Source: Methylobacterium sp. WL1 (GTDB taxonomy: Bacteria; Pseudomonadota; Alphaproteobacteria; Rhizobiales; Beijerinckiaceae). Taken from it: a DNA stretch of 64,000 nt. This document shows, in pieces, positions 1-64,000 of the stretch; the stretch's first letter is position 1, and the number at the start of each line of letters is the position of its first letter. Made by a program: the position numbers and the translations under genes. The DNA is taken from contig NZ_CP042823.1 of NCBI RefSeq assembly GCF_008000895.1, positions 4,071,001-4,135,000 on the forward strand. The letters are read 5' to 3'. The notes beneath the pieces were generated by a model that was not told where the DNA came from, did no database searches, and saw only the letters and a program-made list of their open reading frames with translations.

Positions 1-52
1 GCACGCGCAGCCCGCCGGGGACGGCGCTCCGACCTCCATCGCCGCCCGCGCC

Positions 53-2350
53 ATGGGCGCCCTCCGGCGGGACGCCGCCGCCTATCTCGAAGGGCTCAAC
101 CCCGAGCAGCGCCGCGCCGTCGAGGCGACGGAAGGCCCGGTGCTGGTGCTGGCCGGGGCCGGCACCGGCAAGACCCGGGTGCTGACCACCCGGATCGCCC
201 ACCTGATCGCCACCGGCCGCGCCCGCCCGTTCGACATCCTGTCGGTGACCTTCACCAACAAGGCCGCCCGGGAGATGAAGCTCCGGATCGGCGCGCTGAT
301 CGGCCCCGCCGGCGAGGGCATGCCCTGGCTCGGCACCTTCCACGCCATCGGCACCAAGATCCTGCGCCGGCATGCCGAGCTGGTCGGGCTGAAGTCGGAC
401 TTCACGATCCTGGGCACCGACGACCAGCTGCGCCTGATGAAGCAGGTGATCGCCGACCAGAACATCGACGAGAAGCGCTGGCCGGCACGCGCCCTGGCCC
501 ACACCATCGACGGCTGGAAGAACCGCGGGCTCTCGCCCGATCAGGTGCCGCCGGGCGAGGCCGCGTCCTTCGCGTTCGGCAAGGGCGGCACGCTCTACAC
601 CGCCTACCAGGCCCGACTCGCCACGCTGAACGCCGTCGATTTCGGCGATCTTCTGCTCCTGTGCCTCAAGCTCTGGCGCGAGAACCCGGACGTCCTGGCG
701 ACCTACCAGGACCGCTTCCGCTACATCCTGGTCGACGAGTATCAGGATACGAACGTCGCCCAGTACCTGTGGCTCAGGCTGCTCGCGCAGACCCGCAAGA
801 ACATCGCCTGCGTGGGCGACGACGACCAGTCGATCTATGGCTGGCGCGGCGCCGAGGTCGACAACATCCTGCGGTTCGAGCACGATTTCCCGGGCGCCGT
901 GGTGGTGCGGCTGGAGCGCAACTACCGCTCCACCGGGCACATCCTGGCCGCCGCCTCGGGCCTGATCGCCAAGAACGAGAGCCGGCTGGGCAAGACGCTG
1001 CGCACCGAGGACGAGCCGGGCGAGCGCGTCACCGTGACCGGCGCCTGGGATTCCGAGGAGGAGGCCCGCCAGCTCGCCGAAGCGATCGAATCCCTGCAAT
1101 CCAAGCAGCACCCCCTGTCGGAGATCGCCGTGCTGGTGCGGATCTCGGCGCAGATGCGCGAGATCGAGGACCGGTTCGTCCAGCTCGGGCTGCCCTACCG
1201 GGTGATCGGCGGCCCGCGCTTCTACGAGCGGGCCGAGATCCGCGACGCGCTGGCCTACCTGCGCGTCACCATGAACGTCAGCGACGACCTCGCCTTCGAG
1301 CGGATCGTGAACACGCCCAAGCGCGGCCTGGGCGACGCCACCCTGCAGCAGCTCCACACCTTCGGCCGGGCCAACCGCCTGCCGCTGCTGATCGCCGCCC
1401 AGCGCCTGTGCGAGACCGACGAGCTGAAGCCCCGGGTCCGCGCCACCCTGCGGGCGCTCACCGAGAGTTTCTCGCGGTGGGCCCGGCTGGTCGAGACCCA
1501 GCCGCACAGCGAGGTCGCCCAGACCATCCTGGAGGAATCCGGCTACACCGAGATGTGGCAGAAGGACCGCTCCGCCGACGCCGCCGGCCGCCTGGAGAAC
1601 CTGAAGGAATTCGTCCGCTCGATGGAAGAGTTCCCCGACATGGCGGCCTTCCTGGAGCACGTCTCCCTGGTGATGGAGGCCTCCGAGGCCGAGGGCGCCG
1701 AGCGGGTCTCGCTGATGACGCTCCACGCCGCCAAGGGCCTGGAATTCGACACCGTGTTCCTGCCCGGCTGGGAGGACGGCCTGTTCCCCAACCAGCGGGC
1801 GCTCGACGAGAGCGGCCGGGCCGGCCTGGAGGAAGAGCGCCGCCTCGCCCATGTCGGTCTCACCCGGGCGCGCAAGCGGGCGAAGCTGTCGTTTGCGGTC
1901 AACCGGCGGATCCACGGCCTGTGGTCCTCGACCATCCCGTCCCGGTTCATCGACGAATTGCCGGAATCGGCCGTCGACGTGGTCGAGGCGCCCGCGCATT
2001 TCTCGGCCGGCGCCTCGCGGTTCGACCGCAACCCGACGCCGTTCGGATCGAGCTACGGCACGCCCGGCTGGCAGCGCGCCCAGGCCAACACCGCCTCCGG
2101 CGCCGGGAGCCGGTCCGGCTTCGGCACCGCGCCCGGCGGACGGTCGGGCGGCCCGCGCCAGATCGAGGGCGAATTGATCGCCAAGTCGAGCGGTACGCCG
2201 TCGGCGTTCCAGGACGGCCAGCGGGTCTTCCACATGAAGTTCGGCCCCGGGACCATCGCGGGCGTGGACGGCAACAAGCTCACCGTCGACTTCGACAAGG
2301 CCGGCCGGAAGATGGTCCTCGACAGCTTCATCCAGGCTGGATCGAGCTAG
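53..2350 (+). CDS. uvrD: UvrD/PcrA-type ATP-dependent DNA helicase
   Basis: Superfamily 1A 3'-5' DNA helicase of repair and replication restart. The Walker A motif GAGTGKT is at residues 35-41, followed by SFTNKAARE-like motif Ia (VTFTNKAAREM), a DEYQDTN motif II, a GDDDQSIYGWRGA motif III and a LMTLHAAKGLEF motif V. The C-terminus carries the conserved Tudor-like tail of PcrA/UvrD (FHMKFGPGTIAGVDGNKL), after a Gly/Ser/Arg-rich linker. At 765 aa the length is normal for the family. The ATG at 53 is a reasonable start, but the frame is open back to the window edge, so the true start may lie upstream. Housekeeping gene; family assignment is firm, the choice between uvrD and pcrA is nominal. Confidence 0.95.
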   Translation: MGALRRDAAAYLEGLNPEQRRAVEATEGPVLVLAGAGTGKTRVLTTRIAHLIATGRARPFDILSVTFTNKAAREMKLRIGALIGPAGEGMPWLGTFHAIGTKILRRHAELVGLKSDFTILGTDDQLRLMKQVIADQNIDEKRWPARALAHTIDGWKNRGLSPDQVPPGEAASFAFGKGGTLYTAYQARLATLNAVDFGDLLLLCLKLWRENPDVLATYQDRFRYILVDEYQDTNVAQYLWLRLLAQTRKNIACVGDDDQSIYGWRGAEVDNILRFEHDFPGAVVVRLERNYRSTGHILAAASGLIAKNESRLGKTLRTEDEPGERVTVTGAWDSEEEARQLAEAIESLQSKQHPLSEIAVLVRISAQMREIEDRFVQLGLPYRVIGGPRFYERAEIRDALAYLRVTMNVSDDLAFERIVNTPKRGLGDATLQQLHTFGRANRLPLLIAAQRLCETDELKPRVRATLRALTESFSRWARLVETQPHSEVAQTILEESGYTEMWQKDRSADAAGRLENLKEFVRSMEEFPDMAAFLEHVSLVMEASEAEGAERVSLMTLHAAKGLEFDTVFLPGWEDGLFPNQRALDESGRAGLEEERRLAHVGLTRARKRAKLSFAVNRRIHGLWSSTIPSRFIDELPESAVDVVEAPAHFSAGASRFDRNPTPFGSSYGTPGWQRAQANTASGAGSRSGFGTAPGGRSGGPRQIEGELIAKSSGTPSAFQDGQRVFHMKFGPGTIAGVDGNKLTVDFDKAGRKMVLDSFIQAGSS

Positions 2351-2762
2351 CCCCGCCGACCGGGCCCGGGCGTTCGCGGGCCACAGGGTCGGCCGGCTTC
2401 GCCCGTGCTGGCCGGATGAAGCGCGGTCGTGCCGGATGGCCGCGCCCGCCCGTGTCCCGGGCCCTCGACCTGATGCCATCTTGCCAGCGTCCCGGCATTT
2501 CACGCGGCGCGGCACCGACCGTCACCCCCTGGTCACACCCGCCGCGCAAACGTCCCGTGCGAATCGCGTTGGTGCGACGCTTGCACAGCGTATTCGACCC
2601 CGGGCGAGGCGGCGTGACGCTCTCCACAGGCGAATAGCACGGGGCGGAACCTTCGGCATGGCGCCGGAATTAGTTTCGGAATAGAGTAAGTCCGGGAGCA
2701 CCAAGGTAAACGGCAGTTCATCGACAGATCCAGGTTGGCAAGTCCCGTTGGAGTGTTGATCC
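2351..2762. other. intergenic, no gene recognised
   Basis: 412-bp gap between the helicase and phoH. It is GC-rich up to about 2660, then slightly AT-richer (around 2666-2715), which probably holds the phoH promoter. A GTTGGAG purine stretch about 8 nt before the phoH ATG can serve as its ribosome binding site. No credible coding signal was seen. Confidence 0.5.
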
Positions 2763-3479
2763 ATGAAGCGACGCCGCACACGACTTGAACTGGTTGAAGA
2801 CCGCACGCCCCGTATTCACCGCACCCGCTTCGACGAAGAACGCAACCTCAGCCCGATCCAACCGCTCACCGACCGCCAGGCCGAATATCTCGACGCCCTG
2901 GCCAGCGCCCCGCAGGTGATCGTCCTCGGGCCCGCCGGCACCGGCAAGACCTACATCGCCGGGACCCGCGCCGCCGACCAGCTCCGCCAGCGCCGCATAT
3001 CCAAGGTCGTGATCACCCGCCCGAACGTGCCCTCAGGCCGCTCGCTCGGCTTCTTCCCCGGCACCCTGGAGGAGAAGATCGCCCCCTGGGTCGCCCCGCT
3101 CACCGAGGCCATGAAGGAGCGCATGGGCCAGGCCGCCTTCGAGATCGCGCTCAAGACCGGCGACATCGAGATCGTGCCGTTCGAGGTGATGCGCGGCCGC
3201 ACCTTCAAGAACTGCCTGGTGATCCTGGACGAGGCGCAGAACACCACCACCGCCGAGATCAAGATGTTCCTGACCCGGATCGGCGACGACTGCCAGGTCA
3301 TCATCAACGGCGACGTCTCCCAGACCGACCTGCGCGAGACCTCGGGCCTGCGCACGGTGATGCACCTGATCAAGAGCCGGATGATGCCGATCCCGGTGGT
3401 GGAGTTCACCCGCGACGACATCGTCCGCTCCGGGATCTGCGCCGAATGGGTGAAGGCGTTCGAGGAAACGAATCTCTAA
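2763..3479 (+). CDS. PhoH family P-loop ATPase
   Basis: PhoH-type NTPase. The Walker A motif GPAGTGKT is at residues 56-63, the family-typical RPNVPSGRSLGFFPGT stretch follows, and LVILDEAQN is the Walker B motif. At 238 aa it is the short form, without an N-terminal KH or PIN domain, so it resembles the PhoH2-less stand-alone proteins of alphaproteobacteria. PhoH proteins are RNA-associated ATPases/helicase-like proteins linked to phosphate or general stress; the exact role here is not visible. The ATG at 2763 follows a GTTGGAG ribosome binding site. A GC hairpin at 3496-3517 lies just after the stop. Confidence 0.93.
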   Translation: MKRRRTRLELVEDRTPRIHRTRFDEERNLSPIQPLTDRQAEYLDALASAPQVIVLGPAGTGKTYIAGTRAADQLRQRRISKVVITRPNVPSGRSLGFFPGTLEEKIAPWVAPLTEAMKERMGQAAFEIALKTGDIEIVPFEVMRGRTFKNCLVILDEAQNTTTAEIKMFLTRIGDDCQVIINGDVSQTDLRETSGLRTVMHLIKSRMMPIPVVEFTRDDIVRSGICAEWVKAFEETNL

Positions 3480-3495
3480 CCCAGAAGTTGATGGC

Positions 3496-3517
3496 GGCGG
3501 GTCCTCGCGGGCCCGCC
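3496..3517 (+). terminator. GC hairpin after phoH
   Basis: GGCGGGTCC pairs with GGGCCCGCC (one G-U wobble) around a TCGC loop, 17 nt after the phoH stop. No T-tract follows, so this could be a factor-dependent end or a 3' stabiliser. Confidence 0.45.
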
Positions 3518-3611
3518 GTGCCCTCACCGGCACGAGACGACTCTCCGAACCTCCCGCTTGGGAGGATGAACCGGGCGCCATGCCCGGATATCAGAACATT
3601 GGAGTCTCCTC

Positions 3612-3848
3612 GTGAGGAAACTGACTTTCGCCTTCGCGGTTCTCGCCTCGATCGGCGGCGCCGCTCTCGTCCAGCCGGCCAGCGCCGCCCCCGGCCTGCC
3701 CTCGGGGATCTCCGCACCTGAAACCGTCACGCAGGTCCGCATGCACCCGGTGGAGCGGCGGATGATGCACCGGCGCATGGAGCGCCGGATGATGCACCGG
3801 CACATGCACCGCAAGATGATGCATCGCCGGATGATGCGCCGCATGTGA
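3612..3848 (+). CDS. Met/His/Arg-rich secreted small protein
   Basis: 78-aa protein of no recognised family. Residues 1-25 are a clear Sec signal peptide (MRKLTFAFAVLASIGGAALV core, predicted cleavage after PASA). The mature part is about 52 aa and ends in a run built from MMHR, RRM, MHRK and HRRM units. From the mature residue R-M-H-P on, there are about 12 Met and 6 His amid many Arg. The GTG-like context TCCTCGTG places the start at 3612 (GTG), preceded by TTGGAG. Met/His clusters of this kind are typical of periplasmic copper or silver binders, but the heavy Arg content is unusual, so nucleic-acid or membrane binding is also possible. A strong terminator follows directly, so it is its own transcription unit or the end of the phoH unit. 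Confidence 0.75.
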   Translation: MRKLTFAFAVLASIGGAALVQPASAAPGLPSGISAPETVTQVRMHPVERRMMHRRMERRMMHRHMHRKMMHRRMMRRM

Positions 3849-3857
3849 TCGCGACGG

Positions 3858-3880
3858 GCGGGGCCTTCGGGCCCCGCTTT
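3858..3880 (+). terminator. intrinsic terminator, UUCG tetraloop
   Basis: Perfect 8-bp stem GCGGGGCC / GGCCCCGC closed by TTCG and followed by TTT. It begins 10 nt after the stop of the Met/His-rich peptide gene. Confidence 0.8.
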
Positions 3881-4012
3881 CATGTCCGGCGCGCGTTCGC
3901 GTCGGGAGCGCGTTTCCGGCGTTGCTCCACACCCCGCGGATTCCTATCTCGTCACCTGAGAATCGCGCAGTCAGGCGGCCGAAGCGGCAGCCGGCCGATC
4001 CGGGAGACCACG

Positions 4013-4297
4013 ATGCCCCCCTCGAACCGACTGTTCGACGACCTCGCCCGCCTGATGACCGACGCGGCCGGCGCCGCCCAGGGCGTGCGCCGCGAGGCCG
4101 AGACCGTGGTCAAGGCGCAGGCCGAGCGCCTCGTGCGCGACCTCGACATCGCCTCCCGCGAGGAGCTCGACGTGCTGCGCGACCTCGTGACCAACCTGCG
4201 GGCGCAGAACGACGCGCTCACCGCCCGGGTGACCGCCCTCGAGGCCAAATCCGGCACCGCCGCGGCCGGCGTGGCGGGGCTCAGCGAGGCGATCTGA
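4013..4297 (+). CDS. UbiK-like accessory factor (BMFP domain)
   Basis: 94-aa protein of the BMFP/YqiC family, known as UbiK in enterobacteria: a membrane-associated accessory factor for the soluble ubiquinone biosynthesis complex, trimeric through a C-terminal coiled coil. Residues 1-45 form the amphipathic part (DDLARLMTDAAGAAQG, then EAETVVKAQAERLVRDLD). The C-terminal VSREELDVLRDLV-like segment and the heptads LRAQNDALTARVTALEAK form the coiled coil. I chose ATG 4013, which gives the family's normal N-terminus; the frame stays open upstream to 3845 but that part resembles nothing. Confidence is high for the family, lower for the biochemical role in this organism. Confidence 0.88.
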   Translation: MPPSNRLFDDLARLMTDAAGAAQGVRREAETVVKAQAERLVRDLDIASREELDVLRDLVTNLRAQNDALTARVTALEAKSGTAAAGVAGLSEAI

Positions 4298-4380
4298 GTC
4301 CGCACGGCAACGCTTCTGGCTTTTGCACAGGAAGCGCAGCCGACGATTTCGTTTCCTGTTCACCGAGCGTGACCTGCACT

Positions 4381-4410
4381 TTGTGTCGCGAGTCACGGCC
4401 GGTCTATAGT
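4381..4410 (+). promoter_or_regulatory. candidate sigma-70 promoter for ybjN-proC
   Basis: TTGTGT (4381-4386), an 18-nt spacer, then TATAGT (4405-4410), in the AT-richest part of the 290-bp gap before the YbjN gene. It would give a 5' untranslated region of about 170 nt. Confidence 0.35.
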
Positions 4411-4586
4411 CAGGCATAGGGTGATTCGACGGCTGCCAGGCGATGTCCGCAGCGCTTTGACAGTCGATCGCGTCACCCCGGCCCGTCTCTGACGGTCGTA
4501 GCAAGTTCTCGGAGTGTTCTCACACTCCTTCTCGCGTCCCCGTCACGTCGGGCTGGATCGATTCCGGGCCGTCCCTTTGGATCGTC

Positions 4587-5096
4587 ATGCCGCTTCTCCA
4601 CGTCGACTTCCACGACCCTGACCGGAACGAGCATCCGCTCGACGTCGTCGAGCGTCTGGCGTCCCTGCGCGACTGGATCTTCGACCGGGCCGAGACCGAC
4701 GAGATGTCGATCACCAGCCCCGGCCGGTGGACCGACTACCATGTGGCGTTCACCTGGATCGAGGATGTCGAGGCCCTGCACGTGGCCTGCGCCTTCGACC
4801 TCAAGGTGCCGGAGCGGCAGCGCACCGAGGTGCTGCGCCTGATCGCGATGATCAACGAGCAGCTCTGGATCGGCCATTTCGACCTGTGGTCGAGCGACAG
4901 CGTGGTAATGTTCCGGCACGCGCTGCTGCTGGCGGGCGGCGCGGTGCCGACCCACCCGCAATGCTCCACCATGATGAAGACCGCCGTGGACGCCTGCGAG
5001 CGCTACTTCCAGGCGTTCCAGTTCGTGCTCTGGGCCGGCAAGAGCGCCCGCGAGGCGTTGGACGCCGTGCTGTTCGAGACCGAAGGCGAGGCGTGA
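4587..5096 (+). CDS. YbjN domain-containing protein
   Basis: 169-aa soluble YbjN-family protein, a fold related to type III secretion chaperones and usually of unknown role in alphaproteobacteria. Characteristic stretches are WTDYHVAFTWIEDVEALHVA near the middle and LLIAMINEQLWIGHFDLW-like helices (LRLIAMINEQLWIGHFDLW). The gene overlaps the proC start by 4 nt (GTGA), a linkage that suggests translational coupling. No signal peptide or membrane segment. Confidence 0.88.
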   Translation: MPLLHVDFHDPDRNEHPLDVVERLASLRDWIFDRAETDEMSITSPGRWTDYHVAFTWIEDVEALHVACAFDLKVPERQRTEVLRLIAMINEQLWIGHFDLWSSDSVVMFRHALLLAGGAVPTHPQCSTMMKTAVDACERYFQAFQFVLWAGKSAREALDAVLFETEGEA

Positions 5097-5922
5097 CGGC
5101 CGCCCCCGACGCCGCGCGGATGCCGCCCTCCCTGGTCCTGGCCGGGGCCGGCAAGATGGGCGGGGCGATGCTGGCGGGCTGGCTCGAATCCGGCCTCGAT
5201 CCCCACGCCACCACCATCATCGACCCGGTGCCGTCCCGCGAGATCGCCGAGCTGTGCAGCGCGCGCGGGATCCGGCTGAACCCGGCGGAGGCCGAGCCCG
5301 GCGCCGTGCTGGTGCTGGCGATCAAGCCGCAGGGCCTGGAGGCGGCGGCCCCCGGCCTCGACCGGCTGATCGGCCGCGACACGCTGCTTGTGTCGATCCT
5401 GGCGGGCAAGACCGTCGCGGATCTGCGCGCCCGGCTGCCCCGGGCCCGGGCCGTGGTGCGGGCCATGCCGAACCTCCCGGCCAGCATCGGCCGGGGCGCC
5501 ACCGGCGCCTGCGCGAGCCCGGAGGTGACGCCGGCCCAGCGCGACGCGGCCGACGCGCTGTTCTCCGCCAACGGCGCGGTGGCGTGGCTCGCCGACGAGG
5601 CCCAGATCGACGCCGTGACCGCCGTGTCGGGCTCCGGACCGGCCTACGTGTTCCTGCTGGCGGAGGCCCTGGCCGAGGCCGGGATCGCCGCCGGGCTCGA
5701 TCCGGACGTGGCCCGGACCCTGGCGCGGGCCACGGTCTCGGGCGCCGGGGCGCTCCTCGACGCCAGCCCGGCCGAGGCGGCCGAGCTGCGCCGCAACGTC
5801 ACCTCCCGGGCGGCACCACGGCCGCGGCCCTCGACGTGCTGATGCGGCCGGACGGCCTGGCGCCGCTGATGCGCGAGGCCGTGGCGGCGGCCCGGCGCCG
5901 GGCTGCCGAGCTCGCCGGCTGA
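5093..5922 (+). pseudogene. proC: pyrroline-5-carboxylate reductase, one frameshift
   Basis: Reduces pyrroline-5-carboxylate to proline with NAD(P)H, the last step of proline synthesis. The N-terminal Rossmann motif is AGAGKMGGAMLAGW; the C-terminal dimerisation domain shows AVSGSGPAYVFLLAEAL and then NVTS..PGGTTAAALDVL. The reading frame breaks within the C run at 5805-5807: adding one C restores NVTSPGGTTAAALDVL and a normal 276-aa protein ending at 5922. As written the first frame would stop at 5842. I take GTG 5093 (GTGA overlap with the YbjN stop) as start; ATG 5120 is the alternative. The lesion is probably a sequence error because all catalytic motifs are intact. Confidence 0.88.
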
Positions 5923-6016
5923 CATCCGTGCGGCATCGCCGCGCGACGGCCCTGCCCATCGCCGCCGCCGTGCCTAGATAGGGGCTCGACGACCGACAGG
6001 AGCGGGCGACAGACCC

Positions 6017-6853
6017 ATGACCGAGACCAGAGCCCCGTCGAAGCGTACCCGCAAGGGCGCGAGCACCCCGCAGGACGGTACGGCCCCGGATCAGGCCAGC
6101 CAGGCCGGCACGGCGCCGGAGACCTCCGCACAGCCCGAATCGGCGCATCCCGAATCGGCGCAGTCCGGCTCCGCGCCGAAGCCGTCGCCCCGCGAGGCGG
6201 CGGTCGAGGCGCTGATGCGGCTCGCCGCCGAGCAGCCGTGGAATGACATCGAGATCGGCGACATCGCCCGGGAGGCGGGTCTGACGCTTGCGGAACTGCG
6301 CGACCTGTTCCCGTCGAAGGGTGCGGTGCTCGGCGGCCTGACCCGGATCATCGACCGCAAGGTCCTGGAGGGCGACAGCGCCGGCCTCGAGGAGGAGCCG
6401 ACCCGCGAGCGCCTGTTCGACGTGCTGATGCGCCGGCTCGACGCGATGACCCCCTACAAGCCGGCGCTCCGCCGGATCGCCTACGCGCTGCGCGGCGAGC
6501 CGCTGTCGATGCTGGCGCTCAACAGCGTTATGCTGAACTCGCACCGCTACATGCTGGCGGCGGCCGGGATCGACACCGAGGGGCCGCTGGGCCAGCTCAA
6601 GCTCCAGGGCGTTGTGATCGCGTTCGCCCGCGTCACCCAGGTCTGGCTCGACGACGAGGATCCGGCGCTCGCCCGGACGATGGCCAAGCTCGACAAGGAG
6701 ATCCGCAACGGCGAGCGCCTCATGGAGCGCGCCGAGGATGCCCGTCGGCTGACCGCGCCGTTGCGCGCGCTCGGCCGGTCCCTCCTCGACCGGCGTCCCA
6801 GCGCCCGGCGCGCGCCGGACGGCGACGAGACGGATCCCGCGGCGGCGATCTAG
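6017..6853 (+). CDS. TetR-like transcriptional regulator
   Basis: 278-aa protein with a helix-turn-helix near residues 60-105 (REAAVEALMRLAAEQPWNDI, then IGDIAREAGLTLAELRDLFP), the TetR/AcrR N-terminal pattern. It is followed by an all-helical C-terminal ligand or dimerisation domain. The first 55 residues are low-complexity (Ser, Ala, Pro, Glu, Gln) and contain a 15-bp in-frame tandem duplication (QPESAHPESAQSGSA). A GACAGGAG ribosome binding site precedes ATG 6017. The similarity of the C-terminal part to COQ9/TetR hybrids seen in alphaproteobacteria leaves some doubt about true DNA-binding function. No neighbouring target is obvious. Confidence 0.8.
   Translation: MTETRAPSKRTRKGASTPQDGTAPDQASQAGTAPETSAQPESAHPESAQSGSAPKPSPREAAVEALMRLAAEQPWNDIEIGDIAREAGLTLAELRDLFPSKGAVLGGLTRIIDRKVLEGDSAGLEEEPTRERLFDVLMRRLDAMTPYKPALRRIAYALRGEPLSMLALNSVMLNSHRYMLAAAGIDTEGPLGQLKLQGVVIAFARVTQVWLDDEDPALARTMAKLDKEIRNGERLMERAEDARRLTAPLRALGRSLLDRRPSARRAPDGDETDPAAAI
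6131..6175 (+). repeat. 15-bp in-frame tandem repeat
   Basis: Two near-perfect copies of CAGCCCGAATCGGCG (6131-6145, 6146-6160) and a degraded third (6161-6175), inside the low-complexity N-terminus of the TetR-like gene. They encode QPESA, HPESA and QSGSA. Confidence 0.7.
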
Positions 6854-6866
6854 CGCCGCGTTGGGC

Positions 6867-6889
6867 GGGACGTCGCAGAGCGACGCCCC
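6867..6889 (+). terminator. GC hairpin after TetR gene
   Basis: CGTCGC (6871-6876) and GCGACG (6880-6885) form a stem flanked by GGG and CCC, 14 nt after the TetR-like stop. No T-tract. Confidence 0.4.
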
Positions 6890-7116
6890 GACCTTGCGGG
6901 TTTCATATCGCCCGTGAAAGGCGGAACGCACGCTCCTTCCCTTGCGGGGATGGGCAAGCGCCTCTTTGCAAGCGCTTGCCGCCGGACGCGCCGTACGAAG
7001 CCACGCGCGCCGCGTGCTGTGGTGCGTGCGACCAGCGCCTCCACCTCGGGATGGGGTGGAGGGAGGGAATCACCCGACAGCGGAACGAGCGCCCCGCGGC
7101 AGGCCGCGCGCCCGCC

Positions 7117-9153
7117 TCAGGCCGCCTGGATGACCCGCAGGAAGCCGTCGACCTCCTGGCGGACCTTCTGGGATTGCGAGGCCAGCTGGGACGCCGCGTG
7201 CAGCACCTGCGTGGCGGCGCTGCCGGTCTCCCCGGAGGAGGCCAGCACCTGGGCCACGTTGGACGAGACGTCGCGGGTGCCGCGGGCGGCCTCGCCGGCG
7301 TTGCGCGAGATCTCGCTCGTCGCCGCCGTCTGCTGCACCACCGTCGAGGCGATCGAGCCGCTGATCTCGTTCACCGCCGCGATCGTGCGGGCGATCTGCT
7401 CGATCGCGGCGGCAGCCTGATGGGTGGCCGCCTGGATCGCCGCGATCTGGCCGCCGATCTCCTCGGTGGCCTTGGCGGTCTGCCCGGCCAGTTCCTTCAC
7501 CTCGGCGGCGACCACGGCGAAGCCGCGGCCGGCCTCGCCGGCGCGGGCCGCCTCGATCGTGGCGTTCAAGGCCAGCAGGTTGGTCTGGCCGGCGATCCCC
7601 GAGATCGTCGTGACCGCGGCGCCGATCTGCTCGGAGGCGAGCCGCAGGCTGGCCATGGCGGTGTTGGTGGCCTCGGCCTCGTGGGCCGCGTGGCCCGCGA
7701 CCTCGTTCGAGCGGATCACCTGCCGCTCGATCTCCTGCAGCGACGCGACCATCTGCTCGGCGGCGGCCGCCACGGTCTGGACGTTGGTGGAGGCCTGCTC
7801 GGCGGCGGCGCTCGAGGCCACCGCCTGGGTGTTGGTGTCGTCGGCGACCTGGGTCATCGAGCGCGCCGTGGCATCGAGTTCCGTGGCGGCCCCGGTGACG
7901 ACCTCGAGCGAGGCGGCGACGTTCTGCTGGAAGGCGCGGACCAGCTGGTCGACCCGCTCGGCCCGGCTCAGGCGGGTCGCCTGCTCGGCGGCCTGGGCAG
8001 CTTCCAACTCGGCGCGGACGATGGCGTTCTGGCGGAACACGTCCACCGCCTTGGCCATCTCGGCCATCTCGTCCCTGGCCCTCGGCGCCGGAACCTCGAC
8101 AGCGGTGTCGCCCTCGGCGAGGCGCTTCATCGCGTCGGTCATGCCGGCGACCGGCCGGATGACGCTGCGGGCGATCAGGAAAGCCAGAAGACCACCGACC
8201 CCCACGGTCAGGCCGATCAGGCCGATCTGCCCCCGCTGAGCACTCGCCACCGCGGCCGACGTCGTCGCCGAAATCTCGGCGACCTGGGACATCACCCTCG
8301 TGCGCGCCGTCTCGGCGTGCTGTTCGATCTTGTCGGCTTGCGACTTGATACCAAGCTCGAAGGTCGCTTTGACGTTGCTCGCCGCGTCGTCATAGGCAGT
8401 AACGGTGCCGGCATAGGTATCCAGCGCTTTGGCGATGGCCGTGACCATCGGCATGAGTGTTGCGCCGCCCGTCTCGAACGCCCGCAAGGCGGCGCGGGTC
8501 TGCTCGACAGCCTTCGCGAAGACGCCCCGATCCTCCGGACGCAGTCTGATCGTGAGGCGCGCGGCGGCGAGCCGGGTCCGCAGCACGGCGTTCTCGACCG
8601 CCTGAACCCGATAGATCAATGCGTCGTCGGCACGGCCGCGCGCCTCGGCGATCAGTGCGTCGGCGAAGCGCGTGAGCTGATCCCCACCCGCAAACATGGC
8701 GGTTCTGGTTTCGGTCAACGTCGAGCCGGCCGCCGCGAGTCGCTCCAGTCCCGGCTTCAGGGCCCGCGCCTCGTCGCGGATCTCACCGTAGATCTTGCGC
8801 CGCTCTTCACTCGGGGTCGCCACGAGGTGGTTGATGCTCGCGGCCTCGATCGCTTGGCGCATCTGCTCGATCGCGGCGACCTGCGCGGGATCCGACTCGA
8901 AGCGGTACTTCTCTGCGGCGCCGGTCAGGCGGAGGGCGAGGTTGCTGATCGCGAGGATCGACCGCGAACCTTGGTCCAGACGAGAGCGCGCGTCGTAATA
9001 CCCATCGATCGTGCTTTGCTGATGAAGCGAGAAGGCACCTATGCCGGCAGCGATCAGCACAAGCATCGCAAAGCCGGCATAGAGCCGGTGGCGGATTCCC
9101 AAGGTCACAGGCGTACAACTTTCATTGATGCGTACCATCGATGGGCACGGCAC
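7117..9153 (-). CDS. methyl-accepting chemotaxis protein
   Basis: 678-aa transmembrane chemoreceptor that signals through CheA/CheW. TM1 is near residues 23-43 ([19 protein letters not shown]), followed by a periplasmic helical-bundle sensor of about 265 residues. TM2 is near 310-332, followed by a HAMP domain ([20 protein letters not shown]) and the cytoplasmic signalling domain. The hairpin tip is [20 protein letters not shown] near residue 530. The C-terminus lacks a CheR-binding pentapeptide. Sensor ligand cannot be predicted. No che genes adjoin it, so it is an orphan receptor. The start at 9153 could move to a downstream Met (residue 7). Confidence 0.94.
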
Positions 9154-9688
9154 CCATAAAAGTCAGTCGAATGACATTCATGTGTCAAAATTAATTCGCA
9201 AATCACGATAATAGTTAAAAGATAAATTATCAAAATCTGATACTGGCGGGCCAATCATGCTTTGTGATGCGCCCCACATTCTCCAAATGCATGTTCGCCG
9301 CGCGCGTGATTTGATAAAAGAAAAATCATTATCTTTCTGATCCGGGCCCTTTCCGAAACGAGATGAAACTTATCGATACATCGAGAACAGCGGGCTGAAT
9401 TATCTAGTTTCCAAATGCATAGCCAGGAAACTTTACGTGCCAGGTGTCGGCGATAAGCAGACGAACCAGGATGGCACCGGGTCAGCTTTTCGTGGTGACG
9501 ACCGGTGCATCGCCGGCGCGCTCCCCGGGATCCGGGGGTACGGCACCCGCCCCGGACGACATCCCGACGCGCGGAATGGTGAGCGATTCGACGGGCGGCG
9601 GAACCTCCCGACATCCACGCCGCGCTGGGTCAGGCAACAAGTCTCGGGGGTACGGGACTCGCGAATCGGTGGGCGGGATACAGGCCCG
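9154..9688. other. intergenic with AT-rich segment
   Basis: 535-bp gap between the chemoreceptor (leftward) and the receiver-like gene (leftward). About 9165-9440 is strikingly AT-richer than the surroundings and probably holds the chemoreceptor promoter. Short ORFs here lack ribosome binding sites and recognisable protein features. Confidence 0.5.
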
Positions 9689-10126
9689 TCAGGCCACGCG
9701 GTCGGCCAGCGCCTCGCGCATCAGGCTCGCGACCATCCCGTCCTGGAACTGCTCGCGCTGGATGAACAGGGCATCCGGAACCAGCACCGAGGCTTCCTGC
9801 GCCGGCGGATCGATCGGGTCGCTGGACAGGACAATGCGCAGGCCCGGGCGCAGGGCCCGCGCCTCGACCGCGAGCTGCGCGCAGCACAGGCCGCCGCCCT
9901 GCAGGGCCGCATCCACCACCATCACGTCCACGGGCAGCCCGAGGGCCAGCACCGTCATGGCGTCGACGCCGCGGTCGCAGGCGGTCACCTGATAGCCCAG
10001 CATCCGGATCTCGGTGGAGATCTCGTCGCGCCACCGCTTATGGCGGCCGACGACCAGCACTTGGATCCGGTAGCAGACGCCCTGGGGCAGCCTGCCGGAG
10101 GCCGTCTCGACGTCGGTTGTGGGCAT
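9689..10126 (-). CDS. degenerate response-regulator receiver protein
   Basis: About 145 aa; a single receiver-like domain and no output domain. The beta1 strand is IQVLVVGRHKRW, where active receivers have two acidic residues; here they are replaced by G-R-H. A putative phospho-acceptor Asp is kept in VMVVDAALQGGG, and VLSSDP stands where the switch Ser/Thr strand would be. I prefer ATG 10126 (MPTTDVETAS) because GAGCGAGG lies upstream; longer starts at 10153 and 10219 are possible. The missing acidic pair means normal Mg-dependent phosphorylation is unlikely, so it may be a pseudo-receiver. Confidence 0.65.
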   Translation of the reverse strand: MPTTDVETASGRLPQGVCYRIQVLVVGRHKRWRDEISTEIRMLGYQVTACDRGVDAMTVLALGLPVDVMVVDAALQGGGLCCAQLAVEARALRPGLRIVLSSDPIDPPAQEASVLVPDALFIQREQFQDGMVASLMREALADRVA

Positions 10127-10362
10127 CGTCCGCACTCGACCTCGCTCTGGCATTGCGATGCACCATGCTATGCCGGGAACCGAGCCCCGCGCAAGTCTGC
10201 CGCCGCGAAGACGCCGCATTCGGGGGCGGCACTGCCCAAAGCGCGTGCAGCCTCACGCTTAGGCAGCAGCCCCGGGCGGCGGCGTGCGGTTGACGGCGCC
10301 GGGGTCGCGCGCAACACCGGGCCGCCGCGGGACGCCCCGCGCGCTGCCGGAGCTTTGAGTCG

Positions 10363-11613
10363 ATGTCGTCCGCGAAATCCCCGCCCGTCTCTCCGCTGGC
10401 GCCGCGCGCTGTGCCGGAGCTGCCGCCGCTCCCGGGCGTGCGGATCGCCACCGCGCAGGCCGGCATCCGCTACAGCGGCCGGACCGACGTGCTCTACGTC
10501 GACCTCGCCGCCGGAACCCGCGCGGCCGGCGTGTTCACCCGCTCGAAATGCCCGTCGGCGCCGGTGGATTGGTGCCGCGAGGCCCTGGCCCACGGACCGG
10601 CCCGGGCCCTGGTGGTCAATTCGGGCAACGCCAACGCGTTCACGGGCCGGCTCGGCCGGGAGGCGGTGGCCAAGACCGTCCAGATCGCCGCGCAGGCGGC
10701 CGGCTGCGGGGACCGGGAGGTCTACGTCGCCTCCACGGGCGTGATCGGCGAGCCGCTGCCGGCCGAGCGCTTCGAGGGCGTGCTGGCCGACTGCGCCGCC
10801 CGCGCCACGGACGGCCCGGCCGCCTGGGCCGAGGCCGCCCGGGCGATCATGACCACCGACACCTTCCCCAAGCTCGCGACCCGGACCGCCGAGATCGCGG
10901 GCGTGCGCGTCACCATCAACGGCATCGCCAAGGGCGCGGGCATGATCGCCCCCGACATGGCGACCATGCTGGCCTTCGTGTTCACCGACGCCGCCCTGCC
11001 GCAGGCCGCCCTCCAGGCGCTGCTGAGCGCGGGCACCAGGACCAGCTTCAACTGCGTGACGGTGGACGGCGACACCTCGACCTCCGACACCCTGCTGCTG
11101 TTCTCCACCGCCAAGGCCGGCAACGCCGAGATCGCCGACGCGGCCGACCCGCGGCTGGCCGGCTTCAAGGCGGCGCTCGACGGCCTGCTGATCGAGCTGG
11201 CCCAGCTCGTCGCCAAGGACGGCGAGGGCGCGCGCAAGTTCGTCACCGTGCGGGTCACGGGCGCCGAGAGCGACGCCTCCGCGCACAAGATCGCCATGTC
11301 GATCGCCAACTCGCCGCTGGTGAAGACCGCGGTGGCCGGCGAGGACGCCAATTGGGGCCGGGTGGTTATGGCGGTGGGCAAAGCCGGCGAGCCCGCCGAC
11401 CGGGACCGGCTCGCGATCTGGTTCGGCGACGTGCGCGTGGCCGTCCAAGGCGCCCGGGACCCGGATTACAGCGAGGACGCCGCCAGCGCGGTGATGCGCG
11501 AGCCCGAGATCGGGATCCGGGTCGATCTCGGGTTGGGCGAGGGCCAGGCCCGCGTCTGGACCTGCGACCTGACCAAGGCCTACATCGAGATCAACGGGGA
11601 TTACCGCTCGTGA
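10363..11613 (+). CDS. argJ: glutamate N-acetyltransferase / amino-acid acetyltransferase
   Basis: Bifunctional ArgJ of the cyclic arginine pathway: transfers acetyl from N-acetylornithine to glutamate and may also use acetyl-CoA. The autocleavage site is in [10 protein letters not shown], with Thr201 as the N-terminal nucleophile of the beta chain. The oxyanion/substrate motifs [10 protein letters not shown] and [10 protein letters not shown] are present, and the C-terminus reads [15 protein letters not shown]. At 416 aa the length is typical. It overlaps the next gene by 4 nt (GTGA), beginning a three-gene chain argJ-SIMPL-mutT, an arrangement common in related alphaproteobacteria. Confidence 0.96.
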
Positions 11614-12323
11614 GGGCCGGCCTCGCCGGCCTTCTCCTGCTCGCCCTGCTGCCCGCCCGGGCGCACGCCGACGATGACGCGTGCAAGCGCCGCATCAGCG
11701 TCGTCGGGCACGCCGCGGAGGCGCGGGCACCGGACTTCGCCGAGGTCACGGTCGGGATCGAGGCGCGGGGCCGGCGGCGGCGGCCCTCGACGCCGCCTCG
11801 AAGGCGGTAACCGGCGTCTCGGCGCAGGCGCGGGCGCTCGGCGTGCCGCCCGCCGACATCGGCACCGCCGCGGTGACGCTCCAGGCCGGCGCGCGCTCCG
11901 TGACCCGGCCGGGCGGCCTCGTCACCGAGGAGCCCGACGGCTACCGCGCCGGCAACACCGTGACCGTGCGCCTCGCCGACATGGACCGCCTCGGCGACCT
12001 GCTGCGCCAGGCGCTCGATGCGGGCGCGAACCGGATCGACGGGGTGAGCTTCGGCCTGCGCGATCCGGACAAGGCCGAGGCGGCGCTCCAGGTCGCCGCC
12101 GCGCGCGATGCCCGGACCCGGGCCGAGGCGCTGGCCGAGGCGCTCGGCGCCAAGCTCGGGCCGGTCTGCGTGCTCACCACCGCGGGGGCGCGGTCCCGCC
12201 GCCGCCGGCCTTCAGCCGGGCGCTGGCGGCGCCGATGGCGGCCAGGGCCGGCGCGTCCCGATCGAGGCCGGCACGATCCAGCTCTCCTCCGAGGTCTCGG
12301 CCACCTTCGCGGTGGCGCCGTGA
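11610..12323 (+). pseudogene. SIMPL (DUF541) secreted protein, three frameshifts
   Basis: Predicted periplasmic SIMPL/DUF541 protein (role unknown; relatives link to oxidative stress or envelope functions). GTG 11610 overlaps the argJ stop and starts a signal peptide (AGLAGLLLLALLPARAHA). The mature start CKRRISVVGHAAEARAPDFA matches the family. The frame breaks at G run 11767-11770, G run 12184-12188 and near 12254. Adding one G at each gives a continuous protein of about 238 aa ending PIEAGTIQLSSEVSATFAVA. All three are losses; no stop codon lies inside the rebuilt frame. Sequencing error is the simpler explanation. Confidence 0.8.
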
Positions 12324-12748
12324 GCGGGCCCGGGACGCCCGCCCTGCGCCTGTTGCTGGTGGTCGCGGTGGCGCTGGTCGACGTCGACGGCCGGATCCTG
12401 GTGAGCGAGCGCCCGGCGGGCAAGCAGCTCGCCGGCCTGTGGGAGTTCCCCGGCGGCAAGGTCGAGGCCGGCGAGCGCCCGGAGGAGACCCTGATCCGGG
12501 AGCTGTCGGAGGAACTCGGCATCCGGGTCGAGGAGCCGTGCCTGGCGCCCCTGACCTTCGCCAGCCACGCCTATCCGGACTTCCACCTGCTGATGCCGCT
12601 CTACGTCTGCCGGCGCTGGTCGGGCACGCCGCGCCCGATGGAGGGCCAAGCGCTCAAATGGGTCCGCCCGAAGGCCCTGCGCGACCTCGCCATGCCCCCG
12701 GCCGACACGCCGCTGATCCCGTTCCTGGTGGAGCTGCTGGGGGGGTGA
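12320..12748 (+). CDS. mutT: 8-oxo-dGTP diphosphatase (Nudix, MutT)
   Basis: 142-aa Nudix hydrolase that removes oxidised 8-oxo-dGTP from the nucleotide pool. The Nudix box is GGKVEAGERPEETLIRELSE followed by ELGI, a full match to the G-x5-E-x7-R-E-U-x-E-E-x-G-U pattern. LAGLWEFPGGK is the typical MutT lead-in. I chose GTG 12320, which overlaps the stop of the preceding gene (GTGA), because an upstream start would run through another gene. Last gene of the argJ chain; a bidirectional hairpin follows at 12797-12822. Confidence 0.92.
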   Translation: MSGPGTPALRLLLVVAVALVDVDGRILVSERPAGKQLAGLWEFPGGKVEAGERPEETLIRELSEELGIRVEEPCLAPLTFASHAYPDFHLLMPLYVCRRWSGTPRPMEGQALKWVRPKALRDLAMPPADTPLIPFLVELLGG

Positions 12749-12761
12749 AGCGGGCGAAAGC

Positions 12762-12880
12762 CGTCCTTTCGAGCGCGGAAGAAGGTACGTGCGCCTTCCC
12801 TCCCCCCTCTGCGGGGGAGGGAGAGGTGCCCGGGGTCGGCCTGAGCCCTCGTCCGGAAGCGATGTCTGACCATCTTGGCC
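12762..12880. repeat. GC-rich intergenic mosaic repeat
   Basis: Gap between convergent mutT and the oxidoreductase gene. It holds GTCCTTTCGAG, then a 10-bp perfect stem TCCCTCCCCC / GGGGGAGGGA (12797-12822), then a GAAGCGATGTCTGACCATC segment. The same order of blocks recurs at 49.75-49.9 kb. The hairpin can act as a terminator for both genes. Confidence 0.65.
12797..12822. terminator. bidirectional hairpin between convergent genes
   Basis: Perfect 10-bp stem TCCCTCCCCC / GGGGGAGGGA with a 6-nt loop, midway between mutT (+) and the Gfo/Idh gene (-). Confidence 0.6.
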
Positions 12881-12897
12881 CGCCGACATCCAAATCC

Positions 12898-13872
12898 TCA
12901 CAGCGCCAGAATCCCCTCCACCACCTCCTGCACGGCGAGCGCTTCCGCGAGGGTGGCGAGATGGTGGGGTTCGCCGCGGGTCATGCGGGCGACGCCGTCG
13001 AGCTGGCGGCGCAGCGCGATCGGGCGAACCTCCGCGTTGGGCAGCGCGTCGGGGGCCGGGATGAAGGTCCCGTCCGGGGCGCGGCGCTCGGCGATGGCCC
13101 AGTCGCGCAGGCGGATCGTGCCGGCATCGCCTTCGAGCGTCCAGGTGTTGCGGTCGTCCTCCGCGACCCCGCCGACCCGGCCGGTGAGCGTGACCGGGAC
13201 GTCGCCCGCCGTGAGCGTCACGTCGATCGCCCGCTCGGAATGGCCGGGTTCCGGGAACGCGACCGTGCCGGCGAGCCCGTGGAGGGGCCCGCACAGGCGG
13301 TGGCTGAGGAACAGGAAGTGCGAGACCACCTCGCGGGTGAAGCCGCCCTCGGCCCGGGCGTCGAGCCAGCGCGCCGCGTCGGCCTGCCAGGGCGCGGCCA
13401 GCGGGCGAAGGCCACCGCGATGGTGAGCCGCCGGGGCGTCCCGACCGCGCCGTCGGCGATCCAGCGCTGCAGCGCAGCCACGCCGGGCGAGGAGGCGAAC
13501 GGAAGTTCACCGCCCCGGCCGCCCCCGCGGACGCCACGAAGGCGCGGGCCTCGGCGAGGTCGACCGCCAGGGGCTTCTCGCAGAACACGGTCCGGCCGGC
13601 GGCCAGCGCGGCCCGGGCGTAGCCGAGATGCGAGCCGGCGGCGAGGCGACGTACACGCAGGCGCTCGCCGCCACGACCGCGGCGGCGTCGGCGACCCGCG
13701 GCACCGCCGGGAAGGCCGCGCCGACCCGGGCCAGGGCCTCCGGCGACGGATCCCACAGGGCGGCGACCCGAACCGGCGAATCCGGCGCCCCGTGGAGGGC
13801 GGCGATCAGGCGCTCGCCCATGATGCCCGCGCCGATGATCCCGAGGGCGAGCGGCGCGTCGGTCGTGGTCAT
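12898..13872 (-). pseudogene. Gfo/Idh/MocA oxidoreductase, three frameshifts
   Basis: NAD(P)-dependent dehydrogenase of the Gfo/Idh/MocA family. The N-terminal Rossmann motif is LGIIGAGIMGERLIAAL, and the signature EKP appears in TVFCEKPLAVDLAEA. The C-terminal half gives RAIDVTLTAGDVPVTLTGRV and ends VQEVVEGILAL. Three frame breaks (near 13634, 13501 and 13401 on the + strand) each need one added G/C, rebuilding about 325 aa: ACVYVASPPA joins HLGYARAALAAGRTVF, VNF joins PFASSPGVAALQRW, and AVAFAR joins LAAPWQADAARW. Last gene of the Mhq-like operon, 31 nt after DoxX. Substrate unknown. Probably an intact gene damaged by sequence error. Confidence 0.8.
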
Positions 13873-13903
13873 TCCTGGTCCCTGTGCTGGTGACGGCGCC
13901 CGG

Positions 13904-14323
13904 TCAGATCCGGCCCTGCCGGGCGTCGAGGCTGAACGGGCCGGCCCCGAAGGCCGCGACCTGAAGCAAGCCGCCCGCCACGGCGAGGTTCTTCAGGAAA
14001 TGGAACATCTGGTTCGGGTCTGCCAGCGCCGTGTGGAAGGTCAGGGCGGTGGCCACCGCGAACCCGGCGAGCCCGAGGGCGACGAGCCGGGTCCGGTAGC
14101 CGAGGATCAGCAGCAGGCCGCCCAGGACCTCCACCAGGGCGGCGGCCGCGAACGAGACCTCCGGCAGCGGCAGGCCGGCGGCCCGGATGGTGGCGAGCGT
14201 CGCCTCCGGGGCGGCGAGCTTGCCGACCCCGCTCACCAGGAACAGGGCGCTCATCAGGAGCCGGCCGGATACCGGCAAGAGGGCGGCGGCGGGGGCGGCG
14301 GCGGGGGCGATCGGGGAAGCCAT
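13904..14323 (-). CDS. DoxX family membrane protein
   Basis: 139-aa integral membrane protein with four predicted helices (RLLMSALFLVSGVGKL; VSFAAAALVEVLGGLLLILG; VALGLAGFAVATALTF; LKNLAVAGGLLQVAAF). These are DoxX-family features, including the SALFLVSGVGKL opening. In B. subtilis the DoxX protein MhqP sits with ring-cleaving dioxygenase MhqO in a quinone-responsive operon; the same partners occur here. ATG 14323 was preferred over an upstream start at 14416, which adds an Arg/Pro tail with no family likeness. Confidence 0.88.
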   Translation of the reverse strand: MASPIAPAAAPAAALLPVSGRLLMSALFLVSGVGKLAAPEATLATIRAAGLPLPEVSFAAAALVEVLGGLLLILGYRTRLVALGLAGFAVATALTFHTALADPNQMFHFLKNLAVAGGLLQVAAFGAGPFSLDARQGRI

Positions 14324-14360
14324 GGCGATACCCGGTTCAAGGTGGGGACGTTGGCGCGGA

Positions 14361-14993
14361 TCAGGCCGCGCCCGGTCGGGCGAGGCCGCGGATCCAGTCC
14401 GCCGCGAGGCCGACATCGGCCTGGGACAGGCCGTGGCCGACCGGCACGACCCGGTGCGCCACCGCGGCGCCGGCCGCTGTGAGCTGGTGGGCCAGCCGGC
14501 CGGCGTTCTCGGCGGGGACGATCGGATCCATCGCCCCGGAGAGCATCAGCACCGGCTTGCCCGCCAGGTCGGCGACGGGCGGCTCGGAGAGCGGCACCAT
14601 CGGGCGGATCAGCACGGCGCCGGCCAGCACCTCAGGCGCCAGCATCAGCAGCGCGGCGGCGATGTTGGCACCGTTGGAGAAGCCGAGCGCCACGGGGGCG
14701 GCGATCCCGTAGCGCTTCCGCGCCGCGGCCACGAAGGCGGCGAGCTCCGCGGTGCGGAGGCGCAGGTCGGCCTCGTCGAACACACCCTCGGCCAGGCGCC
14801 GGAAGAACCGCGGCATGCCGTTCTCCGTCACCGCCCCGCGGGGCGACAGCAGGGCGGCGCCCGGGGCCACGATCCGGCCGAGCGGCAGGAGATCGTGCTC
14901 GTTGCCGCCGGTCCCGTGCAGGAGCAGCAGCGGCGGGGCGTCGGCGGCGCCGGGTTCGAACAGGTGGATCAAGCCGAGGGAATCTTGGGTCAT
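14361..14993 (-). CDS. phospholipase/carboxylesterase-type alpha/beta hydrolase (MhqD-like)
   Basis: 210-aa serine hydrolase. The oxyanion strand is LLLLHGTGGNEHDLLPLG and the nucleophile elbow is GFSNGAN. The acid is in LSGAMDPIVP and the His in VPVGHGLSQAD. This small carboxylesterase type includes MhqD, which is induced by hydroquinones and sits with dioxygenase and DoxX genes. ATG 14993 gives the normal N-terminus. It lies 62 nt downstream of the dioxygenase gene, with a perfect 12-bp hairpin between them (15021-15050). Substrate unproven; it may cleave products of ring opening. Confidence 0.88.
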   Translation of the reverse strand: MTQDSLGLIHLFEPGAADAPPLLLLHGTGGNEHDLLPLGRIVAPGAALLSPRGAVTENGMPRFFRRLAEGVFDEADLRLRTAELAAFVAAARKRYGIAAPVALGFSNGANIAAALLMLAPEVLAGAVLIRPMVPLSEPPVADLAGKPVLMLSGAMDPIVPAENAGRLAHQLTAAGAAVAHRVVPVGHGLSQADVGLAADWIRGLARPGAA

Positions 14994-15020
14994 GGCGACC
15001 TCACGGGTGGCATGGTTGGC

Positions 15021-15050
15021 GCCTCCGCTCCGTTCGTCCGGAGCGGAGGC
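15021..15050 (-). terminator. 12-bp perfect hairpin inside the Mhq-like operon
   Basis: GCCTCCGCTCCG (15021-15032) and CGGAGCGGAGGC (15039-15050) with a 6-nt loop, in the gap between the dioxygenase and hydrolase genes. No T-tract on the minus strand. It could be a partial terminator or an mRNA stabiliser that sets relative expression. Confidence 0.5.
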
Positions 15051-15055
15051 TTCGG

Positions 15056-15982
15056 TCAGGCGACCTTCGGCAGCACCGCCTCGATCTGGGCCCGGTGCGG
15101 CTCCAGCCCGGCGGGCAGCTTCAGGGCGGTGCCGAGGGATTCCGCCGGCTCGTCGATGGCGAAGCCGGGGGCATCGGTGGCGATCTCGAACAGCACGCCG
15201 CCGGGCTCGCGGAAGTAGACCGACCGGAAGTACTGCCGGTCCCGCTGCTCGGTGACCTGGAGGCCGAGCCCGGCGAGTTTTTCGGCCATCGCGGCCTGCG
15301 CGGCGTCGTCGGCCGCCCGGAACGCGATGTGGTGGACCGAGCCCGCCCCCTGCCGGCCGGGCAGGAAGCCGCCCACCGCCCGGAGGGTCACGAAGCCGCC
15401 GAGCGCCGCGCTGCCGGCGAACCGGATCAGGTTGCCCTCGCGGGCCTCCTCGCGCAGGCCCAGCACCTCCGTGAGGATCGCGGCCGTTCCCTGTGCCGTC
15501 TCCAGGAGGAGCGTCACCCCGTGCAGGCCGCGGATCGCGTGCTCGGCCGGCACCTCGGCCGAGGCCCAGGCGGGCTCCGCCTCCGCGCCGTCGACGCCCA
15601 CCAGCGCCAGCATCATCCCGTCGGGATCCCGGAAGCGCAGGGTCGGCGCACCGAACACCTGGACCAGCGGCTCGTGGGCGACGGCCTTCTCGATCAGCCG
15701 GTGGGTCCACCAGCCGATCGAGCCCCGGGGCACCCGGAACGCGGTCTCCTGGGTCTCGCCGATCCCGACCCGGCCGGGGGCCGCGTGCGCGATCGGAAAG
15801 AAGGTCAGGATCGTGCCGGGCTGCCCGGACGCGTCGCCGTAATACAGGTGGTAGGTGCCCGGATCGTCGAAGTTGACGGTCTTCTTCACCAGCCGCTGTC
15901 CGAGCACGCGGGTGTGGAAGTCGAGGTTGCGCATTGCCGGGCCGGAAAAGGCCGTGACGTGGTGGAGGCCGGACTGCACCAT
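15056..15982 (-). CDS. ring-cleaving dioxygenase, VOC family (MhqO-like)
   Basis: 308-aa protein with two tandem vicinal-oxygen-chelate modules. It opens with GLHHVTAFSG (metal His) and has a second-module GLHGVTLLLE, SVHHIAFRAADD and the late Glu in GGVLFEIATDAPGFA. That is the ring-cleaving dioxygenase/MhqO pattern, thought to open (hydro)quinone rings. ATG 15982 is preceded by CGGGAG. It is the first gene of a four-gene leftward operon and is divergent from a LysR gene. Substrate range is inferred from family only. Confidence 0.9.
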   Translation of the reverse strand: MVQSGLHHVTAFSGPAMRNLDFHTRVLGQRLVKKTVNFDDPGTYHLYYGDASGQPGTILTFFPIAHAAPGRVGIGETQETAFRVPRGSIGWWTHRLIEKAVAHEPLVQVFGAPTLRFRDPDGMMLALVGVDGAEAEPAWASAEVPAEHAIRGLHGVTLLLETAQGTAAILTEVLGLREEAREGNLIRFAGSAALGGFVTLRAVGGFLPGRQGAGSVHHIAFRAADDAAQAAMAEKLAGLGLQVTEQRDRQYFRSVYFREPGGVLFEIATDAPGFAIDEPAESLGTALKLPAGLEPHRAQIEAVLPKVA

Positions 15983-16079
15983 GACGCTGTCTCCCGAGAG
16001 GCCGCCGCGAGAAGCGCGGTGGACGTGTGTCGATGACGGCAATCTGGCCCTTGCCATCGGATCCGAAAATAGAAACGCT

Positions 16080-16096
16080 GGAAACCCATCGTTTCC
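16080..16096. promoter_or_regulatory. candidate LysR operator
   Basis: Perfect inverted repeat GGAAAC-CCATC-GTTTCC in the gap between the divergent dioxygenase and lysR genes, ending just before the lysR start. LysR-type regulators commonly bind T-N11-A dyads in such positions. Confidence 0.5.
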
Positions 16097-16099
16097 GGA

Positions 16100-17028
16100 A
16101 TGAGACCCATGCGGCTCCCCGATTTCGAGGCCTGGGCGGTCTTCGCCAAGGTGGTGGAGGTGGGCTCGTTCGGCCGGGCCGCGGACGACCTCGGCCTGTC
16201 GAAGGGCACCGTCTCGAAGGCGGTGGGCCGGCTGGAGGCCCGGATCGGCGCGCGGCTGTTCAACCGCACCTCGCGCAAGCTCGCCCTGACGGAGGCCGGC
16301 CACGCCGCCAAGGCCGGCGCCGCCCGGATCCTGGCGGAGGGCGAGGCCGCGGAGGCGCAGGCCGTGGCGGGCGCCGCGGAGCCGCGCGGCCTGGTCCGCC
16401 TCGCGGCCCCGATGACCTTCGGGGTGATGCACGTGGCGCCGCTGTTGCCGGATTTCCTGCGGCAGCACCCGGCGGTCTCGGTGGACCTGCACCTGTCGGA
16501 CGCGGTGGTAGATCTCGTCGGCGGCGGCTTCGATATCGGCCTTCGGATCGCGGCGCTGCCGGATTCCTCCCTACGGGCCCGGCGGCTCTGCGCGATCCGG
16601 CGCTCGCTGGTGGCGACGCCGGCGTATCTCGACCGGCACGGGCGGCCCGGACATCCGGACGACCTCGCCCGCCACGCCTGCCTGGGCTACGCCTACCTGC
16701 CGACCCCGACCGCTGGCGCTTCATCGACGCGGCCGGCGCGGAGGCCGTGATCGTGCCCGGCGGACAGCTGCGGGCGAACAACGCCGAGGCGCTGGCCCCG
16801 GCGCTCCGGGCCGGGCTCGGCCTCGCCCTGCAGCCGGACTTCATGATCTGGGACGACCTGGAGGCCGGGCGGCTCGAGCGGGTCCTGCCAGGCTGGTCGC
16901 CGCCCCCGATCGCGCTCCACCTCGTGACGCCCCCCGGCGACCCGCGGCCGGCCCGGATCACCGCGCTGCTGGGCTATCTGGGCCAGACGCTCGCCCAGGC
17001 GCCCTGGGCCGGTCCGGCGCCGGGATAA
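16100..17028 (+). pseudogene. LysR family transcriptional regulator, one frameshift
   Basis: LysR regulator. The winged HTH is at residues 5-65 ([36 protein letters not shown]). It is followed by a periplasmic-binding-like effector domain ([34 protein letters not shown]). The frame is lost in the C run at 16704-16707; one added C continues as [20 protein letters not shown] to a normal C-terminus at 17028 (309 aa). Divergent orientation and the dyad at 16080-16096 point to control of the Mhq-like operon, probably with a quinone or phenolic effector (inference). Confidence 0.85.
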
Positions 17029-17499
17029 GGCCGCCGCCATGGGCGGCACGACCGGCCATCGCAGGCCTGCGGGGCTGAAATTCTAACGTGGTTGAATGCC
17101 GGTCCGGCAAGAGCGCGGGACAACCGCAATCCGACCATGTCCCGACGGCTGCTACACGTTGAATGATTTTATACAAAGTTTCTTGACTCGCACGATTGTA
17201 TCTGACGAGATCGAAACTCTTGATGACCCGACCTTTCCAGGGATGGCCGGGACCCGAATCGATCGACGCGCGTCTGCTTCCGGCGTCGATCGGACCGATC
17301 CCCGGACGTCATGGGAGGGATGCGGTGTCGACCGACGTTGGAACCGTCCTGCGGGTCAGGGCATCCGTCGCGCAGGGCCGCGTCGCCCGATGAGGACACC
17401 GATCGAGAATCCCCAGCGCCGCACGCCCGCCCGCGTCCGGCATCCGCTCCAACCGCGCGCCCGGCTTGTGCCCGTGAGCTCCGTCCGGTCGAGGCCCCG
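17029..17499. other. intergenic upstream of gntR
   Basis: 471-bp gap. GC-rich except for 17155-17230, which is AT-rich and contains the spaced dyad ATACAA (17171-17176) and TTGTAT (17196-17201). No credible gene; the frame of gntR stays open upstream to 17311 but that part has no family similarity. Confidence 0.5.
17171..17201. promoter_or_regulatory. candidate GntR-type operator half-sites
   Basis: ATACAA (17171-17176) and TTGTAT (17196-17201) form an inverted pair about two helical turns apart, in the only AT-rich stretch upstream of gntR. FadR/FCD-type regulators often bind TTGTATACAA-like dyads; here the halves are separated. Confidence 0.3.
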
Positions 17500-18192
17500 A
17501 TGCTGACTGCGGTGCCCTCTCGCTCCGTGCCTGACCGCCTGCGCCACAAGACCGTGGCCGCGGCCGTCGCGGAATCCCTGCGCCAGAGGATCCTGACCGG
17601 CGAGTTTCCGGCCGGCACGCAGCTGCGCCAGGACGCGCTCGCCGAGGAGTTCGGGATCAGCCGGATCCCGATCCGCGAGGCGCTGCTGCAGCTCGAGGCC
17701 ACCGGCCTGATCAAGATCATGCCGCATCGCGGGGCCGTGGTCTCGGGCCTGTCGGTGGAGGAGGTCGAGGACATCTTCGCCCTGCGCGTCCGGCTCGAGC
17801 CGGAACTGCTGGCCCTCTCGGCGCCGCGCCTGTCGGAGCAGGACCTCCAGGGCCTGCGCGACCTCACCGAGGAATACGGCACCGCCCTGGAGGCCGGCGA
17901 GATCCTGCGCTGGGGCGAGCTGAACCAGCGCTTCCATCTCGACCTGCTGCGGCATGCCGGTCGCCCGCGCTCGCTGACCATCGTGGCCAGCCTGCTGCAG
18001 GATTGCGACCGCCCGACCCGGCTGCAGCTCTCGGCCTCCGGCGACGTCGCCCGCGCCGACCGGGAGCACCGGGAAATCCTCGCCCTGTGCGAGGCCGGCC
18101 GGTTCGACCGGGCGGCCGACCACCTGCGCCGTCACATCGAGTTCGCCGCGCAATCCCTGATCGCCATCTACCGGCGCGCGCTCACGCCGTGA
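17500..18192 (+). CDS. GntR family regulator, FCD domain
   Basis: 230-aa FadR-subfamily regulator. The winged HTH is at residues 15-80 (LAEEFGISRIPIREALLQLE; GLIKIMPHRGAVVSGLS). The C-terminal FCD ligand domain contains LRVRLEPELLALSA, NQRFHLDLLRHAG and HLRRHIEFAAQSL, whose Asp/His residues usually bind metal and a carboxylate effector. ATG 17500 gives the standard N-terminus. It heads the amide/nitrile locus on the same strand, so a role in that pathway is likely but not shown. Confidence 0.88.
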   Translation: MLTAVPSRSVPDRLRHKTVAAAVAESLRQRILTGEFPAGTQLRQDALAEEFGISRIPIREALLQLEATGLIKIMPHRGAVVSGLSVEEVEDIFALRVRLEPELLALSAPRLSEQDLQGLRDLTEEYGTALEAGEILRWGELNQRFHLDLLRHAGRPRSLTIVASLLQDCDRPTRLQLSASGDVARADREHREILALCEAGRFDRAADHLRRHIEFAAQSLIAIYRRALTP

Positions 18193-18512
18193 ACGACCCC
18201 ATGGCAGCGCCCGGTGGCGGGCCGACCAGCGCCCGCACCCTGCTGGCCGGGATGCCCTGATCGCCCCCACGCGGTGGTCGCACGGTAAAATCGGTTCGCG
18301 GTCGGCTGCCCCACCACGGATAGCGTGGCCGATGGGGCCGCGCTCCTGCACGGGATGGCTTCGGCTGTGCAGGAGCGCCATATCCCGCCTCCCGGTCCCG
18401 CCCCCGCGCACCCGTCGCCCCGGCGCCTTGGTTTCCAAGGCTGTCGCGACTGCGTTAGGACGGGGCGCGCGCGGTCGCCCGGCGGGCGGCCTTCAGCACG
18501 GGTGGGGATGCC
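18193..18512 (+). other. leader region before the AmiC-like gene, two hairpins
   Basis: 320 bp without a gene. It contains two adjacent stem-loops: GCCCCACCAC...GTGG...TGGGGC (18308-18338) and the perfect 12-bp stem GCGCTCCTGCAC / GTGCAGGAGCGC (18340-18351 with 18367-18378). Neither has a T-tract. Confidence 0.5.
18308..18378 (+). ncRNA. tandem hairpin leader structure
   Basis: Two consecutive hairpins separated by one or two bases, 135 nt upstream of the AmiC-like gene. The second has a perfect 12-bp stem with a 15-nt loop. It may end gntR transcription or act in the leader of the amiC-amiR message; function unknown. Confidence 0.4.
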
Positions 18513-19667
18513 ATGGCAGGCAAGGACGAAGCGACATGGCGGGTCGGCGTCCTGTTCTCACGCAGCGGGGTTAGCGGCATCACCGAGACCGAGCACTTCC
18601 TCGGCACGGCCCTGGCGATCGAGGAGATCAACACGGCCGGCGGCGTGCTCGGGCGGCCGATCGAACCGATCTGCTACGATCCGGCCGGCGACAACGATGC
18701 GTATCGGTCCTATGCCCGACGGATGCTCGCCGAGGACGGGGCCGAGGTGATCTTCGGATGCTCGCTCTCGGCCAGCCGCAAGTCGGTCCTGTCCACCGTC
18801 GAGCGGCACAACGGCCTGCTCTGGTACCCGTCGATCTACGAGGGCTTCGAGTATTCGGAGAACATCATCTACACGGGCGCGACCCTCAACCAGAACGTCT
18901 TCGCGTTGGCAGACTACCTCCTCCAGGAGCATGGCCCCCGGATCTTCCTGATCGGGTCCGACTACATCTACCCGCGCGAGTCGAACCGGGTCATGCGCGA
19001 TCTGGTCGAGACCAAGGGCGGGACCATCGTCGGCGAACTCTACGCCCCCCTCGACGCCGACGATGCGGGCCATGTCGACATGATCGCCGAGATCCGCCAC
19101 GCGGCGCCGGACGCGGTGTTCTCGACCGTGGTCGGGCGCGGCGCCGAGCGGCTCTACCGGGCCTACGCCGCATCGGGGATCGACCGGCGGCGCTGCCCGA
19201 TCGCCAGCCTGACCCTGGCGGAGGGCCAGATCCGGGCGATCGGCCCGGACCGGTGCAGCAGCCACGTCCTGGCGGCCTCGTATTTCGCGGCCCTCGTGGG
19301 CGAGGAGAACCGGCGCTTCGTCACCGCCTTCCAGACCCGGTTCGGGTCTGAGCGCCCGACCAGCATGTGGTCTGAGACCGCCTACGCGCAGGTGCATCTC
19401 TTCGCCCGCGCCCTGGCGGAGGCCGGCACCCTCGATGCCGAGCGCCTCGGCGCCGCGGCTCTGCGGCAGCGCCTCGCGGCACCGGAAGGCGAACTCGCCT
19501 TCGATGGCGAGACGCGGCACGTCTGGCTCACCCCCGGCATCGGCGTCGCCCGCGCCGACGGGCAGTTCGACGTCGTCTGGCGGGCGCGCCGACCGGTGCG
19601 GCCCGATCCGTACCTCGCCTGGTCCCGGTTCGAGACGAACTGCCTGGACGAGGGGATGGCCGCGTGA
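18513..19667 (+). CDS. AmiC-like amide sensor (urea/short-chain amide binding family)
   Basis: 384-aa protein of the Peripla_BP_5 family (AmiC, UrtA, FmdD). It begins WRVGVLFSRSGVSGITETEH with no signal peptide, so it is cytosolic like Pseudomonas AmiC, which binds amides and holds the antiterminator AmiR inactive until ligand arrives. Family stretches include NGLLWYPSIYEGFEYSENII and RIFLIGSDYIYPRE. It overlaps the ANTAR gene by 4 nt (GTGA), as expected for a sensor made in step with its partner. The ligand is unknown but should match the nitrilase/amidase pathway downstream. Confidence 0.88.
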   Translation: MAGKDEATWRVGVLFSRSGVSGITETEHFLGTALAIEEINTAGGVLGRPIEPICYDPAGDNDAYRSYARRMLAEDGAEVIFGCSLSASRKSVLSTVERHNGLLWYPSIYEGFEYSENIIYTGATLNQNVFALADYLLQEHGPRIFLIGSDYIYPRESNRVMRDLVETKGGTIVGELYAPLDADDAGHVDMIAEIRHAAPDAVFSTVVGRGAERLYRAYAASGIDRRRCPIASLTLAEGQIRAIGPDRCSSHVLAASYFAALVGEENRRFVTAFQTRFGSERPTSMWSETAYAQVHLFARALAEAGTLDAERLGAAALRQRLAAPEGELAFDGETRHVWLTPGIGVARADGQFDVVWRARRPVRPDPYLAWSRFETNCLDEGMAA

Positions 19668-20290
19668 CGGCGCCCGCCCGCAGGATCCTGGACGACCTGA
19701 GGCGGGCGAGAGCCCTGGTCATCCATCCCAGCGACGAGGAGGGCGCCGCGCTTCTGGAGCAACTCCGGCGCCTCGGCTGCGCGGTCTCCCTCGCCTGGCC
19801 GCCGCCGGCGGCCTTACCGCCGGACATCGACACGCTGTTCATCCAGCTCGACGACGCGCAGGTGATGCACCTCCTGCCGTCGATCGAGGAGATCGAGCCC
19901 GCCGTCATCGCCATCGTGGCCTACGAGAGCCCGACGTCGCTGAAGGCGATCGCCGACGTCAACGCGCACGGGGTGCTGAACAAGCCGCTGCACCCGCGCG
20001 GGGTGCTGACCCAGTTTGCCCTGGCCCGCTATCGGCGCGGCTACGAGGGCCGGTTGATCAGCAAGATCAACCGGCTGGAGGAGACCATGAAGGGCCGCCG
20101 CACCGTCGAGAAGGCGGTCCGGCTGCTCGTGGAGCTCAACCGGATCGACGAGGAGGCCGCCTACAAGATGCTTCGGGACCGTGCCACCGCGTCCCGCGTG
20201 CCGATGGCGAGCGTGGCCGAGAGCGTCGTCTCGGCCCACGAGGCGATGAGCGGCCTCGGCTTGCGCATCGCGTTGGCGGAGAAGACCTGA
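19664..20290 (+). CDS. AmiR-like ANTAR-domain antiterminator
   Basis: 208 aa. The N-terminal part (residues 1-125) is a receiver-like fold without clear phosphorylation residues, as in AmiR. A coiled coil follows (YEGRLISKINRLEETMKGRR), then a C-terminal ANTAR RNA-binding domain (VEKAVRLLVELNRIDEEAAY, then KMLRDRATASR). AmiR-type proteins bind a two-hairpin leader and stop terminator formation. GTG start 19664 overlaps the AmiC-like stop. Its likely RNA target begins about 80 nt downstream (20370-20445), directly before the nitrilase gene. Confidence 0.9.
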   Translation: MTAPARRILDDLRRARALVIHPSDEEGAALLEQLRRLGCAVSLAWPPPAALPPDIDTLFIQLDDAQVMHLLPSIEEIEPAVIAIVAYESPTSLKAIADVNAHGVLNKPLHPRGVLTQFALARYRRGYEGRLISKINRLEETMKGRRTVEKAVRLLVELNRIDEEAAYKMLRDRATASRVPMASVAESVVSAHEAMSGLGLRIALAEKT

Positions 20291-20369
20291 ATGCAGCAAC
20301 CTGCCGCAAATATCACCTTGCGACCCGTCTTCAGGCGCGTATCGTAGTCTTATCGGGCAAGGTTGCCCC

Positions 20370-20407
20370 GCAGCAGCATTGCTGCATGACATCTCGGCTT
20401 TGGAGCC
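20370..20407 (+). promoter_or_regulatory. candidate ANTAR antiterminator hairpins
   Basis: Hairpin 1, GCAGC-AGCATT-GCTGC, has a six-base loop (20370-20385). Hairpin 2, GGC-TTTGGA-GCC (20396-20407), also has a six-base loop and uses the bases AGCC that form the 5' arm of the following terminator, so the two structures exclude each other. This matches the two-hairpin, hexaloop layout known for ANTAR targets, although loop bases do not fully fit the consensus as I recall it. Confidence 0.55.
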
Positions 20408-20445
20408 TCTGGTCCGCGGATGACGTCCGCGCCCAGGGGCTTTTT
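20404..20445 (+). terminator. leader intrinsic terminator of the nitrilase operon
   Basis: AGCCTCTGG (20404-20412) pairs with CCAGGGGCT (20433-20441) through one G-U pair, with an inner GCGGA/TCCGC stem, followed by TTTTT. It sits 17-58 nt before the nitrilase ATG, so without antitermination it would block the operon. Confidence 0.85.
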
Positions 20446-20461
20446 GCGTTTTGGAGCCATC

Positions 20462-21307
20462 ATGATCCAAGCGAACGATCCCGCACGCCCGCCGTTACGG
20501 GTGTCCTGCATCCAGTTCGAACCGCAATTCGGTGCCGTCGCGGCCAATATCGCGCAGGCGTCCGATCTCATCCGCGCCGCCGTGGCGGAGGGCAGCCGGC
20601 TGATCGTCCTGCCCGAGCTCGCCAGCACCGGCTACGTGTTCGAATCCGACGCGGAGGCGGCCGCCCTCGCCGAGCCGGTGCCGGACGGGCCGACGGCCCG
20701 GGCCTGGGCGGCGCTCGCGGCGGAACTCGGCGTCCACATCGTGGCCGGCATCGCCGAGCGCGGGGACGGCGTCCTCTACAACGCCGCCGTGATCGTCGGG
20801 CCGCAGGGCTATATCGGCACCTACCGGAAGGCGCATCTCTGGGACCAGGAGAACGCGTTCTTCGCCAAGGGCGACCTCGGTTTCCCGGTCTTCGACACGG
20901 CGCTCGGCAAGATCGGGATCGCGATCTGCTATGATGGCTGGTTCCCCGAAACCTTCCGGCAGCTCGCCCTCGCGGGCGCCGAGATCGTCTGCATCCCGAC
21001 CAACTGGGTGCCGATGCCCGACCAGCCCGCGGGCGAGGCCGCCATGGCCAACACCCTGCACCGGGCCGCTGCTCACGCGAACGGCGTCTTCATCGCCTGC
21101 GCCGACCGCGTCGGCATCGAGCGCGGCCAGCCCTTCGAGGGGCAGAGCCTGATCATCGGGCCCAAGGGCTGGCCGCTGGCCGGCCCGGCGAGCCGCGACC
21201 GGACCGAGACCCTCTCGGCCGTGGTCGATCTCGACGAAGCCGGCCGCAAGGATTTGAACGCATTCAATTCCCTCCTGCGTGACCGCCGCACCGACATCTA
21301 CGGCTGA
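20462..21307 (+). CDS. nitrilase-superfamily carbon-nitrogen hydrolase
   Basis: 281-aa enzyme with the Glu-Lys-Cys triad: Glu52 in VLPELASTGY, Lys123 in TYRKAHLW and Cys156 in AICYDGWFPE. It acts on a nitrile or amide C-N bond. Size and motifs fit the aliphatic amidase/nitrilase-like branches; the substrate cannot be fixed from sequence. ATG 20462 follows GGAG and comes right after the ANTAR-controlled terminator, making it the first structural gene of the induced operon. An upstream in-frame start at 20420 would lie inside the terminator and was rejected. Confidence 0.9.
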   Translation: MIQANDPARPPLRVSCIQFEPQFGAVAANIAQASDLIRAAVAEGSRLIVLPELASTGYVFESDAEAAALAEPVPDGPTARAWAALAAELGVHIVAGIAERGDGVLYNAAVIVGPQGYIGTYRKAHLWDQENAFFAKGDLGFPVFDTALGKIGIAICYDGWFPETFRQLALAGAEIVCIPTNWVPMPDQPAGEAAMANTLHRAAAHANGVFIACADRVGIERGQPFEGQSLIIGPKGWPLAGPASRDRTETLSAVVDLDEAGRKDLNAFNSLLRDRRTDIYG

Positions 21308-21343
21308 CCCCGCCGCCACCGCGTCTTTCCCAGGAGCCCATTC

Positions 21344-22501
21344 ATGATGACACGTTCTCTCATCGGCACGGCCGCTGCGCTCGTGCTCGCGGCCTCGGCT
21401 GCGCAGGCCGCCGACGAAAAGCCCATCGTCATCGGCGTGCCGATCGGTCTGTCGGGGGCCAACAGCGTCGTCGCTCCCTCGGTGGTGCAGTCGGCCGAAC
21501 TCGCGGTCGAAGAAATCAATGCGGGCGGCGGCGTGCTCGGCCGGAAGCTCGTCCTGGAGGTGGCCGACGACGCCTCCGGCGCGGCCGGCGCACAGAAGGC
21601 CTTCGACGGCCTGATCTACCAGAAGAAGGTCGACGTCCTGATCTCCATGGAGACGAGCGCGGCCCGCAACGCCGGCCTGCCCGCCGTCACCAAGGGCCGC
21701 GTGCCGTACATCTACACCTCGTTCTACGAGGGGCATTCCTGCAACAAGAACATGTTCGTGGATGCCTGGGTGCCGGAGCAGCAGGTGCCGCCGGTGATCG
21801 ACGCCTTCAAGGCCAAGGGCGCCAAGACCTACTTCCTCATCGGCAGCGACTACGCGTTCGGGCGCGGCATGCTCGGCTTCGCCAAGACCTACGCCGAGAA
21901 GACCGGCGGCAAGGTGGTGGGCGAGGAATACCTGCCGATGGACGGCAGCGACTGGACCGCGATCATCTCCAAGCTGAAGGAGGCCAAGCCCGACGCGCTG
22001 GTCACCTCGACCGCCGGCGGCGCGCCGAACGTCACGCTCACCAAGCAGCTGCGCGGCGCCGGCGTGTCTCTGCCCTTCGCCAACCTCGCGCTGGACGAGG
22101 GCACCGCCAAGAGCATGGGCGCCGACGCCGAGGGGGTCTACCTGTCGGCCTCCTACGTCACCGGGATCGACAGCCCGGAGAACAAGACCTTCCTGGCCGC
22201 CATGAAGAAGAAGTTCGGCGCCGAGCTGCGGACGCCCAACGATCTCTCGGTGCCGGAATACGAGGCGATCTACCTCTACAAGGCCGCCGTCGAGAAGGCG
22301 GGGGGCACCGAGACCGCGAAGGTGCTCGAGGCCCTGCCCACCGTGAGCGTGACCGGGCCGCGGGGCACGATCCGCATGAGCAAGCAGCACCACGCACCCC
22401 TGACCATGTATCTCGGCCAGATCCAGGCGGACGGATCGGTCAAGGTCGCGGGCACCTTCAAGGATGTCGATCCCGGCGAGCAGTGCCCGAAGCTGCCGTG
22501 A
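21344..22501 (+). CDS. ABC transporter periplasmic substrate-binding protein (urea/amide family)
   Basis: 385-aa binding protein with signal peptide (LIGTAAALVLAASAAQAADE). It is a paralogue of the AmiC-like sensor: PYIYTSFYEGHSCNKNMFVD and KTYFLIGSDYAFGRGM correspond to the same positions. It feeds the Liv-type permease encoded downstream. So the locus uses one fold twice, once in the periplasm for uptake and once in the cytosol for sensing. A GC hairpin (22514-22537) separates it from the permease genes. Confidence 0.92.
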   Translation: MMTRSLIGTAAALVLAASAAQAADEKPIVIGVPIGLSGANSVVAPSVVQSAELAVEEINAGGGVLGRKLVLEVADDASGAAGAQKAFDGLIYQKKVDVLISMETSAARNAGLPAVTKGRVPYIYTSFYEGHSCNKNMFVDAWVPEQQVPPVIDAFKAKGAKTYFLIGSDYAFGRGMLGFAKTYAEKTGGKVVGEEYLPMDGSDWTAIISKLKEAKPDALVTSTAGGAPNVTLTKQLRGAGVSLPFANLALDEGTAKSMGADAEGVYLSASYVTGIDSPENKTFLAAMKKKFGAELRTPNDLSVPEYEAIYLYKAAVEKAGGTETAKVLEALPTVSVTGPRGTIRMSKQHHAPLTMYLGQIQADGSVKVAGTFKDVDPGEQCPKLP

Positions 22502-22513
22502 CGTGATGCGCCT

Positions 22514-22537
22514 CTCCCTCCCTCCCGGGGGAGGGAG
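22514..22537 (+). repeat. GC-rich hairpin between binding protein and permease genes
   Basis: CTCCCTC (22514-22520) and GAGGGAG (22531-22537) with a CCTCCCGGGG core. It belongs to the same class as the intergenic palindromes at 12.8 and 49.8 kb. Inside an ABC operon such a hairpin often protects the 5' message and raises binding-protein yield. Confidence 0.5.
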
Positions 22538-22606
22538 CGTCCGGGATCGGCCGTCGGGCCGATCCGCTTACGCCGCGCGAAGACGCCGGCCCATCCGGAA
22601 GCTGCG

Positions 22607-23440
22607 ATGCTGCTCATCCTCGACATCCTGACCACCGCGGCGATCCTGTTCGTGGTCTCGATCGGCCTCCTCGCGATCTTCGGCGTCCTCAAGATCATCA
22701 ATTTCGCCCACGGGGCGTGGCTGACGATCGGCGCCTACTGCGCCGTGGTGACGGCCAGGCTCGGGCTCAATCCCTGGGCGGCGCTGCCGCTGGCCTTCGT
22801 GGTCGGCGCGGGCCTCGGCGGCCTGGCGGAGCACTTCATCATCCGCCCCCTCTACCGCAGGCCGCTGGACGCGATCCTCGCCACCTGGGGGCTCGGGATC
22901 GTGCTCGGCCAGCTCATCACCCTGGCCTTCGGCCGCGACGTCCAGCTCACCCCGAACCTGTTCTCGGGCACCGTCGCATTCCTCGGCGTCGACTATTCCG
23001 CCTACCGGCTCGTGGCCCTCGGCATCGCCCTCGCGATCGGGATCCTGTTCGCCCTCACCATCGAGCGGACGCGGCTCGGCCTGTCGGCCCGGGCCGTGAT
23101 CATGAACGAGACCCTGGCCCGCAGCCTCGGCATCGATACCGGGCGGGTGCGCCTGGTGGTGTTCATGATCGGCGCGGGCCTCGCGGCGCTGGCGGGCGTC
23201 CTCCTGACTCCGCTGACCAGCGTCGATCCCAACATGGGGGTGAGCTGGCTGATCGGCGCCTTCATGCTGGTGATGGTCGCCGACGCGTCCTTCCTGGCGC
23301 TCGCGGCGGCCTGCCTCGTCTTCGGAGCCGCGCAGGTCCTGATCAGCACCTTCGTCAGCCCGATCCTGGGCAGCATCGCCGTGGCAGTGCTCGCGGCCCT
23401 CGTCCTGCGCGTCAGCCCGAAAGGTTTCTCCCGTGCTTGA
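22607..23440 (+). CDS. branched-chain/urea-type ABC permease (LivH-like)
   Basis: 277-aa inner-membrane permease with about eight helices. Family motif positions are visible: INFAHGAWLTIGAYCAVV near the N-terminus and SLGIDTGRVRLVVFMIGAGL with AALAGVLLTPLTSVDP in the second half. It pairs with the permease domain of the next gene, which it overlaps by 8 nt. Confidence 0.92.
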   Translation: MLLILDILTTAAILFVVSIGLLAIFGVLKIINFAHGAWLTIGAYCAVVTARLGLNPWAALPLAFVVGAGLGGLAEHFIIRPLYRRPLDAILATWGLGIVLGQLITLAFGRDVQLTPNLFSGTVAFLGVDYSAYRLVALGIALAIGILFALTIERTRLGLSARAVIMNETLARSLGIDTGRVRLVVFMIGAGLAALAGVLLTPLTSVDPNMGVSWLIGAFMLVMVADASFLALAAACLVFGAAQVLISTFVSPILGSIAVAVLAALVLRVSPKGFSRA

Positions 23441-25232
23441 CACGATCCCCGCCACGGAGCGCGCCGCCCTCTCCGGTGGACGCCTCGCCCGGACGGCGCC
23501 CCTCGTGGTCGCGGCGGTGGCGGCCTCGGCCCTCTGGATCGCGCCGGCGTTCCTCGACACCTTCGCGGTCAACGTGCTGACCCGCTCGATGATCTACGCG
23601 GTGCTCGCCGTCACGGTGGACCTGCTCTGGGGCTTTGCCGGCATCCTGACCTTCGGCCAGGCCGCCTTCTTCGGCGTCGGCGCCTACGCCGCCGCGATGA
23701 TCCTGGGCGCCTACGGGGCGACCCCGCTCGGGATTGCGGCCGGCATCGCCACCGCGGTCGCGGCGCCGGCCCTGCTCGGCCTCGCGGTGGGGTGGCTGTC
23801 CTTCTATCACCGCTCGACGCCGCTCTACGCCTCGGTGATCTCGCTGGTCGTCCCGATCGTCGTGACGCAGCTCATCTATTCGGGCGGCGAGTGGACCGGC
23901 TCCAGCAGCGGCCTCGTCGGGTTCGACGTGCTGCCCTTCGAGATCGAGGGCTATTTCCGCCTCGCGGCCCTGTTCCTGATCGCCGTCACGCTGGCGGCCT
24001 GGATCCTGGTGCGGTCGGATGCCGGGCGCGCCCTCGTGGCGTTGCGCGACAACGAGGCGCGCTGCGCCTATCTCGGCCTCAACCCCCGGCGCCTGCAGAT
24101 CCTCCTGACCGCGGCGCTGGCCGCCGTGGCCGGGCTCGCGGGGTTCCTGTTCGCCAACGCGTCCGGCGTGGTCGCCCCCGAGAATGCCGGCTTCCTGTTC
24201 GGCACCGAACTGGTGATCTGGGTGGCGCTCGGCGGCCGCGGCACGCTGCTCGGCCCGGTCCTCGGCACGATCGCCATCGACTACCTCGCGGCGAACCTCT
24301 CCGGCGACCTGCCCTTCCTCTGGCAGCTCCTGCTGGGGACGGCCTTCGTGGCGATCATCATCCTGCTGCCGGGCGGGCTCGCCGACCTCGCCGGCCGGCT
24401 GTGGCGGGCGCTGCCGCTCGGCCGGACGGAGCCCGCCGCCCCCGCCCTGGTGGCGCGGGACGCCACCGCCGCCGCGACCGCGACGGATGCGCCGATCCTC
24501 AAGGTGGAAGGCCTGGCCAAAGCCTATGGCAGCCTGACCGTGCTCGAAGGCATCGACCTGGAGATCCGGGCGGGCGAACTCGTCAGCCTCGTGGGCCCCA
24601 ACGGCGCCGGAAAGACCACGCTGATGCGCTGCCTCAGCGACGGCACCGAGCCCTTCACCGGCGCCATCGCCATCGGCGGCACGGCGATTTCCGGCCTGAC
24701 GCCGAACCGGATCGTCGGGCTCGGGGTCGGCCGCAAGTTCCAGGTGGCGAGCGTGTTCGAGAGCCTGTCGGTGGCCGATTGCCTGCGGCTCGCGCGGGCC
24801 CCGCATGACGGGCTGAACCCGGTCGGCCGGGCTCCGACGCTGGGCCTGCCGCAGGCGGCCCTCGACGTGCTGCGGATGACCGGCCTCGACCGCCTGCTGA
24901 CGCAGCCCGCGCGCCTCCTGTCCCATGGCCAGAAGCAGGCCCTGGAACTCGCCATGGTGGTGGCGCTGGAGCCACGGCTGATCCTGCTCGACGAGCCCAC
25001 CGCCGGCCTGACCAAGGCGGAGCGCACCACCATCGGGACCGTCCTCAAGGCGCTGACCGCCGGGCGCCGGATCGCCGCCGTCCTGGTCGAGCACGACCTC
25101 GACTTCGTGCGGGAGATCTCGTCCCGGATCGTGGTGCTGCACCAGGGCCGCCTGGTTCTCGACGGCACCGTGGACGCGGTCGTCGGCTCCGAGCTGGTCC
25201 GCACCATCTATTCGGGAGGCGCCCATGGTTGA
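23433..25232 (+). CDS. fused ABC permease (LivM-like) and ATPase (LivG-like)
   Basis: 599 aa. Residues 1-335 are a LivM-type permease (GFAGILTFGQAAFFGVGAYA; LVALRDNEARCAYLGLNP). Residues 350-599 are an ATPase with Walker A GPNGAGKT near residue 390, signature LSHGQKQALELAMVV near 495 and Walker B LILLDEPTAGL. Such fusions occur in urea/amide Liv systems. The reading frame is continuous, so it is not an artefact of a missed stop. It overlaps livF-like by 8 nt. Confidence 0.92.
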   Translation: MLDTIPATERAALSGGRLARTAPLVVAAVAASALWIAPAFLDTFAVNVLTRSMIYAVLAVTVDLLWGFAGILTFGQAAFFGVGAYAAAMILGAYGATPLGIAAGIATAVAAPALLGLAVGWLSFYHRSTPLYASVISLVVPIVVTQLIYSGGEWTGSSSGLVGFDVLPFEIEGYFRLAALFLIAVTLAAWILVRSDAGRALVALRDNEARCAYLGLNPRRLQILLTAALAAVAGLAGFLFANASGVVAPENAGFLFGTELVIWVALGGRGTLLGPVLGTIAIDYLAANLSGDLPFLWQLLLGTAFVAIIILLPGGLADLAGRLWRALPLGRTEPAAPALVARDATAAATATDAPILKVEGLAKAYGSLTVLEGIDLEIRAGELVSLVGPNGAGKTTLMRCLSDGTEPFTGAIAIGGTAISGLTPNRIVGLGVGRKFQVASVFESLSVADCLRLARAPHDGLNPVGRAPTLGLPQAALDVLRMTGLDRLLTQPARLLSHGQKQALELAMVVALEPRLILLDEPTAGLTKAERTTIGTVLKALTAGRRIAAVLVEHDLDFVREISSRIVVLHQGRLVLDGTVDAVVGSELVRTIYSGGAHG

Positions 25233-25956
25233 GGTCGCGCAACGCACCGCGCCGTCGGGGGCCGCCCTCGACCTCGATGCCGTAGCGAGCGGCTACGGCG
25301 CCGTCTCGATCGTGAAGGGCGTGTCCCTGGCGGTGGGAGCGGGCGAGATCGTCGCCCTCCTCGGCAAGAACGGCATGGGCAAGACCACGCTGCTGAAGAC
25401 CATCCTCGGGATGGTGGCCCTGCGCGGGGGCAGGATCACCATCGCCGGACAGGGGCTCTCCGGGCTGTCCCCCGCCAAGCTCGTGGCGCTCGGCGTCGGC
25501 TACGCCCCCCAGGAGCAGCCGCTGTTCCAGGACCTGTCGATCCGCGACAACCTGCGCCTCGCGGTGCCGTCCGACCGGCACCTGCCGGAGGCGCTGGAGC
25601 GCCTGTTCGGCCATTTCCCGTTCCTGAAGGACCGGCTCGCCCAGCGCGCCGGCACGCTCTCCGGGGGCGAGCAGAAGATGCTGATCCTCGGCCGCGCCCT
25701 GATGCTGCGCCCGCGCCTGCTCCTGATCGACGAGATCTCCGAGGGCGTGCAGCCCTCGATGGTCGAGCGCCTGCGCGCCGTGCTCCTGGCGGAGCGGGCC
25801 TCGGGCCTGTCCATGCTGGTGGTGGAGCAGCACGTCGCCTTCGCGCTGGGCCTCGCCGACCGCTACGCCGTGCTCAAGCTCGGCGAGATCGTCGACAGCG
25901 GCTCGGCCAAGGGCCCGGATGCGCAGGCCCGCGTCATCGACCACCTCGCGGTGTGA
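25225..25956 (+). CDS. ABC transporter ATP-binding protein (LivF-like)
   Basis: 243-aa ATPase: Walker A GKNGMGKT at residues 47-54, signature TLSGGEQKMLILGRAL, Walker B LLLIDEISEG, H-loop VVEQHVAF. It is the second ATPase of the Liv-type importer. It overlaps the fused permease-ATPase gene by 8 nt and is followed at once by the DUF1028 gene. Confidence 0.93.
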   Translation: MVEVAQRTAPSGAALDLDAVASGYGAVSIVKGVSLAVGAGEIVALLGKNGMGKTTLLKTILGMVALRGGRITIAGQGLSGLSPAKLVALGVGYAPQEQPLFQDLSIRDNLRLAVPSDRHLPEALERLFGHFPFLKDRLAQRAGTLSGGEQKMLILGRALMLRPRLLLIDEISEGVQPSMVERLRAVLLAERASGLSMLVVEQHVAFALGLADRYAVLKLGEIVDSGSAKGPDAQARVIDHLAV

Positions 25957-25959
25957 GGC

Positions 25960-26883
25960 ATGATGGAACTCAACACCTTCTCCATCGCCGCCCGGTGTCC
26001 CCGGACCGGGCAGCTCGGCGTCGCGGTGGCGAGCGCCGTGCCGGCCGTGGGCGGCCTCTGCCCGTACATCCGGGCGGGGATCGGGGCCGTCACCACCCAA
26101 TCCTGGGTGAACCCCTACCTCGCCCTGCGCATCCTCGACGGGCTCGCCGGGGGGCAGCAAGCGGACGCGGCCCTCGCGGCCGCGCTCGAGACCGACGACC
26201 GGCCGGACCTGCGCCAGATCGGGCTGGTGGATGCGGGCGGCGCGGCCGCCGCCTGGACCGGTGCCGGCTGCACGGCGCAGGCCGGGCACCGCACCGGAGC
26301 CGGATACGCCGTGCAGGGCAACATGCTGGCCGCCCCCGGCGTGATCGACGCCATGGCCGAGGCCTTCGCGGGCAGCGCCGCCTGCGACCTCGACGAACGG
26401 CTGATGCGCGTCCTCGAAGCCGGCGAGGACGCGGGCGGCGATCGGCGCGGCAAGCAATCGGCGGCGCTGAAGATCGTCGCCCGCGAGGATTATCCGTGCC
26501 TCGACCTGCGCGTCGACGAGCATGCCGCCCCCGTGGCCGAGCTGCGCCGCGTCCTCGCCGTGGCCCGGCGGCAGCTCGTGCCCTTCGTGGCCGGGATGCC
26601 GCGGCGGGAGGAGCCGGCCGGCGCGTTGCCGGAGGATGTCGCCGCGATGCTGCTTCGGTCTCCCGGCGAGCGGCCCGGCGCGGCGGCCGCGGGCGCGCTG
26701 GACCCGCTGCACGACATCGTCGGCCTGCCCCCGGAGCCGGCCGCACGGGTCGCGCACCTGCATGCGCAGTTCGCGCCGGTCCTGGCCGAGATCCGGACCC
26801 TGCGCGACCTCGACCTCGCGGCGGTCCATCCCCCGGTCGTCTTCGACCCGAGCCTCCCCTATCGCCGGGTGCCCCATGACTGA
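25960..26883 (+). CDS. DUF1028 domain protein
   Basis: 307-aa DUF1028 protein. The family has an Ntn-hydrolase-like fold and is often encoded with amidases or peptidases, but its reaction is not established. The N-terminal domain begins MMELNTFSIAARCPRTGQLG and has GIGAVTTQSWVNPYLALR and a GYAVQGNML stretch. A roughly 100-residue C-terminal tail follows. ATG 25960 and ATG 25963 are alternatives. It overlaps the amidase gene by 8 nt, implying coupled translation and a joint role in breaking down the imported substrate. Confidence 0.85.
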   Translation: MMELNTFSIAARCPRTGQLGVAVASAVPAVGGLCPYIRAGIGAVTTQSWVNPYLALRILDGLAGGQQADAALAAALETDDRPDLRQIGLVDAGGAAAAWTGAGCTAQAGHRTGAGYAVQGNMLAAPGVIDAMAEAFAGSAACDLDERLMRVLEAGEDAGGDRRGKQSAALKIVAREDYPCLDLRVDEHAAPVAELRRVLAVARRQLVPFVAGMPRREEPAGALPEDVAAMLLRSPGERPGAAAAGALDPLHDIVGLPPEPAARVAHLHAQFAPVLAEIRTLRDLDLAAVHPPVVFDPSLPYRRVPHD

Positions 26884-28282
26884 CGCCATCTGGTCCCTGC
26901 CGATCACGGAGCTCGCCCGGCGGATCGCGGCGCGGGAGCTCTCGAGCGTCGCGCTCGTCGGCGCTTACCTCGACCGGATCGGGCGCCTCGACGGCGACCT
27001 CCAGAGCTTCGTGTGCCTGTCCTCGGCCGCCCTCGACGCGGCGCGCGCGGCGGACGAGGAGATCGCCCGGACGGGGCCGCGCGGGCCGCTCCACGGCATC
27101 CCGATCGGCATCAAGGACAATTACACGACCGCCGACCTGCCGACCCGGGCTGGCACCTCGGTCGACGCCCTGACCTTCCCGCGGGAGGACAGCCATTGCG
27201 TCGCGAGGCTGCGGGCGGCCGGCGCCGTGATCCTCGGCAAGCTGCGCATGCACGAATTCGCCTGGGGCATGGTCACGCCGCCGACGCGCAACCCCTGGGA
27301 CCTCGCGCGGGTGCCCGGCGGATCCAGCGGCGGATCGGGGGCGGCGGTGGCAGCCCGGCTGTGTCCGGCGGCGCTCGGCTCGGATACCGGCGGCTCGATC
27401 CGGATCCCGGCGGCCCTCTGCGGCGTCGTGGGCCTCAAGCCGACCTATGGACGGATCGGCCGCTCGGGGATCGTCCCGCATTCCTGGTCCCTCGACCATG
27501 CCGGGCCGCTCACCCTGACGGTGGCCGACGCGGCGCTCCTGCTCCAGGTCCTGGCGGGCCCCGATCCGGCCGACCCTGCCGCCGCCTCCGTGCCCGTGCC
27601 GGATTACACGGCCGGGCTCGACGAGCCGGTCGGCGGATTGCGGGTGGCGGTGATCCGCAACCATTTCTTCGAGGCGGTCGACGAGGACGTCGCCGCGGCG
27701 GTCGAGGAGGCGATCCGCTTCTTCGCCGGGCAGGGCTGCACGGTCCGGGACGTCACGGTGCCCGCCCTGCGTTACGGGCTCGGCGCCATCTACGCCATCG
27801 AGCTGGCGTCCTCCACGGCCTATCACGACCGCAGCCTCGCGCAGGGCCACGTGGCGGGCTTCGCCGACGACGTCCGGGACCTCGTCGAGATGGGCCGGTT
27901 CGTGACCGGTCCGGACTACCTGCGGGCCGAGCAGGCCCGGGGGCTGATCATGGCCGAGATGGCCGCCACGCTGGACGACGCGGACGTGATCGTCACCCCG
28001 GCCTCGCCGCTGACCGCGTGGCGGACCGACGAGGCGACCGTGGCGCTCGCGGGCCGGCAGGAGAGCGTGCTGGCGGCGTCCTGGCGCCTCACCTACCCGT
28101 TCAATCTGACGGGGCTGCCCGCCATCGCGCTGCCCTGCGGCTTCGACCGGCGCGGCCTGCCGATCGGCCTGCAAATCGCCGCCCGGCCCTTCGCCGAGGG
28201 GATGCTTCTCCGGTTCGCGCACCGATACGAGCAAGCGCACGGTTGGTGGCATCGTGTCCCGCACGTCGGGAGGGAGCCGTGA
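26876..28282 (+). CDS. amidase signature family hydrolase
   Basis: 468-aa amidase. The Ser-cisSer-Lys triad is Lys80 ([12 protein letters not shown]), Ser150 ([13 protein letters not shown]) and Ser174 ([13 protein letters not shown]). It hydrolyses an amide to acid and ammonia. ATG 26876 overlaps the DUF1028 stop region; the frame is open far upstream but only this start gives the family N-terminus. Last gene of the amide/nitrile operon. Together with the nitrilase it could convert a nitrile or diamide fully to acid plus ammonia; the substrate is unknown. Confidence 0.92.
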
Positions 28283-28328
28283 CCGCAAGGCGGCGACGCT
28301 GCTGCGGGCCCGCGTTCCTTGTGCCTCG

Positions 28329-29543
28329 TCACAGGTAACGCAGGCCGGGCCAGGACGCGCGGCGCTTGAGCCCGATCATCCCGTGACAGGCCGCGTAGAG
28401 GGGCAGCGAGAGCGCGGCGGCCATCAGCCAGATCAGCGCGGGGGAGCCGACCTCGATCCGCCCCGAGGGCGCGACGAGACCGAGCGCGGCCGCGGCGGTC
28501 TGCAGGGCGCGCAACAGCAGCAGGTGCAGGAGATAGAAGAACAGCGGCGCACCGCCGAAGACCTGCAGCCAACCCGACATCGCCGCCGGGAGGCCCTCGA
28601 ACAGCGCCAGCAGAACGAGCCCGAGGCCGAGCGTGGCCAGGAGGAAGTCGGCGGAGGGCGGATACTTGGTCAGGTTGAGGAAGGCCAGAACGGTGTCGAC
28701 CATCGTCGCGCGGGACTGCCAGGGTACGGGATCCCCGTAACCGTTCAGGCCACGCAGGACGACGAAGGCCGCGAGCGCGACCCCGCCGAGAAGGACCAGC
28801 CGGCGCTGCCGGTCCTTCGCCGGCACGGCGCCGCAAAACCACGGTCCCAGCGCGTAGCCGGCCGCGATGACCCCGATCCAGGGCAGGACCGGGTACGAGG
28901 TCCGGGCCGCGCCCCATGGCAGGGGGATCAGCCCGCGCTGGTGCAGGATCGACCACAGGGCATAGCCTGCCTGGTCCGGCGCGACGGCGATCCCGTCGAG
29001 GGCGTTGTGTCCGAGCATGATCGCCAGCGCGACGCCCAGCAGCGCCACCGGCGGGAGCCAGAGCAGGCCCGCGAGGGCGATCATGCCGATGCCGATCGCC
29101 CAGATCACCTGCAGGTACAGGATGGGCGGCGGCAGGCTGGCGGTCCAGGCGAAGCTGACGAGGGTCACTTCCAGCACGATCAGGAGCAGGCCGCGCTTCA
29201 GCAGGAAGGCGGCGGTCGCCGACCGCCCGCCATGCGTCCGGCCGTACAGGCTCGCCGACAGGCCGGTGAGCAGGATGAAGACCGGGGCACAGAGATGCGA
29301 GGCGATCCGCGTCCAGGCGAGGCCGGCCGGGGTCACGCCGAGATCCATCGGGTCGCGAACCTGGGCGTGCAGGTAGACGAACTCGCGCACGTGATCGACC
29401 ACCATCAGCAGCATCACGAGGCCGCGCAGGGCGTCGATCGAGCCGATGCGGTGCGATCGACGCGGGGATGGGGCGCGGCAGCCGGCATCCCCCGGGCGCA
29501 GGGGATCCGGCGGCGCTGCGGGCTCCTCGGCCCTGCGGGCCAT
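28329..29543 (-). CDS. DUF1624/acyltransferase-like multi-TM membrane protein
   Basis: 404-aa inner-membrane protein with about ten helices. It opens RIGSIDALRGLVMLLMVVDH, the hallmark of the heparan-alpha-glucosaminide acetyltransferase-like (DUF1624) and acyltransferase-3 families. HLCAPVFILLTGLSASLYG is another family stretch. Its ATG shares a base with the stop of the TonB receptor gene (TGATG), so both are translated from the cobalamin-riboswitch message. A donor or acceptor cannot be named; acylation of a lipid, sugar or corrinoid side group is speculation. Confidence 0.82.
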   Translation of the reverse strand: MARRAEEPAAPPDPLRPGDAGCRAPSPRRSHRIGSIDALRGLVMLLMVVDHVREFVYLHAQVRDPMDLGVTPAGLAWTRIASHLCAPVFILLTGLSASLYGRTHGGRSATAAFLLKRGLLLIVLEVTLVSFAWTASLPPPILYLQVIWAIGIGMIALAGLLWLPPVALLGVALAIMLGHNALDGIAVAPDQAGYALWSILHQRGLIPLPWGAARTSYPVLPWIGVIAAGYALGPWFCGAVPAKDRQRRLVLLGGVALAAFVVLRGLNGYGDPVPWQSRATMVDTVLAFLNLTKYPPSADFLLATLGLGLVLLALFEGLPAAMSGWLQVFGGAPLFFYLLHLLLLRALQTAAAALGLVAPSGRIEVGSPALIWLMAAALSLPLYAACHGMIGLKRRASWPGLRYL

Positions 29544-31789
29544 CAGAACCGAACCGTGAACGAGCCGGTGAAGCGCCGCGGCGAGCCCGGATACACGCGG
29601 AACACGTTGAGCGAGCTCTCGTAGTACTGCGTGTCGAAGATGTTCTCGACGTTGAGGGCCAAGCGGACGTTGTCGAAGCGGTAATAGGCCAGGGCGTCCA
29701 CCGCGACATAGGCCGGCAGGACGAAGCCCGAGCCCGCGGCATCCCCTGCCCGCTCGCCGACGCCGCGCACGCCGCCGCCGACGCCGAGGCCCTTCCAGTC
29801 GCCGCCCTGCGGTTCGTAGACCGCGAGTAGGCTGCCCGAGTGGCGCGGCACGTTGATCAGCGGCGCGCCCACCGGCAGCACGTTGTCCTTCGTCACCACC
29901 GCGTCGGCGAAGACGTATCCGGCCAGCACCTTCAGTTCGGGGGTCAACTGACCTTGCGCGGTCACCTCGAACCCCTGGCTGCGCACGGCGCCCGCCGCGA
30001 TCGAGAAGCCGCTGTTGTTGGGATCGGGGGTGAGCACGTTCTCGCGCTCGACCCGGAAGGCGGCCGCCGTCAGCAGGAGGTTGCCGTCGAACAGCTCGGA
30101 CTTCACGCCGACTTCGTAACCGAGGCCGGTCTCGGGTGCGAGCGGCGTGCCGCGCGTCACCGCCGCGGCGTCGGGGCCGATATTCGGGCGGAAGCTCGTG
30201 CCGACATTGGTGTAGAGCGCGAATTCCGGGATCGGGCGGTAGACGAGGCCGGCCCGCGGCGAGGCCGCCACGCGCGATTGATCGACCTGGCTGCGCGGGG
30301 CCCGCTCCCGGAAGGACTGCTCGAAGATGTCCACCCGCATCCCCACGAGCGCCCGCCATTCCGGGGTGAGGACGATCTCGTCCTGCGCGTAGAGGCCGGT
30401 GTTGGTGACCCGCTCCAGGTTGTTGCGCGGGATGGTGATCGGCGGCAGCGCCTGCCCGTAGACGGGCGCGTAGATGTCGAGCGCGAAGGGGCTCGTGCGG
30501 AAATTCGAGCGGAAGTACTGCGTCCGGCTGTCGGTGCTCTCGCGGTCCAGCCCGAGCAGCACCGTGTGGCCGATCCCGGCCGTGTCGAAGCGCCCGAGCA
30601 GTTCGGCCTGCCCGATCGCCACGTCCCAGCGGTAGTCGCGCACGTTGCGGTCGCGCGCCACGGTGCGGTTGTCGGCGGCGAGCGAACGGACCTCGGCCGA
30701 CTCGCCCGCCAGGTCGCCCGTGTTGAGGTAGGTCGCGAGCCGCATCTGCCAGGCGTCGTCGAAGCGATGATCGACGCGCACCTGCAGGGTGTTGTTGGTC
30801 TGATAGGTGCTCTGGCCCGGCTCCCCCAGGAAGCGTGAGATCGGCAGGAAGCCGAGCTGCTTGTTGATCGCGATCACCCCGCGGTCGAACACGATGCGGT
30901 TCTTGACGAACTCGGTCTCGACCGTGACGCGGGTATCCGGCGTCACCTGCCAGCTGATCACCGGCGCCACGAGCAGCCGGTCGCTGTTGACGAAGTCCCG
31001 GAAGCTGCCGGCGCCCTGGGCCGCGAGGTTGAACCGGTACAGGACCGTGCCATCCTCGTTGAGCGCGCCGCCGGCATCGACCGTCCCGCGCGTCAGCCCG
31101 AACGAATCGATCTGGGTGCCCATCTCGACGAAGCGCTGGGCGGTGGGCTGCTTGGTGATGAGGTTCACCAGCCCGCCCGGATCGCTGCGCCCGACCAGTC
31201 CGGCGCCGGGGCCCTTCAGCACCTCGATCCGCTCGATGTTCTGGGCGTCGGGCGGCGGGGGCGTGCCGCGATTGAGCGGGAAACCGTTCTTGTAGATCTC
31301 CGAGGTCGTCACCCCGCGGATGGCGTAGCTGAACAGGCTCAGGCCGCCGAAATTGTTCTGCTGCGCGACGCCGGGGAGGTAGTTGAACACGCGATCGACG
31401 CGGGTGGCGGCGAGGTCGCTGATCACCTCCCGGGGGGCGACGGTGACCACCTGCGGCACGTCGATCTGCCGGGTCGGGGTCCGGGTCGCGCTGACGGCCC
31501 GGGTCGCACCGTAGCCCGGAGTCGGCCCGATCAGGCCGATGCTGTCCGACGCGGCCGTCGTACCGGGGGCTGGGCTGCCGCCGACATGCTCGACCGAGAC
31601 CTCCTCCAGGGCGATGCTCTCCTGCGCCCGCGTCTCGCCGGCCGGCGAGCCCGCCGTCAGGATCGCCGCGAGGGCGACACGCGGGCTCTGGCGGCGGAAG
31701 GGAGACCGGGAACGGCTCCGCGGGCCCCGGGCTTTCGCGGAGGGATGGGTCGTGGTCGGCTTCGGGCGGACTGGCACCGGCACACTCAT
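29543..31789 (-). CDS. TonB-dependent outer-membrane receptor (siderophore-receptor subfamily)
   Basis: About 748 aa. After an export signal rich in Arg (RVALAAILTAGSPAGETRAQ), the plug domain shows PQVVTVAPREVISDLAATRV and RIEVLKGPGAGLVGRSDPGG. The 22-strand barrel follows and ends in FTGSFTVRF, with the terminal Phe of outer-membrane proteins. The plug motifs fit the TonB-siderophore subfamily (TIGR01783-like), not classical BtuB. A cobalamin riboswitch lies about 110 nt upstream, so the real ligand may be a corrinoid. ATG 31789 was chosen because longer starts run into the riboswitch. Confidence 0.9.
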   Translation of the reverse strand: MSVPVPVRPKPTTTHPSAKARGPRSRSRSPFRRQSPRVALAAILTAGSPAGETRAQESIALEEVSVEHVGGSPAPGTTAASDSIGLIGPTPGYGATRAVSATRTPTRQIDVPQVVTVAPREVISDLAATRVDRVFNYLPGVAQQNNFGGLSLFSYAIRGVTTSEIYKNGFPLNRGTPPPPDAQNIERIEVLKGPGAGLVGRSDPGGLVNLITKQPTAQRFVEMGTQIDSFGLTRGTVDAGGALNEDGTVLYRFNLAAQGAGSFRDFVNSDRLLVAPVISWQVTPDTRVTVETEFVKNRIVFDRGVIAINKQLGFLPISRFLGEPGQSTYQTNNTLQVRVDHRFDDAWQMRLATYLNTGDLAGESAEVRSLAADNRTVARDRNVRDYRWDVAIGQAELLGRFDTAGIGHTVLLGLDRESTDSRTQYFRSNFRTSPFALDIYAPVYGQALPPITIPRNNLERVTNTGLYAQDEIVLTPEWRALVGMRVDIFEQSFRERAPRSQVDQSRVAASPRAGLVYRPIPEFALYTNVGTSFRPNIGPDAAAVTRGTPLAPETGLGYEVGVKSELFDGNLLLTAAAFRVERENVLTPDPNNSGFSIAAGAVRSQGFEVTAQGQLTPELKVLAGYVFADAVVTKDNVLPVGAPLINVPRHSGSLLAVYEPQGGDWKGLGVGGGVRGVGERAGDAAGSGFVLPAYVAVDALAYYRFDNVRLALNVENIFDTQYYESSLNVFRVYPGSPRRFTGSFTVRF

Positions 31790-31897
31790 GGTTGTCGAGC
31801 CGGAGGCTTCAGCGTGAGCGCGTGCGGGCGACGGGCCCACGGGGCCGCGCCGTCCCTGCGTTCCGCCGGGGCACCCCGCCCGAGGGTCGTCGTCGCG

Positions 31898-32078
31898 CCG
31901 AGGCAGGTCTCCTGGCTCGCGGGTCACGATCCCGGCCTGGTCTTCCCGATGCGACGCATCAGTGACCACGGGCGGCAGGGACTCACCGCTTACAGTTGCG
32001 GGGGCAGCTTCGGCCTTGCCCGTACGAGCGCACCGAATTCCCATCTTCGCCCGCGGACCGAAGCCCGCGGGAACCTTG
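31898..32078 (-). ncRNA. cobalamin riboswitch
   Basis: On the minus strand the conserved core reads GCTGCCCCCGCAACTGTAAG (32008 down to about 31989). It is preceded by GGGAATTCGGTGCG, and followed by GGTCACTGATGCG, GGGAAGACCAGGCCGGG and the closing GAGCCAGGAGACCTGCC. This is the standard order of B12 riboswitch elements. It should shut off the downstream TonB receptor gene when adenosylcobalamin or a related corrinoid is plentiful. Ends are approximate. Confidence 0.95.
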
Positions 32079-32966
32079 GCCGCCCGATACTCGCCACCGC
32101 GCCCCCGGGGGTCAATGCCTCAACGACAGAATGCAATAACGTTACACACGCTGTGGTTTCAGGGACACATCGGCCTCCCGGTTCGCCAGCTCACGGTTTC
32201 GGCTCTGGCGGATGAGCGAGCCCGGGCGAGCAGCGGGGGGGGCCTTCCGGGGCCGGATCCGGGATCTCTTCCACGTGGCCGCGGAAGCCAGCGCCGGACG
32301 TCGGCCTGTCGGCGCGCGGTGGCGGCGAGACGGCCAGCAGGCAGCCCGGCCGAGACCGCGATGGTCTGCCAGGGACCGGACGGCGCGGCCATCCGGGCGT
32401 GTTCACCGTGCGGAGCCACCCGCAGGCGGAGCGCCAGGCCCGGGTTGGCCGCAGCCTCGTCCAGGAACCCGGACCTGTCCGGATCGGGTGGGTGTTGGCC
32501 CCAGACCGGGACGGACGCGCCGCCTCCAAGCTCTTCCGATCCCGCTCGGCCGCAAACCGTAACGCAGCGATTCGACACGGCGTTCGATCCGTCCGGATAC
32601 GGTCTTGCGTCCACCTGGGGCGGCCCCCGATCTGTTTCGAGACGCGGCCCGGATTGCACCCGCGGTGCCAGGGAGCGACGCGCCTCGGCGCGAGGCCGGG
32701 CGAACTCCGGGCCGCCGCCGGGCTCATCCGTATCGGGCGCGCGGCGTGGGCCGGGCGCGTCGAGACCCGCATCAGATCGGCGGGCTGCGAGCCCCCCGCG
32801 CGGGCTTCGCGGTGCGTGCCGGCCTCCGGTGGGCCCTCGGGGCGCGGCACCTGCGGCTTGGCTTCGACACCGGGTCGCGGCGTCGCGAACCTGAACGGCC
32901 GCAGGGGGTTTGCTTTCCGAAGAGCGCGGTCGGCACCGACGCGGTACGCCGCGCGGCGTGGAGAAC
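32079..32966. other. long intergenic stretch, nothing recognised
   Basis: About 890 bp of very GC-rich DNA. Several long open frames overlap on both strands, but all are Arg/Gly/Pro-rich compositional shadows without family motifs or ribosome binding sites. The promoter for the riboswitch transcript is presumably at the left edge (around 32090-32160). Confidence 0.5.
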
Positions 32967-33290
32967 ATGATGATGGACAGCACCCTGGCTTCGGTAACGG
33001 TCCCTTCCCTGAAGGCCGCTCGATCGGCGCGAGACCGCCTGGCCCGTGCCGGGTTTGCCCGCAACAGCATCGACATCGAGCGGCATGGCGACGGGTTTGA
33101 GGTCTCGATCAACACGCGCGAAGAGAACAAGGCACGGGCCGAGCGTATCTTGACCGGATCGCCGCTGGGCAACGACCTCCGGCAGGCCGGGGAACAGGCG
33201 GCCGACTTCGTGCACGGCAACCGCTCTTTCGCCCTGGGCCTCGCCGCATTGGCCGGTTTCGCGATCTTCAGCCTGACGAAGCGCCGGTGA
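32967..33290 (+). CDS. hypothetical protein with C-terminal membrane anchor
   Basis: 107 aa, unknown function. The N-terminal part (LASVTVPSLKAARSARDRLA; DIERHGDGFEVSINTREENK) looks like a small soluble alpha/beta domain. The C-terminus is one membrane helix (SFALGLAALAGFAIFSL) with a KRR tail. CGTGGAG precedes ATG 32967; two more ATG codons follow at once. A hairpin at 33400-33428 may end its transcript. Confidence 0.7.
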   Translation: MMMDSTLASVTVPSLKAARSARDRLARAGFARNSIDIERHGDGFEVSINTREENKARAERILTGSPLGNDLRQAGEQAADFVHGNRSFALGLAALAGFAIFSLTKRR

Positions 33291-33399
33291 CCCTCGTACC
33301 CGCCGTCAATCGGCTCGCGCGCCGGTTCCGTGCCGGCGCACCGTCACGACGCGTGCCCTCCCGACGAGGGTGCGGGTGCGGGATGGCTACCGGATCTCA

Positions 33400-33428
33400 C
33401 CCCTCCGCGCTGAGAAGCCGTGGAGGGG
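33400..33428 (+). terminator. GC hairpin
   Basis: CCCCTCCGCG (33400-33409) and CGTGGAGGGG (33419-33428), one G-U pair, 9-nt loop, followed by a direct repeat of GCGTGGAGGGGG. Lies 110 nt after the anchored hypothetical gene. Confidence 0.4.
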
Positions 33429-33558
33429 GCGTGGAGGGGGCAGCGGGGTAAGCCCGCGTCTGCTCTAAGCCCGCCATCCGGCCTGCGAAGTCCGCGCCCG
33501 TCAGCGTGAAGCCGATCCCGCCGGGCGGCTCGGTTCCGGTTCGACCCGTCGCGAGGCG

Positions 33559-33888
33559 ATGCTTGTGATGCGCAGTGTGGACCGCGTCCTGATCGGCCTC
33601 GGCCTCGCCGTCTGGCTGCCCGCCCTACCGTTTGCCATCGCGTTGGCCGTGGGCAATGGGGCCGGCTGCACGTTGAGCGAGAACGACGTCCATCCGTGCG
33701 TGATCGCCGGGATCGATCTCGGTCTACCCCTGACGCTGATGGCGCTCATGGGCTGGGTCGTCGTCGCGATGCTGCCCTTGATGGCCCTCACGCTGGTGGC
33801 GGGTGTGGTTTGGGGCGGCGTCCGCATCGGTCTGACCTGGCGGCGTGGGCGGGGAACACGCCGCGCTGCCGATCGTCCAGCCCCATAG
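33559..33888 (+). CDS. small hydrophobic membrane protein
   Basis: 109 aa with two or three membrane helices (VLIGLGLAVWLPALPFAIAL; GIDLGLPLTLMALMGWVVVA; LMALTLVAGVVWGGVRI), a possible disulfide pair in CTLSENDVHPC, and a basic tail. No known family recognised. ATG 33559 or 33568 (MRSVDR) may be the start. It sits 150 nt before the DUF350 cassette and may belong to it. Confidence 0.65.
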   Translation: MLVMRSVDRVLIGLGLAVWLPALPFAIALAVGNGAGCTLSENDVHPCVIAGIDLGLPLTLMALMGWVVVAMLPLMALTLVAGVVWGGVRIGLTWRRGRGTRRAADRPAP

Positions 33889-34040
33889 CGGCGGTTGCCG
33901 CCCCGCGATTGTGACCGTTCCTGCCTGCATGCTACGCCCTGCGGAGCGGCTGAGCGAAACCTCGACGGATACGGCTCCATGGGCGACCCGACCGACGCAT
34001 CACCCTGGTCCGCGCCGGGTCCCGCCGAAGGGCTTTGGGC

Positions 34041-34439
34041 ATGACCTCCATCTCGGGTCTGCCCGCCTTCCTGCTCTACCTCGTGACGGCTGGGGGACTG
34101 ATCGGCCTCTACCTTCTCGTCTACACGCTCGCCACCGCCCACAATGAGCTCGCGCTGATCCGGCGGGACGTGGCCGCGGCCGCGGTGGCGCTGGGCTTCA
34201 GCCTCGTCGGCTTCGCGTTGCCGCTCTCGGTGGCGATCTACAACGCCCAGTCCATCCTCGATTGCATCGTCTGGGGCCTCGTCGCCCTCGTCGTGCAGAT
34301 CCTGATCTACTGGCTCGTGCGCCTCGCGGTGCCGGATCTGTCGCGGCGCATCGAGGACGGGCGGATGGCCGCCGCGGTGCTCCTTGGCGCGGCGTCCTTC
34401 GCGGGCGGCCTCGTGAATGCCGCCTCGATGACCGCCTGA
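34041..34439 (+). CDS. DUF350 membrane protein (YjfL-like)
   Basis: 132 aa, four predicted helices (FLLYLVTAGGLIGLYLLVYT; AAAVALGFSLVGFALPLSVA; CIVWGLVALVVQILIYWLV; MAAAVLLGAASFAGGLVNAA). DUF350/YjfL family, function unknown. ATG 34041 is used rather than the TTG at 34035. It is followed one base later by the DUF1190 gene, and then by an ATP-grasp gene, reproducing the E. coli yjfLMC/ygiBC association. Confidence 0.88.
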   Translation: MTSISGLPAFLLYLVTAGGLIGLYLLVYTLATAHNELALIRRDVAAAAVALGFSLVGFALPLSVAIYNAQSILDCIVWGLVALVVQILIYWLVRLAVPDLSRRIEDGRMAAAVLLGAASFAGGLVNAASMTA

Positions 34440-34440
34440 G

Positions 34441-35103
34441 ATGGCGGACGCGCGCACGGTCGGGCCCGCAGAAGACCCTGGCGAGAGCCGCCGGCGCAAG
34501 CGCTCGGCCGCGATCTCCCTCGTCCTGGTCACCGGGGCCGGAGCGGCGGCGCTCGGACTGGGCTGGCTGGATCCCTCCCAGAAGGAGGAGGACGCCCTGG
34601 TGTACGACAGCCTGTCCGCCTGCATCGGCCAGGGGCTTCGCACGGAGGAGGCCTGCACGACCGATTATGCGGCCGCCCAGGCCGCCTATTCCACGACAGC
34701 GCCGCGCTACCCCACCGCAGAGACATGCCGGGCGCATCACGGTCCGGACGGCTGCGTGGCGGGAGAGACGGTCGCTCCGGACGCAGCCGGCTCTTTCGTG
34801 CCCCTGATGGCCGGCTACATGATCGGGCGCACGCTGGAGCAAGGCCTGCCGGCCCAGCCGCTCTACCGGCACGCGGAGGAGACCCAGGCGGCCGGCGGAG
34901 GCAGCCGCGGCGGAGGCGGCTACTGCACCGGTTCGGGCGGCCGGGTCTACGCCGCGGCGGGCCGTCCGGCGACCCGCGTCGCGTCCAGCGTGGCGCGCAC
35001 GACGGCGTCCGCACCGCGGATGGTGTCCCAGGGCGGGTTCGGTGGGACCGGGCGGGCGATCGCTTCGGCCGGCAGCCGCTCGGGCGGGTTCGGAGGCGGC
35101 TGA
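34441..35103 (+). CDS. DUF1190 (YgiB/YjfM-like) protein
   Basis: 220 aa. One N-terminal membrane or lipoprotein-like segment (AISLVLVTGAGAAALGLGWL) is followed by a Cys-containing soluble part (YDSLSACIGQGLRTEEACTT; ETCRAHHGPDGCVAGE) and a Gly/Ser-rich C-terminus (SGGFGGG). These are features of DUF1190 proteins (E. coli YgiB, YjfM), which are linked to the neighbouring ATP-grasp protein. Function unknown, perhaps envelope stress. Stop and next start overlap (TGATG). Confidence 0.87.
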   Translation: MADARTVGPAEDPGESRRRKRSAAISLVLVTGAGAAALGLGWLDPSQKEEDALVYDSLSACIGQGLRTEEACTTDYAAAQAAYSTTAPRYPTAETCRAHHGPDGCVAGETVAPDAAGSFVPLMAGYMIGRTLEQGLPAQPLYRHAEETQAAGGGSRGGGGYCTGSGGRVYAAAGRPATRVASSVARTTASAPRMVSQGGFGGTGRAIASAGSRSGGFGGG

Positions 35104-36269
35104 TGCGCCGCGTGCCCATCCCGGAGCGTCCCGATTGGCGCGATCACGCGGCGCGGGCCGGCTTCGCCTTCCACACCTTCGACGACGAACCCTACTGGGA
35201 CGAGAGCGCCTACTACGCCTTCACCCTGGCCGAGGTCGAGGACGACATCGAGGCGCCCACGCGCGAGCTCCACGCCCTGTGCCTCGCCTTCGCCGACCGG
35301 GCCGTGTCGGACGGTGCGATCCTCGCCTCCCTGGCGATCCCCGAGCACGCCTGGGACGCCATCGCGGACAGTTTCCGGCGGCGCGACCCTTCCCTCTACG
35401 GGCGGATGGACTTCTGTTACGGCGGGGCCGGCACCGGACCGGCCAAGCTCCTCGAATACAACGCCGACACGCCGACCGCCCCCTACGAGAGCGCCGTGTT
35501 CCAGTGGCTCTGGCTGGAGGACGGTCTCGCGCAGGGACGCCTGCCCGCGGGGGCGGACCAGTTCAACGCGCTCCACGAGCGGCTGATCGCCCGCCTCGCC
35601 GCCATGGGGCTCCCCGACACCCTGGCGTTCACGTGCTATCCCGACGCGCCGGAGGACAGGGGCACGGTGGCCTACCTGCAGGATTGCGCCGTGCAGGCCG
35701 GGCTCGCGGCGCCGTTCGTGCCGCTGGAGGCGGTCGGCCTGTCCGAGGACGGGCAGTTCCTCGACGCCGGAGGCCGGCCGCTGGCCGACCTGTTCAAGCT
35801 CTACCCCTGGGAATGGCTGCTCGCCGACGCGTTCGGCCCGGCAATCGGCGCTTCGCCCACCCGCTTCGTCGAACCGCCGTGGAAGGCCGTGCTCTCCAAC
35901 AAGGGCCTGCTCGCCCATCTGTGGGCGATGGCGCCCGGCCACCCGAACCTCCTTCCGACCTACTTCGAGGACGATCCCGGCAAGGCGGCCCTGGGCACCT
36001 CCTTCGCGAAGAAACCGCTCGTCTCGCGCGAGGGCGCCAACATCCTGCTCGTGCGCGACGGCGTGATCCTGGAGCGCGACGCGGGCCCCTACGGACGCGA
36101 AGGCTTCGTGCGGCAGGCGCTGGCGGAACTCCCCGCCTTCGATGGCCGCCACGCGCTCGTCGGCAGTTGGATCGTCGGGGACGAGCCCTCCGGCCTCTGT
36201 CTGCGCGAGGGGCCACGCCGCATCACCACGGACCGGGCACGGTTCGTGCCGCATCTGATCGCAGGCTGA
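35103..36269 (+). CDS. glutathionylspermidine synthase-like ATP-grasp protein (YgiC/YjfC)
   Basis: 388 aa, GSP_synth family. Key stretches are DFCYGGAGTGPAKLLEYNAD, LFKLYPWEWLLADAFG, FVEPPWKAVLSNKGLLA and SFAKKPLVSREGANILLV. The family is related to the synthetase half of glutathionylspermidine synthetase but lacks the amidase half; the true substrate is unknown (a peptide or polyamine ligase is plausible). ATG 35103 overlaps the DUF1190 stop. Length fits YgiC/YjfC. Confidence 0.92.
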   Translation: MRRVPIPERPDWRDHAARAGFAFHTFDDEPYWDESAYYAFTLAEVEDDIEAPTRELHALCLAFADRAVSDGAILASLAIPEHAWDAIADSFRRRDPSLYGRMDFCYGGAGTGPAKLLEYNADTPTAPYESAVFQWLWLEDGLAQGRLPAGADQFNALHERLIARLAAMGLPDTLAFTCYPDAPEDRGTVAYLQDCAVQAGLAAPFVPLEAVGLSEDGQFLDAGGRPLADLFKLYPWEWLLADAFGPAIGASPTRFVEPPWKAVLSNKGLLAHLWAMAPGHPNLLPTYFEDDPGKAALGTSFAKKPLVSREGANILLVRDGVILERDAGPYGREGFVRQALAELPAFDGRHALVGSWIVGDEPSGLCLREGPRRITTDRARFVPHLIAG

Positions 36270-36965
36270 AGCGGGGCTCGTCGGCGACACCGCGACCAGG
36301 GCAGAACCTTCGACCGACCCGATGCCGGTCTTCATGTCGGCGCTCGCCGCCCTGGCCCCTCTTCGGGCGCTACGGACGCCGTGACGGCGCCAGCCCCCGG
36401 CTGACCCATGCTCGACGCGTTGCCGATTGGGGCGCTTCCGCGCTCCGGGCCTCACAGCGCGACCGTGTTTCGTCGTGCCGACGGCGGCCGGATCGTCGGA
36501 GCGGCCCCCTCGCGTTGGCCGCCGAGCGGTCCCGTGCCGCCGTCCAGCAGCGGGAGCCATCGGGTTGCCCCGGCACGCGCACATGCATCGCCCGCCCACC
36601 GGTGCGCCAAGCCGTGGCATTCGGGTCACACGGCGCTCGGAAACCGCATCTGTTCAACGGGCGGAAGCGCCCTGCGCGCCCCGCCATGCCTGCGGATATA
36701 GGCAATAAACATGCCACTTGAAAAATTTTGCCGGCGACAGCATTCGAGACATACCGAAGAAATTTCGATGATCATTCTATATCGATACGGCAATTGATCA
36801 CGCGTCGCACCTTTTTCGAAAACAACGCTCCACTTGCATCCCTTTTTTTCGAAACTAACCTGCGTGGATTCGCTCATTTTAACGCCTTAACTTTCGACAA
36901 AGACGATCTACGGCGGAAAATAAGCGACGTTGTTTCCCTTTTGCACCGGACACTGAGCGGTCAAG
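36270..36965. other. intergenic with AT-rich segment before the autotransporter
   Basis: 696 bp. The first 430 bp are GC-rich without features. From about 36715 to 36960 it becomes AT-rich, unlike the rest of the window, and probably carries the autotransporter promoter. A TTG-started 81-codon frame (36728-36973) there was not accepted. Confidence 0.5.
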
Positions 36966-39900
36966 ATGCGTAGACACACGTACGTCGATAGCACTTCACG
37001 GAACGGATCTAAGTGTCGGCGCTTGATCGCGACTGCACTATACCGTTCGACCCTCGGTCTCACGGCCTTGGGTGCCTCGGTCTCGCACCATGCCCTCGCC
37101 CAGAGCTTGGCCAGCACCGACCCGGCGAGCTGGCGCACGACGGAGTACCGGGCGGATTGGGGCTTGGAGGCGATGCATGCGGCCGACGCCTACGCGGCGG
37201 GCTATACCGGCCTGGGCGTCACCGTCGGGGTGGTCGATTCCGGCTTCTACAGCCCCCACCCGGAATTCGCCGATGGCCGGGTCAAGCCGCTGACCATCAC
37301 CGGCACGTTCGGATCGAACGGGTTCTACTTCATGGACTGGCTCGGGAAACCGATCGACCGGTCGCCGAGACCGACCCTGTTCTCCAGCGGAGAGCCTTAT
37401 AGCGTTCCCGGCACGTACAACCCCGCCTACAACGATCCGCACGGAACGCACGTGACCGGGACGATCGGGGCTTCCCGAGACGGCGTCGGCATGCACGGCG
37501 TGGCGTTCAACGCCAACGTCTACGTAACCAACACGCAGTCCACTGACGAGATGACCTACGGTGCCAATGCGGATTATGCCTATTTCAAGAACGCATACGG
37601 CACCCTGGCTGCGGCCGGCGCGCGGGCTATCAACACGTCCTGGGGAAATTCACCACCTGCAGATAATTATAACAGCATCGGCGGCTTGTTAAATTCCTAT
37701 AAGAACTTTCTAGGGAAAAAGACTTACTTCGATTCCGTCAGTGAAGTAGCCAAGCAATACGACACCATATTGGTATTCGCGGCCGGGAACAACGCTTCCG
37801 CTCACCCCGACATACGGACTGTACTGCCCTATTTTCAGACGAACCTCGAACGCAATTGGGTTGCGGTGGGAGCCGTTCGAAAAGGCTACAACGGCCATTT
37901 TGATCCTGACAGTGTTGCACTAGACTGGTATTCCGTAAGGGCCGGTGCGGCGAAATATTGGTATGTTGCCGCACCAGGCAGTGCGATCGTCAGCACCGTA
38001 CCGCCCTCGACTTCGAAAGATGTCTGGCCGTCCGGACACTGGAACATCGATCCTGCGCACCAGACCGGCTACACGGCGGTGATGGGGACCTCGATGGCCG
38101 CGCCGCATGCCACGGGCGCACTCGCGGTGATCATGCAGCGCTACCCGTACATGACCAACCAGCAGGTCCGCGACGTCCTGCTCACCACCGCCTACCATCG
38201 CAATGCGGTCGACGGCGTCGCGGACGCCAACCCGAACGCTCCCAACGCGATCTGGGGCTGGGGCGTGATCGACCTGAACAAGGCCATGAAAGGACCTGGG
38301 CAGTTCCTCGGTCCCGTCGCCGCCAACCTTCCCACCGGCACCAGCGACACGTGGTCCAACGACATCTCCGAGGACGCGCTGATCCAGCGCAAGCAGGAGA
38401 ACGACGCCGAGGCCGCGGCTTGGCCGGCGCGCAAGGCCGCCATGGATCCGAAGCTCACGCTTCCCGCCTTGCAGGCCTCCCTGCCGGAGACCTGGTCCGC
38501 CCTCGTCGGCGTCGTCACGGCGTTCCGCAGCGGCAGTCTGCCGGCCATCCTCGACGCCCTCAAGGCGAGCGACGCGAGCCCCGTCGGCAGCAAAGTCGTG
38601 ACCGCCTTCGTCGAGACGAACAGGATCGGCTGGGCCTGGCCGCTCTCCGATCCGAACTTAGCTTACGCGCGCGTCAACATCGGCAATCGCTTAGCCCGCT
38701 ATATCGTGGGGCTGACCCGCGCCGACTTCACCAAGGTCGCCGCCGGTATCGCCACAGATTGGCAGACCGAGGTCCTGGTCGAGCCCACCCGCATCGCCTC
38801 CTTCGCGTCGATCCCGACCCGCGGCAGCCTGATCAAGCGCGGCGGCGGCACGCTCACGCTCACCGGCACCAACACCTATTCCGGCGGCACCACCCTGGCC
38901 GGCGGCACGCTCTCGGTCGCCCGCGACGCCAGCCTCGGCGCCGCCGCCGCCCCGCTGACCTTCGACGGCGGCGTCCTGAAGGTGACCGGCACCGGCTTCA
39001 CCGCCACCTCACGCCCGATCACCTGGGCGAACGGCGGCGGCGGGCTCGACATCGCCGACCCGGCCAACACCTTCACCCTCACCCAATCGCTCACCGGAGC
39101 CGGCGGCCTGGCCAAGCTCGGCGCCGGAACCCTCGCGCTCTCGGGCACCAACACCTACGCGGGCGCCACAACCATCGCGGCCGGCACACTCCTGGCCCGC
39201 GGCGGCCAGGCCATCGGCGACCGCAGCGCCGTGCTCATCGGCGCCGGCGCCACCCTGGCGCTCGCCGACGGCGAGACCGTCGGCTCGCTCGCCGGTCAGG
39301 GCCGCGTCGCGCTCGGATCCGCCCGCCTCACCGCCGGCGGCGACGGCTCCTCCACCACCTTCGCCGGGACCCTCGACGGCACCGGCGGACTGACCAAGGC
39401 CGGCGCCGGCACGCTCACCCTGGCGGGCGCCAACACCTACACCGGCGGCACCACCATCGCGGCCGGGACCCTGCAGGTCGGCGCCGGCGGCACCACGGGC
39501 AGCCTCGTCGGCGACGTCGCCAACGCCGGCACCCTGGCGTTCGACCGCGCCGACGCCGTCACCTTCGCGGGCACCGTCTCGGGCACCGGCGACCTGGTCC
39601 AGCGCGGCGCCGGCACCCTCACGCTCACCGGGGCCCACAGCTTCACCGGCCTGACCACCGTGGCCGCCGGCGGGCTCAACCTCACCGCCAGCGCCAGCCT
39701 GGTCTCGCCGGTGGTCACCCTGGCCGGCACCACGCTCACCCATGCCGGCAGCCTCACGGGCGGCCTCACCAACGCCGGCTCCGCGCTCACCAGCGGCACG
39801 ATCGCGGGCGGGATCACCAACACCGGCAGCCTCACCGCCACCGGGGGCACGCTCGACGGCGCCATCCGCAACGCCGGGCAGCTCGCCGTCACCGGGCCGG

Positions 39901-42222
39901 TCTCCTCGGATGCCGGCTTCGCCAACGCCGCCGGCGCCAGCCTGACCGTCTCCGGCCGCTACGCCCTGGCCGGCGGCCTCGACAACGCCGGCACCGTCGC
40001 GATCGCCGACGGCAGCCGCCTCGTCGCCGGCCGCATCGCCAATGCCGGCCTGCTCACCGTCGCGGCCCAGGCCAGCGTGGTCGACGACCTCGTCAACACC
40101 GGCCGCCTGGTCAACGCCGGCGCCTACACCGCCGACGCGGTCAACGCCCCGGGCGGCACCCTGATCAACACCGGCCGCTTCACCACCGTCTCGGCCCCGT
40201 TCGCCAACGCCGGCACCCTGGTCACCACCGGCAGCCTCACCGGCGGGCTCACCAACACCGGCGCCGTCCAGGCCGCCGGCGTGCTCGCCGGGCCGGTGAG
40301 CAACGCGCCCGGCGCGGTGATCGCGCTCACCGGCCCCACCACCGGCATCACCCGGCTCGCCAACGACGGCGCGTTCGACCTCGGCGGCACCGCCCTCACC
40401 GTCGGCTCGCTCGCCGGCACCACCGCCACCGCCACGCTCGGCAACGGCCGGCTCACCGTCGGCACCGACGGCAGCGCGTCCGACTATGCCGGCCAGATCG
40501 TCGACGGCACCAGCCCGACCAGCCTGACCAAGGTCGGCGCCGGCACCCTGACGCTCTCCGGGCTCAGCAGCTTCTCGGGGCCGGTCAGCGTGCAGGGCGG
40601 CGACCTCGCGGTCACCGGCGCCCTGCCCAACGCCGCGCTCAGCCTCGGTTCCGGCAGCCGGCTCACCGGCGACGGCTGGTTCGGCAGCCTGAGCCTCGGC
40701 GCCGGCAGCGTGCTCAGCCCCGGTACCGGATCGAGCCCCCTCGGGCGCATCACCGTCGCCGGCAGCCTCACCCTGGCGCCCGGCTCGGTCTACCGGGTCG
40801 ACGCCGCCGCCGACGGCCGCGCCGACCGCGTCGCGGTCGGCGGCAGCGCCACGGTGGCGGGCGCCCGGGTCGAGGCGGTGGCCGGCGCCGGCCCGTGGTC
40901 CGCGCGCACCCACTACACCATCCTGAGCGCCGCCGGCGGCGTCCAGGGCCGGTTCGCCGGGGTGTCGAGCAGCTTCGCGTTCCTGACCCCGTTCCTCGGC
41001 TACGAGCCGAACGCCGTGACCCTGACGCTGGCGCGCAACGACCTCGACTTCGCCGCGGTGGCGCACACCCGCAACCAGCGCGCGGCGGCCGCCGCCGTGC
41101 AGGCCAGGGCGGTCGGCTCGGCGCTGTACGACGCGGTCGCGACCCTGTCGGCGCCCCAGGCCCGGCGGCGTTCGCCGGGCTGGCGGGCGACGCCCATGCC
41201 GGGCTGGCCTCCACCGCCTTCGCCAATGCCGGCCTCACTCGCGAGGCGGTGCTCGACCGGCTGCGCTGGGGGCCGCCCGGAGGCGCGCGATTACGGCGCC
41301 CTGCCGGCCGCCTACACCGCCGACCGGCCCGGGGAGCCGGTGGAGCCGGTGGCGGTCCCGGCGCGGGTGTTCGACCCGCGGGTCGTGAGCCTGTGGGGCC
41401 AGGGGCTGGGCAGCCTCGGCCACGTCCGGGCCGACGTCAACGCCGCCGCCCTGTCGCGCCGGAGCGCCGGCTTCGTCATGGGCGTGGACGCGCGCCTGGA
41501 CGGGCTCGGCCTCGGCGGGCTGCGGCTCGGCGTGGTCGGCGGCCATGTCGAGACCGATCTCGCCAGCCCCGGCCAGGTCCAGACCGGGACGCTGGCGAGC
41601 ACGTTCGGCGGCATCTACGGCAGCCTGGAGGCGGGTCCGGCGGTGGTGCGGTTCGGCGCGCTGGCGGCCGACGAGCCGGCGCGGCTGCGCCGGGTCGTGG
41701 CGTTCCCGGGCTGACCGACACGCCGAGCGCGCGCACCGGCGGGCGCAGCGTCCAGGGTTTTGGCGAGGCCGGCTACCGGATGGCGCTCGGCGCCGGCACG
41801 GTGCTGGAGCCGTTCGTCGGCGCGGGCGCCGTGGCGCTCGGCGCGACCGCTTCGCCGAGCAGGGCGGGGCGGCCGCGCTCATGGGCGCGGCCCGCGCCAG
41901 CCTGCTGCCGACCGCGACCGCGGGCGTGCGCGCGGAAGGCCAGCTCGATCCGGAGGCGGCGCTGCCGGTGTCGGTGCACGCGCTCGCCGGCTACCGGCGC
42001 ACCTTCGGCGACGTCGTGCCGAGCGCGGTGCTGGCGTTCCGGGGCACCGGCGCCCGGTTCGTGAGCGCGGGCCTGCCGATCGACCGCGACGCCCTGGTCG
42101 CCGAGGCCGGCCTGTCGGTGCTGCTCACCCCGGCGGCCTCGCTCGGCGTGTCCTACACCGGCCAGATCGGCGCCAGAGCCCAGGACCATGCCGCCAAGGG
42201 CGCCTTCACGGTCCGGTTCTGA
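36966..42222 (+). pseudogene. subtilase (S8) autotransporter, about five frameshifts
   Basis: Type Va autotransporter. The long signal (MRRHTYVDS..SHHALAQS) is followed by an S8 protease domain with Asp91 (VGVVDSGFY), His159 (DPHGTHVTG) and Ser376 (MGTSMAAPHATG). Then come five autotransporter-associated repeats of the GTLTLTGTNTYSGGTTLAG type between 38.8 and 40.6 kb, with a NAGTL-rich beta-helix, and a C-terminal barrel ending GAFTVRF. The frame breaks near 41164, 41270, 41280, 41708 and 41844. Adding one G at each gives 1753 aa and rebuilds SAPQARAAFAGLAGDAHAGL, LRWGAAREARDYGAL, AFPGLTDTPSARTGG and LGADRFAEQGGAAALM. All lesions are losses in the barrel region, so sequence error is likely. 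The subtilase probably cuts surface or external proteins. Confidence 0.88.
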
Positions 42223-42396
42223 ACAGGCCTACGCGCGGCGGGGATCACGCGAGCGCGCGGCAGGCGGCAGCTCGCTATGCGGCGGCACAGCCCGCTCCCG
42301 AGGGATTGCGATACCGCTCCCGTATCGCCTGCCGTGCCCTCGCGGCGCACCGTTCGCCGAGCGCGGGACCCTTCAGGCTCCGCTCGGAACGCCCCC

Positions 42397-42975
42397 TCAC
42401 TCCACCCGGCCGCCCCGCCCCCCGAGGCGGCCGGGGAGGCCGGTCAGGCGGTCCTTCATGGCCAGCACCTTCTGCACCTTGGCGCCGAGGGTGAGGAGTT
42501 GCACCAGGCGCTCGGTGTCGAGGCGGCGGACGTCGGCGTACCAGCCCGCGAAGAGCTCGAACAGGTCGTGCATCTCCCGGAGCCGGCCTTGCGCGTGGCG
42601 CTCGACCTCGGATTCGGCCTCCTGCATCAGCAACTCGCGCAGCAGGGTCAGGGTCGGGTCGATCTCGCGCTTCTTGCGCTCCTCGACCAGGGTGCGGACG
42701 ATCTGCCAGATGTCCTCCGGGGTGGCAAAATAGTCCCGCCGGTCGCCGGGCACGTGCAGCAGCCGCACCAGGTTCCAGGCCTGCAGCTCCTTGAGCCCCA
42801 TGCTGACGTTGGAGCGGGAGACGCCCAGCCGCTCCACCATCTCGTCGGCGTTGAGCGGGCGCTCGGCGACGAACAGCAGGGCGTAGATCTGCCCCACGGT
42901 CCGGTTGATGCCCCAGCGAGACCCCATCTCGCCGAAATGCAGCACGAAGGTCTGGACCAGGGGAGGCAGGTGCAC
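42397..42975 (-). CDS. GbsR/MarR family transcriptional regulator
   Basis: 192 aa. Winged HTH at residues 25-90 (NADEMVERLGVSRSNVSMGL; LLHVPGDRRDYFATPEDIWQ), GbsR subfamily of MarR, with a helical C-terminal dimerisation tail. It lies 133 nt downstream of cydX on the same strand, so it is probably cotranscribed with or next to cydABX. The perfect palindrome over the cydA promoter (45708-45725) is a natural candidate binding site. The effector is unknown. Confidence 0.88.
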   Translation of the reverse strand: MHLPPLVQTFVLHFGEMGSRWGINRTVGQIYALLFVAERPLNADEMVERLGVSRSNVSMGLKELQAWNLVRLLHVPGDRRDYFATPEDIWQIVRTLVEERKKREIDPTLTLLRELLMQEAESEVERHAQGRLREMHDLFELFAGWYADVRRLDTERLVQLLTLGAKVQKVLAMKDRLTGLPGRLGGRGGRVE

Positions 42976-43108
42976 GGCGGCGATCCGTCGGACGGTGAGC
43001 CCCCAAAGCGGGCGGGGGTTCGAGGCGGGGGTTCGGAGCGCGCGCCGCCGACGTGGAGACCGGTTCGACGGAGACGAGCGCGTTCGATGGAGGCGTGAGG
43101 CCGGCTTA

Positions 43109-43231
43109 TCAGCTCTTGAGCCAGAACCGGAGGAGCGTCGCGACGGCCCCGAGGCCGAGGATGCTCCCGGCCCAGAGCGCGACGTACCAGGCGAGGCGCG
43201 TCCACAGGGGCGGCGGGGTTGCAGGCTCCAT
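43109..43231 (-). CDS. cydX: DUF2474 / CydX-like small bd-oxidase subunit
   Basis: 40-aa protein: Pro-rich start, then one membrane helix (LAWYVALWAGSILGLGAVAT) and an LLRFWLKS tail. This is the DUF2474 pattern found after cydB in CIO-type operons, where it acts as the small CydX-like subunit. Its ATG overlaps the cydB stop (TGATG). Easily missed because of its size. Confidence 0.85.
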   Translation of the reverse strand: MEPATPPPLWTRLAWYVALWAGSILGLGAVATLLRFWLKS

Positions 43232-44238
43232 CAGTGATACCCGTGCGCGTCGACCTTGCCGCGGAACACCCAGTACGAATACGCGGTGTAGATCAGGATG
43301 ATCGGGATCAGGACCGAGGCGCCGACCAGCATGAACATCTGGCTCGACGCGGGGGCGGCGGCCTGCCAGATCGTGATCCGGCCCGGCACCACGTCGGGGA
43401 AGATGCTGATCCCCAGCCCCAGGAACGAGAGGGCGAACAGGCCGAGCGCGATCAGGAACGGGGCCCGCTCGCCGCCGCCCCGCAGGGTCCGCCACAGGGC
43501 GACGGCGGCCAGCGCCACGAGCAGCGGCACCTGCGCGGTGACGAGCACGTTCGGCATCGCCAGCCAGCGCTCGAAGTAGCGGCCCTGCAGGAACGGCGTC
43601 GCGGCGCTGACCAGGGCGATCGCCGCCACCGTGGCGACGGTGAGGCGCAGGGCCAGGCGGCGGGCCTGGAGCTGGAGCAGCCCCTCCGTGCGCATCACCA
43701 GCCAGGTCGCCCCGAGGAGCGCGTACGCGATCACCAGGCTCGCGCCGACCAGCAGGCTGAACGGCGTCAGCCAGTCCCACCAGCCGCCGGCATAGGCCCG
43801 GCCCTCGACCGCGATGCCCTGCAGCAGCGCGCCGAGCGCGATCCCCTGGGCGAGCGCCGCCACCAGCGAGCCGCCCGTGAAGGCGACATCCCAGGCCGCC
43901 CGGTGGCCGGGATCGCGCCAGCGGAACTCGAACGCCACGCCCCGGAAGATCAGCCCGAGCAGCATGGCGATGATCGGCGCGTAGAGCGCCGGCAGGATCA
44001 CCGCGTAGGCCAGCGGGAAGGCCGCGAACAGCCCGCCGCCGCCCAGCACCAGCCAGGTCTCGTTGCCGTCCCAGACCGGGGCGACCGAGTTCATCGCGGT
44101 GTCGCGCTCGGGCCCCGGCCGCAGGGCCGGGAACAGGATCCCGATGCCGAGATCGAAGCCGTCCATGACGATGTAGGCGAAGACCGCGAAGGCGATCACG
44201 AACGCCCAGATCACGGTGAGATCGACGTTGTAGACCAT
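43231..44238 (-). CDS. cydB: cytochrome bd ubiquinol oxidase subunit II
   Basis: 335-aa membrane protein with about eight helices. Typical stretches are AYIVMDGFDLGIGILFPALR, APVWDGNETWLVLGGGGLFA and SYWVFRGKV near the end. It partners CydA in oxidising quinol and reducing oxygen to water without proton pumping. ATG 44238 is used; an upstream frame extension from 44349 runs through the end of cydA. Spacing from the cydA stop is 7 nt. Confidence 0.95.
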   Translation of the reverse strand: MVYNVDLTVIWAFVIAFAVFAYIVMDGFDLGIGILFPALRPGPERDTAMNSVAPVWDGNETWLVLGGGGLFAAFPLAYAVILPALYAPIIAMLLGLIFRGVAFEFRWRDPGHRAAWDVAFTGGSLVAALAQGIALGALLQGIAVEGRAYAGGWWDWLTPFSLLVGASLVIAYALLGATWLVMRTEGLLQLQARRLALRLTVATVAAIALVSAATPFLQGRYFERWLAMPNVLVTAQVPLLVALAAVALWRTLRGGGERAPFLIALGLFALSFLGLGISIFPDVVPGRITIWQAAAPASSQMFMLVGASVLIPIILIYTAYSYWVFRGKVDAHGYH

Positions 44239-44245
44239 GGCTGCC

Positions 44246-45664
44246 TCACTCGGCCGGCTGGAGGTGGCGGTCGGGATCGACCGACGGGGCGGGGGTGATG
44301 CCGGCGGTGCGGATCGGCGTGCCGGGTTCGATCCCGGTCTCGCCGGCATGGGGCGGCTGGGCCATCAGGCGCAGGATGTACAGAACCCCCATGGCGAAGA
44401 CGGAAAAATAGATCACCACGAAGGCGGTGAGCGAGGCGGCCACGGCCGGGCCGTGGAGCGGCGAGGCGGATTGGGCGGTCCGCAGCAGGCCGTAGACCGT
44501 GTAGGGCTGGCGCCCGACCTCGGTGGTGATCCAGCCGGCCAGCACCGCCACGAAGCCCGCCGGGCCCATGGCGAGCGCGAACCGATGCAGCGGGCTCCAC
44601 CGGTAGAGCGCCCCGCGCCAGCGCGCGAGCAGGCTCAGGGCCCCGAGCAGCAGCATCAGCATGCCGAGCCCGACCATGATGCGGAACGACCAGAACACGA
44701 TCGGCACCGGCGGCCAGTCCGTCCGGGGAAGGCTGTCGAGGCCGGCCAGCGGCGCGTCCAGGCTGTGCTTGAGCACCAGCGAGGACAGCTTCGGGATCTC
44801 CACGGCGTAGCGGACCGTGCCGGCCTCCTGGTCGGGCAGGCCGAACAGCACCAGGGGCGCCCCGTCCGGATGGCTCTGGAAGTGGCCCTCCATGGCCATG
44901 ACCTTGGCGGGCTGGTGCTCCAGCGTGTTGAGGCCGTGGGCGTCGCCGGCGAGGATCTGGGCCGGCGCCACCAGGGCGGCCATCCACATCGCCATCGAGA
45001 ACATCGTCCGGGCCGCCGGGTTGGCCCGGTCGCGCAGCAGGTGCCAGGCGCCGACCGCGCCGACCACGAGCGCGGTGGTCAGGTAGGCCGCCAGCACCAT
45101 GTGGACGAGCCGGTACGGGAAGGACGGGTTGAACACGATCGCCCACCAGTCCAGCGGCACGAACTGGCCCTCGGCGTTGGTGCCGTACCCCGCCGGCGTC
45201 TGCATCCACGAGTTCACCGACAGGATCCAGAACGCCGAGAAGAAGGTCCCGAACGCCACCATCAGGGTCGCGGCGAAGTGCAGGCGTGGGCCGACCTTGC
45301 GCATGCCGAACAGCATCACCCCCAGGAAGCCCGCCTCCAGGAAGAAGGCCGACAGCACCTCGTAGGCCATCATCGGGCCGAGCACCGGGCCGGTCTTGTC
45401 GGAGAAGACCGACCAGTTGGTGCCGAACTGGTAGGACATCACCAGGCCGGAGACGACGCCCATGGCGAACGCGATGGCGAAGATCTTCAGCCAGTACTTG
45501 AACAGGTCCATGAAGACCTGCCGGCCGGTGGCGAGCCACAGGCCCTCCAGCACGGCCAGAAAGCTCGCCAGCCCGATCGAGAAGGCCGGGAACACGATGT
45601 GGAACGCCACCGTGAAGCCGAACTGGATGCGGGCGAGGATCAGGGGATCGAGGGTGTCGAGCAC
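44246..45664 (-). CDS. cydA: cytochrome bd ubiquinol oxidase subunit I (CIO type)
   Basis: 472-aa haem-bearing subunit. It opens with ARIQFGFTVAFHIVFPAFSI (axial His) and has FNPSFPYRLVHMVLAAYLTT (second haem His) and GWITTEVGRQPYTVYGLLRT. At 472 aa with a short Q-loop it belongs to the cyanide-insensitive oxidase type rather than E. coli CydA (about 520 aa). High oxygen affinity and resistance to respiratory poisons are the usual roles. The promoter carries an 18-bp palindrome. Confidence 0.95.
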   Translation of the reverse strand: MLDTLDPLILARIQFGFTVAFHIVFPAFSIGLASFLAVLEGLWLATGRQVFMDLFKYWLKIFAIAFAMGVVSGLVMSYQFGTNWSVFSDKTGPVLGPMMAYEVLSAFFLEAGFLGVMLFGMRKVGPRLHFAATLMVAFGTFFSAFWILSVNSWMQTPAGYGTNAEGQFVPLDWWAIVFNPSFPYRLVHMVLAAYLTTALVVGAVGAWHLLRDRANPAARTMFSMAMWMAALVAPAQILAGDAHGLNTLEHQPAKVMAMEGHFQSHPDGAPLVLFGLPDQEAGTVRYAVEIPKLSSLVLKHSLDAPLAGLDSLPRTDWPPVPIVFWSFRIMVGLGMLMLLLGALSLLARWRGALYRWSPLHRFALAMGPAGFVAVLAGWITTEVGRQPYTVYGLLRTAQSASPLHGPAVAASLTAFVVIYFSVFAMGVLYILRLMAQPPHAGETGIEPGTPIRTAGITPAPSVDPDRHLQPAE

Positions 45665-45697
45665 GATGGGTCTCCCGGCTCGGGATCTGCGACTCGG

Positions 45698-45725
45698 TTT
45701 ATAGCATTTTCAGAAATTTCTGAAA
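45698..45725 (-). promoter_or_regulatory. cydA promoter with 18-bp palindromic operator
   Basis: On the minus strand TTTCAG, 16 nt, then TATAAA form a good promoter. The perfect palindrome TTTCAGAAATTTCTGAAA (45708-45725) covers the -35 box and spacer. A protein bound there would block RNA polymerase; the GbsR/MarR regulator of the same operon is the obvious candidate. Confidence 0.65.
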
Positions 45726-45893
45726 TGTCGACAAAGACAGGACAGCCATCGCGGCGACGCCGGGCCTGGACGCGCGCGCTCCGACGCGGCAGGCTCGGCG
45801 CGATTCCCCAAAACGGCCGGGCGCTTGCAAGTCGGGTGCCCACCCGCGCGCCGCGCTGCGCCGCTCCCCGGACACCAGGAGACCCCTCGCTCC

Positions 45894-47114
45894 ATGCTCG
45901 AACCCGCTGCCGCCGCCCTCGACATGCCCCTCGACCTGTCCGCCGCGCTCTCGGAGCGCATCCGCGGCATCGGCACGAGCCAGATCGGCCTGGTGGCGGA
46001 TCGCGGCCGGGACGACCCGGACGTGGTCAAGCTCTGGATCGGCGAGGGCGACCTGCCGACGCCGCCGTTCATCGTCGAGGCGGCGCACCGGGCGATGCAG
46101 GCCGGGCACACCCGCTACACCACCTCGCTCGGCCTGCCGGCCCTGCGGGCGGCGCTCGGCACCTACCACGCCCGGCACTGGGGGGTGGACGTCCCGGCGG
46201 ACAGGTTCGCTGTCACGGCCGGCGGCATGAACGCGATCATGCAGGCCGCGCAGGCGCTGCTGGAGCTGGGCGACGAGATCATCATCCCGTCCCCGGCCTG
46301 GCCGAACCTCGCCGAGGCGGTCCGCATCACCGGCGGGGTGCCGGTGACGGTGCCCTACCGGATCCAGCCGGACGGGCGCTTCACGCTGCCGCTCGCCGAC
46401 ATCGTGGCGGCGCTGACGCCGCGCACCCGGGTGATCATGGTCAACTCGCCCTCGAACCCCACGGGCTGGACCATGCCGCTTTCGGAGATGACGGCGCTTC
46501 GCGACCTCGCCCGCGCGCGCGGCCTGTGGATCCTGTCGGACGAGGTCTACGCGCACTTCACCTACGGCAACCAGATCGCGCCGTCCTTCCTGCAGATCTG
46601 CACGGAGGACGACCGGCTGATCGTGACCAACACCTTCTCGAAGAACTGGGCGATGACCGGCTGGCGCGCCGGCTGGGTGATCTTCCCCCGGGGCCTGGCG
46701 CCGACCTTCGCCAAGCTCGGCCAGTACAGCACCACCTCGATCCCGACCTTCATCCAGCACGCCTGCGTCGCCGCGCTCGACGAGGGCGACGGCTTCATCC
46801 GCACGATGGTCGACCGCTGCGCCGAGGCGAGGGGGATCCTGGTGGAGGGGCTGGCGCGCCTGCCCGGGGTCACGGTGGCGCCGCCGGAGGGCGCCTTCTA
46901 CCTCATGCCCCGGATCGCCGGCGACGAGCCGAGCCTCGACCTGGCGTTCCGCCTGCTGCGCGACGCCAAGGTCGGCGTCGCCCCGGGCACCGCCTTCGGC
47001 CCCGCGGGCGAGGGCCTGGTCCGTATCTGCTTCGCCATCAGCCCGGACTTGGCGCGGGAGGCGGTGCGGCGGTTGTCGGGGGTGTTGGGGCGGGGTTCGG
47101 CCTTAGACGCCTGA
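45894..47114 (+). CDS. PLP-dependent class I/II aminotransferase
   Basis: 406-aa fold-type I aminotransferase. IGEGDLPTPPFIVEAAHRAM, the NSPSNPTGW motif, YAHF with the preceding SDEV, and the PLP Lys in NTFSKNWAMTGWRAGW are all present. The amino donor is unknown (aspartate/aromatic aminotransferase-like). CCAGGAGA precedes ATG 45894. Divergent from cydA; its promoter may overlap the cyd regulatory region. Confidence 0.92.
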   Translation: MLEPAAAALDMPLDLSAALSERIRGIGTSQIGLVADRGRDDPDVVKLWIGEGDLPTPPFIVEAAHRAMQAGHTRYTTSLGLPALRAALGTYHARHWGVDVPADRFAVTAGGMNAIMQAAQALLELGDEIIIPSPAWPNLAEAVRITGGVPVTVPYRIQPDGRFTLPLADIVAALTPRTRVIMVNSPSNPTGWTMPLSEMTALRDLARARGLWILSDEVYAHFTYGNQIAPSFLQICTEDDRLIVTNTFSKNWAMTGWRAGWVIFPRGLAPTFAKLGQYSTTSIPTFIQHACVAALDEGDGFIRTMVDRCAEARGILVEGLARLPGVTVAPPEGAFYLMPRIAGDEPSLDLAFRLLRDAKVGVAPGTAFGPAGEGLVRICFAISPDLAREAVRRLSGVLGRGSALDA

Positions 47115-47125
47115 ACCACCGCATC

Positions 47126-47182
47126 CACCCTCCCCTCTGCGGAGGAGGGTGGCCCCTGCATCAGCAGGGGTCGGGAGAGGGG
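47126..47182. repeat. GC-rich double-hairpin repeat, left copy
   Basis: CCACCCTCC / GGAGGGTGG (9-bp stem, 47126-47134 with 47144-47152) followed by CCCCTGC-ATCA-GCAGGGG (47153-47170) and TCGGGAGAGGGG. An inverted copy lies at 47244-47297. Confidence 0.75.
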
Positions 47183-47243
47183 AACCCGGTGTCCGGAAGA
47201 GGCAGAGCGGGCGTGCGAGCCAGAGCTTTCTCCGGCCGCGTCG

Positions 47244-47297
47244 CTCCCCTCTCCCGACCCGCTTCGCGGGCCACCCTCCCCCGCAGAGGGGGGAGGG
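47244..47297. repeat. GC-rich double-hairpin repeat, inverted right copy
   Basis: Reads CCCCTCTCCCGACCCGC, then TTCG, GCGGGCCACCCTCCCCCG and CAGAGGGG, which is the left copy in reverse complement except for a shortened second loop stem. The pair sits between convergent genes (aminotransferase and DHDPS-family). Confidence 0.75.
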
Positions 47298-47344
47298 AAA
47301 GCCGCGCGTCCGTCGGACCGCGGCCCGCCGCTAGCAAATAACCC

Positions 47345-48271
47345 TCACCGCCCCCAGCGCAGCACCAGCGCATCGTTGCGCCGGGCCAATTCGATCAGCG
47401 CCGTGCGGGTATCCGGGTGGAGCGGCTGGAGCGGCAGGCGGGCGGTCTCGTGGGCGATGACGCCGCCCTCTGCCATCAGCGCCTTGCAGGCCAACAGGCC
47501 GCATTGCCGGTTCTCGTGGTTGATCAGCGGCAGCCAGCGCGCGTAGGCGTCGAGCGCCTCGCTCCGGCGGCCGGCCGCGTAGGCGTCGGTGATCTGGCGG
47601 ATGCCGTCCGGATAGGCGCCGCCGGTCATCGCCCCGGTGGCGCCGGCATCGAGGTCGGCCATCAGGGTGATCGCCTCCTCGCCGTCCCAGGGGCCGATTA
47701 CCGCGTCGCCGCCCTGCGCGATCAGCGCGCGCAGCTTGCCGGCGGCTCCGGGGGTCTCGATCTTGAAGTAGGAGACGTGCTCGATCTCCCGGGCCATGCG
47801 GGCCAGGAACGCGGCCGAGAGCGGCGTGCCGGCCACCGGCGCGTCCTGGATCATGATCGGGATCGCGATCGCGTCCGAGACGCCGCGGAAGAAGTCGTAG
47901 ACGCCGATGTCCGGCACCCGGATCGTGGCGCCGTGATAGGGCGGCATGACCATCACCATGGCGGCCCCCGCCTCTTGCGCCCGGCGCGAGCGCTCGGCGC
48001 AGACCTGGGTGGCGAAGTGCGTGGTCGTCACGATCACCGGCACCCGGCCGGCGACGTGGTCGAGCACCGCGTCCATCACGGTCTCGCGCTCGGCGTCGGT
48101 GAAGACGAACTGCTCGGAGAAGTTGGCCAGGATGCAGATCCCGTGGCTCCCGGCCTCGATCATGAAGTCGATCGCCCGGCGCTGTCCGTCGAGATCGAGG
48201 GCGCCCGCGGCGTCGAACACCGTGGGGGCGACCGGGAAGACGCCCCGGTAGGGCTGGGCAGGCGAGCTCAT
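47345..48271 (-). CDS. dihydrodipicolinate synthase / N-acetylneuraminate lyase family aldolase
   Basis: 308-aa class I aldolase. The Schiff-base Lys is in HVSYFKIETPGAAG and the catalytic Tyr in MVMPPYHGATIR. These are family marks of DapA/NanA-type enzymes, which make or break bonds using pyruvate or dehydrate sugar acids. GDAVIGPWDGEEAITLMADL and the absence of dap genes nearby point to a catabolic member (for example 2-keto-3-deoxy sugar-acid dehydratase) rather than lysine synthesis. Substrate unproven. Confidence 0.88.
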   Translation of the reverse strand: MSSPAQPYRGVFPVAPTVFDAAGALDLDGQRRAIDFMIEAGSHGICILANFSEQFVFTDAERETVMDAVLDHVAGRVPVIVTTTHFATQVCAERSRRAQEAGAAMVMVMPPYHGATIRVPDIGVYDFFRGVSDAIAIPIMIQDAPVAGTPLSAAFLARMAREIEHVSYFKIETPGAAGKLRALIAQGGDAVIGPWDGEEAITLMADLDAGATGAMTGGAYPDGIRQITDAYAAGRRSEALDAYARWLPLINHENRQCGLLACKALMAEGGVIAHETARLPLQPLHPDTRTALIELARRNDALVLRWGR

Positions 48272-48928
48272 GCGCGATCCTCCGCCGGGGCGGCCCCCGG
48301 CTCACAGCGATAGACCATTGCGTGCCGCCACCGGGACGAGAGGCCAGCCCCGGATCGACACCACGCCGGCACTGTGCCGAAGGATCATCCAAGATCAACG
48401 CCCGTCCCGGCGCCGGCTCGACAAAAGCCGCGCTCTGTTTGCGATGTGCCCGGGCCGGCCGCGCAAGCCTTGGGCGACGGCGACAACCCGGTCCGGCCGC
48501 AAGAAATCTTATTCCCTACCCACAGCGCATGGGATTGATCATCACCCGGTCATGCCGGAGCCGCGCGGCGGGGTCCGGGATCCGAGAACATCAGTCGATC
48601 AAGGTCTTGCGCCGTCGAGGCCTCGTGTTCCCGCCGATCCGGGCCGTCCGGGGCGGCGCGCGCCCCGAAGAACCAAACACCTGGAACCGTGCGGCCCACT
48701 GGAAGACTCTGCTTTCAGGCGACGGAGCCGCCCCGACTCGGCGTAGGCGCCGCGCGCCCCGCTTGGTATAGGGCTCTCGGCCCGGCCCGGTCGGCGACGA
48801 CGCGGCGACGAGCCACCCCGGTTTTCCAATCCGCGCGTCGCGACAGAACCGTCCTGGACGATCTTGCCGGACGGGCGGCGGGGATCCGGGTCCGTGGTTT
48901 CAACGCTTTCGCTCTGGAGTTCGTCGTG
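48272..48928. other. intergenic, nothing recognised
   Basis: 657 bp between divergent genes (DHDPS-family leftward, amino-acid binding protein rightward). It must hold both promoters but no clear elements were found. A slightly AT-richer patch lies at 48505-48545. Confidence 0.5.
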
Positions 48929-49705
48929 ATGCGTCTTGTCCCCGCCGCCCGCGCGGCCGTCTTCGCCGCGGCCGCCCTGCTCCTCGGCGTCTCCGCGCGG
49001 GCCGACGACCTCGACGCGATCCGGGCCGCCAAGACCCTGCGGATCGGCACCGAGGGCACCTACGCGCCGTTCTCCTTCCACGACGCCTCCGGGGCGCTGG
49101 CCGGGTTCGACGTGGAGATCGGCCGCAAGGTGGCGGACAAACTCGGCGTCGCGCCGCAATTCCTCGAAGGCAAGTGGGATGGCCTGATCGCCGGGCTCGA
49201 CGCCAAGCGCTACGACGTGGTGATCAACCAGGTCGGCATCACCAAGGAGCGCCAGGCGAAGTTCGATTTCTCCGAGCCCTATATCCGCTCCCGGGCGGTG
49301 CTGATCACCCGCGCCGACACCGGCACGATCACGGGGTTCGCCGACCTCAAGGGCAAGAAATCCGCCCAGAGCCTGAGCAGCAACTTCGCGCGGCTCGCCA
49401 CCGAATCCGGGGCCGAATTGGTCGGCACCGACGGGTTCGACCAGTCGATCCAGCTGGTCATCACCGGCCGCGCCGACGCGACCATCAACGACAACCTGTC
49501 CTTCCTCGACTTCCACAAGCAGAAGCCGAACGCCCCCGTGAAGATCGTCGCCCAGAAGGACGACGCCGACGCGTCCGGCATCCTCCTGCGCAAGAACAAC
49601 CCCGACCTGAAGGCCGCCCTCGACAAGGCGCTGGCCGAGATCAAGGCCGACGGCAGCTACGCGGCGATCGCGCAGAATTATTTCGGGGCGGACGTGTCTC
49701 GATAG
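48929..49705 (+). CDS. polar amino-acid ABC transporter substrate-binding protein
   Basis: 258-aa periplasmic protein with signal peptide (AARAAVFAAAALLLGVSARA) and SBP family 3 features: LRIGTEGTYAPFSFHDASGA, FDVEIGRKVADKLG and NQVGITKERQAKFDFSEPYI. Closest in pattern to cystine/polar amino-acid binders (FliY-like). ATG 48929 follows CTGGAG. A repeat-filled 398-bp gap separates it from its presumed permease. Confidence 0.92.
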   Translation: MRLVPAARAAVFAAAALLLGVSARADDLDAIRAAKTLRIGTEGTYAPFSFHDASGALAGFDVEIGRKVADKLGVAPQFLEGKWDGLIAGLDAKRYDVVINQVGITKERQAKFDFSEPYIRSRAVLITRADTGTITGFADLKGKKSAQSLSSNFARLATESGAELVGTDGFDQSIQLVITGRADATINDNLSFLDFHKQKPNAPVKIVAQKDDADASGILLRKNNPDLKAALDKALAEIKADGSYAAIAQNYFGADVSR

Positions 49706-50103
49706 GCGGGTCATCGCCTGCAGGGCGCGGCGGAACACGCGCCCTCCCCGGGCTACGATGTTCGCACATCGCAATTCGGACCGTCGGCGGCGGGAAGAGA
49801 AGTCCCTTTCGAGGCAGACACGCCCCCTCTCTCCCCCCTTTGCGGGGGAGGGAGACGCGCCTGGGTCCAGCCGTCGCTTCATCCGGCTACGATGTCCGAA
49901 CATCGTAGCCCGCACGGGAGAGCGGACCCACGCCTTGTCCGGACAGGTTTGAGCCCGTCAGCCCCCGCCGGGCGGGTTCGGTCACCGAACCGTATTCCCC
50001 CGACAGGCGCGGGCGATCCGAAACCGACCCGAAAAATCCCCCGCGCGATCCGCGGCGCAAACCCGTATAGACCGTCGCCCGATCCCGCAGGAAACACCGT
50101 CCC
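49706..50103. repeat. intergenic repeat cluster
   Basis: Gap between the binding-protein and permease genes. It holds GGCTACGATGTTCGCACATCG (49754-49774 region), GTCCCTTTCGAGGC (49803-49816), a hairpin CTCCCCC / GGGGGAG (49831-49850) and GGCTACGATGTCCGAACATC with GTAGCC (49885-49910). The blocks follow the same order as those at 12762-12880. Confidence 0.6.
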
Positions 50104-50784
50104 GTGCCGCACTGGCTCGACCTCATGCTCCAGTCGCTCGGGCCGCTGCTCGAAGCCTGTCTCCGGTTCACCGTGCCGCTGACGCTCATCGCCTTCGGGC
50201 TCGGGCTGAGCCTCGGCCTGGCGGTGGCGCTCGCGCGCCTGTTCGGGCCGCGCCCGGTGGCGGCGCTCGCCTGGACCTATGTCTGGATCTTCCGGGGCAC
50301 GCCGCTGCTGGTGCAGCTGTTCGTGATCTTCTACGGCCTGCCCAGCGCCGGCATCCTGATCGACGCCTTCCCGGCCGCGGTGATCGGCTTCACGCTCAAC
50401 GTCGGCGCCTACGCGTCCGAGATCGTGCGCGCCGCCATCGCGTCGATCCCGAAGGGCCAGTGGGAGGCCGCCTACGCCACCGGGATGACCCCCGCCCAGG
50501 CCCTGCGCCGCACGATCCTGCCCCAGGCGGGGCGGGTGGCGGTGCCGTCCCTGTCCAACAGCTTCATCGCGCTCGTGAAGGACACCTCGCTCGCCGCCGC
50601 GATCACCGTGCCGGAGATGTTCCAGGCGGCCCAGCGCATCGTGGCGGTGACCTACGAGCCGCTGATCCTCTACGCCGAGGCGGCGCTGATCTACCTCGTG
50701 CTGTGCTCGGGCCTGTCCTGGCTGCAGGGCGGGCTGGAGCGGCGCCTCGGGCGCTACGGCGGCTACCTGGAGGCGCGCGCGTGA
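50104..50784 (+). CDS. polar amino-acid ABC transporter permease
   Basis: 226-aa HisM/GltK-type permease with five helices: LTLIAFGLGLSLGLAVALAR and the EAA-type loop EAAYATGMTPAQALRRTILP ending with PSLSNSFIALVKDTSLAAAI. GTG 50104 is the likely start. It overlaps the ATPase gene by 4 nt (GTGA). Functions with the binding protein at 48929-49705. Confidence 0.93.
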   Translation: MPHWLDLMLQSLGPLLEACLRFTVPLTLIAFGLGLSLGLAVALARLFGPRPVAALAWTYVWIFRGTPLLVQLFVIFYGLPSAGILIDAFPAAVIGFTLNVGAYASEIVRAAIASIPKGQWEAAYATGMTPAQALRRTILPQAGRVAVPSLSNSFIALVKDTSLAAAITVPEMFQAAQRIVAVTYEPLILYAEAALIYLVLCSGLSWLQGGLERRLGRYGGYLEARA

Positions 50785-51536
50785 TCGCCCTCCAGGCCAT
50801 CGAGAAGCGCTTCGGCGACACCCCGATCCTGCGCGGCATCGACCTGACGGTCCCGGAGGGGAAGGTCACCGCGCTGATCGGCCCGTCGGGCTCGGGCAAG
50901 TCGACCCTGCTGCGCTGCGTGAACCTGCTCGAGATCCCGCAGGCCGGCACGCTGGTGCTCGGCGACCAGCGCCTCACCTTCCGGCCCGGCACGGCGCCGG
51001 CCCGGCGGGACCTGCTGGCGGTCCGGCGCCAGACCGGCATGGTGTTCCAGAACTTCCAGCTGTTTCCCCACCGCACGGTGATCGAGAACATCACCGAGGG
51101 GCTGATCACGGTCGGCAAATGGCCCCGGGCCGCGGCCCGGGTCCGGGCGCTGGAATTGCTGGCGCGGGTCGGCCTCGCCCACAAGGCCGAGGCGTGGCCG
51201 GCGAGCCTGTCGGGCGGCCAGCAGCAGCGGGTGGCGATCGCCCGGGCGCTCGCCCCCTCCCCGCGCCTGCTGCTGTGCGACGAGCCGACCTCCGCGCTCG
51301 ATCCCGAACTCGCCGCCGAGGTGGTGGACGTGCTGGCCGGCCTCGCCCGCGAGGGCATGACCATGCTGATGGCGACCCACGACCTGCGCCTCGCCCGGCG
51401 GGTCGCCGACACGGTGGCGTTCCTAGACGGCGGCGCGCTTGTGGAGCAGGGACCGCCGGCCGAGCTGTTCGCCCGGCCCGCCGACCCGCGCACCCGCCGC
51501 TTCGTCCAGACCCTGCTCGGCGAGGCCGGCGCCTGA
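50781..51536 (+). CDS. polar amino-acid ABC transporter ATP-binding protein
   Basis: 251-aa ATPase (GlnQ/HisP type). Walker A GPSGSGKS is at residues 34-41, the Q-loop is QNFQLFPH, the signature LSGGQQQRVAIARAL and the Walker B LLLCDEPTSALD. GTG 50781 overlaps the permease stop. Ends 3 nt from the end of the convergent small membrane gene. Confidence 0.94.
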   Translation: MIALQAIEKRFGDTPILRGIDLTVPEGKVTALIGPSGSGKSTLLRCVNLLEIPQAGTLVLGDQRLTFRPGTAPARRDLLAVRRQTGMVFQNFQLFPHRTVIENITEGLITVGKWPRAAARVRALELLARVGLAHKAEAWPASLSGGQQQRVAIARALAPSPRLLLCDEPTSALDPELAAEVVDVLAGLAREGMTMLMATHDLRLARRVADTVAFLDGGALVEQGPPAELFARPADPRTRRFVQTLLGEAGA

Positions 51537-51539
51537 GGC

Positions 51540-51710
51540 TCAGCCGGACAGGCAGCGCAGGCTCAGCAGGTTGTCGAGGGTGAGTGCGGTGCCGAACACC
51601 AGCGGCCGCCAGGCCGGCATCGTCGCCAGGACCAGGCCGGCCCCGAGCACGAGCCAGGGAACCAGGGTCGGCAGGGCCAGGGTCGGCCGGGCGCTTCGCC
51701 GACGCCTCAC
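51540..51710 (-). CDS. small hypothetical membrane protein
   Basis: 56 aa with a basic N-terminus (RRRRSARP) and two hydrophobic segments (TLVPWLVLGAGLVLATMP; PLVFGTALTLDNLLSL). GTG 51710 overlaps the stop of the DUF2243 gene (GTGA), which supports it as a real coupled gene. No known family. It could be a small partner of the DUF2243 protein. Confidence 0.55.
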   Translation of the reverse strand: MRRRRSARPTLALPTLVPWLVLGAGLVLATMPAWRPLVFGTALTLDNLLSLRCLSG

Positions 51711-52198
51711 GCCGCCCCCTCCCGGCGGCCCGCCCGGACCAGCAGCCAGCCGGCGACCAGCATGGCGACGCCCCAGACCAGGAACCCGACATCCCAGAAG
51801 ATCCACTGGTCCCGGGGCATCGTCTCGTTGACGTGGTGGGCGCCGAGGATCTCGTGGTCGATCACGCCCTCGACGAGGTTGAACAGGCCCCAGCCGATCA
51901 GCAGCGAGCCGGCCAGCAACCTGTTCGACCAGGCCAGGTGCTCCCGGTGGGCGGCGCGCCACAGGATGAACAGCCCGAGCACCACGAACACGTAGGTGGC
52001 GCTGTGGAAGATCCCGTCCCAGCGGGTGTTAAGCTCGAGGTTCGGGATCGAATCGATCGGGTACCAGCTGCTCACCATGTGGTGCCATTGCAGGATCTGG
52101 TGCAGCACGATCCCGTCGAAGAAGCCGCCGAGCCCCAGCCCGAACAGGATCCCGGCGCTGAGCGGAAACGAGCGGATTTCGGATGCCGCCGCCGTCAT
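51707..52198 (-). CDS. DUF2243 membrane protein
   Basis: 163-aa protein with four helices. The conserved His-rich motif GGFFDGIVLHQILQWHHMVS marks DUF2243. Other stretches are TYVFVVLGLFILWRAAHREH and FLVWGVAMLVAGWLLVRAGR. Function unknown; elsewhere DUF2243 genes often neighbour cytochrome oxidase assembly genes, but here the neighbour is an OPT transporter whose stop it overlaps by 4 nt. Confidence 0.88.
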   Translation of the reverse strand: MTAAASEIRSFPLSAGILFGLGLGGFFDGIVLHQILQWHHMVSSWYPIDSIPNLELNTRWDGIFHSATYVFVVLGLFILWRAAHREHLAWSNRLLAGSLLIGWGLFNLVEGVIDHEILGAHHVNETMPRDQWIFWDVGFLVWGVAMLVAGWLLVRAGRREGAA

Positions 52199-54260
52199 GA
52201 CGCGGCCGAAGAGCGGGCGGCGGTCCCGGGCGCGTCGTCATCGGCCGTGGACACCAGCCGGAAATAGAGGCCCAGCCCCCCCAGGAACACCGCCAGCCCC
52301 AGCCAAGTCGCCGTGGCGGCAAAGCCCGGCCCCATGATCGCCAGCGCCGCGCTGTGCCCGGCGATGAGGTCGGCGCCGGCCAGCAGCACGCCGACGCAGC
52401 TTTCCCCGACCAGGAACCCCGAGGCCAGGAGCACGCCCCGGCGGCGGGCGGCGGCGAGCACGGTATCCCGCCGGTCACCCCGGACCCGGCGGCGCAGGCG
52501 GCGCTCGGCGAGCCAGCCCAGGATGCCGCCGATGGCGATCGTCACCTCGACGGAGAGCGGCAGGTACATGCCGATCCCCACGGTGAGCGCCGGGAAGGTG
52601 AGGTCGCGGCGCTTCAGCCACGCCTCGGCCGCCACCAGCACGATGCCGAGCCCGGCGCCGATCAGCACCATGGTCCAGGGCAGCGCGCCGTGCGTGATGC
52701 CCTGCGCGATCTGGGTCATCAGGGCGGCCTGAGGCGCCGGCAGGGCGCTCGCCGGGTCGAGCCCCTCCCGCGAGGGGGCGCCGACGAAGCCGTAGGCCTG
52801 GTAGAGCAGCGACAGCAGCGGCGCGATCACCAGGGCGCCGACCCCGACGCCGATGACCAGCGCGACCTGCTGGTGCCACGGGGTGGCGCCCACCACCTGT
52901 CCGGTCTTGAGGTCCTGCAGGTTGTCGTTGGCGATCGACGCGGTCGTCACGATGACGGCGGTGAGCAGCAGCGCCATGCCGGTGACGAACCGGTCGCCGT
53001 CGGGGCCGGTCGCGTGGCCCAGCAGCAGCGGCAGCAGCAGCGCGGTCGCCATGGTGGTGAGGATCCCGATCCCCGAGATCGGGCTCGACGAGGAGCCGAG
53101 CAGGCCCGCGAGGTAGCCGCAGGCGGCGGCCATGAGGAAGCCGAACAGCACCATGAACAAAGTCGCCGCGACCGCGAAGACGATCAGCGTGCCGCCGAGC
53201 CCGGCCGGCTGGGCGAAGTCGGCAAACAGCAGCGCCAGCGGCACGCACAGGGCCAGCGCCCCGCCCGCGACCCAGGTGATCGGCAGGTCCCGCTCCTCGC
53301 GCGGGTGGTCCGCGCCGAGGCCGCCGCCGGCCGACGACAGGGCCGTGGGATGCTGGCCGCGATCGGGCGGGCGAGCGAGGCCACCGTCCACAGGCCGCCC
53401 ACCGCGATGATCCCGGCCCCCATCAGGCGTACCTCCTCCGACCAGACCGCCTCGGCGGCCTGCCCGGCGGTCTTGCCCGGATCGGGCGAGAGCGCGGTCA
53501 GGATCGGGACGGCGATGCCCCAGGCGATCAGCACGCCGGTCAGCAGCGCGAGGCACGCCCCGATGCCCACGAGATAGCCGACGCCGACCAGCGCCAGGGA
53601 GAACCCGGTCCCGGTGCGGAAGGCGGCGCCCCCGAGGCTGATCGCGCCGGAGAGCCCCTCGCCCAGGAGCTTCAGCCCCGTGGTGGCGAGCCCGACGATT
53701 CCGGCCGCCCCGGCGGCGGCCAGCAGGTCGCGCAGGCCGTGGCCGCCCTCCTCCTCGTGGCCGGTCTTGAGCACCTCGGCTGCGGCGATGCCCTCCGGGT
53801 AGGGCAGGTCGCTGCCCGAGACCAGCGCCCGCCGCAACGGGATCGAGAACGCCACGCCGAGCAGCCCGCCCAGGGCGCAGACCGCCGTGGTCTGCCAGAA
53901 CGGGAAGCCGTGCCAATGCCCGATCAGGACGAGACCCGGCAGGACCAGGATCACGTTGCACAGGGTGCCGGCCGCCGAGGCCTGGGTCTGGACGATGTTG
54001 TTCTCGAGGATGCCGGCGCCGCCCATCAGCCGGAACGCGCCCATCGACAGCATTGCGGCCGGGATCGAGGACGAGAACGTCATCCCGGTCTTCAACCCCA
54101 TGTAGAGGTTGGCCGCCATGAAGACGATCGTGATGGCGGCCCCGAGCACGATGCCGCGCAGGGTCAACTCCGCCTGATGCGCCTGAGCGGTCGAGGTTTT
54201 CGGCCCGGTCTCGGTCTTTGGCGCGGTCTCGGGCGCCAGTCTAGGACTGGTGGCGTCCAT
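52195..54260 (-). pseudogene. OPT family oligopeptide/metal-chelate transporter, one frameshift
   Basis: Multi-TM symporter of the OPT family. The N-terminal half gives LTLRGIVLGAAITIVFMAAN and LYMGLKTGMTFSSSIPAAML. The C-terminal half gives TASIANDNLQDLKTGQVVGA and ASGFLVGESCVGVLLAGADL, both typical. The frame is lost at the GGG run 53347-53349; one added base joins IAASIP to TALSSAGGGLGADHPREERD and gives 688 aa. OPT members of this bacterial type carry peptides or metal chelates; substrate unknown. The lesion looks like a sequence error. Confidence 0.88.
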
Positions 54261-54445
54261 TCTGCCCCCATGCTGTCGTCCCGCAAACCACCGCAGTCGC
54301 GAAAGCTATCCCGCCTGCGGCGTTGCGACGGGGTCGGGAGGGGAACGGGACGGTGGATGGGACGGGGACAGGACGGGGACGGAGCCCGTCGCGACGGCGC
54401 GCGGCCACGCTCCACGGCCCGAGCCGGCAGCGCGCGCGCGTCGGA

Positions 54446-55411
54446 TTACCGACCCGGGGGCGGCTTCGCGGAAACGGCCCGGTACGCGCTGGGGCTCAGG
54501 CCGTAGCGCGCCTTGAAGCGGCGGGCGAAATGGGCCTGATTGGTGAAGCCACTGCCATACGCGAGGTTGCCGATCGCGATGTGGGCGCAGCCCGGATCCG
54601 CCAGGCGCTCGGCCGCGGAGTCCAGCCGGCGCTGCCAGATCCAGTCGGAAATGTGCTGGCCGCGCTCGTGGAACAGCTCCTGCAGACGGCGCAAGGAGAC
54701 CCCGACGGCGGCCGCGAGACGGGGCGGGTCGAGGGTCGTGTCGCCCAGGTTGGCCTCGACATGGGCCTTGGCGCGCTGGACCACGACGCTGCCGTGGAGC
54801 GGTCGCGGCACCTCCCTGGCCAGCCGCTCGGCGAGGCTCGCCACGATCAGGTCGATGCCGACACCGGCCATGCGTTCGGCCGTCACGGCGTCGAGGTCCG
54901 CGTAGACCCGGACGAGATCGGTGAAGAAGGCCTTCACCAGCACGCCGGTGCCGTCGTCGCCCCCGAACGTCAGGGCGGTGAGGTGCTGGGTCGGCCCCAG
55001 CATGTGCGTCAGGGGCGCGACCGGGATCTCGAGCACGAGGGACTGATTGCTGGGCCCCGAGATGTGCACGTTCGGCCGGTCGGCCAGCAGCACGATCTCG
55101 CCGGGCCCCTGGATGGCCTCCCGGCCATCCTGGATGTTGATCGAGCGGCCTTCGAGCTGGATCAGCGCGAACACCGCCCCCGTCCGCTCGCGCCGACGCA
55201 GGGTCTGCGGCGTGATCTCCGACCGCACGTTGCTTTCGCGAATGCGGGTGATCCGCAAGCTGCCGACATCGGCCGCCTGTATCAGTCCTTCGAAAGGCCG
55301 ATCACAAGTCTGACTCAGCTCAATTGGCCCCATGCGGTCGGAGATGACTTCACACCACAGTTTGAACCGCGTGTTTTCTTTGACTTCGCATGTAGAAAGG
55401 ACTGTCTGCAC
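54446..55411 (-). CDS. AraC family transcriptional regulator
   Basis: 321 aa. The N-terminal half is an AraC-binding-like sensing domain (EIVLLADRPNVHISGPSNQS). The C-terminal double HTH reads PRLAAAVGVSLRRLQELFHE and IAIGNLAYGSGFTNQAHFAR with the closing RRFKARYGLSPSAYR. ATG 55411. It is oriented like the OPT gene (185 nt apart) but its target is unknown. Confidence 0.92.
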   Translation of the reverse strand: MQTVLSTCEVKENTRFKLWCEVISDRMGPIELSQTCDRPFEGLIQAADVGSLRITRIRESNVRSEITPQTLRRRERTGAVFALIQLEGRSINIQDGREAIQGPGEIVLLADRPNVHISGPSNQSLVLEIPVAPLTHMLGPTQHLTALTFGGDDGTGVLVKAFFTDLVRVYADLDAVTAERMAGVGIDLIVASLAERLAREVPRPLHGSVVVQRAKAHVEANLGDTTLDPPRLAAAVGVSLRRLQELFHERGQHISDWIWQRRLDSAAERLADPGCAHIAIGNLAYGSGFTNQAHFARRFKARYGLSPSAYRAVSAKPPPGR

Positions 55412-55862
55412 ACACCCTCGCGCACATCGCCGACGATTCGAGATTTGGAACCGTCATCGCAGGATGGCCCGGTCTTAATCTTATCATACGTTATTTTACT
55501 CCGTTTTAGACCGCCGCCGGTACTGGTCTTGCAACTGGTCTTGCAACTGGTCTTGCAGACGCATCCCGTACGGTGACGATCGGACCTGCGGCCGGCGGCA
55601 CCCTGGCGTTGGGCTGCGGCTTCGCCAGCCGGGCCCGTTTCTCTCGCCGTTTGAACGCACGCCTCGGCATGGCACCCAGCGCGTATCGCCACGCGGCTCT
55701 CCTCTGCACCCCGGCACGTTTCGACGAGGCGTGAAGCCCCCGGATCGATGCCGGCCGGTCACGCGTTTGTAGGAGAGCCGTCGATTCAGTGCGCTCGCCG
55801 ATGCCGAACCAGTATTCGTTTCGGCGGCGAGCGCGAACGGCTCTTAGCCCGGGAGGATCGTC
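55412..55862. other. intergenic with 12-bp tandem repeat
   Basis: 451 bp between the divergent AraC and small membrane protein genes. The first 90 bp are AT-rich and probably carry the araC-type promoter. A triple 12-bp repeat lies at 55522-55557. No gene recognised. Confidence 0.5.
55522..55557. repeat. three perfect 12-bp tandem repeats
   Basis: ACTGGTCTTGCA occurs three times head to tail (55522-55533, 55534-55545, 55546-55557) with no mismatch, about 110-145 bp upstream of the AraC gene. Confidence 0.9.
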
Positions 55863-56096
55863 GTGGGACTCACTGCGTTCGTTTTTTTCGTCGTGCCCTG
55901 GATGCTGGTCGCGGCATGGATGTTCCGCTCGGCCAACGCCGTGCGGATGGGCGTGCCGGCTGCGCCCTGGCGCCCCCTGACGGATTTCCCGCCGCCACCG
56001 CGCGACCAGCGGGCCATGGTCGAGACCGGCACCGTGCCGAAGGGCGCGGCCACCGATACCGACGACGACAAGCACCGGCCGCTCCAGATGGTGTGA
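55863..56096 (+). CDS. small membrane-anchored hypothetical protein
   Basis: 77 aa from a GTG start preceded by CGGGAGGATC. One N-terminal membrane helix (LTAFVFFVVPWMLVAAWMF) is followed by a Pro-rich and acidic cytosolic or periplasmic tail (LTDFPPPPRDQRAM; DTDDDKHRPLQMV). No known family. A strong ribosome binding site and helix make it credible. Confidence 0.65.
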   Translation: MGLTAFVFFVVPWMLVAAWMFRSANAVRMGVPAAPWRPLTDFPPPPRDQRAMVETGTVPKGAATDTDDDKHRPLQMV

Positions 56097-56534
56097 GATT
56101 TTTCGCCGGGGTCCAGGGTCTTTCGCGCGGCTGACCCGCCGCGCGCGATCCGGCGCGCCTCCGGTCCAAAGCCTGTCCGATCCGCGCCGTGGTTGGGACG
56201 CCATCGGTTCGAAGCGCCCTCGCCCCGGCTGGGCTCGACCGGACGTCGCCGGTCGCGCCGACGGATTTTTAGGCCGCAACCCGATCTTCCGCGGCAGGAC
56301 GATGCGCCGATCCGGCGCGAACCCGTGCCCTCCCCCGGCCCGCCACGACATTCGCACATCGCTGCCGGATGAACGCAAGGGCCAGCCCCAAGCGCGGCTC
56401 CCTCCCCTGTGTGAGAGGAGGATCCACACGCCTCCTTGGGAGAGAAGCGACCGGCCCCGGCCGTAGCGCGCATCCGACGCGCCGGGCAAGCTCCACGAGC
56501 GACGCCGGACAACGAGCCCGGCCTCGACGGGGCC
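56097..56534. other. intergenic with repeat-like block
   Basis: 438 bp between convergent genes. Around 56320-56365 it contains CCCTCCCCCGGCCCGCCACG and ATTCGCACATCGC, related to the repeat blocks at 49.75-49.9 kb. No gene seen. Confidence 0.45.
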
Positions 56535-57494
56535 TCACATGCCGGCATGCTCCAGCAGGTGCAGGTTGAAGCTCCCGTCCTCCGCTTGCCACAGGCCGCG
56601 CGGCTGCCAGCCGCTCCGGCGGGCCAGCGCCTGGAAGGCCGCCGACGTGTACTTGTGGGAGGTGTCGGTGCGGATGCGCTCGCCCGCCGCAAACGCGATC
56701 GCCTGCCCGCCGAGGTGATAGGTGGCCGGACGGAGCGCCTCGAGATGCGCCTCGACCCGTTGCGGATCGGGGCACAGGGTGATCCCGTGCCGGAAGTTGT
56801 CGAGGTCGAAGTCGGCCCCGAGCTCGCGGTTGAGCCGGACCAGGATGTTCCGGTGGAACGCCGCCATCAGACCGTCCGCGCCGGCATAGGCCCGCTGCAG
56901 GCGCTCGGGCTCGACCGTGGCGTCGGCGCCCACCAGGAACAGGCTGGGCCCGAGGGTCGTGCGCGCCCGCTCCAGGAACAGGCCGGCCTCCGGGGGCGCG
57001 AAGTTGCCGATGCTGGTGCCCGGGTAGAAGCCCAGGATGCCGCCCGGCCCCGCCGCGACGGGGAGCGGCACCGGCTTGGCGTAGTCGGCGCAGACCGGCA
57101 CCATGGCGATGTCGGGGTAATCCGCGGCCAGGCGCCGGATCGCGCCCTCCAGGTATTCGCCGGAGATGTCGATCGCCACGTAGGCGGCCGGCCGGGTCAG
57201 CGCGTCGAGCAGGGTGCGGATCTTGCGGCTGGCGCCGCTGCCGAACTCCACCACGGTCACGCCCGGTGCGACCTTGCCGGCCAGCTCGGCGGCGACCCGG
57301 GGCAGCAGCGCCATCTCCTGGCGGGTCGGATAGTAATCGGGGCTGTGGCAGATCCGGTCGAACAGGTCCGAGCCGGTCTCGTCCCAGAGATACTTGCCCG
57401 GCAGGGTCTTCACCTCGGCCGTGAGGCCGGCCAGAACATCGTTCAGGACCTCGTCGTTCAGGACCTCTTCGCGCCCGCCATCGGCCTCGCTCAT
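56535..57494 (-). CDS. egtD: L-histidine N-alpha-methyltransferase (EgtD family)
   Basis: 319-aa SAM-dependent methyltransferase of the EgtD family, which trimethylates histidine to hercynine in ergothioneine synthesis. The SAM motif is VVEFGSGASRKIRTLLDA; family stretches are FYPGTSIGNF and AFHRNILVRLNRELGADFDL. Near the C-terminus, IRTDTSHKY has Asp where characterised EgtD has a substrate-binding Glu, as far as I recall. The N-terminus has a 15-bp tandem duplication (EVLNDEVLND). No egtB is nearby. It overlaps the upstream NPPF methyltransferase by 4 nt. Confidence 0.88.
   Translation of the reverse strand: MSEADGGREEVLNDEVLNDVLAGLTAEVKTLPGKYLWDETGSDLFDRICHSPDYYPTRQEMALLPRVAAELAGKVAPGVTVVEFGSGASRKIRTLLDALTRPAAYVAIDISGEYLEGAIRRLAADYPDIAMVPVCADYAKPVPLPVAAGPGGILGFYPGTSIGNFAPPEAGLFLERARTTLGPSLFLVGADATVEPERLQRAYAGADGLMAAFHRNILVRLNRELGADFDLDNFRHGITLCPDPQRVEAHLEALRPATYHLGGQAIAFAAGERIRTDTSHKYTSAAFQALARRSGWQPRGLWQAEDGSFNLHLLEHAGM
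57439..57468 (-). repeat. 15-bp in-frame tandem repeat in egtD
   Basis: Two copies of TCGTTCAGGACCTCG (57439-57453) and TCGTTCAGGACCTCT (57454-57468), encoding the repeated EVLND at the EgtD N-terminus. Confidence 0.75.
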
Positions 57495-58465
57495 GACCGG
57501 GTCCCTGGCCGGGTCCCTGGCCGGGTCACCGTGAGCACCACCAAGGCGAGGCGCTCGACGGCGGCATATTCCGGGTTGGCCAACTCCTCACCGTACTCGT
57601 CCGGATCGAACTCGCGGTAGGTCCAGTCCAGGCCGGCGCGGCCGCAGGCCTCGGCCACCGCGTCCCGGAACGGGTCCGCCCCCTCGACGATCGCCGCCCC
57701 GGTGAACAGCACCAGGCTGCCCCCCGGCGCCAGCCGCGCGATCGCCTGCTCCACCACCGCCAGCGGCAGGCCGGCCCCGAGCGGACCGCCGCCATGCCGG
57801 TAGGCCCGGGCCGCCGGATCGATCATGAAGGGCGGGTTCGAGACGATCAGGTCGAACGTCCCCTCGACGTCGCGCAGCATGTCGCTGTGCCGGACATCGA
57901 CGCCGTCGGTCCCGGCCAGCCGGGCGTTGACCCGGGCGGCCCGCAGCGCGGCGGGGTTGATGTCCACCAGCACCACCTCGGCGCCGGGCGACCGCTTGGC
58001 GATGCAGATCCCGGCGGCCCCGGAACCGCAGCCGAGATCGACCGCCCGGCGCACCGGCGTCGGCCGTGCCTCCACATGGGCCACCACCGCCGCGACGAAG
58101 CGCATCGTGTCCGGCCCGAAGAACACCGCATCGGTGGCGGTCGGCGGGTAGGAGGAATGCGCGAGCAATTCGCCGTCGAGGCTGGAGAACCGGACGGTCG
58201 GGCGCAGCAGCGCGCCGTCCTCGACCACGGCCCCGGCATCCCGAAGCCGGCTCAGGATCTCTCCGGACAGGATCTCGGGCCGGAACGGGCGGCTCCAGCC
58301 GATCACGTCGCGCAGCGTGCGCGCCTCGGCGTTGCACGACCGTGCGTTGACGATGGCATGGGTCGCGGGGGTCACCGTCGTAAAGGTGTAGCCGCTGTCG
58401 CGCAGGGTGCGCCCCAAGGCCAGCAGGGCGTCCTGGTTTTCGGGAAACGCTGCGGATCGGGTCAT
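57491..58465 (-). CDS. class I SAM methyltransferase with NPPF motif
   Basis: 324 aa. An N-terminal helical domain of about 140 residues precedes a Rossmann methyltransferase: SAM motif VDLGCGSGAAGICIAKRSPG, acidic loop VVLVDINPAAL and the catalytic-type DLIVSNPPFMIDP. NPPF/NPPY enzymes methylate amide or amino nitrogen (PrmC, RlmG-like). The C-terminus is TRPGTRPGTRS, made by a 12-bp repeat. It is translationally coupled to EgtD (4-nt overlap), which raises a possible joint role; otherwise the substrate is unknown. Confidence 0.8.
   Translation of the reverse strand: MTRSAAFPENQDALLALGRTLRDSGYTFTTVTPATHAIVNARSCNAEARTLRDVIGWSRPFRPEILSGEILSRLRDAGAVVEDGALLRPTVRFSSLDGELLAHSSYPPTATDAVFFGPDTMRFVAAVVAHVEARPTPVRRAVDLGCGSGAAGICIAKRSPGAEVVLVDINPAALRAARVNARLAGTDGVDVRHSDMLRDVEGTFDLIVSNPPFMIDPAARAYRHGGGPLGAGLPLAVVEQAIARLAPGGSLVLFTGAAIVEGADPFRDAVAEACGRAGLDWTYREFDPDEYGEELANPEYAAVERLALVVLTVTRPGTRPGTRS
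57497..57527 (-). repeat. 12-bp tandem repeat at the methyltransferase 3' end
   Basis: CCGGGTCCCTGG twice (57497-57508, 57509-57520) plus CCGGGTC (57521-57527), encoding the TRPGTRPGTRS tail next to the egtD start. Confidence 0.85.
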
Positions 58466-58999
58466 CGGCCGGACCCCGCCTGCCGGCTACGCGAAGTCTG
58501 GCGGGACCCGGGCGGGTGGTGGCCCCAGACTTCGTCGATTCTTCGCGTCGTCCGGCGCTGCGCGCGGGCCAGGACCGCGAAGGGACCGGTGCCGCCGGGC
58601 GCGCGGAGCCGGGCCGGGACGGCGATCGGGCGACGGATATCCGGGTTGGAAAGCTGCATGGGCGCGTCGGGTCGGGTCGCCGCAGGACGGCAGGAGCGGA
58701 CGCCCCGCGGCCTCGATCGGCCCCGGACACGTCCGAATGAATACCACGGCAACTGGAATTCTCAGGCCTTGTTCCCGGATTTATCTCCGGACAACCGAGC
58801 GATAACCTATGTTATTCTCGAGTTATTGCCGATCCAATACTTGATGTACGCGGTAGATCTGAGCGCGTCGCCCGTGCGGCCGTTTCGCCACCCTCGCAGG
58901 GACGTGATCACCGGGCGATTTATCGTTAACCATCTGATTACCATGCGAATCTAGCGCATTCGGCGGAAACGGCGCATCCGCGCCGGCTGAGCGCGACCG
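58466..58999. other. intergenic, nothing recognised
   Basis: 534 bp between divergent genes. GC-rich to about 58740, then AT-richer (58745-58960), likely containing the promoter of the YgjV-like gene. No coding or RNA gene seen. Confidence 0.5.
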
Positions 59000-59578
59000 A
59001 TGATTGCCGCCGACACCGTATTGACCTGGTATGATCTCGCCGGGACCCATCTCGACATCTTCGGATCCCTGGGCCTGACCCTGGGATTCATTGCCGGCCT
59101 GATGCCGCGCCGCCCGTGGATGCTTGCCGGGTCGGCGGCCTGCGCCGCCTGCTTCGGCGCCCACTACCTGACGCTCGGAGCGCTCACCGGCGCCGCGATG
59201 TGTGCCATCGCGGTGGTGCAGAGCCTGGTCTCCCTGACCTGCCTCGGCGCACCGAACCGAAACGGATGGGTCCATCCCCTGTTCGCCGCCACCACCCTGC
59301 TGGCGGCCTGGCTGACGATCGCCACCTGGAACGGGACGCCCTCCGCCTGCGCGGCGATCGGCACCCTGCTGGCGACGGCCGCACGCCTGCAGGCCGCGCC
59401 CCAGACGATGCGCCTGCTGTTCCTGGGCGCGTCCCTGTGCTGGGCCGGCCACAACCTCCTCGTCGGCTCCGTGTTCGGGCTGACCTGCGATCTTCTGACC
59501 CTCCTGGGCCTCGGGATCGCCCTGTGGCGCGCCCTCCCGGCCCGGCCCATCGCGGCGCCCACCTATCTTCAGGCCTGA
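59000..59578 (+). CDS. YgjV family inner-membrane protein
   Basis: 192 aa, about six helices: HLDIFGSLGLTLGFIAGLMP, AACFGAHYLTLGALTGAAMC, LLFLGASLCWAGHNLLVGSV and LTCDLLTLLGLGIALWRAL. This spacing matches the YgjV family of unknown function. ATG 59000; single-gene unit. Confidence 0.82.
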   Translation: MIAADTVLTWYDLAGTHLDIFGSLGLTLGFIAGLMPRRPWMLAGSAACAACFGAHYLTLGALTGAAMCAIAVVQSLVSLTCLGAPNRNGWVHPLFAATTLLAAWLTIATWNGTPSACAAIGTLLATAARLQAAPQTMRLLFLGASLCWAGHNLLVGSVFGLTCDLLTLLGLGIALWRALPARPIAAPTYLQA

Positions 59579-59682
59579 CCTGAGGCAGCGGGCTGCGGCG
59601 ATCCATCCGGGAAACCCGATGCGCCGCGGCGGTTGCCTCACTTTCCGGCCGCACAGCCGGAGGCAGCCGAGAGAACCGGGCC

Positions 59683-60423
59683 TTGCCTGAAGCAACCTAT
59701 CCACCCCTCGACGTGCTCAAGCCGGTCGCCGAGGGCGTCTGGATCGTCGACAGCGGCCCGTTGCGGATCCTGGGCTTCCCGCTCCCGGTGCGGATGACCG
59801 TGGTCCGGCTCGGCGATGGTGGCCTGTGGCTGCATTCGCCAACCCGCTACGACGCGGCGCTGCATCGGGCGATCGAGGCGCTGGGACCGATCCGCCACCT
59901 CGTCGCGCCGAACATCGCGCACTGGACCTTCCTGAAGGATTGGCAGAGCCAGTGTCCGGAGGCGCTGACCTGGGCGGCGCCCAACCTGCGCCAGCGCGGA
60001 CAGGTTCGCCGCTCCGGCCTGCGGATCGACCGCGTGCTCGGGGACGCTGCGCCTCCCGAGTGGCAGGCGGACCTGCGCCAGCAGGTGGTGCCGGGCGGCC
60101 TCGGCTTCCGCGAGGTCGCCTTCTTCCACAAGCGCAGCCGGACGCTGGTGCTCACCGACCTCGTCCTGAACCTGGAACCGGCGAAGATGCCGGCGCTCCT
60201 GCGCCCGCTGCTGCGGCTGGCCGGAATGACCGCGCCGGAGGGGAAGCCGCCGCCCTATCTGCGCCTCGTGATCAAGCTGCGTCGGCGCGACGCGGCCCGG
60301 GGCGCGGCGGATCTCGTGGCCCTCAAGCCCGAAGCCGTTGTCTTCGCGCACGGGCTCTGGTTCGCACGGGAGGGCACCGCACGCCTGCGACACTCGCTGC
60401 GCTGGCTCGGCGACTTCAGCTGA
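59683..60423 (+). CDS. DUF4336 protein (metallo-hydrolase-like)
   Basis: 246 aa. DUF4336 proteins resemble metallo-beta-lactamase folds but usually lack the full metal set. Here GVWIVDSGPLRILGFPLPVR, LRHLVAPNIAHWTFLKDWQS-like (IRHLVAPNIAHWTFLKDW) and LVLTDLVLNLEP follow the family order. The start is TTG 59683, the first codon giving the family N-terminus. Function unknown. Confidence 0.8.
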   Translation: MPEATYPPLDVLKPVAEGVWIVDSGPLRILGFPLPVRMTVVRLGDGGLWLHSPTRYDAALHRAIEALGPIRHLVAPNIAHWTFLKDWQSQCPEALTWAAPNLRQRGQVRRSGLRIDRVLGDAAPPEWQADLRQQVVPGGLGFREVAFFHKRSRTLVLTDLVLNLEPAKMPALLRPLLRLAGMTAPEGKPPPYLRLVIKLRRRDAARGAADLVALKPEAVVFAHGLWFAREGTARLRHSLRWLGDFS

Positions 60424-60453
60424 CCGCCGACCGGTCGGCCGGCCGTCCCAGCC

Positions 60454-60717
60454 TCAGGGCTCCGCTGGCGTGTCGGTATCCCCGGAGCTGTCCAGCGACT
60501 TGGCCAGCTCCATCAACACCTCTTCCACCATGGGCGGCCAGGGTACCCTCTCCTCGTCCAACAGCCGCGCCGCGCCGACCAGGGCATTGACCTGCTCCTC
60601 GAAGATCGGCCGCTGAACCAGCTGGGCGTATCGCACCCGGGCAGCCAGGGCGGTCGCGAGGCGCTGGACCTCGGCGATCCGTGCATTCGACGCGCCGGCA
60701 CCATCCCGGTTGCCCAT
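60454..60717 (-). CDS. hypothetical protein
   Basis: 87-aa soluble, helix-rich protein (IAEVQRLATALAARVRYAQL; NALVGAARLLDEERVPWPPM). Preceded by AGGGGTGAGGG directly before ATG 60717. No family recognised. It is convergent with the DUF4336 gene. Confidence 0.6.
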   Translation of the reverse strand: MGNRDGAGASNARIAEVQRLATALAARVRYAQLVQRPIFEEQVNALVGAARLLDEERVPWPPMVEEVLMELAKSLDSSGDTDTPAEP

Positions 60718-61082
60718 CCCTCACCCCTTTCGGATCCTCGCAGGCCTCAGATAGGCCTCAGGATGGGGGTCTCGGCAATCCCGGCGGAAGCCGCATCAGC
60801 GATCCGAACGACCGCGAGCCGGGTCTACATGGCGCTCACGCCCTGCCCCGGGCCAAGACAGCTCACCATGCCGGAACACTAGGTCCTCCAACCGATGCGA
60901 AGATCGCCAGGGAGACCGCGGCTACCAGGATATCGCGCTTGCGATCGATAGCCCATACGGGCATCGACTCTACGCGGCGGTCGCCGATGAGCCGGGTCAG
61001 GCTTTCCGGTAATTGGCTCCGACCTGCGGGAAGCCTGACCCGGCTCCGCCTCAACCAAGCCGCGCCGATCCGCATGGAAGGC
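60718..61082. other. intergenic, nothing recognised
   Basis: 365 bp between two leftward hypothetical genes. No coding, repeat or RNA signal was found. Confidence 0.45.
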
Positions 61083-61448
61083 TCAGGCCGAGCGGCTCGC
61101 ATCCTCGATGCGGCGCGGTGCGGTGCTGGCGAGGACCTTTCGCTTGCCGGACCTGTGGCGCACAAAATCGTCGAGGGGCTTGCAAGCCGGCAGGCCTGGT
61201 GCCGGGGTCGCCACTGCATCCAGGCATGGGGCAGCCGCTTCCGAGTCGGTCGGATCCGCCGGCAGGTCGATCCGCTGGCCGACCAAATAGGCTTCCAGGT
61301 CGATCAAGCGGTGACGCAACCGCCAGATGTCATTTTCTACGCCATTCAACTGGACAAGAAGGTCTGAGACGGTCCCTTCACGGGCCGCGATGGCCGAGAG
61401 GACGGTCGCCCGCTCGTTCAGCAACACAGCCTTGACGGTCGGGTTCAT
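61083..61448 (-). CDS. hypothetical protein, coiled-coil-like
   Basis: About 121 aa (MNPTVKAVLLNERATVLSAI at the start). The first 60 residues are helical with heptad-like Leu/Val spacing (VSDLLVQLNGVENDIWRLRH), the rest is Pro/Ala-rich with a basic tail (HRSGKRKVL). ATG 61448 is chosen; ATG 61460 is possible. Unknown function. Confidence 0.6.
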   Translation of the reverse strand: MNPTVKAVLLNERATVLSAIAAREGTVSDLLVQLNGVENDIWRLRHRLIDLEAYLVGQRIDLPADPTDSEAAAPCLDAVATPAPGLPACKPLDDFVRHRSGKRKVLASTAPRRIEDASRSA

Positions 61449-61678
61449 CGGGAGCCCCATTAAGCGCGACCGTGTCAGGGACTAGTAATCCCGCGCAGCC
61501 GGCAAGCCTCAATAGGACTTAGCCGATACGCCGGTTGGCGAAGTCCTGAATGGGGCGTACGAAATCTGGATGCGGCAACATCAACGGTTGGAGCTGAAAG
61601 TCCGAATCTGCGCATCAACGGAACTTTCGCTCGGCAAGTGCGTCAGTTCCACGCAGAACAAAGCGCCGGGAGGTTATC

Positions 61679-61942
61679 ATGCGCGCGCCCTTGAAGATCG
61701 CCACCGTCGCCTTCCTCGTCGTCGGCATTCAGCAAGGCTGGGCACAATCCATCAGCCAGACGGGGACGGGGGGCGGTCCGACCACGGCTGCGAAGGCCCC
61801 ACATACCGCGGCCACCGGGCAGACGGTGCCCAATCCGAACGCACTCGGACCCAGCGAGACCGGCAGCATCGAACGGCGGAGCCCAGGCGAACAGCGCAAC
61901 GACGCGATCACACGCGGGATCTGCATCGGCTGTACGCGCTGA
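61679..61942 (+). CDS. small secreted hypothetical protein
   Basis: 87 aa with signal peptide (MRAPLKIATVAFLVVGIQQG, cleavage near WAQS). The short mature part is Thr/Gly-rich and ends ITRGICIGCTR with two Cys. CCGGGAGG precedes ATG 61679. A weak EcfG-like GGAAC with N16 and CGTC lies at 61620-61644. No known family. Confidence 0.65.
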   Translation: MRAPLKIATVAFLVVGIQQGWAQSISQTGTGGGPTTAAKAPHTAATGQTVPNPNALGPSETGSIERRSPGEQRNDAITRGICIGCTR

Positions 61943-62016
61943 CAGACGCCAATCACGTGTCCCCGAAAAGCAGCATCTAGCGGGTCGGCCAAGGATAGGC
62001 GGCCGACCCGGCGTCG

Positions 62017-62259
62017 CTAGCTCTCCGCCCGGAGGCTCTTGATGATGCGGCTGGCGATCTTGCGCACGGCCTCGTCGTCCCGCGCCTCGCCCTCCGCGCG
62101 GTCCCATAGGTGCGCCAAGCTGGCGTCAAGTTCATCCAGCAGTTCCGGGTGGCGGTGAGCCAGGAAGCGGATCGTGCCGAACAGCAGGTGTTCGGTGGCC
62201 ATCTCGTGTCGCCGGGCGTCGGCAACTTGTTCCAGTGAGGCGGATGTTGGCTCGGTCAT
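62017..62259 (-). CDS. small hypothetical protein
   Basis: 80-aa soluble helical protein (HLLFGTIRFLAHRHPELLDE; EAVRKIASRIIKSLRAES). No family recognised. Start ATG 62259 is divergent from the DUF2171 gene. Confidence 0.6.
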   Translation of the reverse strand: MTEPTSASLEQVADARRHEMATEHLLFGTIRFLAHRHPELLDELDASLAHLWDRAEGEARDDEAVRKIASRIIKSLRAES

Positions 62260-62378
62260 GGCGGTCCAACGGTCCGGGCAGATGCCGGTTCAGTCACGTC
62301 CGCACGGTGCGACCCTGCGGCACGCATCCCGAACGCTGCATCCCTGAAACCCAGGCCTGAGCTGGAATGGCGCAGCCA

Positions 62379-62404
62379 GGAACCGCTGTGAGCAGGGCAC
62401 GGTT
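62379..62404 (+). promoter_or_regulatory. candidate EcfG general-stress promoter
   Basis: GGAAC (62379-62383), 17 nt, then GGTT (62401-62404). This resembles the alphaproteobacterial EcfG consensus GGAAC-N16/17-CGTT with one difference, and lies 26 nt before the DUF2171 start. Confidence 0.45.
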
Positions 62405-62429
62405 TGACGACTTCACAGGGAGGATGAAG

Positions 62430-62663
62430 ATGGTGGACGCTGCGCAGATCCAGGAACACGCCGAGGTCGTCGGCTCGGACGGGGCCCATGTTGGAACCGT
62501 CGATCACATCGACAAAGGCGAGATCAAACTGACCAAGCGTGATGCGGCGGCGGGCGGCCTGCACCATTACATCCCGCTCGACTTCGTTCGGGCCGTAGAG
62601 GGCGGCAAGGTTCATCTCGACCGGCCGGCCGACGAGGTGAAGCGCGAGTGGTCGACCTCCTGA
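62430..62663 (+). CDS. DUF2171 domain protein
   Basis: 77-aa protein: QIQEHAEVVGSDGAHVGTVD, DHIDKGEIKLTKRDAAAGGL and HHYIPLDFVRAVEGGKVHLD form the single PRC-barrel-like DUF2171 domain. ATG 62430 is favoured because AGGGAGG ends 6 nt upstream; ATG 62424 is too close to it. A possible EcfG promoter suggests stress induction, in line with where such proteins are often found. Confidence 0.88.
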   Translation: MVDAAQIQEHAEVVGSDGAHVGTVDHIDKGEIKLTKRDAAAGGLHHYIPLDFVRAVEGGKVHLDRPADEVKREWSTS

Positions 62664-62684
62664 TCGGCACGCATCGGCGCAGGC

Positions 62685-63014
62685 TCAACGCCGAAGACCG
62701 CCGATCCAGGCGGTGAGCGGCTCCACGAAGGCTGCCCAGGTCCGGGCCCAGACGGTCCCGGTTCTGCCATCCTGCGCAGGCCCGGCTGCTATGAGCGACG
62801 CCACGAACGCATCTTCCTGCACCTTGCATTCGTCGAGGGCGTTGCGTTCGTCCCCAGCCCGGCTCTGACCGGGCGGCTGATGGGCGTAGGATTCCCGCAA
62901 GCAGCGATGCCACGCCCGTTCGAGCGCGCGCGGATCGGTCGCCGTCGCCATCGCTGTCGACCCAGCGTCGATCAGGACGAGCATCGCGAGGAGGCTGAGC
63001 ACGGGCGAGCGCAT
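62685..63014 (-). CDS. secreted hypothetical protein
   Basis: 109 aa with a signal peptide (SPVLSLLAMLVLIDAGSTAM). The mature part has two Cys (HRCLRESYAHQPPGQSRAGD and ALDECKVQEDAFVASL) that could form a disulfide, and a C-terminal hydrophobic stretch. No known family; convergent with the DUF2171 gene. Confidence 0.6.
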   Translation of the reverse strand: MRSPVLSLLAMLVLIDAGSTAMATATDPRALERAWHRCLRESYAHQPPGQSRAGDERNALDECKVQEDAFVASLIAAGPAQDGRTGTVWARTWAAFVEPLTAWIGGLRR

Positions 63015-63233
63015 GACGCCTCTATGCCCGATTCGACGACCTAGTGCCTAGAACGAACAAGCAACACCTCGCGATCAGAAGCTGCCCACTCGGATGAGGC
63101 GCCAAGCCTGCGACGCCGCTCGGACCGTCGGTTGAACTTGCGGCATCGGCTTTCCCGGTCCTGGCCGCCGAACTGCAACAGTTTCCAACCCTAAGGCCCT
63201 GTAAGCCGGAGGCTCGGCAAAGGGTTACGGGAT

Positions 63234-63617
63234 ATGCGGCGCATGATGGAGAAGTGGGTACTGGGTCTCGTGCGGGTCGCGGCCTGGATCCTGGTGGCGG
63301 CGATCGTCGCCATCACGCTGGTGCCGATCGGCCTCCGTCCGGTGGTGACGGCCAATCCCAGCTTCGAGCGGGCGGCCGCCTACGCGTTGGCCGGCCTTCT
63401 TCTGACCCTGGGCTACCCGCGGCCCTGGCCGTGGATCCTGCTCGGAGCCGTGCTGCTGGCCGGCGGGCTGGAAGCCGGGCAGTCCCTCACGGGTACGCGT
63501 CACGGCCGGTTTGACGACTTCCTCGTGAAGGCGGCAGCGGCGCTGGTGGGCGGCATTGTGGGCCTCGGGTTGGCATCCTGGGTGGACCGGCGCCTCCAGG
63601 CCCGCACCAGCGGGTGA
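63234..63617 (+). CDS. VanZ-like small membrane protein
   Basis: 127 aa with four helices (VRVAAWILVAAIVAITLVPI; AAYALAGLLLTLGYPRPWPW; LLGAVLLAGGLEAGQSLTG; AALVGGIVGLGLASWV). The E-x-x-Q-x-L-T-G-T-R-x-G-R-x-D-D pattern is typical of VanZ-like proteins. ATG 63234; ATG 63246 (MMEKW region) possible. Function unknown. Confidence 0.75.
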   Translation: MRRMMEKWVLGLVRVAAWILVAAIVAITLVPIGLRPVVTANPSFERAAAYALAGLLLTLGYPRPWPWILLGAVLLAGGLEAGQSLTGTRHGRFDDFLVKAAAALVGGIVGLGLASWVDRRLQARTSG

Positions 63618-63677
63618 CAGGGAAACCGCCGAGTTTCGGGGGCGTTGTCGTTCCGGACTCTCATGCGAGGTGCTGCC

Positions 63678-63974
63678 ATGTTCGGCGCAGGCAAGCTCAC
63701 GGGGCAGTTCTGGTTTCGGAAAACGTGGTCGGGCAAGCTGATTCTGCTCGTCGAGGAAGAAAGGCCGCGCTGGTTCAGCCGCAAGAAGCTGACTAAGCCG
63801 CGCTGGCGAGACGCACGGCTGCTCGATCTGGCCGAGGCGCCGATGCGTACACTGATGACCCTGGAGCGCGCCTACCGCGCCGAATACGGATCCAGCGCGA
63901 CGCTTCCGGCCGCCGCGCCGTCGGTCAATCGCGGAACGATACCAGCGCCGATCGGGCACGCAGCCAACGCCTGA
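63678..63974 (+). CDS. hypothetical protein
   Basis: 98 aa from ATG 63678 (MFGAGKLTGQFWFRKTWSGK). The central part is basic and aromatic (LILLVEEERPRWFSRKKLTK; RWRDARLLDLAEAPMRTLMT). GCGAGGTGCTGCC precedes this start; an upstream ATG at 63663 is an alternative. No family recognised. Confidence 0.55.
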   Translation: MFGAGKLTGQFWFRKTWSGKLILLVEEERPRWFSRKKLTKPRWRDARLLDLAEAPMRTLMTLERAYRAEYGSSATLPAAAPSVNRGTIPAPIGHAANA

Positions 63975-64000
63975 GCGCTGCCAGGTAGAAGGGCGCGGGC

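Follow-up and report, generated by a model that had tools for sequence, protein, structure and literature searches.

The placement of a sensor gene and an antiterminator gene of the AmiC/AmiR type directly before a structured leader in Methylobacterium sp. WL1 raises the question of which RNA hairpins such a system would read, and how far they follow the rules described for other ANTAR targets. We analysed a window of 64,000 nucleotides (contig NZ_CP042823.1, positions 4,071,001 to 4,135,000), from whose first letter all coordinates are counted. The AmiC-like ligand sensor (18513..19667, plus strand, like the operon genes and leader elements below) matched Peripla_BP_5 (PF13433, 1.8e-125, 419 bits) and P. 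aeruginosa AmiC 1qnl (279.7 bits; 280 for 1qnl/1pea), and is probably cytosolic, to judge from a sequence in which we saw no signal peptide by eye. The AmiR-like antiterminator (19664..20290) combines AmiR_N (PF21332, 1.3e-32, 112.6 bits) with ANTAR (PF03861, 2.6e-13, 50 bits), matched the solved AmiR 1qo0_D at 82.6 bits, was also aligned to 6wsh_A, and is 99% identical to its counterpart in M. mesophilicum NBRC 15688. The two genes overlap by 4 nt and stand before the leader, and this part of the original prediction is confirmed by the Pfam matches and by those to 1qnl/1pea and 1qo0_D.

The 171-nt leader (20291-20461) separates the AmiR-like gene from a carbon–nitrogen hydrolase of the nitrilase superfamily (20462..21307; PF00795, 1.6e-54), whose nearest solved relatives are 1j31, 6ypa, 7ovg and 3ivz and which is preceded by GGAG at 20453-20456. 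There follow a transporter substrate-binding protein (21344..22501; PF13458/PF13433, UrtA-like but under the NCBIfam cut-off), a UrtB/LivH-like ABC permease (22607..23440; PF02653, under NCBIfam cut-offs), a fused ABC permease and ATPase (23433..25232; PF02653 and PF00005), a UrtE/LivF-like ABC ATPase (25225..25956; PF00005, under NCBIfam cut-offs), a DUF1028 protein (25960..26883; PF06267, 1.3e-70) and an amidase of the amidase-signature family (26876..28282; PF01425, 6.5e-118). The operon appears to take up and degrade compounds resembling amides or nitriles. Since the sensor and the transporter binding protein belong to one superfamily and are both related to solved urea-binding proteins, they may recognise the same ligand. 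Upstream of amiC, an inverted-repeat scan found a perfect 12-bp repeat in the window, which none of the 14 relatives examined shares in sequence.

The leader holds three hairpins and an intrinsic terminator. H1 (GGGC-AAGGTT-GCCC, 20355..20368) carries a canonical ANTAR loop, with A at position 1 and G at position 4 (A1 and G4). One base downstream lies H2 (GCAGC-AGCATT-GCTGC, 20370..20385), which has a non-canonical loop and stands 24 nt from H3, a eutP-like distance; H3, or P2 (GGC-TTTGGA-GCC, 20396..20407), retains G4 but has U at position 1. The terminator (20404..20445) consists of a stem at 20404-20441 and a T-run at 20441-20445, and the AGCC of its first arm is also the 3′ arm of H3. The original prediction had named H2, H3 and the T-tract terminator, all of which are present, and had proposed that H3 and the terminator exclude each other through the shared AGCC. 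Predicted folds agree, as RNA from 20350 on folds into H1, H2 and the terminator, while RNA ending at 20411 folds into H1, H2 and H3, with a predicted stability of −26.5 kcal/mol for the terminator alone against −3.4 for H3. A consensus terminator scan left this terminator unreported, its closing stem being interrupted and enclosing more than the 3–8 base loop of the scan. Searched with Rfam at E up to 10, positions 14000-32000 yielded six matches, none of them an ANTAR target, a class for which Rfam may hold no model.

Compared with dinucleotide shuffles, the stretch from 20350 to 20461 has an exceptional fold energy (z = −3.57; 0 of 200 shuffles as good), while the hairpin region alone (20350-20411, terminator excluded) is unexceptional (z = −1.13; 25 of 200 as good). 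When the letters of that region were shuffled 20,000 times, 0.33% of the shuffles held a C-G-closed hexaloop with A1 and G4 on a stem of at least 4 pairs. The complete leader, 20291-20461, has z = −2.71 (2 of 200 as good), and in its predicted structure a long-range fold conceals H1 and H2. A promoter-like sequence, TTGCGA-N16-TATCGT (20318..20345), falls within this fold, and for that reason we rejected it as the form at work, a step that rests on inference. If transcription continued from amiCR into the leader, H1 and H2 of the longer RNA would fold into another structure, which counts against a three-hairpin switch.

The promoter-like sequence was recognised by its conservation. TTG lies 30–44 nt upstream of H1 in all 44 distinct leaders described below, and 36–38 nt upstream in 39 of them, both raw counts, and TATCGT recurs in 25 of 28 Methylobacterium leaders as counted by eye; a sigma-70 consensus scan reported no site at this position. 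Because TTG and TATCGT are conserved upstream, the RNA probably starts right before H1, with a 5′ end near 20350, and H1 and H2 are both present in the predicted fold when the RNA begins there.

To see how far this arrangement extends, we collected AmiR relatives at E thresholds of 1e-10 (35 of 199 order-level genomes), 1e-20 (7 of 385 class-level, 8 of 199 family-level and 30 of 111 same-genus genomes) and 1e-30 (34 of 397 order-level genomes). These draws overlap and each includes the WL1 genome itself; a further set of 16 named Methylobacterium loci was added. From the order-, family- and genus-level draws and the named loci, those whose AmiR is at least about 41% identical make up a set of 67, outside which stand L014-L032, L049-L055, L059-L062, L089, L090, L102-L104 and L128-L155. 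The order H1-H2-H3-terminator occurs in 61 of the 67, in 44 distinct leaders, of which 16 appear twice, presumably because both collections include the same genomes. Both hairpins of the original prediction therefore recur in homologous loci. The six loci without the pattern are L009-L013 and L058; five have a single upstream hairpin with an A1 loop together with H3, and in L011 no upstream hairpin could be assigned. Spacing is nearly constant: the loops of H1 and H2 lie 16 nt apart in all but two of the 44 distinct leaders (17 and 19 in those two), those of H2 and H3 lie 23–25 nt apart in 43 of 44 (21 in the other; 42 of 44 when counted by loci pattern, setting apart one register exception), and those of H1 and H3 lie 39–42 nt apart.

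When the 44 leaders were aligned, 99.3% of 572 cells held standard pairs, a percentage that is partly by construction, since the search pattern required most H1 and H2 arm letters (with G/A and C/T alternatives allowed); the matched covariation does not arise in this way. Changes on both sides of a pair occur in 19 cells against 4.7 in shuffles, and the covariation score is 0.127 against 0.078 (0 of 500 shuffles as high in each case), the signal coming from H1 (GC 36, AU 8) and H2 (AU 30, GC 11, GU 2). Neither the number of pairs changed on both sides (2 against 1.8) nor that of further pair types (6 against 6.8) exceeds shuffles, and covariation is only modest because the pattern fixed most stem letters. 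Folded individually, 43 of 44 leaders use the H3 arm in the terminator, H1 is predicted in 40 and H2 in 41, and H3 appears in 43 of 44 truncated leaders. A C:G pair closes the loops of H1 and H2 in 44 of 44, as the search pattern demanded, and that of H3 in 43 of 44, the other being a UG in a misaligned row.

Gene order is similarly conserved. AmiC-AmiR-Nit-SBP-permease-permease/ATPase-ATPase is found in 13 of 15 stretches from 15 genomes, with split matches in one of the 13 (L119); the exceptions are L117, where Nit comes after the ATPase, and L114, whose AmiR lacks a neighbouring AmiC match. Of the 16 named Methylobacterium loci, 14 have the full order, L037 ending within the permease near a contig end and L038 matching just a 116-residue piece of AmiC. 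Within the WL1 genome, our RNA model R1 scored the window site at 76.9 bits and the next-best match at 17.8 bits (E 1.4), with 150 of 6371 first-look candidates scored, and the idea of an AmiR regulon is unsupported on this count. We consider it very improbable that the terminator is constitutive or simply marks the end of amiCR, with the downstream operon run from its own promoter and AmiR acting elsewhere. A GntR gene upstream of the AmiC-like gene (17428-18192) could control the region, but a terminator-overlapping H3 stands directly past amiR in 61 of 67 loci, and the only good genome match to the element among the candidates scored is this one. Homology of the regulators, the order of the genes and the recurrence of the elements in 44 distinct leaders support the general claim that the AmiC/AmiR pair acts by antitermination, with hairpin and terminator mutually exclusive.

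Which of the hairpins would constitute the ANTAR target is less simple. For EutV, induction fell when loop position 1 was changed from A to U or position 4 from G to A (PMC3369931), and the loops selected by NasR have A1, G4 and a C:G pair that closes them (PMC7496416). H2, with A at position 4 (AGCATT), and H3, with U at position 1 (TTTGGA), each carry the letter that is damaging under the EutV rule. The original proposal that H2 and H3 form the target thus stands in that both recur across loci, but neither has a loop with A1 and G4, and H1, the only one of the three in the window that conforms, had been missed. Because H2 has A4 and H3 has U1 while the closing C:G pairs are kept, the leader is ANTAR-like in its predicted working yet fails the strict A1/G4 definition.

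Among 28 distinct Methylobacterium leaders, the H1 loop has A1 and G4 in 27 and differs by 0.091 per site, whereas the H2 loop, taken in a fixed register, has both in 1 of 28, differs by 0.393 per site and is 5 nt long in three leaders; the 6 nt upstream of H1 differ by 0.517 per site. In this genus the H1 loop is constrained and the H2 loop is drifting, and H3 has G4 in 28 of 28 and A1 in none. This weighs on a reading that we consider rather unlikely, in which H2 and H3 are the P1 and P2 of an ordinary dual-hairpin target and H1 is merely a 5′ stabilising or insulating hairpin whose loop is kept for another reason. The 23–25 nt between the H2 and H3 loops are close to the 24 nt (A29 to A53) of eutP (PMC3369931), the 10-nt linker in the window fits the 5–12 nt range of eut, and some two-hairpin relatives (L010, L012 and L058, by eye) have an unrelated hairpin upstream of P1, all as this reading would have it, but the loop that it makes P1 is the one free to change in Methylobacterium.

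It is possible, though we would not lean to it, that H1 is the working P1 and that H2 (16 nt) is a folded spacer that is looped out, so that the 27-nt gap between H1 and H3, which includes H2, would leave 11 unpaired nt, near the usual linker length, within a linear distance of 40 nt. Such a spacer fits what is seen in Methylobacterium, where the loop of H1 and the stem of H2 are constrained and the loop of H2 is not; the 39–42 nt spacing of H1 and H3 fits it as well. On the other hand, a 14-nt linker drastically cut EutV induction (PMC3369931), and the rule-conforming loop is that of H2 in L007, L097 and L099, and of both hairpins in L008 and L100. More generally, among 16 distinct leaders from other genera, A1 and G4 occur together in H1 of 3 and in H2 of 6, and since G4 is missing from the H1 loop in 13 of the 16, a canonical ANTAR loop is no universal feature of H1 and a strict upstream G4 requirement was rejected. 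One reading of this pattern is that P1 was duplicated and that lineages differ in which copy works.

A second departure from known targets concerns the ends of the loop and the protein residues facing it. In EutV, Met172 plugs the loop, is essential for RNA binding and has been suggested to exclude tetraloops (PMC8934654); Lys149 is among the residues that hold G4. The position of Met172 is Thr in 61 of 61 three-hairpin loci. Of the other 32 aligned rows, 26 have Met there and 6 have Thr, namely L009-L013 and the row of the window. The three-hairpin loci retain the equivalents of Arg142 (R 61/61), Glu160 (E 60/61), Tyr164 (Y 61/61), Arg168 (R 61/61), Arg175 (R 60/61) and Lys147 (K in 54 or R in 7 of 61), and lack those of Lys149 (V 56, I 3, T 2), Asn173 (A 49, S 6, T 4, G 2) and Arg177 (P 51, T 5, A 4, Q 1). 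Asn173 and Arg177 are likewise absent from the other 32 rows, 24 of which have Lys at position 149. By eye, all rows with this Lys are Met-type, and only two Met-type rows, L058 and L089, have Val instead.

In the three-hairpin leaders, positions 1 and 6 of the loop can pair in H1 of 44/44 (one TA instead of AT), in 42/42 six-letter loops of H3 (one UG counted) and in H2 of 40/44. When AmiR sequences were clustered at 70% identity, the same positions can pair in P1 of 13/13 Thr-type against 3/11 Met-type clusters (Fisher p 0.0002) and in P2 of 12/12 against 5/14 (p 0.0007), and at 60% identity in P1 of 7/7 against 2/8 (p 0.007) and in P2 of 7/7 against 4/10 (p 0.035), p-values that overstate the case, since the clusters are related and the Thr label needs two changes on the tree, possibly one, making the counts non-independent. 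G4 in P1 runs the opposite way, in 6/13 Thr-type against 11/11 Met-type clusters at 70% identity (p 0.006), but the Met-type figure is partly circular because a choice by eye among several candidates could favour A1/G4 loops. Met-type P1 hairpins were chosen by distance and stem, 1-6 pairing being no criterion, and those of L052 and L055 were picked in a separate candidate set. No P1 was assigned for L015, L016, L060, L103 and L011 (P2 only), and the comparison excludes L151 and L152 (ambiguous, with a P2 lacking G4), L061 and L090 (in-frame stop) and leaderless loci such as L021-L024, L053, L062 and L089. Thr-type systems beyond the 67 loci, L140 with three hairpins and L138 with two, also fit. 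In P2 of the Met-type relatives, A1 is found in 6/14 clusters and G4 in 13/14; even these more distant relatives do not have A1 there as a rule.

It is an even question whether the altered plug residue and the loop-end pairing are unrelated features inherited once by a single clade, as the one or two label changes and the non-independent clusters would allow. The locus that argues against such a coincidence is L058, which is Met-type, falls within the Thr clade on the tree (moderate support, 87/89) and has open loops (AATGAC and AGGTTA). Given the 1-6 pairing in Thr-type systems, the loop of their target may really be a tetraloop.

The WL1 genome offers a comparison of its own. Its single other ANTAR match above the Pfam cut-off is a protein that we judged by eye to be NasT-like and whose plug residue is Met. 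Downstream of that protein's neighbour lies a leader (about 2049-2150 of locus L156) with the hairpin GTCCGTC-AATGGC-GACGGGC, whose loop is open and canonical (A1/G4) unlike the closed loops of the AmiR leader, followed by a T-run terminator. Distinct loop types would separate the AmiR and NasT-like systems. We offer, tentatively and as something we hold a little short of evens, a scenario in which the AmiR clade changed its RNA specificity: it lost the Met plug and the G4-holding Lys, its target moved from an open A1-G4 hexaloop to a 1-6-closed tetraloop, and it gained a third tandem ANTAR hairpin that let the canonical loop shift between two upstream positions, AmiR thereby being kept apart from the NasT-like system of the same genome.

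The system shares its homologous sensor and ANTAR protein with P. aeruginosa AmiC/AmiR (1qo0), whose AmiR has His and Met where the Methylobacterium protein has Tyr and Thr. The P. aeruginosa sensor and antiterminator genes come after amiE; in Methylobacterium, by contrast, they precede the leader. The P. aeruginosa ami leader also has a terminator and hairpins (PMC3369931), where that of Methylobacterium has three hairpins. With the EutV target in Enterococcus faecalis eut leaders (PMC3369931, PMC8934654) it has in common short C:G-closed hairpins, the second of which excludes the terminator, a 24-nt loop-to-loop distance (H2-H3 here) and equivalents of Tyr164, Arg168, Arg175 and Glu160; it differs in its third hairpin, in U1 rather than A1 in the P2 loop, in the absence of G4 from H2, in loop ends that can pair, and in Thr for Met172 and Val for Lys149. 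NasR/nasF and the NasS-NasT nitrate leaders are likewise cases of ANTAR antitermination of nitrogen genes. The mechanism class is already known, and the original prediction recognised it correctly; the RNA target and the matching protein changes are a variant, and a literature search covering few subscription journals, and main texts without supplements, turned up no published ANTAR target with three hairpins or closed loops.

Taken with the genes, the three conserved hairpins, the terminator overlap, the conserved spacing and the one good genome site that we computed, these comparisons lead us to hold with good confidence that the locus is a switch of the AmiC/AmiR type, working by transcription antitermination on a derived RNA target with three hairpins and closed loops. 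RNA polymerase would start just upstream of H1, as the promoter-like sequence suggests, and make H1, H2 and then H3. Without ligand, AmiC would hold AmiR, the far more stable terminator would prevail over H3, and the hydrolase-ABC transporter-amidase operon would be off. With ligand, by analogy with P. aeruginosa, AmiC would let AmiR go, and AmiR would load onto H1/H2, whichever of them is bound, and next hold H3; since the 3′ arm of H3 is the 5′ arm of the terminator, transcription would read through. In this variant of the ANTAR mechanism Thr stands in place of the Met172 plug, the loops can pair at positions 1 and 6, perhaps as tetraloops in the bound form, and the G4 rule would be relaxed in the upstream hairpins. 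The promoter, ligand control, RNA binding and the choice of upstream hairpin are what we infer here.

The variant suggests that searches for strict A1/G4 dual hexaloops could overlook such targets. It also touches the open question of why ANTAR proteins need two hairpins when the dimer holds only one, for which stepwise binding from P1 to P2 has been proposed, alongside the suggestion that Met172 keeps tetraloops out (PMC8934654). A natural family with three tandem hairpins at near-constant spacing and no Met172 makes both of these proposals directly testable.

Gene content 3′ of the ABC transporter genes differs among the 15 stretches, each from a different genome, that were checked for gene order (L105–L119). 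A DUF1028 match is found in three of them (L111, L112 and L116), a close amidase (60%) in one (L116) and distant amidase matches (27–38%) in five, with no amidase match within reach in the remaining stretches. In genome G1037 (L101 and L119), the AmiR, hydrolase and binding-protein matches each fall into two pieces, which look like a decayed copy or poor sequencing; its leader carries the hairpins.

The intergenic region between the GntR gene and amiC holds a perfect 12-bp inverted repeat, GCGCTCCTGCAC...GTGCAGGAGCGC (window 18340–18378). The repeats in this gap in 14 relatives either differ from that of the window or are weaker; one of the 14, locus L033, has a 12-bp inverted repeat of another sequence. 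Elsewhere in the window, a cobalamin riboswitch matches at 31885–32000 on the minus strand (62.6 bits, the match being cut by the end of the searched stretch); the gene 3′ of it, also on the minus strand, is TonB-type receptor-like by eye.

The window's own genome has another ANTAR-type leader (L156, about 2049–2150; G000:C2 near 748050), downstream of a NasT-like/NasS-like gene pair (both named by eye), which includes a hairpin with an open A1/G4 loop, whose positions 1 and 6 cannot pair, and a terminator. Locus L138 (genome G1259), from the same phylum as the window, encodes a Thr-type AmiR (Thr at the EutV Met172 position), and its loops, AGGGCT and TAGGAA, are closed. Because L138 falls outside the window's class, it suggests an old origin or transfer of the Thr-type AmiR with closed loops.
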